Assembly (NCBI GenBank): GCA_026708285.1
Contig: JAPOVF010000311.1
Coordinates: 1-38,250 of the forward strand
DNA from: Acidobacteriota bacterium
GTDB lineage: Bacteria; Acidobacteriota; Thermoanaerobaculia; Multivoradales; Multivoraceae
Direction: 5' to 3'
Length of the DNA: 38,250 bases
Below are positions 1-38,250 of this stretch, piece after piece; the first letter of the stretch is position 1, and the number at the start of each line of letters is the position of its first letter. The position numbers were made by a program, and so were the translations under genes. The notes below the pieces were generated by a model. It did no database searches. It was not told the origin of the DNA and was given only the letters and a program-made list of their open reading frames with translations.

Positions 1-35
1 ACGAACGCCAGTTGCTCAGGAGGAGTTCCGATCCG

Positions 36-1454
36 TTAGTCGGCCTGCAGTTCCCTGCCGATCTCCAGCACGCGGTCCAGGACCTGCATGACGTCGTCCT
101 CGGTGGTGCGGGTGTTCAGCACGCAGAACCGCAGTGAGAACCGGTCGCCGAGCCGTGTGGAGGCGATCATCGCGAATCCGGACTGGACGATGCGGTCCTG
201 GATCTGGCGGTTCAGTTCGTCGAGGCTCTCTTCCGAAACGGGTGGCTCCGTGGCAAGGCCCCGGTAGCGAAAGCAGACCACGCCCAGGCTCGGCGGCGCC
301 AGAAGTTCGAGTTCGTCTTCGCGTGCGATCCGATCCGCCGCCTTCGCGGCGATGCACATAGCCGCGGTGATGGCTTGCCGGTGCGCGGCCAGGCCGTAGC
401 GCTGGACCGACAGCCAGACGCGCAGGGCGCGAAACGCGCGGGTGAGTTGCAGCCCGCGGTTGCAGAAGTTCACCTGCTGGCTGCCGAGATCGGTGTCCTG
501 CATGTAGTCGGGCAGGATGCGGAAGGCGGATTCCAGGCGGGTGACGTCGCGGGCCATGAGGCAGCCTGTCTCGTAGGGCTGCATGAGCCACTTGTGCGGG
601 TCGAGCGTCACGCTGTCGGCGAGTTCGAGGCCCTGGAGCAGAGGTCGGGCTTCGGGATCGAGGACGGCGAAGCCGCCGTACGCAGCGTCGATGTGGTTCC
701 AGAGCCCCTCCGCCCGAGCGATCTCCGCCAGCTCCACCAGGGGATCGATGGCGCCGGTGTTCGTCGTGCCGGCGTTCGCCACGAGGCAGAACGGTTCCAG
801 GCCCGCCTCGCGGTCACGATGCACGGCTTCCAGGAGGGTCGCCGGAACGATCCGGAACTCCTCGTCGGTGGCCAGGACCCGTATCCGGGCCGGGTCGACT
901 CCGGCTATCCGCGCGGCGCGCCCCACCGAGCCGTGGGCCTGGTCGGAGACGTAGACCACTCCGCGCCGCGGGTTGCCGGCTGCCTCGCGCGCCGCGACGA
1001 CGGCCAGCAGATTGGCGGCCGATCCGCCGCTCGTGAACAGGCCGCCGGCTCCTTCCGGGTAGCCCAGCCAATCGCGGAACCAGTCGGTGACCGTGAGCTC
1101 GATCTGGGAGGGTCCCGCGGACGCCAGCCAGGTCCCCTGGAAGACGTTGTACCCGCTGATCAGGAAGCTGGCGAGCACCGAGGCCCATGAGGGGCTGGCA
1201 GGCACGAAGGCGAGAAAGCGCGGGTGGTCGATCCGCGCCGCGAGCGGCATCACGTCGCGAACCACGGTCTCGAGCAGCGGGTCGAGATCCCGCCCCTCCT
1301 CGGGAGGAGGTCCATCGAGCAGCGCCTCGGTCACATCCCGAGTCGCTGTCTGGAACGCCTTGTCGTCCCCCAGTTCGCTCAGGCGCTCGACGATGGCGTC
1401 GACCACCCGGTAGCCGGACCGGCGCATCTCCTCCGGATCTTCAAGAATCGACAT
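36..1454 (-). CDS. PLP-dependent group II decarboxylase (aromatic-L-amino-acid decarboxylase-like)
   Basis: 472 aa ORF, TAA stop at 36-38; motifs HPRFLAFVP, FTSGGSAANLLAVVAAR, HIDAAYGGFAVL, SVTLDPHKWLMQPYETGCLM (PLP lysine in DPHKW). Confidence 0.93.
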   Translation of the reverse strand: MSILEDPEEMRRSGYRVVDAIVERLSELGDDKAFQTATRDVTEALLDGPPPEEGRDLDPLLETVVRDVMPLAARIDHPRFLAFVPASPSWASVLASFLISGYNVFQGTWLASAGPSQIELTVTDWFRDWLGYPEGAGGLFTSGGSAANLLAVVAAREAAGNPRRGVVYVSDQAHGSVGRAARIAGVDPARIRVLATDEEFRIVPATLLEAVHRDREAGLEPFCLVANAGTTNTGAIDPLVELAEIARAEGLWNHIDAAYGGFAVLDPEARPLLQGLELADSVTLDPHKWLMQPYETGCLMARDVTRLESAFRILPDYMQDTDLGSQQVNFCNRGLQLTRAFRALRVWLSVQRYGLAAHRQAITAAMCIAAKAADRIAREDELELLAPPSLGVVCFRYRGLATEPPVSEESLDELNRQIQDRIVQSGFAMIASTRLGDRFSLRFCVLNTRTTEDDVMQVLDRVLEIGRELQAD

Positions 1455-1573
1455 GTCGAGTCAGACCTTCCTGGCCGCCCTGGTCCTGGACCGACGCGCA
1501 GAGCGGCAGCTATCGTACAGCCCTGACAAGCGCCGCTCTCAGCCTCCGCGCAAGGAGACCGACTCTTCTCCTG

Positions 1574-2149
1574 GTGTTCGGTCTCTCGATGTTCTCCTCC
1601 CTCGTCTACGAGGTGGCCTGGTCGCGCTCGCTGTCGCTCGTGTTCGGGACGACGATCTACGCCTTCACGGCGGTTCTCACGGCGTTCATGGCGGGTCTGG
1701 CCCTCGGGGCGTACCGCTTCGGAAGGATCGCCGATCAGACGAAGAAACCCGTCCTGCTCTTCGCGAAGCTCGAGTTCGCCCTTGGCGCCTGCGGCGTTCT
1801 TCTCATACCTCTCTTCGAGCTCACCTACGGAGTCCGGTTGGCCCTGTTCAGCCAGCTCCAGGGTTCTTCCGCGATGTTGTTCATCATGTTCGGCATCGTC
1901 TTCCTTCTTCTCATCGTGCCGACGGGAATCATGGGTGCCACGTTCCCGCTGATGACGAAGATCTACTCCAGGAACTTCGACCGCGACATCTCGGACGTGT
2001 ACGCGGTGGACACGATCTGCGCTGGCGCCGGCGCCATGGTGGGAGGCTTCCTCTTCCTGCCGTACCTTGGCCTCTCCCAGACGATCGTGCTGGCCGCCGC
2101 GCTCAACCTGCTGGCCGGCTTCGTTCTCTACCGGGGGCGGGAACGATGA
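1574..2149 (+). CDS. Spermidine-synthase-like membrane module (TM-only half); start codon uncertain
   Basis: Frame of ORF 1187..2149; LLLVFGLSMFSSLVYEVAWSRSLSLVFGTTIYAFTAVLTAFMAGLALGAYRFGRIAD ... TGIMGATFPLMTKIYSR is typical of the TM region of fused spermidine synthases. In-frame starts GTG 1574 or ATG 1589; upstream ORF overlaps the divergent decarboxylase and is unlikely to be coding. Confidence 0.75.
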   Translation: MFGLSMFSSLVYEVAWSRSLSLVFGTTIYAFTAVLTAFMAGLALGAYRFGRIADQTKKPVLLFAKLEFALGACGVLLIPLFELTYGVRLALFSQLQGSSAMLFIMFGIVFLLLIVPTGIMGATFPLMTKIYSRNFDRDISDVYAVDTICAGAGAMVGGFLFLPYLGLSQTIVLAAALNLLAGFVLYRGRER

Positions 2150-4305
2150 AGCCGAGGGCCCTTCTCCTGAGTGCCTTCTTCTTCTCGGGCTTTGCCGCAC
2201 TCGTGTACGAAGTCATGTTCACGAAGGGGTTGATTCTCTTCGTCGGCGGCACGGTCTACGCGTACAGCCTGATCCTGACCGCCTTTCTCACGGGCATGGG
2301 CTTCGGCAGCCTGTTGGCGAAACGATTCCGGAAGACGGATCTCGCCACGCTGTTCGCGTACGTTCAGCTCGGGATCGGCGCCTACGGGCTGCTCTTCGTC
2401 CCGATCCTGAATAACCTGGATATCGCGTACCTCGCGATCTACAACGTTTCGGGCGGCAGCTTCGGCGTCTTCCACTCGCTCCTGCTCCTCCTCGCGTACC
2501 TGGTCCTCCTGGTGCCGACCCTGCTCATGGGGATGACCTTTCCGGTCGTGAGCCGGTTGATCACCCGGGCCACGAACATCGGGACGGATGTCGGGAAGCT
2601 GTTCTGCGTGAATACGCTGGGCGGGGTTGCCGGCGCATTCGTGGGAGGTTTCGTTCTGCTGCCGGTGATCGGCCTGGAACGAGCGATCCTCGTGGCCGTC
2701 GCGCTCAACCTCCTCATCTCGGCCGTTGTTTTCGTCTCGGCCGGTAAGGGCGGCAGGGTCGCCTACGGCGGCGCCTTCGCCGTCGTGGCTCTTCTTGCGG
2801 CGTCCCTGTCCGGCGCGAAAGTCGATCCCTACCGCTTTGGTGTCTACCACCAGCACGGGAGGTTCGAGACCGCGAGCGAGTACCGGCAGGCTCTCGCGCG
2901 TGAGAGAGGCGCCGCCGGAATCTCGTTCTCCGACTACGGGCTGTACGGCTCCGTGGTCGTGAAGGAAGAGGGTCCGGTGAAGGTGCTGATGATCGACGGA
3001 AAGGTCGATGCCGGAACGGGCCTGGATGTCCCGACTCAGCTCCTCCTGGGGTACATCCCCGGCCTCATGCACCCGGACCCGAAGGGCGTGGCGATCATCG
3101 GCCTCGGCAGCGGGATCACCCTGGCCGCGGTCGAGAGTCTCCCGGGGGTGGAGAGGATCGACGTGCTCGAGTTGAACCCGACGGTCGTCGAGGCGGCCGG
3201 TTACTTCGAGGTCGAGAACCGGAACGCTCTCGCCGATGAGCGAGTCGAACTCACCGTGGGCGACGCGAGGGACGTTCTCTCCACGACCGATCGGAGCTAC
3301 GACGTGATCATCTCCGAGCCTTCCAACCCGTGGATCGACGGCGAGGTTTTCCTCTTCACCAGGGAGTTCTACTCGGTCGTGGCCGAGCGCCTCAACGCGG
3401 GGGGACTGTTCCTGCAGTGGATCGGCGCCTACGACTTCAATCCGGAGGATCTGAAGGTCTCTCTCCGGACTCTGGAGACCACCTTTCCCCATGTCCAGGC
3501 ATGGGCCGATGCGCGAGGCGTCGATTTCTTCCTGCTGGCCTCGAAGGAGCCCATCGCCAGGGACTACGAGGGGATCGCTGCCGCGATGCGGGAACCGATC
3601 ATCCGTTCCGACTTCGAGGCGATCTCCACCCTGTCGAACCGGGCGCCGTTCGAAGGCCCGGACGTCTTCTTCTCGTTCTTCGTGGCGGACGACGAGGCTC
3701 TCGACTCCTACGCTTCGGGCGCGCCGGTCAACACGGACAACCGTCCGATCGTCGAATTCAGGACGGCGAGGAACAGGGTGGGGCGCACGACGAGCAGCCT
3801 GGGCGCCATCCTCGAGCACACGAGTGGCGGCGACGCCTCGACGAAGGTCTCACCTCCCGTGACCGCTCCCGTCTCGGGTGATGCCCTGTCTTTCCTGGGT
3901 CTTCGCGCGAGCATCGACATGCCCCTGGCGGAGGTCGAGTACGCCTACGAGTACACGACTCGCGGTGAGGATTCCGCGAGCCTTCGTCTGGCGCTCGAAC
4001 TGACGAAGCACGTCGTCTTCGGCGACGGAGAGCGGCTCCTAGTTGTCCGCGGACACCCGCGAGAAGCGGAGCCACCGGTCGAGGAGTTCGCGGCGATCGC
4101 GAGTTCCCTGGGATCGGCTGTTCTCGGCACGATCGAAATCGAGGGGCAGACCCGCTACCTGACCCGGGGCGAGACGATCTCGGCGATGCTCTGGCACTGC
4201 AACCGGCACCTGTATGTGACGTACTTCGAGCATCCGCCGGGAGCGTCGACGCCGTCGATGTTCGACACCCTGGCGGGTGTCGGTTGTGCTGCGACTAGAC
4301 CGTAG
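2146..4305 (+). CDS. Fused membrane / spermidine synthase-like methyltransferase-fold protein
   Basis: 719 aa from ATG 2146 (overlaps upstream TGA by ATGA). N-terminal TM region FSGFAALVYEVMFTKGLILFVGGTVYAYSLILTAFLTGMGFGSLLAKRF; catalytic-like region IGLGSGITLAAVESLPGVERIDVLELNPTVVEAA, VGDARDVL, YDVIISEPSNPWIDGEVFLFTREFY. Confidence 0.88.
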   Translation: MKPRALLLSAFFFSGFAALVYEVMFTKGLILFVGGTVYAYSLILTAFLTGMGFGSLLAKRFRKTDLATLFAYVQLGIGAYGLLFVPILNNLDIAYLAIYNVSGGSFGVFHSLLLLLAYLVLLVPTLLMGMTFPVVSRLITRATNIGTDVGKLFCVNTLGGVAGAFVGGFVLLPVIGLERAILVAVALNLLISAVVFVSAGKGGRVAYGGAFAVVALLAASLSGAKVDPYRFGVYHQHGRFETASEYRQALARERGAAGISFSDYGLYGSVVVKEEGPVKVLMIDGKVDAGTGLDVPTQLLLGYIPGLMHPDPKGVAIIGLGSGITLAAVESLPGVERIDVLELNPTVVEAAGYFEVENRNALADERVELTVGDARDVLSTTDRSYDVIISEPSNPWIDGEVFLFTREFYSVVAERLNAGGLFLQWIGAYDFNPEDLKVSLRTLETTFPHVQAWADARGVDFFLLASKEPIARDYEGIAAAMREPIIRSDFEAISTLSNRAPFEGPDVFFSFFVADDEALDSYASGAPVNTDNRPIVEFRTARNRVGRTTSSLGAILEHTSGGDASTKVSPPVTAPVSGDALSFLGLRASIDMPLAEVEYAYEYTTRGEDSASLRLALELTKHVVFGDGERLLVVRGHPREAEPPVEEFAAIASSLGSAVLGTIEIEGQTRYLTRGETISAMLWHCNRHLYVTYFEHPPGASTPSMFDTLAGVGCAATRP

Positions 4306-4317
4306 ACTCGGCTGCTT

Positions 4318-7107
4318 CTAGAAGCTGAAGGCGACGTTGAAGCGGTACTCGGACGGCCTCTGGTAGGCGATGTCGCCGCCGCCCCTCCCGGTGGGCAGGC
4401 CCGACACCGGGTTCACGAACAACTGGGCGTCCCCGTTGAGCGCGTTGGCGAGTTCCGCGCCGACCTTGATCTCGTACTTGCCGGCGATCGGCGGGAAGAT
4501 CCAACTGGCATTGAGGTTCAGCTCCGTCGCGGTGTCAAGCTGCTTGGAACCCTGGGGATCGAGGAACTCGATCACTCGTTCCCTTTGGCCGGACACCGGG
4601 TGGGAAACGAAGACGTACCGCTGAGACTCCCAGAGCCGGCCGGTTCGGAAGCGGTAGTGGGCGCCCGTGGTCAGCGTGTGCTTGCCGATCGGCCAGCGCT
4701 TGGCAGCGAGCACGTTGAAGATCTCCGGAAACTCCGAGTTGTTGGCGATCGGGAGGTTCCCTTTGTTGCGGGTGTTCACATCGCTGCTGCCGTCGGCCCC
4801 AAGGCCGCCGATGGCCTGAATGTAGTTTCCGGCAGCCTCGGTGCCCTTCGCATCACCTGCGTAGAAGTTGGCGCGCAGGGTCCAGTTATTCCGGAAGTTG
4901 CGGTTGAGTTCGAGGATGAACCCGTCGTGCTCGCGCGTCAGGGGCAGGCGCGACGGCACTCCGTGCAGGGAGGACAGCCGGTTGACCTCGGCCTGGGTCC
5001 AGTTTGCCAATGCGAAGACCCGCCTTCCGTTCTCGTCGAACTGGATGGTCGTGGCCCAGATGTTGTCGTTCTCGCTCACGTTGTAGCTGGCCTTTGCGAC
5101 CCAGTTGCGGTGGAACTGCCAGTCGACGCCGAGGGTGTAGGCGTCGGAGTACTCGGGCTCCAGGTTCCTCGTTGCCTCCCTCCCGGCGCTGGCCACGATG
5201 CTGCTGTTCAGGATGTCGTAGGCCTGGGTCACGGGATTCCAGTTGAAGACCTGGCGGGTGTTCGTGCCGTTGGAGCCCTGGTCGAAGTTCTGGGTCAGTG
5301 ACATGTTGAAGAGATTGAGGTAGCGCCCGGCGGTACCGCGGATCAGGAGCCTGCCGTCGGCGTTCACGTCGTAGACCACGCTCAATCTGGGCGCCAGTTC
5401 GTCGTAGTCGTTGACCTGTTGCCCGATGTTGTTGTCCATCGACTGACCCTCGAGCCGCAGTCCCGCGGTGACGACCCACTTGTCGCCGATGTCGATGCGG
5501 TCCTGGACGAAGAGGGTGTTCAGCTCGCTCTCGCGCTCGAATATGCCTCCGTCCGGTGGCGCGTAGACCGTGACGAACTCCGGAGTCGCGAAGCCGCCCG
5601 GCAGGCTGTAGCCGAAGCCGCGGCCGCTGTACTCCTTCTCAGGCCAGTTCCGGGTGTCGAGGCCCATGACGTGGCGCTCGGCGCCGATTCTGAGCTCGTG
5701 GTTGTCACCCGCGAAGATCGTCGCGTAGGCGTTGATCTGCTGGCGGGGGCCGTTCGTGTAGCGGCCGGAGGTACCGCCGACGAGGCAGCCATTGAAGAAG
5801 AGCCGGGTGCTGAGGTCGTAGTAGCGGAAGTTGTTGTTGTCCGGCGTGTCCTGGTGTCCGCCGCCGAAGTCCGTCTTCTTGTGGAGGCAGTTGTCGGTGC
5901 GGATGTCCTCACTGTCGGCAATCTTGAACTCCGTGAAGACCTTCGGAGTGGCGCCCCAGTTCCACGACGCCGTGTTCAACTCGGCGGTCTCCCCCCGGCC
6001 GAAGAGGTTGAACAGGTCGCCTGTTCGGTTGCCCCCGCCCTCGCGGTAGCCCGGCGTGCGCACATAGGTCGCGGCGAGCTGATGGTCGTCACCGGGTTGG
6101 AAGTTGATCTTGGCGACCGTCGACTCTCCCTTGAAACTCCAGTCGAAGACAGGATCGGCGATGACGTCCGGGTTCGAGTTCGCACTGGCGCCCCGGATCC
6201 TGTTGTCGTACAGCTCTGCGTGGGCCGCGAAGAACCAGGCACGATCGCGGTAGATCGGGCCGCCCAGAGACATCTCGTAGTTGTTGATGAGCTTGTCGGG
6301 GCCCTCAAGATCGGGGTAGTCGCGGAATTCGCCGACCCAGGCCTGGTTCTGGGCGACGTAGTAGATGTCGCCATGGAGCACATTCGTGCCGGACTTGACG
6401 ACCGTGTTGATCGTTGACGTTTGGGTGCGCCCGTACTCGGCGCCGCGCCCCTGGGTGTGGACCTCCGTCGCGGCAACCTGCGTGGTTGCCATCCTGAACT
6501 TGAACACCCCGTAGTTGCTCGTGACCTGGCTGACATCGACGCCGTCGATGTTCACCGTGCCTCCGTCTCGAGGGCCGCCCATGAAGCTGTTGAGCACATC
6601 CATTTGCTTGGAGCCCGAGTTGGCCGGCAGTACCGCCAGGCTGTTGACGTAGTAACGCGAGATGAACGTCGTCAACTCAGCGGTTTCCGCGTCGATCCTC
6701 GCCGTCGCCCCGGGCTCGTACTTGTTGATCATGGGCGCTTCGGCGACGACCTGGATCTCCTCGGCCTCGCCGCCCCGCAGGGTGAGGTCGACGGCGCGGC
6801 GCGCACCGGGATCGAGAGTGACCGCGACTTCGTCGCTCGAACCAAGTCCTTCCAGCTCGGCGCTGAGGGTGAAGGCGCCGTCGAGCAGCAGACTGAAGCG
6901 GAACTCCCCGGCCGCGTCGCTGATCGCGTCCCTGGTGTTCTGCTGTCCGGCGAGCGTCACACTGGCGCCCGGAAGCGGATCTCCCTGGGCGTCGAGCACA
7001 CGGCCTTCGATGATTCCGGTGCCCGGGCCGTCGGCCCATAGCGGCAGGGCCGCGCAGGCGACGACGGAGAGCATCCAGATGCTGCGCTTGAGGGCGGCGA
7101 TCGTCAT
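4318..7107 (-). CDS. TonB-dependent receptor with N-terminal carboxypeptidase-regulatory-like domain (Oar-like)
   Basis: 929 aa from ATG 7107, preceded by GGAGGTGGAG; signal peptide; GIIEGRVLDAQGDPLPGASVTLAGQQNTRDAISDAAGEFRFSLLLDG domain; plug-like region VNIDGVDVSQV...TINTVVKSGTNVLHGDIYY; ends FNVAFSF (aromatic OMP C-terminus). Confidence 0.9.
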   Translation of the reverse strand: MTIAALKRSIWMLSVVACAALPLWADGPGTGIIEGRVLDAQGDPLPGASVTLAGQQNTRDAISDAAGEFRFSLLLDGAFTLSAELEGLGSSDEVAVTLDPGARRAVDLTLRGGEAEEIQVVAEAPMINKYEPGATARIDAETAELTTFISRYYVNSLAVLPANSGSKQMDVLNSFMGGPRDGGTVNIDGVDVSQVTSNYGVFKFRMATTQVAATEVHTQGRGAEYGRTQTSTINTVVKSGTNVLHGDIYYVAQNQAWVGEFRDYPDLEGPDKLINNYEMSLGGPIYRDRAWFFAAHAELYDNRIRGASANSNPDVIADPVFDWSFKGESTVAKINFQPGDDHQLAATYVRTPGYREGGGNRTGDLFNLFGRGETAELNTASWNWGATPKVFTEFKIADSEDIRTDNCLHKKTDFGGGHQDTPDNNNFRYYDLSTRLFFNGCLVGGTSGRYTNGPRQQINAYATIFAGDNHELRIGAERHVMGLDTRNWPEKEYSGRGFGYSLPGGFATPEFVTVYAPPDGGIFERESELNTLFVQDRIDIGDKWVVTAGLRLEGQSMDNNIGQQVNDYDELAPRLSVVYDVNADGRLLIRGTAGRYLNLFNMSLTQNFDQGSNGTNTRQVFNWNPVTQAYDILNSSIVASAGREATRNLEPEYSDAYTLGVDWQFHRNWVAKASYNVSENDNIWATTIQFDENGRRVFALANWTQAEVNRLSSLHGVPSRLPLTREHDGFILELNRNFRNNWTLRANFYAGDAKGTEAAGNYIQAIGGLGADGSSDVNTRNKGNLPIANNSEFPEIFNVLAAKRWPIGKHTLTTGAHYRFRTGRLWESQRYVFVSHPVSGQRERVIEFLDPQGSKQLDTATELNLNASWIFPPIAGKYEIKVGAELANALNGDAQLFVNPVSGLPTGRGGGDIAYQRPSEYRFNVAFSF

Positions 7108-7245
7108 AGCTCCACCTCCATGAGTGTCCGACCCGGAGATGGCAAGGGGCCTGGCCCTCTTCAACGGCCGGCTCTGCCCTCGTCTTCGACATCACCTTGC
7201 GCGATGATGCTCGTTGGGCAACCGGCCGTCACTCCTCGGGGCGGC

Positions 7246-7285
7246 TCCAACGTGGTTGGAATGTTCTTCCGACTGTAGCGGAAGA
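7246..7285. promoter_or_regulatory. Two adjacent perfect inverted repeats in the divergent TonB receptor / PQQ dehydrogenase intergenic region
   Basis: TCCAAC-GTG-GTTGGA (7246-7260) and TCTTCCG-ACTGTAG-CGGAAGA (7265-7285). Confidence 0.45.
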
Positions 7286-7337
7286 GCCGTGTCGCGTCTA
7301 CTGCCATTCTTGACACCCCCATCGTAGGGCGGGCAAG

Positions 7338-9467
7338 ATGGTGGTTCCCACGATGCAGGCTTCCATTCGCCTTACGCTGCGCCTGGTCTTCGTCTGTGGG
7401 TTGGCGTCCGGCTCCGGCGCGGCGCAGCCGGGTGCGACCGGTGGCGACTGGCGCACCCACGCCGGCGACACTTGGGCCAGCAAGTACTCGCCTCTGGATC
7501 AGATCGACGCCGACAACTTCGGCGACCTGGAGATCGCCTGGCGCTGGAAGACGGCGGATACCCATCTCGTCCTGGCGGACGGGAGCGGTGCGTCGGTCGT
7601 TCCGTCGCGGGTAGTGTTCGACCGAGTGGCAGAGGAGCAGCCCGACCTGTGGCTGCGGCGTCCGGGGTTCGGCGCGATGACCTCGACGGCGCTCGCGGTC
7701 GACGGTGTGCTGTACCTGATCACGAGCGTCGAGCAGGCGGCGGCGATCGACGGGCGCACCGGAGAGACGATCTGGGTTCACGACCCGCGCACCTACGAGA
7801 GCTCCGCGCTTCCGACCAGCAGAGGCCATCGGGGGGCGGCCTACTGGGAAGGAGACGGTGAAGCCCGCATCGTCTGGGGAACCGGCGCCGGCTACCTGAT
7901 CGCCGTCGACGCCAGGACCGGGGTGCCGGCCGCGGACTTCGGAGACAACGGGCGGGTCGATTTCGTCGCCGATCTGCCGCGCTCACCCCGCGGCCAGCCC
8001 TTCCAGCTACCGGTCGGCTCGCGCTCGGCGGCGCCCCTCATCGTCGGCGACACGATCGTCCTTGGAACGAACCACACCGACTTCATCATGTCCAGGGAGG
8101 CGGTGCCCGGCTTCATCTTTGCCCACGACGTGCGCACGGGGGAGCGGCTGTGGGAGTTTCACATCGTGCCGCAGAGCGCCGACGCGTTCGGCGCCGACAC
8201 CTGGGAAGACGAATCCTGGCGCACCACCGGCAACGGCAACGCCTGGGCCAATCTGAGCGCCGACCCGGAACTCGGCTACGTCTACGTGCCGACCTCGGCC
8301 GTGTCCCCGGACCACTACGGCGGTCACCGCCTGGGCGACAACCTGTTCTCCAACAGCATCGTCTGTCTCGATGTCGAGACCGGCGAGCGGGTATGGCACT
8401 ACCAGCTCATCCGTCACGAGGTCTGGGACTACGACACTCCGACGGCGCCGAATCTGCTCGACATCACCGTCGATGGACGCCGGATCAAGGCGCTAGCCCA
8501 GGTCACCAAGCAGGGCTTCGTCTACACGTTCGACCGGGTGACCGGCGAGCCGGTTTGGCCGATCGAGGACCGCCCGGTGCCGACCGACACCGACCTGGAA
8601 GGGGAGGTCATGTCTCCCACCCAGCCGTTCCCGACCAGGCCGCCGCCGTTTGCGGTGCAGGGCGCCCGGATCGAGGATCTGGTGGACTTCACTCCCGAGA
8701 TCCGGCAGATGGCGCTTGAAGCCGTCGGAGGGTTCAGGCTCGGGCCGCTCTACACGCCGCTGTCGCTACGCGGCACGATCTTCCGGCCGGCGGCGGGCGG
8801 CGGCGCCAACTGGTCGGGCGCCGCCGTCGATCCCGAAACCGGCGTGCTGTACGTCCCCACGACGAACGGCCACTCGGTGCTCCGCTTCCGCGACGGACGA
8901 GCATCGACCGACCTGCGCTACATCGCCGATCGCACCGATCCGGTCGGTGGGATCATGCGCGGCCGCACGACGTCCTGGGGGCAGTTCGAGCCTGTGGCTC
9001 GAGGTGTCGCGTTTCTCGACGGAGGCAACCCGATCCGGCAGCCGGCGATGCCGCGGGGGCTGCCGCTGTGGAAACCGCCCTACTCCGCGATGGTCGCCAT
9101 CGACATGACTCGGGGCGAGCACCTGTGGACAACGCCGCTGGGCCGGGGCGCCCGCTATCAGGACCACCCTTTGCTGCGCGATCTCGATCTGCCGCCGCTC
9201 GGGGGCGATCACAGCCGCGCCGGTTCGCTGCTGACCAGGACGTTGCTGATCCACGCGCTGAACACCGGGGGGACCGACGACGGTCCGCAGCTCGTGGCCT
9301 ACGACAAGGCCACCGGCGAGCCGCTGGCCGGGGTCGATCTGCCCGGCCGCGGGCTCGGCTCGCCGATGACGTACGAACTCGACGGTCACCAGTACGTCGC
9401 GCTCACGGTCAGCGGCAGGGTGCCGGAACTGGTCGCCTACCGGCTGCCTGCGGAGAGTCGACGATGA
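7338..9467 (+). CDS. PQQ-dependent dehydrogenase (quinoprotein glucose/alcohol dehydrogenase-like), exported
   Basis: 709 aa; signal peptide; GDWRTHAGDTWASKYSPLDQIDADNFGDLEIAWRWKTAD, VWDYDTPTAPNLLDI, FVYTFDRVTGEPVWPIEDRPVP. ATG 7353 is an alternative start. Confidence 0.93.
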   Translation: MVVPTMQASIRLTLRLVFVCGLASGSGAAQPGATGGDWRTHAGDTWASKYSPLDQIDADNFGDLEIAWRWKTADTHLVLADGSGASVVPSRVVFDRVAEEQPDLWLRRPGFGAMTSTALAVDGVLYLITSVEQAAAIDGRTGETIWVHDPRTYESSALPTSRGHRGAAYWEGDGEARIVWGTGAGYLIAVDARTGVPAADFGDNGRVDFVADLPRSPRGQPFQLPVGSRSAAPLIVGDTIVLGTNHTDFIMSREAVPGFIFAHDVRTGERLWEFHIVPQSADAFGADTWEDESWRTTGNGNAWANLSADPELGYVYVPTSAVSPDHYGGHRLGDNLFSNSIVCLDVETGERVWHYQLIRHEVWDYDTPTAPNLLDITVDGRRIKALAQVTKQGFVYTFDRVTGEPVWPIEDRPVPTDTDLEGEVMSPTQPFPTRPPPFAVQGARIEDLVDFTPEIRQMALEAVGGFRLGPLYTPLSLRGTIFRPAAGGGANWSGAAVDPETGVLYVPTTNGHSVLRFRDGRASTDLRYIADRTDPVGGIMRGRTTSWGQFEPVARGVAFLDGGNPIRQPAMPRGLPLWKPPYSAMVAIDMTRGEHLWTTPLGRGARYQDHPLLRDLDLPPLGGDHSRAGSLLTRTLLIHALNTGGTDDGPQLVAYDKATGEPLAGVDLPGRGLGSPMTYELDGHQYVALTVSGRVPELVAYRLPAESRR

Positions 9468-12001
9468 AGGCGGCTTCCTCGGCTCTTTTCGCGGCGCTGC
9501 TCGTCCTTCCCGGCACGGTTGCCGCCCGTTCGCTCGAGGCCGACGTCGCGCGTCTCCTGGAAGTCTCTTGTCTTCGCTGCCACGACGTCGAGACCGAGAC
9601 GCCGCTCGATCTGGAGAACCTCGGCTACGACCTCGACGATCGAGGGATCTTCCGCAAGTGGGTGCGGGTCTTCGAGCGTCTCGAGGCGGGCGAGATGCCT
9701 CCTCCCGGGACGCGGCGCCCCCCGAAACCAGTCGTCGACGCGGCGCTCGGGGCGCTGGCGAGAGATCTGGAGACGGCGGACCTGGCGGCTCGAGCCGCCG
9801 GACAGACGCCGCCGCGCCGTTTGACCGGGCTCGAGTACGAGTACACCGTAGAGGACCTGCTCCTGATTGAGGAGAACCTGGCCCGCCTGCTGCCGGCTGA
9901 GAGCGCATCCGCCGGGTTCGACACGCTGGCGACGGAGCAGGGGATCTCGCCGCTTCACCTGCGCAGCTACCTGGAAGCGGCCGACCGTGCGCTCGATGCG
10001 GCGATCCGGCTGGGAGAGCGTCCGGCGAGCGCGGCGCGCCTGATCGACTATCCGAGCAACCCAGCTTCGTACCTCATGGTCCGCCAGAGCGTCAGCAAGA
10101 AGCTCGACGACGCCGTCGCGATGTTCGTCGATGAAGACCACCACAACACCAGCGGGTCCTTCTCGGCCACGAATCTGAGGAGCGACCGCCACGGCTTCCA
10201 CGTCGCGCATTCGGGTCTGTACAGGGTCAGCGTCGACGCCTATCCCTACCAGGCGTCGACGCCGGTGACGCTCCTTCTCGTTCGTGCCAACCCGAACGGC
10301 GACAGGACGTTGCTCGGTGCCTTTGACTTGCTGAACGGGGAGTCGGGCACGTTCGAAGCCACGACCTTCCTCCACCCGACCGACTACGTCTTTCCCGAAG
10401 TGGCCGACCTCGACTGGCACACGGACGTCGAAGGCTTCTACGCCCCCATCGAAGACTGGTCGGCAGAGGCCCAGGTCGTGGCTGCGGGGAAGGGCCTGGG
10501 CCGGCGGCTGCTCAACAACCGGGTCTATCACCCGATCTTCTACCACCCCACCGAGATCCTCGTGGATGGGGCCGCGACCTACAAGGGCGAGGGCGTGGCG
10601 GTCAGGACACTCGCCATCGAGGGACCGCTTCTCGATGGGTGGCCGCCGCCGTCGACGCGCCGGCTCTTCGACGGCATCGAGTTCGACGCCGCCGGCGAGC
10701 TGAAGCTCACGAAGGATCCGTACGAGCACGTCGTGGACGTCGTCTCGCACCTCGTGCCGCTGGCGTTTCGACGGCCGGCCGAAGCGGGTGAGGTGAAGGC
10801 GTTCGCAAGCCTGGCCAGGCCTGCGATCGCCGCCGGACGGGAGTTCGTCGACGCCGTCCGGGTTCCGCTGCGCGCTGTCCTGAGCGCGCCCCAGTTTCTC
10901 TACCACGACGATCGGCCGGGCGAGCTGGACGACTTCGCGCTGGCGACCCGACTCTCGTACTTTCTGTGGAAGAGCCTGCCGGACGAGGAGCTCTTCGCGG
11001 CGGCACGGGAAGGCGCGTTGTCGGAGCCGGAGGTGATGGCCCGGCACGTCGAGAGGATGCTCGACGACGGGAAGGCGCAGCGCTTCATTGGGGACTTCGT
11101 CGGCCAGTGGCTGCGGCTCTACGAGATCGAGTTCACGAGTCCCGACGAGAGGCTCTATCCCGAGTACGACGACCTGCTCCATCACGCGCTCCAGGAGGAA
11201 ACCAGGCTCTTCTTCACCGAGCTCGTGAAGAGCGACCTCGGCGTCCGGAACCTGATCGACTCCGACTTCACCTTTCTCAACCGCCGCCTGGCGGAGCACT
11301 ACGGCATCCCCGGGGTGGAGGGGCAGCACATGCGCAAGGTTTCGCTGCCCGACGACAGTGTGCGCGGCGGCGTCCTGACGCAGGCCAGCGTGCTCAAGGT
11401 CACCGCCAACGGCACGACGACCTCGCCGGTCTTTCGCGGCAGTTTCGTCCTCTCGAACCTGCTCGGCCGGCCGCCGAACCCGCCGCCGGCGAACGCCGGC
11501 TCGGTCGAGCCCGACATCCGGGGCGCCACGACGATCCGCGAGATCCTCGCCAAACACCGCCGGGATCCGACTTGCAACGTCTGTCACCGCGCGATCGACC
11601 CGCCGGGATTCGCCCTGGAGGCCTTCGACCCGACCGGCGGCTTCCGGACGCGCTACCGCTCCAGCGGCGAGGGCGACACGCCGACGGGGACCCTCTACGG
11701 TCGCCCCATCCTCGAGTACAAGGACGGGCCGCCCGTGGATGCGGCCGGCGTCACTCCGGAGGGCAGGTCCTTCTCGGGCATCGCCGAGTACAAGCGACTC
11801 CTGCTCGCGGAGGAGGAGGATCAGGTGGCGCGCCACTTCATCTCGCAGCTCGTCGTCTATGCAACCGGCGCCGAGATCGGCTTCGCCGACCGCGACGAGC
11901 TATCGCGGCTCGTCGCGCAGAGCCGCGAGGGCGGCTACGGCGTGCGCACGATCATCCACAATGTCACCCAGAGCCCACTCTTCAGGGAGCGGCAACGATG
12001 A
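9464..12001 (+). CDS. DUF1592/DUF1588/DUF1585-type dihaem cytochrome-like protein (planctomycete-type), exported
   Basis: 845 aa from ATG 9464 (ATGA overlap). Haem motifs CLRCH and CNVCH; EAGEMPPPGTRRP; LSYFLWKSLPDEELF; DFTFLNRRLAEHYGI; VLTQASVLKVTANGTTTSPVFRG; CHRAIDPPGFALEAFDPTG. Confidence 0.92.
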   Translation: MKAASSALFAALLVLPGTVAARSLEADVARLLEVSCLRCHDVETETPLDLENLGYDLDDRGIFRKWVRVFERLEAGEMPPPGTRRPPKPVVDAALGALARDLETADLAARAAGQTPPRRLTGLEYEYTVEDLLLIEENLARLLPAESASAGFDTLATEQGISPLHLRSYLEAADRALDAAIRLGERPASAARLIDYPSNPASYLMVRQSVSKKLDDAVAMFVDEDHHNTSGSFSATNLRSDRHGFHVAHSGLYRVSVDAYPYQASTPVTLLLVRANPNGDRTLLGAFDLLNGESGTFEATTFLHPTDYVFPEVADLDWHTDVEGFYAPIEDWSAEAQVVAAGKGLGRRLLNNRVYHPIFYHPTEILVDGAATYKGEGVAVRTLAIEGPLLDGWPPPSTRRLFDGIEFDAAGELKLTKDPYEHVVDVVSHLVPLAFRRPAEAGEVKAFASLARPAIAAGREFVDAVRVPLRAVLSAPQFLYHDDRPGELDDFALATRLSYFLWKSLPDEELFAAAREGALSEPEVMARHVERMLDDGKAQRFIGDFVGQWLRLYEIEFTSPDERLYPEYDDLLHHALQEETRLFFTELVKSDLGVRNLIDSDFTFLNRRLAEHYGIPGVEGQHMRKVSLPDDSVRGGVLTQASVLKVTANGTTTSPVFRGSFVLSNLLGRPPNPPPANAGSVEPDIRGATTIREILAKHRRDPTCNVCHRAIDPPGFALEAFDPTGGFRTRYRSSGEGDTPTGTLYGRPILEYKDGPPVDAAGVTPEGRSFSGIAEYKRLLLAEEEDQVARHFISQLVVYATGAEIGFADRDELSRLVAQSREGGYGVRTIIHNVTQSPLFRERQR

Positions 12002-13281
12002 ACCAACCCCTCGACCGACGCACCTTCCTTCGGACTTCCGGGGTCGCCCTGGCCCTGCCCCTCCTCGAAGCGATGAGCCCGGCCCTGGCCCGAGCAGCGA
12101 TCCCGGCGCCCCGGCGGATGGTGACCGTATGCAACGCACTCGGCCTGCACCCGCCATCGCTCTTTCCCGCCACACCGGGCCGGGACTACGAGACGACCGA
12201 GTACCTGGACCTGCTTCGGGACCACCGGCGCGACTACACCCTGTTCTCGGGACTCTCGCACCACGACCAGAACGGCCGCCAGGCCCACAGCAGCGAGGTC
12301 TCCTGGCTGACCGCCGCCCGCCACCCGGAGCTCGCCGGCTTTCGCAACACGATCTCGGTCGATCAGTTTGCCGCCGGTGAGCTCGGCTACGTCACCCGCT
12401 TTCCCTCGCTCGTGCTGGGTACCGACACGACGGTTCAGAGGAGCGCCAAGGGCACGCAGAGCCAGTCGTTCACGAGTCGCGGGGTCATGGTGCCTTCAGA
12501 GACGAGTCCCGCCAATCTCTTCGCCCGGATGTTCCTCGCCGGGGATGCCGACGAGGTCGAGCGGCAGAAGCGGGATCTCGGCGACGGACGCAGCATCCTC
12601 GACGGCCTGAACTCGCAGAGAAAGATGCTCGACCGGCGCGCCAGCGAGGTCGACCGGGGTCGACTGGACTCGTACTTCGAGGCCGTGCGCGCGGCCGAGA
12701 AGGGCATCACCGAGGCCCGGGCCTGGCTCGACCGGCCCAAGCCGCGGGTGGACCGGGAGCCCCCCGTCGACGTCCGGGAACGCCGCGACCTCATTGGCCG
12801 CGTCCAGTTGCTGATGGACCTCATCCCGCTGATCCTGCAGACCGACTCGACCCGCGTCGTCGCCGTGATGATCCAGGAGCTCCGGGAAGTGCCGAAGATC
12901 CCGGGGGTTTCGGGCACGCACCACAACCTCTCGCACCACGGCCAGGACCCGGACAAGATCGTGCAACTGAGGAAGGTCGAGACGGAGATCGTCAGGTGCT
13001 TCGGCAGCCTTCTCGAGCAGCTCAAGGGATGCAGCGAGGGAGACGGCACGCTGCTGGATCAGACCGCGGTCCTCTTCGGCAGCAACCTCGGCAACGGGAA
13101 CTCCCACGACACCCGGAACCTGCCGATCTTCCTCGCCGGCGGCGGCTTCGACCACGGCCGCTACGTCGCTTACGACAGGAACGACAACGCGCCGCTCTCC
13201 AACCTCTACGTCACGATGCTGCAGCACATGGACCTGGAGGCCGCGTCGTTCGGCCAGAGCACCGGTGCCTTGAGCTGGTAG
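11998..13281 (+). CDS. DUF1552 family protein
   Basis: 427 aa from ATG 11998 (ATGA overlap). DRRTFLRTSGVALALPLLEAMSPALARA leader; LFSGLSHHDQNGRQAHSSEVSWLTAARHP; GVSGTHHNLSHHGQDPDKI; GSNLGNGNSHDTRNLPIFLAGGGF. Confidence 0.92.
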   Translation: MNQPLDRRTFLRTSGVALALPLLEAMSPALARAAIPAPRRMVTVCNALGLHPPSLFPATPGRDYETTEYLDLLRDHRRDYTLFSGLSHHDQNGRQAHSSEVSWLTAARHPELAGFRNTISVDQFAAGELGYVTRFPSLVLGTDTTVQRSAKGTQSQSFTSRGVMVPSETSPANLFARMFLAGDADEVERQKRDLGDGRSILDGLNSQRKMLDRRASEVDRGRLDSYFEAVRAAEKGITEARAWLDRPKPRVDREPPVDVRERRDLIGRVQLLMDLIPLILQTDSTRVVAVMIQELREVPKIPGVSGTHHNLSHHGQDPDKIVQLRKVETEIVRCFGSLLEQLKGCSEGDGTLLDQTAVLFGSNLGNGNSHDTRNLPIFLAGGGFDHGRYVAYDRNDNAPLSNLYVTMLQHMDLEAASFGQSTGALSW

Positions 13282-13313
13282 GGAGGTAGGAGGCAAGGTC
13301 GCCGGCTGGGTGC

Positions 13314-13376
13314 GCCGGCCTTCTGGCCGGCTGCCGCCGCAGGCGGCCTGGTAGACGCGCCGGCCGTCAGGCCGGC
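13314..13376. repeat. Cluster of three GC-rich hairpins between convergent genes (terminator-like or REP-like element)
   Basis: GCCGGCC-TTCT-GGCCGGC (13314-13331), GCCGCC-GCA-GGCGGC (13333-13347), GCCGGCC-GTCA-GGCCGGC (13359-13376), in the gap between genes ending at 13281 (+) and 13405 (-). Confidence 0.8.
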
Positions 13377-13404
13377 TCCGTTTCGGCGGCCAGTTCCATG
13401 GCTC

Positions 13405-16400
13405 CTACCGCCTTTCCGCCCACTCCCTCTCCAGCTGCCGCGCCCCGCGCATCGTCATTCCCATCGAGTAGTTGCCTTCGTGGCAGGCGTACTCGTAGAT
13501 GCGCTCGTCGGTGTGCAGCCACGGGAACGAACCGCCCCAGGTCGCCTCGTAGTCGGGATCGTCGACGCTGAACTCGTAGAACAGGCTGCCGTCGTCCTGC
13601 GGAGTGAAGCGTTCGACGATGTGGAGTCCCTCGTGCGGTACCCCTGAGGGACTTCGGGCGTTCTTGCGTCGCTCGTTCGCGTCCCTTGCCACGCCTCGCC
13701 GGCGGAAGTTCGTCGTGTCGACGACCAGGGTGTCGCCCTCCCACCGGCCGATCGATTCGCCGGCGTAGGAGAGCACTTCTTTCGGCGGGTGCTCCGAGCC
13801 GAGGCGGACGATGCGTGCCTCGTGCATCAGTTCCGCCAGGATGACGACATGGGTCGTGGTCTGGGTGATGCGGTAGTAGGCGCCGTAGCCCCTTCGCAGG
13901 GTCGGGATGGTCGCCCGATCGGAGTAGATGCAGCGCTCCCAGAGGCCGATCAGCTCCGGGTCGTCGAAGATCCGGTGCTCGCCGTTCGTCGCCGGGATGA
14001 CGCGGCCTCGGATGCCGGTGACTTCCTCCGCCCGCAGCCACCAGGCGCCGTCGGGATTCGGAGGGCCCATGCGATCGACGATCGTGAATGCCGGCCGCCG
14101 CTTCCTTCCCGCCTCGGTCACGGGCGGCATGCGGCCGTTCGGTGGGTCGGTGAGGACGGAGTTCCGGTGCCTGCCGTCGACGGTGAAGACGATCGTGCCC
14201 ATGTCGAGAAGCGAGAGGGCGTTGGCGCCCGTGACCCGGCCGCCGGCGTAGCCGCCATCCGGCGGCGGAGGACGATCGGGGTCACTTGGGAGGCCCTGCT
14301 GGGCGGACCTCGCGGCCGCGGACTCCTCGATTCTCCTGGCGTCATCGGCGCTCATGTAGGGGTCGTCGCCGTATCTCGGATGGCGTTCGATGGGCGTCAG
14401 CGTGTTGATGGTGTAAGTGCCTGAGAGATCGGGCTCGCCGCCCGGCATCCGCGGAATGTCGTTCTCCGCGGGCGGCAGGGCGAAGGCCACGAGCTGAGCC
14501 GTCTCCGGGCCGCTGCGCGCGGTTCTCGAAACCACCTTGCCGCCGGCGGGCACGACGATGTACTGGCGGCCCTGGTGCAGGTAGGTCATCGGTACACCGT
14601 GCAGGGTGGCCTCCGTCTCCACCTCCGCCAGGAGCTTGCCGGTGACCTTGTCGTAGGCCTGGAGGTAGCTGCCCCTGGCGGCGCGAGCGTCCCAGCTCGG
14701 CCAGTTCGGCACGTAGGTGATCAGCAGGGTCCTGGTGATCAGAAGTCCGCCCTCGCGGTTGCCGCTCGAGGGGCGGCTGCCTAGAGGGCCGAGATCGAGA
14801 TGCCGGATGGCGGGGTGGTCGGTCGGTCCCTCGCCGAACGGCGCCATCCAGGCGTGGTCGCCGGTGTTCAGGTCGATGGCCGTGATCCGCTGGTACGGAG
14901 GCTTGAGGAGCGGCAGTCCCTGGGGGCTTCCGACACGACCGCCGCGGCTGACCCATCTCCACTCGCTGCGTGCCGGGTCCGGCGGCGCGACCGCCACCCC
15001 GGTCGGCTGCGTTCGCGACTGAACGTAGAGGATGCCGGTCAACGGATCGAGCGAGGCGCCGGGATGGTTCGCTCCACCTGCCATCCCCGGCACCGCGAGC
15101 GTCGCCGTCTTCCCTCCCTCGCCCGCGACGATCGGGGGCGTGAACATCGGTCCCAGGAGGAACTCGTCGGCGATCTCGAGCGCCTCCTCTCGCAGTTCCG
15201 GCGTGAAGTCGATCAGATCGTCGATCGTCACGCCCTGGAGATCGAAGGCCGCCGGCCTGGTCGGAAAGGGCTGAGTCGGTGCCGTCCACTCCCCGGGCAC
15301 CGTGGTCTGCGGCACCGGGCGTTCCTCGATCGGCCAGATCGGCTCGCCTGTAACCCGGTCGAAGACGTAGGTGAAGGCCGTCTTGGACACCTGGGCGACG
15401 ATCTTCCGCAACCGGCCGTCGATCACGACGTCTGCGAGAACTGGGGCTGAGGCGATGTCCCAGTCCCAGATGCCGTGATGAACGGCCTGGAAGTGCCAGA
15501 CGCGCTCACCGGTTTCGGCGTCGAGGCAGAGCAGGCTCTCGGCGTAGACGTTCGCGCCGGGCCGGTGGCCGCCCCAGAGATTGCCGGTCGGCGTCGTGGT
15601 GGGGATGTAGACGTAGCCGAGCTCCTCGTCGCCGGCCATCGCTCCCCAGACGTTGGCGCCGCCGACCCACTTCCAGGAGTCGTTGTGCCACGTCTCGGTG
15701 AACTCCTCGCCCTCCCGCGGAATCGTGTGAAACCGCCACTTCGGCTCACCGGTACGGACGTCGTAGGCCCGCACGTGGCCGGGCGGAAGCCCCTGCTTCG
15801 TCGCGGGCGCGTCGGCGATTCGCGAGCCCACGATGAAGGTGTCGCGAATCACGATCCCGGGCGAGCCGGCGCTGATGTCGCGCTGGAAGACCTCCTCGCG
15901 GCCCAGCCGGTCATCCGACAGATCGACGACGCCGTCTTCTCCGAAGCCGGGGTCAGGGCGTCCGGTGGCGAGGTCCAGCGAGATCAGTTGCTTGCCGCTG
16001 GTGATGAAGATGATGCGCTCGACCTCGCCGTCGGTCCAGTACTCGAGGCCTCGGGGAGTGGCGCCGTAGGCTTGCGGGAACTCGTAGCTCTTCGGGTCGT
16101 AGAGCCAGAGTTCCTCACCGGTCGCGGCGTCCAGGGCGGCGATCTGCCAGAGGCTGGTCGCCATGTAGACCCGGCCGCCGATCATCAGCGCCGAGCCCCG
16201 GAAGGTGCCCGGCTCCTCCCTCAGGTCGTGATCGGCCGACTTCCAGCGCCAGGCCACCTCCAGTTGCTCGAAGTTCGACGCATCGATCTGGTCGAGGGGC
16301 GAGTAGCGGGTAAAGGCGTGGTCCCGGCCGTGGTGCGGCCACTCGGCGTTCTCCTCGCCGGACTCGGCGAGGGCGCCGGTTGCCATCGACGCGGCTGCCA

Positions 16401-16461
16401 GCAGCGCCAGCGCAAGGCAAGGCCGCCAGATCGTGCGACGCCGGTGGACGTTCCCGTTCAC
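13405..16461 (-). CDS. PQQ-dependent dehydrogenase fused to a C-terminal 'GEPDLSG...CHEGNY' domain
   Basis: 1018 aa from GTG 16461 (GTGA overlap with sulfatase stop). EWPHHGRDHAFTRYSPLDQIDASNFEQLEVAWRWKSAD; HHGIWDWDIASAPVLADV; then AQLVAFALPPAENDIPRMPGGEPDLSGTY ... MHEARIVRL ... GRWEGDTLVVDTTNF ... IYEYACHEGNYSMGMTMRGAR. Upstream part of the 1256-aa ORF is off-frame sulfatase sequence. Confidence 0.88.
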   Translation of the reverse strand: MNGNVHRRRTIWRPCLALALLAAASMATGALAESGEENAEWPHHGRDHAFTRYSPLDQIDASNFEQLEVAWRWKSADHDLREEPGTFRGSALMIGGRVYMATSLWQIAALDAATGEELWLYDPKSYEFPQAYGATPRGLEYWTDGEVERIIFITSGKQLISLDLATGRPDPGFGEDGVVDLSDDRLGREEVFQRDISAGSPGIVIRDTFIVGSRIADAPATKQGLPPGHVRAYDVRTGEPKWRFHTIPREGEEFTETWHNDSWKWVGGANVWGAMAGDEELGYVYIPTTTPTGNLWGGHRPGANVYAESLLCLDAETGERVWHFQAVHHGIWDWDIASAPVLADVVIDGRLRKIVAQVSKTAFTYVFDRVTGEPIWPIEERPVPQTTVPGEWTAPTQPFPTRPAAFDLQGVTIDDLIDFTPELREEALEIADEFLLGPMFTPPIVAGEGGKTATLAVPGMAGGANHPGASLDPLTGILYVQSRTQPTGVAVAPPDPARSEWRWVSRGGRVGSPQGLPLLKPPYQRITAIDLNTGDHAWMAPFGEGPTDHPAIRHLDLGPLGSRPSSGNREGGLLITRTLLITYVPNWPSWDARAARGSYLQAYDKVTGKLLAEVETEATLHGVPMTYLHQGRQYIVVPAGGKVVSRTARSGPETAQLVAFALPPAENDIPRMPGGEPDLSGTYTINTLTPIERHPRYGDDPYMSADDARRIEESAAARSAQQGLPSDPDRPPPPDGGYAGGRVTGANALSLLDMGTIVFTVDGRHRNSVLTDPPNGRMPPVTEAGRKRRPAFTIVDRMGPPNPDGAWWLRAEEVTGIRGRVIPATNGEHRIFDDPELIGLWERCIYSDRATIPTLRRGYGAYYRITQTTTHVVILAELMHEARIVRLGSEHPPKEVLSYAGESIGRWEGDTLVVDTTNFRRRGVARDANERRKNARSPSGVPHEGLHIVERFTPQDDGSLFYEFSVDDPDYEATWGGSFPWLHTDERIYEYACHEGNYSMGMTMRGARQLEREWAERR

Positions 16462-18647
16462 TGGGCCCGCTGCAAAGCTGCTTCGGTGAGGATTCGCAAC
16501 TGGTCGACGCCGCTGGCGCCCGCGGCCAGGTCGATGAGGATCGTCGTTCCGCCGGCGAGGATCTCCCAGCCGCCGGCGTCCGTCTCGTCGCCCAGGGTGC
16601 CGCGATCGGCCGGGGCGCCGAAGTCGGGGTTGGCGAAGGCGAGGTAGTCGCTGGCGGCGAGGCTCTCCGCACTCGCGGCGACACCGAGGATGGGATCGTC
16701 GAACACGATCTCGACGCCGGTGAGATCGGACGCGGCGGTAGGGGCGAAATGCAGCAGGTAACTGTGGACGACGGTGCCCGCGGGTACGGTCGCGCCGGGC
16801 GGCGGGTTGCCGCCGTCGTAGGCGGCGGGGGCGCCGCCGCTTTCGACAACGAGGTCCTCGCCGAGGGTGGCGAACTGGCGCTCGACGACGAGTTCGGGAC
16901 GATCTGCTGAGGTCCGACGAGCGGCCGACAGGTCGCCGGGAACGGTCTCGTCGCCGACGTCGCCGAGAAGGTCGACGCCGCCGGCGGCGGCGATGCGCGT
17001 GTCGTAGTCGGCGCCCTCGCGGCTGGCCGCCGAGTCCACCTCGTACCAGGTCGTGATCTCGTCCAGCAGCGAGGTGAAGACCTCCTGGATCTCCGGCGGC
17101 CTCGAGTCGACATCGGCGCTGGTAGCGACCGGCGTCTGTTCGCGCGGGTCTTCGAGCAGGTCGAAGAGTTCCCACTCCCGGCCGCTGGTCACCGAGATCA
17201 GCTTGTAGCGGTCGTCGAGGATGGAACGCCCGCCGCCTACCCTCATCAGGCCCCGGCCACCGCGGCCCCGGCCGGCGCTGTCGCAGTCCTCGGGCTCGCC
17301 GGCGGCGCGTTCAGGAACGGGGTCGTCGCAGTCGTCGAAACGGAGGCGGCCCAGGCGCGGCGCCGAGCGATCGCCGAAGAGGACTTCGGACATCGACTCG
17401 CCGTCGAGCGGCCGCGAGTCGGGCAGGTCGACGTCCCAGATGTCGAGGAGCGTCGGCAGGTAGTCGCTGGTGATCATCGGGGTGGACGTCTCCCCGGGAG
17501 CGATCCGTCCCGGCCACTCGACGATGCCCGGTACCCGGACCCCGCCCTCCCAGATGGAGCCCTTGAATCCGCGCAGGCCGGCCTTGGCCTCGTCGCGGTC
17601 GTCGAGCCTCACGGACCCCGAAAGACCGTTGTCGGAGGTGAAGGCCACCAGCGTGTCGTCTTCGATGCCGAGCGTTCGCAAGTGGGCGCGCAGACGGCCG
17701 ATCTCCCTGTCCATCGCCGTGATGCCGGAGTAGTAGGCCTTCTCGTAGTCGTTCATTTCCGCCTGCTCTTCGGAGGAGTAGAACTCGTCGAGAGTCGCCT
17801 GGTCGAGGCGATGGGGGCTGTGCGGCGGATGGAACCAGACGACGGCAAAGAAGGGGCGGTCGGCCGCAACGGCATCGTCGATGAACCGCGTCGTTTCCCG
17901 GACCAGGATCGCGGAGGCGTCGCCGGCGAGCGTGGGGGAGTCGATGTCGATGTGCTGCTCGTGGCCGGTCCAGTAGTGCGCCCCGATGTGGTTGCCTTCG
18001 CTCGGGAGGGGGCCCGCGGGGTCGATGCGCATTGGCTCGAAGGTCGGCAGCGCCTGCGGGGACGCCCAGGCGCGCTCGTAGCCGTGGTGCCAAGGCGCGG
18101 AGTAGAAGTCGCCTCCGCTCCGGCCGAAGCAACGGCCGCCGCAACGCGCGAGGTCGTCCGCGTCGGGTTCGGGTGTCCGGTTCAGGTTGCCGAGGTGCCA
18201 CTTGCCGAAGTGTCCGGTCATGTAGCCCTGCGTCTGGGCCAGTTCGGCGATCGTCAGTTCCAGGTTGCGGAGACCGTCGTTGTAGGCCATGTCGACGTGG
18301 TTGCGGCGCGGAGAGCGGCCGGTGACGAAGGACGACCGGGTCGGACTGCAGTTCGAACCGTGCGAGTACATGCGGTGAAACTGGAGGCCGGCCGCCGCCA
18401 TCTCGCGCAGCTCGGGCGTCTTGACCTCGCTGTGGCCGGGAAAGACGTCGCCGGGGGCGAGTTGCTGGGGGTACTCGACGTCGCCCCAGCCCTGGTCGTC
18501 GCTCATCATCAGGATGATGTTCGGCCGCGATGGAATCGACGACGATCCGGCCTCCTCGCCCGAGGGAGCGGCGCAACCGCAGGCCGCGAGGCCGAGGACG
18601 AGCGCGCCCGGCCGTTGGGATAGGGAGCGTGCGACGTTCCTGATCAT
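16458..18647 (-). CDS. Type I sulfatase (formylglycine-dependent), probable lipoprotein, with extra C-terminal domain
   Basis: 729 aa; lipobox-like LGLAACGC; PNIILMMSDDQGWGDVEYP; FGly motif CSPTR in HGSNCSPTRSSFVTGRSPRR; TGHFGKWHLGN; FTSDNGLSG. Confidence 0.93.
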   Translation of the reverse strand: MIRNVARSLSQRPGALVLGLAACGCAAPSGEEAGSSSIPSRPNIILMMSDDQGWGDVEYPQQLAPGDVFPGHSEVKTPELREMAAAGLQFHRMYSHGSNCSPTRSSFVTGRSPRRNHVDMAYNDGLRNLELTIAELAQTQGYMTGHFGKWHLGNLNRTPEPDADDLARCGGRCFGRSGGDFYSAPWHHGYERAWASPQALPTFEPMRIDPAGPLPSEGNHIGAHYWTGHEQHIDIDSPTLAGDASAILVRETTRFIDDAVAADRPFFAVVWFHPPHSPHRLDQATLDEFYSSEEQAEMNDYEKAYYSGITAMDREIGRLRAHLRTLGIEDDTLVAFTSDNGLSGSVRLDDRDEAKAGLRGFKGSIWEGGVRVPGIVEWPGRIAPGETSTPMITSDYLPTLLDIWDVDLPDSRPLDGESMSEVLFGDRSAPRLGRLRFDDCDDPVPERAAGEPEDCDSAGRGRGGRGLMRVGGGRSILDDRYKLISVTSGREWELFDLLEDPREQTPVATSADVDSRPPEIQEVFTSLLDEITTWYEVDSAASREGADYDTRIAAAGGVDLLGDVGDETVPGDLSAARRTSADRPELVVERQFATLGEDLVVESGGAPAAYDGGNPPPGATVPAGTVVHSYLLHFAPTAASDLTGVEIVFDDPILGVAASAESLAASDYLAFANPDFGAPADRGTLGDETDAGGWEILAGGTTILIDLAAGASGVDQLRILTEAALQRAQ

Positions 18648-18681
18648 CTCGTGGACCTCCTCATCCCGCCGAGCGTGGTCG

Positions 18682-20676
18682 TCAGTCCTCCCGCGGCAGC
18701 GCGAAAGCCACCAGTTCCGCTGTCGCCGCCTGGACGTTCGCGTTTCTGCCCACGGCCCTGCCGCCCGGCCTGCCGCCTGCCGGCACCACGATGTACTGGC
18801 GGCCCTCGTGCCGGTAGGTGATCGGCACGCCGTGCAGCGCCGTGTCGGTCTCGACCTGCGCCAGCACCTTGCCGGTGGCCTTGTCGTAGGCGGTGAGGTA
18901 GCTGGCGGTCGCCGTCGGCGCGTCCCAGCTCTCCCGCTTGGGCGAGTGGGTGATCAGGAGCGTCCGGGTGACGAGAAGCCCGCCTTCGCGGGTTCCGCTT
19001 GAAGGGCGGCTGCCCAGAGGGCCGAGGTCGAGATGGCTGATCGCGGGGTGATCCGTTGGGCCTTCTCCCAGCGGCACCTGCCAGGCGTGCTCGCCGGTCT
19101 TCAGATCGATCGCCGTGATGCGCCGGTAGGGTGGTTTCGTCAGGGGCAACCCCTGGGGGATCTTGAGTCCTCCCGCTCCTCCCGTCGACTTCTTCACGTA
19201 GCGGAACTCGCTGCGGGCGGGGTCCGGCTTCGCCAGTCCCCAGGCGCCGAGCTGGGTGGTCGACTGGACGTAGACGATCCCGGTCAGGGGATCGAACGAG
19301 GCGCCGGGATGATTGGCCCCGCCGCCTGGGCCGGGCGAGACGATCGTGCCGAGCTTGCCTCCTTCGCCGGCGACGATGGAGGGCGTGAAGATCGGTCCGG
19401 TGACAAACGACTCGAGGACCTCGAGCGCCTCCCGGCGCAGCTCCGGCGTGAAGTCGACCAGATCGTCGACGGTCAGGCCCTGAAGATCGAATGCTGGCGG
19501 TTTGGTCGGAAACGGCTGGGTCGGCGAGAGTCGCTCGCCGGGCACCGTGGACGGGGGAACCGGCCGCTCCTCGATCGGCCACAGCGGCTCGCCGGTGATC
19601 CGATCGAAGACGTAGATGAAGGCGGTCTTCGACGCCATGGCCACGGCCTTGCGCAGCCGGCCTTCGACGACCACGTCGACCAGGTTCGGGGCCGAGGCGT
19701 TGTCGTAGTCCCAGATGCCGTGATGCACGGTCTGGAAGTGCCAGATGCGCTCGCCCGTCTCCGCGTCGGCGCAAACCAGGCTTTCGCCGAACACGTTGTC
19801 GCCGTGGCGGTCGCCGCCGTAGTAGTCGCTCGACGGTGTCGACGTAGCGAAGTAGACGTAGCCGAGCTCCTCGTCGGCGGCGAGCGGCGCCCACACGTTC
19901 GTGTTGCCCATCCACTTCCAGGAGTCGTTCTCCCAGGTCTCGGTGAAGTCGTCGCCTTCCTGCGGGATCGTGTGGAAGCGCCACTTCTGCTTGCCGGTGC
20001 GCACGTCGTAGGCGCGCACGTGGCCCGGCGGGATGCCCGTCTTCTTCGACGGCACGTCGAAGATCCGCGAGCCGACGATGTACGTGTCGCCGACGACGAT
20101 CCCGGGCGAGCCGGCGCTGATGTCGCGCAGCCGGATCCCGGGGCGTCCGAGGTCGTCGAGCGCCATGTGGACGAAGCCCTCCTCGCCGAAGTCGGGATCG
20201 GGTTGCCCGGTCGCAAGGTCGATCGAGATCAGCAGCTTTCCGGAGGTGGCGAACAGGATGCGCTCCTCCTCGCCGTCGGTCCAGTACTCGATTCCCCGGG
20301 GACCCGAGTACGCGGCCCTGGGCGCCTTGTACGCTTCGGAGTCGAACACCCAGAGCTCTTCGCCGGTGGCCGCATCGAGCGCCGCGAGCTGCCACAGCGT
20401 GGTCATCATGTAGACCCGGCCGCCGATCATGAGCGCCGAGCCCGAGAAGGCGCCCGGCACCTCCCGCACGCGGTGGTCGGCGGACTTCCAGCGCCAGGCC
20501 ACCTCGAGCCGGGCGAAGTTCTCGCCGTCGATGTCCGCTAGCGGCGAGTAGCGGCTGAAGGCGTGGTCGCGGCCGTGATGCTGCCACTCGACGTCGGGAG
20601 CGCCGGACTCGGCGAAGGCGGCGGGGGCTGACAATGCGGCCGCCACTGCCGCCAGTGCCGCGTATCCAGCCCTCAT
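18682..20676 (-). CDS. PQQ-dependent dehydrogenase, exported (paralogue of the 13405..16461 N-terminal part)
   Basis: 664 aa from ATG 20676 (ATGA overlap); signal peptide; EWQHHGRDHAFSRYSPLADIDGENFARLEVAWRWKSADH; HHGIWDYDNASAPNLVDV; ends AELVAFALPRED. Confidence 0.93.
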   Translation of the reverse strand: MRAGYAALAAVAAALSAPAAFAESGAPDVEWQHHGRDHAFSRYSPLADIDGENFARLEVAWRWKSADHRVREVPGAFSGSALMIGGRVYMMTTLWQLAALDAATGEELWVFDSEAYKAPRAAYSGPRGIEYWTDGEEERILFATSGKLLISIDLATGQPDPDFGEEGFVHMALDDLGRPGIRLRDISAGSPGIVVGDTYIVGSRIFDVPSKKTGIPPGHVRAYDVRTGKQKWRFHTIPQEGDDFTETWENDSWKWMGNTNVWAPLAADEELGYVYFATSTPSSDYYGGDRHGDNVFGESLVCADAETGERIWHFQTVHHGIWDYDNASAPNLVDVVVEGRLRKAVAMASKTAFIYVFDRITGEPLWPIEERPVPPSTVPGERLSPTQPFPTKPPAFDLQGLTVDDLVDFTPELRREALEVLESFVTGPIFTPSIVAGEGGKLGTIVSPGPGGGANHPGASFDPLTGIVYVQSTTQLGAWGLAKPDPARSEFRYVKKSTGGAGGLKIPQGLPLTKPPYRRITAIDLKTGEHAWQVPLGEGPTDHPAISHLDLGPLGSRPSSGTREGGLLVTRTLLITHSPKRESWDAPTATASYLTAYDKATGKVLAQVETDTALHGVPITYRHEGRQYIVVPAGGRPGGRAVGRNANVQAATAELVAFALPRED

Positions 20677-21131
20677 CGGTTCGGTGGCTCCGACGGGTCG
20701 GCCGAATCTCTCGGCGCGCCGGTGCCGGAAGAGCCCAGGAACAGTCTCTCCCCGTTGGTATAGGTCACGGTGCGTCCCGCGCACTTGTTCGAGCGGTCCT
20801 TGGCCTGGAAGCCATCGACGACGATCTCGGTTCCCGGCAGCAGCGAATTCTTGGTGAAGCCCCGGCGAAACAGGCTCGGGGGACTGCCGCTCTCGACCAT
20901 CCAGATCTCGGTCGAGCCATCTTCCTTCACGACCTCCATGTGGATCCACGCATGCGGATTGATCCACTCCATCCGGGTCACCTTGCCGGTGAGCTTGACC
21001 GGGCGGTCGGCATCGAACTCGGCGGCGAAGGCGTGGTGCGCCATTGCCGGTGCGGCGCCCACGGCGAGAGTGAAAGCGACTGCGGCCATGAGGACCTTGG
21101 TGGGCACGATGCTGGTCTCCTTCCCGGTCAT
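20673..21131 (-). CDS. DUF6152 family protein, exported
   Basis: 152 aa from ATG 21131 (ATGA overlap); signal peptide ending AAPAMA then HHAFAAEFDADRPVKLTGKVTRMEWINPHAWIHMEV, characteristic of the HH(S/A)FAAE(Y/F)D ... NPH family. Confidence 0.85.
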   Translation of the reverse strand: MTGKETSIVPTKVLMAAVAFTLAVGAAPAMAHHAFAAEFDADRPVKLTGKVTRMEWINPHAWIHMEVVKEDGSTEIWMVESGSPPSLFRRGFTKNSLLPGTEIVVDGFQAKDRSNKCAGRTVTYTNGERLFLGSSGTGAPRDSADPSEPPNR

Positions 21132-21973
21132 TCGGGATCTCCGCCCTTCCAGACGCCCTTGCTCAGGTGGCGGTACATCAGCTCCTCCGCGAACACGACG
21201 CACTTGAAGTCGAGTAGCTGCATGTTCTCCTCGATGCGTCGATAGAGCGGAAAGCTCACCTTCCACGGGCGGGTGTAGGTCTTCGGGTCGGTGATCGTCG
21301 CCTCGTAGTGGAGATGGTCCGGCCCGGTCGCCGTGTAGCGCTCGAGGACGTGGATCTCCTCGCTGTGGTGATTGCCGGAGCTGTCGAGCCAGGTGTCGGG
21401 TACCTGGGCAGAGACATCGATCACGAGGGTCTCTCCCTCCCAGTGCCCGCGGGAGTGCCCCATCCAGTTGTCGCCGGGACTCTCGAAGTCGGGTCGGTTC
21501 ATGTAGACGATCCGGCTGGCGCTGGCGAACTCGTAGGCGAAGATGACGTTCTCGGGGGTCTGGATGATCTGGAACGGGAAGGGCATGTAGTTGGCGCGGG
21601 GGATGCCGGGCATGAAGCACTTGATCGCCGGGTCCAGCTCCCACCATCGCGCGAGGTTCTCCTGCTGCTTCGCCCTCGCTGCCGGGGTGTAGGGGATCTC
21701 GCCGCCTTCGACGATGCCCAGGCCCCCCGGCACGGCGCCGAGCGCACCGAGTTCGACGATCGGGCCGCTGCGGGCGGCGTGGGCCTCGATGTCCCAGTGC
21801 GCCGTCGTCAGGGCCTGCCAGATGCCGTTCAGATCCGGCTCGCCATCACTGGTGCGCGCGGCACGGTAGTCCTGTGCCTGGACCGGCGTCGCGGCCGTCA
21901 CTGCAACGGCGGCAGCGACCGCGGCGGAAAGCCCTGCGCGCCGCATTCGGATTCGCACGTTTCCGCCTCTCAT
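21128..21973 (-). CDS. Exported protein of the 'GEPDL.G.W' family (divergent member, lacks CHEGNY)
   Basis: 281 aa from ATG 21973 (ATGA overlap); signal peptide; DGEPDLNGIWQ; SRGHWEGETLVIDVS; IHVLERYTATGPDHLHYEATITDPKTYTRPWKVSFPLYRR. Confidence 0.82.
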   Translation of the reverse strand: MRGGNVRIRMRRAGLSAAVAAAVAVTAATPVQAQDYRAARTSDGEPDLNGIWQALTTAHWDIEAHAARSGPIVELGALGAVPGGLGIVEGGEIPYTPAARAKQQENLARWWELDPAIKCFMPGIPRANYMPFPFQIIQTPENVIFAYEFASASRIVYMNRPDFESPGDNWMGHSRGHWEGETLVIDVSAQVPDTWLDSSGNHHSEEIHVLERYTATGPDHLHYEATITDPKTYTRPWKVSFPLYRRIEENMQLLDFKCVVFAEELMYRHLSKGVWKGGDPE

Positions 21974-22839
21974 TCGGGGTCCGCCGCGGCCTCCTGCTCG
22001 CTGACGCGAGCGCCGCGCAAGATGTTCGCCATGTTGTAGTTGCCCTCGTGGCAGGCGAACTCGAAGAGCGGCTCGTTGCGCTTGCCCATCGGCATCCTCA
22101 CCGTCCATGGCCTGACCCAGATCGGTGGATCGTCGATCGTCACCTCGTAGAGCATCACCTCGGGGCCGACCCGGGTGAAGCGCTCGGTCACCACCAGCTC
22201 TTCCGAGTTGAGGGAGTGGAACCAGGTCTGCGGGGTCCCTCGCTGGTGGGTGCCGGCGTACCCCTTGGGCAGGTAGTTCGCCGTCTCGACCACCAGGGAG
22301 TCGCTTTCCCAGCGGCCGCGCGAGTCTCCGAGCCATAGCCCGATCCGGCGATCGGGGTGGGGCGAACCGTCGAGAGGGATGACGCGGGCCTCGTGATACC
22401 ACTCCATGACGATGACCACATGGTCCCTGTTCTGGACGAACTTGTAGTACTGGTTGAAGTTCGCCCGCACGGGCACGCCCAGGGTCACGCAGCGTTCGCC
22501 CAGGGAGCGGTCCTTCCAGGTGTCGGCCGGATGCTCCTCCAGGTACTGCTGGAGGGCGTCCCAGTCCTTCTGCGCCTGCTCGGTCAGAGCCGGAATCCCG
22601 CCTTCGGGCGGGTCGATGACGAGGTGGGACAGTCTGGCGCCGCCGCGGGTGCCGCCGATCTCCACCCACACTCCCCGCAGATCGGGGTGGCCGTCCACGG
22701 TACGGGGTACGGTCCAGCCCGCTGGCGTCTCGGGCACCTCCACGGGCCCGCGAGCCCTTCGCTGAGCCGCAGCGAGGCCAGGCAGCAGCAGTACCAACAC
22801 GATTCCGGCCGCCAGGCGTCGCGATGACGATCTGCGCAT
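21970..22839 (-). CDS. Exported protein of the 'GEPDL.G.W ... CHEGNY' family
   Basis: 289 aa from ATG 22839 preceded by AGGAGG; signal peptide; DGHPDLRGVWVEIGG; WYHEARVIPLDG; GRWESDSLVVETANY; LFEFACHEGNYNMANILRGAR. Confidence 0.84.
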   Translation of the reverse strand: MRRSSSRRLAAGIVLVLLLPGLAAAQRRARGPVEVPETPAGWTVPRTVDGHPDLRGVWVEIGGTRGGARLSHLVIDPPEGGIPALTEQAQKDWDALQQYLEEHPADTWKDRSLGERCVTLGVPVRANFNQYYKFVQNRDHVVIVMEWYHEARVIPLDGSPHPDRRIGLWLGDSRGRWESDSLVVETANYLPKGYAGTHQRGTPQTWFHSLNSEELVVTERFTRVGPEVMLYEVTIDDPPIWVRPWTVRMPMGKRNEPLFEFACHEGNYNMANILRGARVSEQEAAADPE

Positions 22840-22926
22840 CGAGCAGCCTCCTGCGGGTTCTCGGCCGGCACCCCGTCCGGGGCGCACTCGAAGAACGGCA
22901 GTCCGGTTTTCGCGGCGCTGCGCCCT

Positions 22927-22950
22927 GGGAGTGCGCCCTTGGTGCAGCCG
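22927..22950. repeat. 24-bp direct repeat, copy 1
   Basis: GGGAGTGCGCCCTTGGTGCAGCCG, identical to 25386-25409. Confidence 0.95.
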
Positions 22951-23026
22951 GCCAGCTATTGGATGGCAGTGGGTCCGTTTCTGAGACTAGTGGACCTGCC
23001 GGCTTCGGTCAAACGCCGTTTGGTCT

Positions 23027-25384
23027 TCAGACCTCCGGCACCAACGGCCATACGAGCGGAAGAACCGTCAGAACCACCATCATCACCAGGATCAACAACG
23101 GGAAGCCGGCCTTCATGAAGTCAACGAACCGGTATCGTCCGAACCCCATCACCAACAGATTGACCGGATGACCCACCGGACTCATGAAGGCGCAGGAACT
23201 CGCCACCGCCACCGTCATCATGAGAGCCTGGGCCGACAGCCCTTCGGTGGTGGCCGTGCTAAGGGCAATGGGCGACATGAGTACCGCGACCGCCGCCGTC
23301 GGCATGACTTGGGCCGATAGGGCTGTGATCAGAAAGAGCCCCGCCGTCACTGCCAGCGGCCCGAAGTCCGCAAGGGATCCCAACACCGTTTTGGCCACCA
23401 GCGCGGCGGTTCCGGACTCCTGCATCGCGAGTCCCAAGCTGAGCATCCCCGCGATCAGGATGACCGCCTTCAGCTCGATGCACCGATAGGCCTCCTCAAT
23501 CTTCAGGCAGCCCGTCAGCACCATCAGGACGGCTCCGATTGGCGCCGCGACAAACACAGGCAAAAGACCCGAGATCACCGAAGTCAGGACGCCCGCCATG
23601 ATCAGGGCGCTGACGGGAGCCTTCCGGCTTCGCATCGCTTCTCCGGCTCCTTCAGTCATGACGAGAAAGTCCGGGTGTTCCGCAAGTAGCGCGAGCTTGT
23701 TCCTGTCGCCATAGAGCAAAAGGGCATCACCGGGGAGCAGTTCCGTCTTCCGGAGCCCACTGCGGTAGATCTCTCCGTTCCGCCATATCGCGAGGATCGA
23801 GACACCGTAGTTCTGCCGGAACTTGAGCTCCTCGACCGTCCTTCCCGCGAATGTCGTGCGGGGAGACAACGACGCCTCCGCCAGGCCGACGGTTTCGGAC
23901 TCCAGTCGACTCAAATCCAGGGGGTGATCGTCGCCCACCTCCAGATCCTGGAGCGCCTCCAGGATCCTGAGATCCTCGAACTGTCCCCGGAGCAGAAGAA
24001 CGTCCCCTCCTTCGAGTTTGGTATCCGGATCGGGAACGAGAAACTCGTCATCGGTCCGCAGAATCCCCACCACCGTCAGGCCGAATGCATCGGCCAACTG
24101 GGTCTGTGCGAGTAGCTGACCGGACAGTAGTGAGTCTTCCGAGATTCTGACGCTTTGAATCCTGCGCTCCATGTGGTAACGAGAGACCAGCTCTTCCGCC
24201 GGCACGGAACGAACCGCTCCCAGGCTGCCGTCCTCCGCCAGCGCGGCAAGTCGTCCGCTCTCCATCGCAATCAGCAGACGATCCTCTGAAGCAAGAGTCA
24301 TCTCCCGCAGTCCCGTACGATGCACGGTGGCGCCGCGCAGGATGGCAAGCACATGCAGGCGCCGGGTCCGGCGCAGGTTCGCTTTGCGAACCGTCTTGCC
24401 GATCAGTGAGGAATCTCTCGCCAACTCCAGTTCCGCTACCCCGATAGAGGCCTTTGCGATGCGCTCCAGAGTCCTCTCTCTCGACTCGATCTCCAGGTGC
24501 TTCCATGCGCGGAGGGCCTCGAACCTCTCCAGGGTTCCTTCGACGACCATCTCGTCTCCCTCCCTCAGAACGAAGTCGTTCCTGGGAGCGAGGATCAGTT
24601 GTCCGCTTCGTCGCACCGCTACGACGTTCAGACCCAGCGCATGGCCCAACCGGCCCTGGCGAAGTGTCTTGCCAGCCAGTGCGGAATGTCTGGGCGCTCT
24701 CAGGATTCCGATGAGGCCACCCAGGTCGTAGAGTCCCCCCAGATCCACCGGGTCGGACTCCTCTTTCGGAGCGTGGTCCGGCAGCAGTCGCCGGCCCAGG
24801 AACGTCATGTAGACGACCCCTACGGCAAGCGCCGTCAACCCGACCGGCGTGAACGAGAACATCTGAAACGGCTCGAACTCGGCATCCCGCAACGCCCCGT
24901 TCACCAGGATGTTCGGCGCCGTTCCGATCAAGGTCGTCATTCCGCCGAGCAGGGATCCGAAGGCCAGGGGCATGAGCAGTTTGGAGGGCGCGGCCCCGGT
25001 GCGGCGGGCCATATCCAGGACCACCGGAAGCATGAGCGCGGTGATTCCAATGTCGTTCATGATCCCCGACAGGAGGCCCACCGTGGGCATCATCACCGCG
25101 ATGAGACGGCCGACTCCGTGCCCCGACGCGGCCAAGACCCGTTGACCGATGAAGTGGGCCACTCCGGTCCGCATCAGCCCGCCGCTCAGGACCAGGACGG
25201 AAGCGATCGTGATGACCGCTTCGTTGGCGAAACCCATGATCGCCTGCTCGCCCTCGAGGATGTTCGTCACCACGAGTGCGAGCATCACCATCAGGGCGAC
25301 CAGATCCACCCGGACCCATTCGGTCACGAACAGGACCACCGCTACCGCGAGAATTCCCCCGACTACGAGAACCTCGAAGTTCAT
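23027..25384 (-). CDS. SLC13/DASS family permease with four RCK_C (TrkA-C)-like domains
   Basis: 785 aa; two hydrophobic blocks (MNFEVLVVGGILAVAVVLFVTEWVRVDLVALMVMLAL and the 600-785 region) around four repeats with LAGKTLRQ / LIGKTVRKANL / LSGQLLAQTQL / FAGRTVEELKF and ...GD.(ML)(VL) motifs. Confidence 0.9.
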   Translation of the reverse strand: MNFEVLVVGGILAVAVVLFVTEWVRVDLVALMVMLALVVTNILEGEQAIMGFANEAVITIASVLVLSGGLMRTGVAHFIGQRVLAASGHGVGRLIAVMMPTVGLLSGIMNDIGITALMLPVVLDMARRTGAAPSKLLMPLAFGSLLGGMTTLIGTAPNILVNGALRDAEFEPFQMFSFTPVGLTALAVGVVYMTFLGRRLLPDHAPKEESDPVDLGGLYDLGGLIGILRAPRHSALAGKTLRQGRLGHALGLNVVAVRRSGQLILAPRNDFVLREGDEMVVEGTLERFEALRAWKHLEIESRERTLERIAKASIGVAELELARDSSLIGKTVRKANLRRTRRLHVLAILRGATVHRTGLREMTLASEDRLLIAMESGRLAALAEDGSLGAVRSVPAEELVSRYHMERRIQSVRISEDSLLSGQLLAQTQLADAFGLTVVGILRTDDEFLVPDPDTKLEGGDVLLLRGQFEDLRILEALQDLEVGDDHPLDLSRLESETVGLAEASLSPRTTFAGRTVEELKFRQNYGVSILAIWRNGEIYRSGLRKTELLPGDALLLYGDRNKLALLAEHPDFLVMTEGAGEAMRSRKAPVSALIMAGVLTSVISGLLPVFVAAPIGAVLMVLTGCLKIEEAYRCIELKAVILIAGMLSLGLAMQESGTAALVAKTVLGSLADFGPLAVTAGLFLITALSAQVMPTAAVAVLMSPIALSTATTEGLSAQALMMTVAVASSCAFMSPVGHPVNLLVMGFGRYRFVDFMKAGFPLLILVMMVVLTVLPLVWPLVPEV

Positions 25385-25385
25385 C

Positions 25386-25409
25386 GGGAGTGCGCCCTTG
25401 GTGCAGCCG
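25386..25409. repeat. 24-bp direct repeat, copy 2 (immediately upstream of the permease start codon)
   Basis: GGGAGTGCGCCCTTGGTGCAGCCG, identical to 22927-22950. Confidence 0.95.
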
Positions 25410-25436
25410 ACAGGAGCGTGACTCGCACGCCGGCGA

Positions 25437-26870
25437 TCAGGTCTCCTGCTGCGACGTCAGCTCGATCTGCTTGTAGCCCCCTGCCCGCCGGAAGTGGAGG
25501 ATCAGGTAGAGGAAGCCGAGCGCCATGAACACGGGTATCGCCGCGGTGATCCGCAGGGCGGTCTGGCCGCCGTGGAAGGACGCGTCGCGCACGGCCTGCT
25601 CGTCCGGCGGCAGGGTGATGCTGAAGTCCTTCGCCTTCTCCATGACCGGACCGGCCTTCGTGCCGTCGAGGCCCTGGACGGGGGCGAAGAACAGGAAGCT
25701 GTTCGTGCCCTGGGCCTTGTACTCCTCGTACACGGCGGGGGCGTTGGCCTGCAGGTCCTGCGAGGCGTGCCGGTCCTGGAGGTAGCCGATGCCGGGGCCG
25801 CCCAGCAGTCCCGCCGAGAGCATGCCGACGCCGCCGACGGCGCCGAGCGTCAGGGCGCCGCCGCGCGGGAAGCGCTCCGAGACGACGGCCAGCATCGTCG
25901 GCCAGAAGAAGGCCTTGCCGGCGCCGTAGATCGTGGCGGCGATCATGACGGTGACGGCGCCGGCCAGCGAACCGAGCGAGTAGAGGCCGATGGCGGCGAC
26001 GACGGCGCTGACGAACAGCAGGCCGAGCGGGTTGATCCGGTGAACGATCGGTCCGGCGAAGAAGCGCAGCACGAACATCAGGATGGACGTGTAGAGCAGG
26101 ATGAACAGCCCCTTGCCGCCCAGCACGGTGTCCATGATGTTGACGATCCAACTGTCGGTTCCGAGTTCGACGTAGCCGATGCAGACGTGGAGCACCAGCA
26201 GGAAGAGCAGCATGGGCGCCGCGAACTCCTTGACCATGTCGAGGAACTTGACGCCGGCGGCGGCCGCCTCGGACGTGGGGAATCTCTCCTTGACCATCAT
26301 CAGGACGTAGATGAGGGTCGGAACGAGGTAGAGCGCGAGGACGATCTCCCAGCGCACGCGGCCGATCAGGCCGATGCCCAGGAGAGAGCCGCAGATCAGG
26401 CCGGCGGGCCAGCCGGCGTGCAGGATGTTCAGGTAGTGGGTCTTCTCCTTGTGGTAGAGCGTCGCAACCAGCGGGTTGATGACCGCTTCGCAGATGCCGT
26501 TCGCGACGGCGAAGATGAAGACGCCCCAGAACAGGCAGAAGTAGGCCCCGGCGCGGGCGAAGTCCGGGTTCGTTTCGATCGATCCGTTGTAGACGAAAGT
26601 CGCCGCAACGGCCACGACGACCGACAGCACATGCAGGACGCCCGCGCCCAGCAGGAACGGTTTGTAGCCGTAGCGGTCGAGGAAGGCGCTGGCCACGAGG
26701 ATGACGAGTCCGAAGCCGACGAAGCCGCCGCCGGTGATCTGTCCGAGTTCCGTCTGCGTGAAGCCGAAGGCCGTGCCCCATTCCAGGAGGAGCCCGCCGC
26801 GAACGGCGGTTCCGACTCCGGCAACCAGGATGGTGAGGAAGCTCGCGATCAGTAGTTTCGTCTTGTTCAT
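25437..26870 (-). CDS. MFS transporter (probable sugar/nucleoside-type)
   Basis: 477 aa, multiple TM segments, MNKTKLLIASFLTILVAGVGTAVRGGLLLEWGTAFGFTQTELGQITGGGFVGFGLVILVASAFLDRYGYKP (MFS motif A-like). Confidence 0.88.
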   Translation of the reverse strand: MNKTKLLIASFLTILVAGVGTAVRGGLLLEWGTAFGFTQTELGQITGGGFVGFGLVILVASAFLDRYGYKPFLLGAGVLHVLSVVVAVAATFVYNGSIETNPDFARAGAYFCLFWGVFIFAVANGICEAVINPLVATLYHKEKTHYLNILHAGWPAGLICGSLLGIGLIGRVRWEIVLALYLVPTLIYVLMMVKERFPTSEAAAAGVKFLDMVKEFAAPMLLFLLVLHVCIGYVELGTDSWIVNIMDTVLGGKGLFILLYTSILMFVLRFFAGPIVHRINPLGLLFVSAVVAAIGLYSLGSLAGAVTVMIAATIYGAGKAFFWPTMLAVVSERFPRGGALTLGAVGGVGMLSAGLLGGPGIGYLQDRHASQDLQANAPAVYEEYKAQGTNSFLFFAPVQGLDGTKAGPVMEKAKDFSITLPPDEQAVRDASFHGGQTALRITAAIPVFMALGFLYLILHFRRAGGYKQIELTSQQET

Positions 26871-26904
26871 TGGCCCTCCTGAAGCCGGTCCGTTGGTTGG
26901 GGTC

Positions 26905-28023
26905 CTATGGTCCGAGCGTGAAGCCCGGTAGCCGGATGATCTCGCCGCCCTGGAGCGCCGACTCGTGGGCGCAGATGCCGACGCAGGTCCAGTTGGCGCT
27001 GGTGACCGCGTTCGGCCAGGGATCGCGGTGGTCGCCGAGTGCGCTCAGGAACTCGTGCACGAGGTGGGGGTGCGAGCCGCCGTGGCCGCCGCCCTGGATG
27101 AAGGAAAGGTGCTCCGCGTCGTGGATCTCCTGCGGCAGCGTGAAGTGCCGGATCTCATCCGGCAGGAGGTGCGCGTAGTCGGGCACCTCGATCTTCTCCG
27201 GGATCTCGTGCTCGGGCTTCTTCGCGGTGTGCAGGACGTGGGGTTCGTCCTCGATCAGTGTCCACTCGAAGCTCTTCTTCGTGCCGTAGACGTCGAAGCT
27301 CTCGCGGTACTGCCGCGCGACGTCGTAGAGAAAGCGCCAGATGTGCGCGACCAGGTCGCTGTCCTTGACCTTGATGTGGCAGGTCTCGACGGCGAAGCGG
27401 TTGCCGGACTTCTCGGCGATGTCGTCGCGCACCACGCCCGAGCCGAAGCAGCTCACGTACTCGGCAAGCCCGTCGACCAGCCCCAGGCAGGGACTGACGA
27501 CGTGGGTGGCGTAGTGCATCGGGATCATTCGCTCCCAGTAGGACGGCCAGCCGTCCATGTCCTGCGGGTGCGAGGCGGCGAGATGCTGGATGTCGCCGAG
27601 CTCGCCCTTCTCGTACAGCTCCTTGATGAACAGGAACTCCCGGCTGTAGACGACCGTTTCGGCCATCATGTACCTGAGGCCGGTCTCCGCGACCTTCTCG
27701 ACGATCTTGCGGCAGTCGTCGACAGTCGTCGCCATCGGCACCGTGCACATGACGTGCTTGCCGGCGTCGAGCGCGGCGAGCGACATCCAGGCGTGGTCCG
27801 GGATCGGCGTGTTGATGTGGACGTAGTCGACGTCCGGATCGGCGAGCACGTCGTCGTAGTCCGTGTACCGCTGCTCGATCCCGAACTGGTCGCCGACCTT
27901 GTTCAGTTCCGCTTCGTCACGGCGGCAGATCGCGTGGACGTTGGCGCCGGCGTAGGCCTGGTAGATGGGGATGAACTCGGCGCCGAAGCCGAGGCCGATC
28001 ATGGCGACGTTCGTCATTTCCAC
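26905..28023 (-). CDS. Gfo/Idh/MocA family NAD(P)-dependent oxidoreductase
   Basis: 372 aa; VAMIGLGFGAEFIPIYQAYAGANVHAICRR nucleotide-binding fold; DVDYVHINTPIPDHAWMSLAALDAGKHVMCTVPMATTVDDCRKIVE. Confidence 0.92.
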   Translation of the reverse strand: MEMTNVAMIGLGFGAEFIPIYQAYAGANVHAICRRDEAELNKVGDQFGIEQRYTDYDDVLADPDVDYVHINTPIPDHAWMSLAALDAGKHVMCTVPMATTVDDCRKIVEKVAETGLRYMMAETVVYSREFLFIKELYEKGELGDIQHLAASHPQDMDGWPSYWERMIPMHYATHVVSPCLGLVDGLAEYVSCFGSGVVRDDIAEKSGNRFAVETCHIKVKDSDLVAHIWRFLYDVARQYRESFDVYGTKKSFEWTLIEDEPHVLHTAKKPEHEIPEKIEVPDYAHLLPDEIRHFTLPQEIHDAEHLSFIQGGGHGGSHPHLVHEFLSALGDHRDPWPNAVTSANWTCVGICAHESALQGGEIIRLPGFTLGP

Positions 28024-28051
28024 TTCTTCGGGTACTTGCCTCAGGGCTGCC

Positions 28052-31000
28052 TCAGGGGCCCTGAGGGCTCGCTTCTTCCTGCGCGGTCATCAGGTACGCC
28101 ACGAGGTTCGTCACCTCGTCGTCGGTGTACGGATCGAGCAGTCCCTCCGGCATCATCGAGAGCGGGAAGTAGTCGAACGACTGGATATCCGACTGCGCGA
28201 TGACGACTTCGTCCTGGCCGACGACGCGCAGGGTCATGGAGCGGGGGCTCTTCGTGGCGACGGTGCCGGAGTAGGTCCGGCCGTCCCGGGTGGTCACCAT
28301 CAGGGTCTGGTAGACGTCCTGGATGTCGCCGCTCGGGTCGAGGATGTTCGTCAGCAGGTAATCCAGCTCCGTGCGGTTGGAACCCGTGAGGTCCGGACCG
28401 ATCAGACCGCCTTCGCCGAACATCTGGTGGCACACGGCGCAAAGCTCGGTGAACATCTGCTCGCCGAGAGCGGTGTCGGCCGCCGCGACCGCCTCGTCGC
28501 TCAGGATCGTTGTGTACTTCGCGATAGCCGCGGCCTTTTCGCTGGAGACCCGGGTGATCGGTCCCCAGACCTCGAGAAAGCCGCTGCCGACGACGCGGTG
28601 GAGCTGGCGGGCGACGTAGGCCGGCACATCGCGCCGCGGCACGCTTCCCTCCTTGATCGCGCCCATCAGCACTCGCCCGTAGATGGGGCGGGAGGCGAGC
28701 GTCTGGACGGCGGCGAGCTTCTCGTCCGCGTTGAAGGAGTCGTAGCGCCCGAGCAGCAGGAATCCCGATGCCCAGCGGCCGTCGAACGCGGCGTAGGCGC
28801 GGAGTGCGGCGATCCGCACCTCGGGTTCGTCCAGCAGAGCCGGGAGCCGCTCGAAGAGGGCCTGGTGCTGCTGGTCGGCGAGGCCCTGGATGGCCCGCCG
28901 CCGATCTTCGGGCGCTGCGCTCTCGTCGTCGAGGGTCGCGAGGAACTGCCGCGCGACCTCGACGCCGCCGAACTGCTGTTCGACCTCGAGAGCGAGGTCG
29001 GCGACGTTGCGGTCGCGTTTCAGCCGGGCGTAGACCCTCTCCCAGTTGTCCGGGGGCTCGGCGTAGACCTGGCCCTCAAGTCCGGCCAGCATGCCCCGGA
29101 GCAGGGCCGGACGGGCGTCGGAGCGGTCGTCGAGCGACGTGACGAGGAACCCGAGCTCGTCCGCGTCGACCGCGCGGCGCGCGATGTTCTCCGTGAGCAT
29201 CGGGATCTGGGAGGTCCTGGCCAGCCGCAACGCGCGCTTCGGGTCCTCCGGAACCAGGGGCTCGATGCCGAACCAGATCATCTTCGGGATGTTGTGGTCG
29301 TCCGCGTCGTCGCCCTTCATCACGAGGTGCTCGGCGATCGACCAGCGCACGTCGTGGTCGACGCGCTGGAGGGCGGCCGCGAGGTAGAGGCGGACGATCG
29401 GCGAAGCGTCCCGGTCCGCCAGCTCGACGAACTTCTCCGTCGCGGCGGCCGGCGCGTCGTGGTCTTCGGTCAGGAGCTGGATCGCCCAGGCCCGGACGTG
29501 CTGATCCTCGTCGTCCAGAGCCGTCATCAGCTTGTCGGGCGTGAAGCCGTCGGTGACGTGGAGCGCCCACATCGCCCGCAGGCGCAGGTCGCCGTCCGGG
29601 TTCGACGTGAACACCTCGCGCAGCGCATCGTGGACCGCGGCGTCGACTTCGCCCCTAGCCGCCCGGCCCTGCAGGACGACCCGTGCCCGCCGCGCGTGCC
29701 AGGCGCTCTTCGAGAGCTGCAGCTCGACGAGTTGCTCGTTCGACATCGTCTTGACGTCGTCGTAGCGGCCCTCCCAGTCGTCCGCCAGGGACTGCTCGGG
29801 GGTGATCCGGAAGATCCGTCCGGTCTCCTTGTGCTGGACGTCGTTGCCGCAGATGTCCGCGTCGTGCCAGTCGAGGACGTAGACGTCGCCTCCCGGCCCG
29901 ATCTCCATGCTGAAGCCGACCCACTGCTTGTTGTTGGCGAGCAGGAAGTCCTCGCCGTGGTGGGCGACGAAGCCGGAGCCCTTCGGCTCGAGTTCGTCGG
30001 AGAGCACGGCGTGCTCGTGGATGTTCGCCATGAAGAGCCGGCCGTAGTGCTCGTCGGGGAAGGCGTCCGAGAGGTAGACGCGCGCGCCCCCGTGCGCGGA
30101 GCGGTGCCGGTGGTTGACGATCGTGCGGATGTCGCCGTAGACGTACGGATTGAAGTGCGAGCCGCCCTGGCGGTGGTAGATGCCGCCGGGGACGACGTGG
30201 AACAGGTGAGGGATCACGCAGGCGGTGATGAAGATCTGGCCCTTCGCGTCGTAGTCGATGCCCCAGGGGTTGCTGAAGCCGTGGGCCACGACCTCGAAGC
30301 GGTCCTTCGTCGGGTGGTAGCGCCAGACGCCGCCGTTGATGTCGACTCCGTCGTACTCGAACAGGTCATCGGGGAAGGGGTCGTTGTGGCCGTAGATCGT
30401 CTCGTCGGGTCCCGGCTTGCGGATCCTGGAGGGCGTCGCGAAGCCTTCCAGGCCGTAAAGCCAGCCGTCGGGCCCCCAGTGGAAGCTGTTGATCGTCTCG
30501 TGACGGTCGCGGATGCCCCAGCCGGTCAGCAGGATCTCGGCGTCGTCCATGTCGGCGACGTCGTCGCCGTCGCGGTCGGGCAGGAACAGCAGATGGGGTG
30601 GCGCGCCGACGAAGACGCCGTCGAAGCCGACCGCAAGCGCCGCCGGGAACGGGATGCCCTCCGCGAAGACCTTCTTGCTGTCGGCGGCGCCGTCGCGGTC
30701 CGTGTCCTCCAGGATCAGGATGCGGCTGTCGCCGGAGCCGGAGAAACCGCGGCCGCGGGTCTCGTAGTCGCGGTTCTCGGCGATCCACATGCGGCCGCGG
30801 TCGTCCCAGGCGAAGGCCATGGGCTGGGTGATCATCGGCTCTGATGCCCAGGCGTTGACCTTGAACCCGTCGCGCACGGTCATCGCATCGACCGCCTCTT
30901 CCGGGGTCAGGAACTTCTCCTGCTTCGCTTCCCGCTGGGCGATGCCCCATAGCGACGACGTCGAGTAGGAACCCTCGGCGGCCCCGGTGTACTCCTCCCA

Positions 31001-31999
31001 GTCCTCCGTCAGTTCGAGGTCGTTCAGTTCGCCGGTGTAGACGATCAGGCGGTGGCGGATGACCTCGGTTGCGCCCTCGGGGATGTGCCAGTCGCCCATC
31101 CGTGCCCGGGTAGGCCCGACACCGAGCTGGCCGTCGACACGCCAGGTCTGGGGGTAGCCGGCGTTCATCGGGTGATCGAAGATCGCGACGTGGACGAAGT
31201 CGTCGCGGCCTTCGACCTGCATCCCGACGTCGACCCACATCGCTCGCTGGCCCTCCGCCTGGCGGTTGCGCTGGCGTGCCGCGTTGACGGCTTCTCCCGG
31301 GATGCCCTGCTTCCAGGGCATGCGCAGGAACATGCCGCCGTAGGACATCTCGTTGATCGAGACGTCGGTGTGCGCTTCGCCGGCCCACTCGAGATCCAGG
31401 ATGAAACGGTCTTCCTCGGCCCGCATGGACCAGTTCTGGGTCTCGGTCATGAAGGCGTTGCCTTCGGCGTCCAGCATCCCGTAGACCGTCTGCCACTGCA
31501 CCTCGGTCCCGGCCTGGGTCACCACGGAAGCCGATTCGCGCCGCCAGTAGTCCCCGCCGGGGTTGTGGAAGTAGTCCCGGCCGATGGCCTTGGCGATCTC
31601 CTCCGGCTTGTCGCGGCGGTAGAACCACTGCCGGAGCGTGTCCTCGTCCATCGGCTCGCCGTTGACCCGGGTGAAGCCCCAGTAGAGCCCGGTCTGGTGC
31701 GGGTGATGGCCCGGGCTGTACTGCGTCGCCAGACCCTTGCCGTCCGGAGCGACGATCGGGTGCAGGAAGGGCCGGTGCTCGGCGCCGGCGTTCTGGGTGA
31801 CGATCGGTTCCTCTTCGCCCTCCCGGTAGATCGAGATCGAGCCGGTTTCTTCGTCCTGAACTGCTCTTAGCGGCACGGCGCTCGCGGTTTCCTGGGCCTC
31901 CGCTCCTTCGGCGCCCGTGCCCCGCGTGCAGCCGGCGCCTAGCGCCGCCACGACCAGTAGAACGATCGGTACCCATGCCGGCGCGGCCGGAACTCTCAT
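28052..31999 (-). CDS. DUF6807 (PmoA-like) domain fused to PVC-type membrane-bound dehydrogenase, HEAT-like repeats and cytochrome c domain; probable lipoprotein
   Basis: 1315 aa from ATG 31999 preceded by GAGGGAGGA. N-part: HRPFLHPIVAPDGKGLATQYSPGHHPHQTGLYWGF...; middle: GFKVNAWASEPMITQPMAFAWDDRGRMWIAENRDYETRG ... HGFSNPWGIDYDAKGQIFIT; C-part: ELCAVCHQMFGEGGLIGPDLTGSNRTELDYLLTNILDPSGDI. Lipobox VVAALGAGC. Confidence 0.92.
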   Translation of the reverse strand: MRVPAAPAWVPIVLLVVAALGAGCTRGTGAEGAEAQETASAVPLRAVQDEETGSISIYREGEEEPIVTQNAGAEHRPFLHPIVAPDGKGLATQYSPGHHPHQTGLYWGFTRVNGEPMDEDTLRQWFYRRDKPEEIAKAIGRDYFHNPGGDYWRRESASVVTQAGTEVQWQTVYGMLDAEGNAFMTETQNWSMRAEEDRFILDLEWAGEAHTDVSINEMSYGGMFLRMPWKQGIPGEAVNAARQRNRQAEGQRAMWVDVGMQVEGRDDFVHVAIFDHPMNAGYPQTWRVDGQLGVGPTRARMGDWHIPEGATEVIRHRLIVYTGELNDLELTEDWEEYTGAAEGSYSTSSLWGIAQREAKQEKFLTPEEAVDAMTVRDGFKVNAWASEPMITQPMAFAWDDRGRMWIAENRDYETRGRGFSGSGDSRILILEDTDRDGAADSKKVFAEGIPFPAALAVGFDGVFVGAPPHLLFLPDRDGDDVADMDDAEILLTGWGIRDRHETINSFHWGPDGWLYGLEGFATPSRIRKPGPDETIYGHNDPFPDDLFEYDGVDINGGVWRYHPTKDRFEVVAHGFSNPWGIDYDAKGQIFITACVIPHLFHVVPGGIYHRQGGSHFNPYVYGDIRTIVNHRHRSAHGGARVYLSDAFPDEHYGRLFMANIHEHAVLSDELEPKGSGFVAHHGEDFLLANNKQWVGFSMEIGPGGDVYVLDWHDADICGNDVQHKETGRIFRITPEQSLADDWEGRYDDVKTMSNEQLVELQLSKSAWHARRARVVLQGRAARGEVDAAVHDALREVFTSNPDGDLRLRAMWALHVTDGFTPDKLMTALDDEDQHVRAWAIQLLTEDHDAPAAATEKFVELADRDASPIVRLYLAAALQRVDHDVRWSIAEHLVMKGDDADDHNIPKMIWFGIEPLVPEDPKRALRLARTSQIPMLTENIARRAVDADELGFLVTSLDDRSDARPALLRGMLAGLEGQVYAEPPDNWERVYARLKRDRNVADLALEVEQQFGGVEVARQFLATLDDESAAPEDRRRAIQGLADQQHQALFERLPALLDEPEVRIAALRAYAAFDGRWASGFLLLGRYDSFNADEKLAAVQTLASRPIYGRVLMGAIKEGSVPRRDVPAYVARQLHRVVGSGFLEVWGPITRVSSEKAAAIAKYTTILSDEAVAAADTALGEQMFTELCAVCHQMFGEGGLIGPDLTGSNRTELDYLLTNILDPSGDIQDVYQTLMVTTRDGRTYSGTVATKSPRSMTLRVVGQDEVVIAQSDIQSFDYFPLSMMPEGLLDPYTDDEVTNLVAYLMTAQEEASPQGP

Positions 32000-32163
32000 C
32001 CGCTTTCCTCCCTCGCTCCTGAGGCCTGTCGTGGAGACAAGGGCGCATCCTATCGTCCCGCCAGGAGGTGGTACCGCGCGAAGCGCAGCGGGGGCAATTC
32101 GCAAGATCGGTCAGGTCTGGCCGCAGTTTCGGTCAGGCGCGGACGCTCCTTCAGCTTCAGACT

Positions 32164-32186
32164 TCAGGTGTGGGGACGACACCTGA
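32164..32186. promoter_or_regulatory. Perfect 8-7-8 inverted repeat just upstream of a start codon (operator or translational hairpin candidate)
   Basis: TCAGGTGT-GGGGACG-ACACCTGA, ending 7 nt before ATG 32194. Confidence 0.5.
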
Positions 32187-32193
32187 CCGGGCT

Positions 32194-33936
32194 ATGCCGG
32201 TCATCCGGCTCTTGCAGCATCGGCAGTTGCCGATTGTGGTGGGGCTACTGGCTGCGGTCCTCCTGCTCCCCGCGCTCTGGGGCGGCTTCCAGCTCGACGA
32301 CCACCTCCAGCGGTTCCGGCTCCTGGGGCTCGGCGACCCGTCGATCCAACTCTTCGTCTTCTACGACGGCGATGTAGCGGCCAATCGAGCCCAGATGGAA
32401 GAGGGCACGCTGCCGTGGTGGACTGGCCCGGATCTGCGGCACGCCAACTTTCGCTACCTGAGTGTGCTTTCAATGCAGCTCGACTACCTGCTGTGGCCGA
32501 ACTCGCCGGCACTCATGCACCTGCACAGCCTGATGTGGCTGGGGCTCTGCGTGGGTGTTGCGGCGGCGCTCTACCGGCGTCTGTTCCGGCGGGAGGCTTC
32601 TCGCGCGATATGGGCGGCCGGCCTGGCGGCGCTTCTCTACGCACTGGACGACGCTCACTCGCTGCCCGCGGCGTACATCGCCAACCGGAACGCCCTCCTG
32701 GCCACGTGCTTCGGTCTCCTGTGCCTGGAGTGCCACGCGAGATGGCGGGACGACAGGTGGCGGGTCGGTGGCGTCCTGGCGCCTTTCTACCTTGCCCTCT
32801 CGCTGCTGTCCGCCGAACTCGGTGTCTCGACGCTCGCTCTTCTAGGTGCCTGGGTACTGGTCCTCGACCGCGGCTCGTGGCGGGAGCGGCTCCTGTCCCT
32901 GCTGCCGCATGCCGTCGTGGCGTTTGGCTGGTTCCTCGCCTACCGAATCGGTGGGTTCGGCGCGCAGGGGTCTGGTGTCTACGTCGATCCCCTCGGCGAT
33001 CCGGCGGGTTTTGTTTCCCTTCTCGCCGATCGGACCTCGGCGCTGATCCTGGGGCAGTGGACTCCCTTCCCCGCGGATTGGGCGTTTGTCATGGACTCCG
33101 GGACGAGTGCGGCGTGGGGCCTCCGGTTCGCGGCGCTGACCCTGGTCGTCGGTCTCGGCTGGCTCTTCTTCAAGGTCCTGCGTCGGAGCCCCCTTGCTCG
33201 CTTCTTCCTGCTCGGGGCCGTCCTCTCGCTGGTCCCGATCAGCGCGGTCGGTCCGCAGAACCGGCTTCTGTTCTTCGTCGGCTTCTGTTCGATGGGGCTT
33301 CTGGGCTGCCTTGCCGCTGGTCCTCTCGACGCGTCGCGGCGGCTGGCGTTCGGCGGGTTCCTGGTGTTCCATCTTCTGGTGGCGCCGGTGGCGGCCTACG
33401 TGTTCCTGGACGTCCAGAATCGGGCCGCAAGGCGGATGGAGGCCGCGTCGGAGAGCGTGCCGGACGATGTCGGGCTCGACCGGCACGACGTGATCCTGGT
33501 CAATCCGACGGACTCCGTGTACCTCACGGCCTCGATCTTCACCATGCGATGGGCGGATGGGCGTGCGGCGCCGCGCCGGCTCCGGGTGCTGTCGAACGGT
33601 TTGACCGATGTGCGGGTCGTGCGGGTCGGGGAGACGGAGCTTCTCGTCGAACCCGCGGCGGGTCTGTTTCCCGACCCCTTCAGCCGCTATCACCGGTCGA
33701 GGGAGACACCCTTCCGGATGGGGGACATGGTCGACTTGGGCGACTTTCAGGCCGAAGTCCTCGAAGTGGATCCGGAAGGCGCAGGACCGTCGTCGATTCG
33801 GTACGACTTCGCCGAGCCACTGGAGGCCGAGCGCTACCTGTGGATGGCTTGGAACGGAAGCCGCTACGAGGAGTGGGTGCCGCCAGACATCGGCCAGGAG
33901 GTCGTGTTGCGTTCGCTACCGGGTATCTTCGAGTGA
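32194..33936 (+). CDS. Polytopic membrane protein, possible GT-C-like glycosyltransferase, with C-terminal soluble region
   Basis: 580 aa from ATG 32194; N-terminal TM followed by FQLDDHLQRFRLLG, many hydrophobic segments, soluble C-terminal region of about 130 aa. Confidence 0.65.
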   Translation: MPVIRLLQHRQLPIVVGLLAAVLLLPALWGGFQLDDHLQRFRLLGLGDPSIQLFVFYDGDVAANRAQMEEGTLPWWTGPDLRHANFRYLSVLSMQLDYLLWPNSPALMHLHSLMWLGLCVGVAAALYRRLFRREASRAIWAAGLAALLYALDDAHSLPAAYIANRNALLATCFGLLCLECHARWRDDRWRVGGVLAPFYLALSLLSAELGVSTLALLGAWVLVLDRGSWRERLLSLLPHAVVAFGWFLAYRIGGFGAQGSGVYVDPLGDPAGFVSLLADRTSALILGQWTPFPADWAFVMDSGTSAAWGLRFAALTLVVGLGWLFFKVLRRSPLARFFLLGAVLSLVPISAVGPQNRLLFFVGFCSMGLLGCLAAGPLDASRRLAFGGFLVFHLLVAPVAAYVFLDVQNRAARRMEAASESVPDDVGLDRHDVILVNPTDSVYLTASIFTMRWADGRAAPRRLRVLSNGLTDVRVVRVGETELLVEPAAGLFPDPFSRYHRSRETPFRMGDMVDLGDFQAEVLEVDPEGAGPSSIRYDFAEPLEAERYLWMAWNGSRYEEWVPPDIGQEVVLRSLPGIFE

Positions 33937-33942
33937 CTCAGG

Positions 33943-34755
33943 ATGAGAGCCTCGACGGACAGCCGACACCGCCTCTTCGTGCAGGCGGCGATCGACTACA
34001 TCGCGGATCATCTCGCCGAGGCGGTGCGGCTAGAGGACCTGGCCCGCCACATCGGGCTGTCCCCGGCGTATCTGCAGCGACTCTTCGTTGCGCAGGTGGG
34101 GGAGTCGCCGGCCCGTTACGCGCGGCGCCTGCGGCTCGAGCGGGCCGCATGGCTTTTGCGCCGACCGGGAGCGACCGTCACGGAGGTAGCGCTCGAAACG
34201 GGCTACGAAGCGCCGGAAGCGTTTACTCGTGCCTTCCGCGCACGGTTCCGAGTCTCACCCAGCGAGTACCGCCAGGGCTTGAGGGCGCGGGTACGCGAGA
34301 GCACCGAGGCCTTCGAGGTCGTGCGACGGCCACCCTCCCGGGTTGCCTGCGTGCGCGTCGTGGGGCACTACGACGAAGCGGACGATGCCTACGACCATCT
34401 CCGGCACTGGGCTGAGCCGCTTGGCCTTCTCGAGCGCGGGAACTTCCTGGGCATCTACTGGGACGATCAAACGATCACCGATCCTGAGAACACGCGGTGG
34501 GACGCGGCGATCAAAGTGCCGGACGACCTGGGGCGTGTGGTCGGCCCGGGCATCCAGGAGCGCCATCTACCCGGCGGCGCCTACGCCGTGGTGCGCCACC
34601 GCGGCCCGGCCTCGGTGCGTGAGACTTATGAGGCCCACTTTCGCGACTGGTTTCCCCGGCACGGCTGGAAGCCGGATACCCGACCGATGATCGTCGAGTT
34701 CAACCGCGCGGGAGACTGGTCGGAGGCGTCGCTCTACGTTGCCGTGACCCGGTAG
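33943..34755 (+). CDS. AraC-family regulator with C-terminal GyrI-like effector-binding domain
   Basis: 270 aa; AEAVRLEDLARHIGLSPAYLQRLFVAQVGESPARYARRLRLERAAWLLRR...VTEVALETGYEAPEAFTRAFRARFRVSPSEYR; C-part VRRPPSRVACVRVVGHYDEA...GAYAVVRHRGPASVRETYE. Confidence 0.93.
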   Translation: MRASTDSRHRLFVQAAIDYIADHLAEAVRLEDLARHIGLSPAYLQRLFVAQVGESPARYARRLRLERAAWLLRRPGATVTEVALETGYEAPEAFTRAFRARFRVSPSEYRQGLRARVRESTEAFEVVRRPPSRVACVRVVGHYDEADDAYDHLRHWAEPLGLLERGNFLGIYWDDQTITDPENTRWDAAIKVPDDLGRVVGPGIQERHLPGGAYAVVRHRGPASVRETYEAHFRDWFPRHGWKPDTRPMIVEFNRAGDWSEASLYVAVTR

Positions 34756-34778
34756 GCGTTGTTCGCAACTTGGGGGTT

Positions 34779-36197
34779 CTACGAGCCCTCACCGGGGAAG
34801 TAGTACTTCATCCCGTCGAAGTCGATCGTCCACGACCCCTTGGGCCAGAGGTACTGGTGCGAGATCAGGACATCCGCCATGAAGCCGAATCGCCAGAAGA
34901 AGCCACTTTCTACGAAGACGTTGCCGAGCGCCTGGGCCGGTCCGCTGGGGAGGCCGTCGAGGCCGTGTGACTCGATCGGGGACCAGTAGTAAGGCGTTCC
35001 CTCGATCTCGGTCTTTTCGAGTTCGAGGAACTCGACGGTCTCCTCGACGATGACGAGCGGCATGCTCGCGGCCAGGCCGGAATCCAGGAAGTAGTTCATT
35101 CCCGGGTGGCCGTTCAGGCTGCCCTTGGCGAACATGAGGTGGGTGCTCGTCATGTAGAAGGGCGCTTCGACGGGCGGCGTGTCGCCGAAGGTCTCCATCA
35201 CTTCGGCAAGAGCTTCGTCGCTTCGCTCGCGGAAGGTGATGCGCCGGTTGTCGTAGTCGACCGTCGTCAGGAACTGCCTGAGGATCTGCGTGGTCAGCAC
35301 GCCGTCGGAGGTCTGGCCGAGGGCCTTCCAGGTCGCGCCGATGACCGGTACGTTCAAGAGCGTCACGTCGCCCATCGTGACGGTCGCGGCGACGCCTAGC
35401 GGTTCCTCGACCGTCTCGCCCCCTGTGTAGGCGTAGCGGGCTTCGCGGTTGGCGAGGGTCGGAAGGCCGATGCGCTCGTAGATGCCCTTGTCGAGATAGA
35501 GACGGTCGCCGCCGGTGTCGAGGATCAGGTTGACCGCTTCGCCGTTGACCTCGAGGCTCACGAGGGGCAGGGCGCCTGGCTGCGTGATGTCGTTCGTCAT
35601 CGGCAGGTGGGCGATTCGCTCGTCACCGGTCCATTCGATGCCGTAGGGCTCGCCGTCGAAGGCCTTCATGAAGGTGAGCAGGCTGGCCGCACCTTCCCCT
35701 TCGGCGGGCGCTGGAAGTTCCCGGGCCTTTGCGAAGTCGTTCGTCTGGTAGTGGGCCAGCGTCAGTCCGCGGAGGGCCTGGGCATGGAGGTCCGAGCCGT
35801 CGTCGGCGACTTCGAGAAGCGGTTCGTACAACCTCACGGCCCGTTCGTAGTCACCCATCAGGTATGCCGTCCTGGCCGCGAGCCGCAGGTCGCCCGCGTG
35901 GCACGTCGCTGCTGTGCCCAAAGGTGCGATGATGTCGTCGGCTTCCCAGATGTCGCCCAGCTTGAAGAGGACCTCGGCGTAGGCGCGGCGGGCTTCGTCG
36001 TTGTCGGGTTCGACCTCGAAAGCCTGGCGCCGTGCTTCCAGGGCCGCTTCGACGTCGCCCCGGAGCCTCGGGTTCCACTCCTCCGCTTCGGTGCCTGTCA
36101 GCTCGCCGCAGGGAGCGGAGTCGCCGCGACAACTCCAGGTGGTCAACCCGGTGGCCAACGCGACCAGCGTGACGACGAGCGGCGCAACGTTCCTCAT
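34779..36197 (-). CDS. Exported aspartyl protease-like protein with TPR-like N-terminal region
   Basis: 472 aa; signal/lipobox-like TGLTTWSC; LEVNGEAVNLILDTGGDRLYLDKGIYERIG and GMNYFLDSGLAASMPLV (two D-[TS]-G motifs); upstream EARRQAFEVEPDNDEARRAYAEVLFKLGD TPR-like. Confidence 0.82.
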   Translation of the reverse strand: MRNVAPLVVTLVALATGLTTWSCRGDSAPCGELTGTEAEEWNPRLRGDVEAALEARRQAFEVEPDNDEARRAYAEVLFKLGDIWEADDIIAPLGTAATCHAGDLRLAARTAYLMGDYERAVRLYEPLLEVADDGSDLHAQALRGLTLAHYQTNDFAKARELPAPAEGEGAASLLTFMKAFDGEPYGIEWTGDERIAHLPMTNDITQPGALPLVSLEVNGEAVNLILDTGGDRLYLDKGIYERIGLPTLANREARYAYTGGETVEEPLGVAATVTMGDVTLLNVPVIGATWKALGQTSDGVLTTQILRQFLTTVDYDNRRITFRERSDEALAEVMETFGDTPPVEAPFYMTSTHLMFAKGSLNGHPGMNYFLDSGLAASMPLVIVEETVEFLELEKTEIEGTPYYWSPIESHGLDGLPSGPAQALGNVFVESGFFWRFGFMADVLISHQYLWPKGSWTIDFDGMKYYFPGEGS

Positions 36198-36262
36198 GAG
36201 CTACATTCTCCGGGTCGGTTTCGTCCCAACTCTACGAACCGTCCCAACCAGGGGAGCCGCTC

Positions 36263-36862
36263 ATGACCGACGTCGCCATAGCCGATCCGGAGTTGCACAC
36301 GGGCGAGGAGCCGATCCTCCGCGAGGCGACCTTCAACCCGAAGGTGCGCACCTACTGGTTGCTGGCGGGCGCGCTGGTGTTGACCGTCAGCATCGTCGGG
36401 ATTCCCCTTCTCATCTTCTGGTTCCCCATCGGCTACGCCCTGACGGGCCTTTACCTGGAGCGTCTTCGCTGCGTGCTGACCGAGAAGAACCTCCACGTCG
36501 CGAGGGGCGTGCTGGTGCGGCAGGAGAAGACGGTTCCGCTCGACAAGATCACGGACCTGGCGATGTCCCACGGGCCGATCATGAGATCTCTCGGCCTGCG
36601 CGGCCTGTCGGTGGAGACGGCCGGCCACTCCGGTGAGGGCCGCCTGATCAAGCTGGTCGGCATCGAGGGGACGGAGGAGTTCCGGGCGGCCGTATTGGCG
36701 CAGCGCGAGCGGGTCGGAGGACCGGGCGGGGGATCATCCGCACCGTCGGCAGCCGCGGCCGCCGAGGGCGAGGCGAGCGTGGAATCGGCGAAGCTGCTGA
36801 GCGAAATCAGGGACTCGCTGCTGCGAATCGAGAAGCGGTTGGACGACGGCGGCGGAGGATAG
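36263..36862 (+). CDS. Bacterial PH domain (bPH2/YdbT-like) membrane protein
   Basis: 199 aa; two adjacent TM segments then RLRCVLTEKNLHVARGVLVRQEKTVPLDKITDLAMSHGPIMRSLGLRGLSVETAG. Confidence 0.85.
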   Translation: MTDVAIADPELHTGEEPILREATFNPKVRTYWLLAGALVLTVSIVGIPLLIFWFPIGYALTGLYLERLRCVLTEKNLHVARGVLVRQEKTVPLDKITDLAMSHGPIMRSLGLRGLSVETAGHSGEGRLIKLVGIEGTEEFRAAVLAQRERVGGPGGGSSAPSAAAAAEGEASVESAKLLSEIRDSLLRIEKRLDDGGGG

Positions 36863-36916
36863 GGTGCCGCGACCGGCGGGAGGCCGGTGAACAGCCCACG
36901 ATCCCCGGAGCCAGCC

Positions 36917-37930
36917 ATGACCGAGAACCGCCAGATCATCATCGACTCCCTGCCGACGGACCGGCTCGAGCCCGGCAACTATGCACTCCGGACCGTCGAG
37001 GCGCCGGTGCCGGGCGACGGAGAGGTGCTGTGCCGCACGCTCGCGATCACGATCGGAGCAGGCCAGCGGGCGGGTCTTCAGGGCAGTGCGAGTTACGCCG
37101 GGGCGCCGCGTGCCGGCATCGTGATGAGCGGCACTGCGGTAGCCCGCGTCGACGCGTCGAACGACGACGCGGTTCCGGCCGGTTCGCTTGTCGTCTGCCC
37201 GGCCGGTTGGCAGGACTACTCGATCCACGCGGCGGCGAAAGTGCGCGTCGTGGATGAAGGCGACGGCGGCGGCGATCCGGCCCACCATCTCGGCGTCTAC
37301 GGCACGAACGGATTGACGGCGTACTTCGGGCTTTTCGACGTCGGCGGTCCGAAGGAAGGTCAGACCGTCCTCGTCTCGGCGGCCGCCGGCTCGGTCGGCC
37401 ACCTGGTCGGCCAGATGGCGAAGATCGCCGGCTGCCGCGTGGTCGGCGTGGCCGGCGGCGAGGCGAAGTGCCGTCTGCTCACCGAGGAGCTCGGCTTCGA
37501 CGCCGCCGTCGACTACAAGAGCCCGAGCTTCCGGAGCGACTTCAAGGAGGCGACGCCCGATCGCATCGACATCTACTTCGACAACACCGGCGGCGAGGTC
37601 CTCGGCAGCGCGCTGCGGCGGATGAAGGTCGGCGGCCGCATCGTCTGCTGCGGCGTCGTCTCCCAGTACGACACGTCGAAGCCGGCGCCGGGGCCGTTCG
37701 GCGTCCCGGGCCTCCTGATCAACTTCCGCGTCCGCATGGAGGGCTTCCTCGTCTTCGACTACGCGAAGCGCTATCCCGAGGCCTGGACCCGGATGCGCGA
37801 GTGGGTCGAGGCCGGCAAACTGGTCCCGAAGCAGGATGTCTTCGAAGGTCTGGAGAGAGCGCCGGAGGCGTTCGTCGATCTGCTGGCCGGGGGCAACGTG
37901 GGCACGCGGATCGTGCGCGTCGCGTCGTAA
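36917..37930 (+). CDS. NADP-dependent zinc-independent medium-chain oxidoreductase (CurA / prostaglandin-reductase-like)
   Basis: 337 aa from ATG 36917 (GTG 36887 possible); VSAAAGSVGHLVGQMAKIAGCRVVGVAGGEAKCRLLTEELGFDAAVDYKS...DIYFDNTGGEVLGSALRRMKVGGRIVCCGVVSQYD. Confidence 0.93.
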   Translation: MTENRQIIIDSLPTDRLEPGNYALRTVEAPVPGDGEVLCRTLAITIGAGQRAGLQGSASYAGAPRAGIVMSGTAVARVDASNDDAVPAGSLVVCPAGWQDYSIHAAAKVRVVDEGDGGGDPAHHLGVYGTNGLTAYFGLFDVGGPKEGQTVLVSAAAGSVGHLVGQMAKIAGCRVVGVAGGEAKCRLLTEELGFDAAVDYKSPSFRSDFKEATPDRIDIYFDNTGGEVLGSALRRMKVGGRIVCCGVVSQYDTSKPAPGPFGVPGLLINFRVRMEGFLVFDYAKRYPEAWTRMREWVEAGKLVPKQDVFEGLERAPEAFVDLLAGGNVGTRIVRVAS

Positions 37931-37947
37931 TGGGAGGGAGGAGAACC

Positions 37948-38250
37948 ATGGATCGAAGAGCACTCCTGACCGTCGCGCTCGTCGGTGCTCTGGCGCTCGG
38001 GTGCGCCGCCGGTCCTCCAGGTGAGAACGGTCTGGACGCCGACCCATCGCCCGAGGCGCTTCTCGAACAGGCTCGCGCCATTCATGAGCGCGTACTGGTC
38101 CTCGACGCCCACGCGGACACCGAGCTTCCGGACGCGCCGTCCCCCTACGTTGGCGACGACGGACTGTCTCAGGTCGACCCGGCCAAGCTGCACGAGGGCG
38201 GCGTCGACGCGGTCGTCATGTCCGTCGCGGTCGGTTCGGGACCGCGCACG
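37948..38250 (+). CDS. Membrane dipeptidase-like (peptidase M19) lipoprotein, truncated by window end
   Basis: Own translation from ATG 37948 after GGGAGGGAGGAG: MDRRALLTVALVGALALGCAAGPPG...AIHERVLVLDAHADTELPDAPSPYVGDDGLSQVDPAKLHEGGVDAVVMSVAVGSGPRT; open to the last base, hence absent from the ORF track. Confidence 0.85.
   Translation, partial: MDRRALLTVALVGALALGCAAGPPGENGLDADPSPEALLEQARAIHERVLVLDAHADTELPDAPSPYVGDDGLSQVDPAKLHEGGVDAVVMSVAVGSGPRT

Follow-up and report, generated by a model that had tools for sequence, protein, structure and literature searches.

What do six tightly packed genes achieve together when their products combine a sulfatase and quinoproteins with members of two anonymous families? 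The genes (g1 to g6) lie consecutively on the minus strand at 13405-22839 of the window, by which we mean the whole 38,250-nucleotide stretch of DNA analysed here, from an Acidobacteriota bacterium that is probably sponge-associated, and all six were found where a preliminary description had placed them. Four of the five junctions are the 4-bp overlaps that it reported (ATGA at 21970-21973, 21128-21131 and 20673-20676, GTGA at 16458-16461), and the fifth, between g4 and g5, is a spacing of 34 bp, as it had estimated. Its statement that every product carries an export signal agreed with our own assignment by eye, which gave signal peptides to g1-g4 and g6 and a lipobox (LAAC) to g5. None of the six products contains a CXXCH motif, again as described, and the gene at 9464, said to encode a dihaem protein, does have two (CLRCH and CNVCH).

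The conserved neighbourhood that the preliminary description called for exists: the same six-gene order was present in nine of the 19 genomes of the window's genus and in one further named record, the overlaps were also kept across these 10 genomes, and the copies in the nine other genomes are 87-99% identical to the window. Each gene, and each half of g6, has a dN/dS of 0.07-0.24 (0.07-0.10 for g1), indicating purifying selection. Since the order is repeated in nine more genomes and the genes are under such constraint, the arrangement is not a product of chance, and these data support a translationally coupled, exported and conserved operon. No SusC/SusD pair, glycoside hydrolase or lyase is encoded among the six genes, so the operon does not have the make-up of a polysaccharide utilisation locus. 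The lack of a glycosidase or lyase counts against the explanation that we favour below, as does the finding that ten of the 19 genus genomes lack the operon.

The g5 product (16458-18647; 729 aa; PF00884, E=7e-44) is an FGly-type (S1) sulfatase lipoprotein, and its previously noted CSPTR motif was accompanied, on alignment to solved arylsulfatases, by the complete set of active-site residues, with the blocks NCSPTR, SDDQG, GKWHLG, HPPHSP, TSDNG and FKGSIWEGG all aligning. It shares CSPTR, the two-Asp start, GKWHLG, TSDNG and KG...WEGG with arylsulfatase A and steryl-sulfatase, but differs from them in being a lipoprotein, in carrying about 200 additional aa at its C-terminus and in having a paralog fused behind a quinoprotein in two relatives. 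Seven matches over the cut-off to PF03781, the FGE family, which also includes non-FGE proteins, were found in the genome (best 273 bits).

Two Gcd-like quinoproteins of the PQQ-dehydrogenase family accompany the sulfatase, namely g4 (18682-20676; 664 aa; PF01011, 574 bits) and the N-terminal part of g6 (g6N; 14500-16461; PF01011, 583 bits). They are 69% identical and are sister paralogs with a support of 100/100 in a tree from which seven of the 26 rows (L173, L174, L176, L177, L184, L187 and L191) were disregarded as wrong-frame readings of GC-rich DNA. In E. coli Gcd, Asp466 and Lys493 are catalytic, Trp404 provides stacking and Asp354-Asn355 form the Mg2+ site. When aligned to this enzyme both proteins retain Arg266, Asp354, Trp404, Asp466 and Lys493, as do the neighbour PQQ3 and most of the correctly framed paralogs. 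Like Gcd they have the PF01011 propeller; unlike it they are soluble with a signal peptide and no membrane anchor, His262 is replaced, and Asn355 has become Val or Ala next to the retained Asp354. The two replacements also count against our favoured explanation. A reading in which the Gly of HHGIWD marks a lost catalytic Asp was rejected, because the D of WD is the residue that aligns with Asp466 of E. coli Gcd, and this D is retained.

Since g4 scored below the cut-offs of TIGR03074 (340 of 833 bits) and TIGR03075 (195 of 480 bits), it is described here as a PF01011 propeller and not as a member of those curated subfamilies. The quinoproteins also matched acido-empty-quinoprotein group A (TIGR04528) at 212 and 213 bits, under its cut-off of 650 bits; the literature search found no papers on acido-empty quinoproteins. 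The gene pqqC was absent from all 19 genus genomes and from 21 of the 22 CHEGNY-bearing genomes (see below), the one strong positive serving as control, so any PQQ used would need to be taken up from outside. The earlier designation as PQQ dehydrogenases held for the catalytic residues, and would depend on this external cofactor. Such scavenging by non-producers is established (PMC12124388). The TonB receptor in the window (4318-7164) showed no likeness to PqqU (E 0.94) and was dropped as a candidate importer.

The last gene, g6 (13405-16461; 1018 aa, GTG start), is a quinoprotein-CHEGNY fusion, which had not been stated as such before. At its joint (14449-14499) the quinoprotein end meets a mature CHEGNY N-terminus, and the CHEGNY domain that follows (13405-14448) is homologous to g1 and g2. 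Three relatives encode this domain independently and with a signal peptide. The distance from the second quinoprotein to CHEGNY is 2221-2339 bp in three genomes, where a second sulfatase still lies in between, 513 bp in one, where a sulfatase remnant is left, and 51-60 bp in six. Fusions in one frame join quinoprotein to CHEGNY in six genomes and quinoprotein to sulfatase in two, and each has lost just the downstream export signal. Sulfatases 1 and 2 were the sole mutual relatives found at E<=1e-60 in the 19 genus genomes, and g4 and g6N are sisters, which together argue that a pair was duplicated; on these sequence relationships the ancestral unit was a duplicated quinoprotein-sulfatase pair. 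Because the second sulfatase persists in a relative and the in-frame deletions came later, the g6 of the window is a deletion product. The tree of ten operons, made to count fusion events, had no starred branch. The in-frame quinoprotein-sulfatase fusions support a tie between the two activities and hint at a coupled step.

By sequence comparison g1 (21970-22839; 289 aa), g2 (21128-21973; 281 aa) and the C-terminal third of g6 form one family, CHEGNY, a grouping that the preliminary description had not made. Orthologs of g1 hold the same operon place in relatives and are about 95-96% identical; g2, which shares a 4-bp overlap with g1, is divergent and ends in FKC...EELMY in place of CHEGNY. 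The family had no match in Pfam, NCBIfam or the PDB and is still nameless in the first two. It numbers 35 to at least 105 copies per genome; if gene density is put at about one per kb, the upper figure corresponds to some 2% of all genes in one acidobacterium. In the named-genome scan, the flanks of distant sulfatase relatives (up to 10 kb per side) held no CHEGNY genes. A first AF2 model of g1 (mean pLDDT 44.6) gave no significant fold matches and was set aside as too weak. With two more divergent members added, the mean pLDDT rose to 54.4, the model being confident in the core only; its top 50 PDB fold matches were all calycins, eight of them at E<=0.001 and all of FABP/CRBP type. A calycin-like barrel is thus weakly predicted, and the weakness of both models is a further point against our favoured explanation. 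The family resembles calycins (FABP, retinol-binding and lipocalin-like proteins) in model fold and in a PDLxGxW start reminiscent of the lipocalin GxW, but has no sequence relationship to them, and we know of no calycin counterpart to its conserved disulfide or to the CHEGNY tail. A viral-structure library returned nothing useful.

The remaining gene, g3 (20673-21131; 152 aa), encodes a member of DUF6152 (PF19649; 112 bits against a cut-off of 27, E=1e-32). Among 45 distinct relatives the predicted mature N-terminus is HH in all, an NPH motif at fixed spacing follows in 44, and Ala precedes HH in 44, in keeping with a signal-peptidase-like site at which cleavage is predicted; HH and NPH might form a copper histidine brace. 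In Acidobacteriota we sampled 30 DUF6152 genes, and 29 of them had a CHEGNY gene no more than 1.5 kb away. Plasmids of sphingomonads (Sphingomonadales) carry the pair as well, which places it in two bacterial phyla, and a cultured Novosphingobium is among its bearers. A second locus in most genomes of the genus again pairs a g2-type gene with DUF6152. In Paracoccus, DUF6152 has no CHEGNY neighbour, another point against our favoured explanation, and adjoins DUF6644, a small membrane protein that is a recurrent DUF6152 neighbour, an association reminiscent of a periplasmic-membrane copper pair. No papers on DUF6152 were found, and its steady pairing with CHEGNY, which gives two anonymous families one testable joint function, is in no paper of the literature searched and appears new. 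It is conceivable, though rather doubtful, that CHEGNY and DUF6152, often with DUF6644, constitute a hitherto undescribed system of the periplasm, whose copper-binding DUF6152 and calycin-like CHEGNY proteins would bind small lipophilic compounds, sulfated ones among them, or convert them, and which was expanded in Acidobacteriota to tens to more than 100 CHEGNY paralogs per genome with varied partners, such as the quinoprotein-sulfatase pair.

The explanation that we favour, with about an even chance of being right, is that the six genes act as one operon for the breakdown of a sulfated compound in the periplasm or at the outer surface. The lipoprotein g5 would take off the sulfate, and the Gcd-like quinoproteins, supplied with PQQ from outside, would then oxidise either the hydroxyl thus exposed or one next to it; we infer that one substrate undergoes both steps. 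The secreted, disulfide-bonded CHEGNY proteins, probably calycin-like ligand-binding barrels, may hold or present it, and DUF6152 may work with them as a small periplasmic protein able to bind copper through its N-terminal His. The operon arose when a quinoprotein-sulfatase pair was duplicated in tandem, with later in-frame deletions removing the second sulfatase and joining the second quinoprotein to CHEGNY.

Two independent modules, quinoprotein-sulfatase and CHEGNY-DUF6152, could instead be co-transcribed side by side and handle different compounds, with the g6 fusion an accident of deletion. CHEGNY-DUF6152 pairs do occur at many sites without either partner, the deletion behind the fusion lies at a short GC-rich match, and the relative G014 has 55 sulfatases and 39 quinoproteins, so chance adjacency is possible; outside this operon the expected co-occurrence was not supported there as a genome-wide rule, as only four of the 39 quinoproteins lay within 1.5 kb of a sulfatase (2.3 expected), which also counts against our favoured explanation. 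However 14 of 35 CHEGNY genes have a quinoprotein within 5 kb, well above the 3.3 expected by chance, ten genus genomes share another conserved site with a quinoprotein-CHEGNY pair, quinoprotein, DUF6152 and CHEGNY adjoin one another in G106, from another family, and the fused form is retained in six genomes under purifying selection. We therefore regard separate modules as unlikely, if well worth keeping in mind. The earlier proposal that DUF6152 and CHEGNY partner the sulfatase and quinoproteins fared correspondingly: DUF6152 is tied to CHEGNY instead, and CHEGNY keeps its link to the quinoproteins.

The absence of pqqC, the replaced Asn355 and His262, the scores under the NCBIfam PQQ-dehydrogenase cut-offs and the sub-cut-off acido-empty match would all fit cofactor-free propellers with a binding or scaffold role. 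This we consider improbable, as a scaffold would not need the five Gcd residues that are kept, and E. coli imports PQQ for its own enzymes, and many Gram-negative bacteria with PQQ enzymes make none (PMC12124388). Very improbable in our judgement is oxidation by DUF6152 itself, instead of or before the quinoproteins, in which its histidine-brace copper would act on a CHEGNY-held ligand and the sulfatase would follow. The almost invariant HH and NPH, the linkage across two phyla and the DUF6644 neighbour speak for it; against this, the proteins are short for enzymes, the conserved His could have a part in folding or in storing metal, and the copper role is itself predicted.

Sponge symbionts are believed to live on the sulfated matrix of their host. 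Arylsulfatase-dehydrogenase clusters proposed to act on sulfated matrix polysaccharides have been described in such symbionts (PMC5649159), and in both settings sulfatase genes adjoin dehydrogenase genes; ABC transporters are present in those clusters, whereas quinoproteins, CHEGNY and DUF6152 are present here.

The six minus-strand genes at 13405-22839 (g1 to g6 in transcription order) had been described as an exported operon, and their genes, overlaps and export signals were all borne out. Specifically, g1 encodes a CHEGNY protein (the family is named after a C-terminal motif), g2 a divergent CHEGNY protein, g3 a DUF6152 protein, g4 a PF01011 quinoprotein, g5 a sulfatase and g6 a PF01011 quinoprotein (g6N) fused to a CHEGNY domain, with g3, g4, g5 and g6N placed by Pfam/NCBIfam. 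The successive junctions are three 4-bp ATGA overlaps, a 34 bp gap and a 4-bp GTGA overlap. Assigned by eye, g1-g4 and g6 carry cleavable-looking signal peptides and g5 the lipobox LAAC. The operon is a new variant assembled from known enzyme families.

The g5 sulfatase was found in 9 of the 19 genomes of the genus and in 0 of 12 from other families of the same order. A scan of named genomes recovered the same operon in the acidobacterial MAGs SB0666, Plut_88883, RHO1, SB0675, 277c_1, CO36388 and COS3; in these relatives gene order and overlaps were preserved, and dN/dS was 0.07-0.24 for all operon parts, including both halves of g6. The codes RHO and COS match Rhopaloeides and Coscinoderma in sponge surveys (PMC8163846), and from these codes we infer that the genus is sponge-associated, the record titles being silent on this. 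One MAG, COS3_bin_14 (G001; L053/L063/L064), holds two near-identical operon-bearing contigs, perhaps two strains binned together. A distant g5-related sulfatase also occurs in a record titled as a Klebsiella pneumoniae MAG (L099), a label that looks doubtful; the other hits alongside it are mostly planctomycete.

The second quinoprotein was followed through the operon-bearing relatives. In G008 (L056/L061) it is separated from the CHEGNY gene by a second sulfatase that is complete, lipobox and CSPTR motif included, and the CHEGNY gene too encodes a signal peptide. The quinoprotein of G012 and CO36388 continues in frame into the second sulfatase, whose lipobox is lost; in G001 the sulfatase is reduced to its first part and a scrambled tail, with quinoprotein to CHEGNY in one frame; and in six genomes, including the window's, nothing is left between, the quinoprotein being joined directly to the mature CHEGNY protein. 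Since g4 and g6N are fully supported sister paralogs (69% identity) and the two sulfatases (70-74%) are the sole relatives of that kind within the genus (g5 search, 19 genomes), the ancestral unit was a quinoprotein-sulfatase pair duplicated in tandem, and the fused g6 arose afterwards by deletion. A tree of the operons lacked the resolution needed to count how many deletions took place.

The preliminary description had proposed desulfation followed by hydroxyl oxidation, a reading that the analysis supports in part. The duplicated pair and in-frame fusions support the coupling of sulfatase and quinoprotein, but neighbourhoods elsewhere, in the genome of the relative G014, gave it no backing. 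In the scheme we propose, a sulfated compound, plausibly from host matrix, or else a sulfated lipophile, would be desulfated by g5 at the membrane, then oxidised by g4/g6 and handled by CHEGNY barrels together with DUF6152; a host-matrix source of sulfated compounds has been proposed for sulfatase-rich sponge symbionts (PMC5649159).

g4, g6N and a neighbouring third quinoprotein all have equivalents of R266, D354, W404, D466 and K493 of the E. coli glucose dehydrogenase Gcd. PqqC was not found in the window's own genome and 18 others of the genus, or in 21 of 22 CHEGNY-bearing genomes checked, the remaining one being a strong positive; PqqE scored far under its cut-off. Quinoprotein-bearing bacteria without PQQ synthesis are documented, among them certain Acidobacteria that possess the PqqU importer (PMC12124388), and PQQ is most likely scavenged. 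No PQQ importer was found; the window's TonB-dependent receptor (4318-7164, minus strand) was rejected as a PqqU-type candidate, being unlike PqqU. This receptor has a carboxypeptidase-regulatory domain, and its gene likewise lies beside that of the third quinoprotein in both G008 and G012.

None of g1-g6 contains a CXXCH motif, as had been noted; the dihaem gene at 9464 on the plus strand carries two (CLRCH and CNVCH). Its DUF1592/1588/1585 product belongs to a three-gene plus-strand cluster convergent with the operon (7338-13281), together with the third, Gcd-like quinoprotein and a DUF1552 protein whose N-terminus is twin-arginine-like. Because the DUF1552-DUF1592 genes stay next to the operon, downstream, in the relatives checked, their products may supply its electron acceptor. 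Upstream, on the operon strand, lie two transporter genes (23027-26870, minus), one encoding a TrkA-C-containing anion symporter of the DASS type and the other an MFS protein; the MFS gene is preserved in most relatives, and the DASS gene was seen only in the window and G002.

By sequence comparison g1, g2 and the g6 end form one family, and they had no Pfam or NCBIfam match; a diverse 20-member alignment gave no convincing match in Pfam, NCBIfam or PDB. Near-invariant in it are Cys 117 and 263 (g1 numbering), Glu146, Arg152 and a W-E-G-D-T-L-V-V block, the cysteine pair being likely explained by a disulfide in an exported protein. Two AF2 runs were both limited by alignment. The better model had a confident core (strand block means ~60-91; overall 54.4, pTM 0.60), and its best PDB fold matches were all of the retinol-/fatty-acid-binding type (E 3e-4 to 4e-3, target TM ~0.5). 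These matches and the conserved PDLxGxW start make a calycin-like ligand-binding barrel a reasonable lead, not a result. CHEGNY proteins occurred in 31 of 247 acidobacterial genomes and in none of the other families of the order among those examined. The family is strongly expanded, with 38 matches in the window's own genome, 35 in G014 and at least 105 genes in G106. The last, a 4.8-Mb acidobacterium, also has about 80 quinoprotein matches.

The larger finding, beyond the operon itself, is the pairing of CHEGNY with DUF6152. All 12 DUF6152 genomes in a sample of 149 carried CHEGNY (half from one genus), a CHEGNY gene lay within 1.5 kb at 29 of 30 DUF6152 loci, and in G014 all five DUF6152 genes had a CHEGNY neighbour, against 0.15 expected. 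The two are again adjacent on Novosphingobium, Sphingobium and Croceibacterium plasmids, with a 4-bp overlap in one case. Among 45 distinct DUF6152 proteins the predicted mature N-terminus is His-His in all, preceded by Ala in 44 and followed after 25-26 residues by NPH in 44, the sequence pattern that a copper histidine brace would be expected to show. A common third neighbour, in two phyla, is the small membrane protein DUF6644 (L164 5134-6109; L197 6373-6846; L119-L122, L126, L130-L132, L145, L155), and in Paracoccus DUF6152-DUF6644 is present without CHEGNY nearby. In Novosphingobium humi (L164 4616-8729) a GH39-like protein precedes the CHEGNY-DUF6152 pair, and a nearby gene (L164 4616-5122) encodes a possible c-type cytochrome (CVACH).
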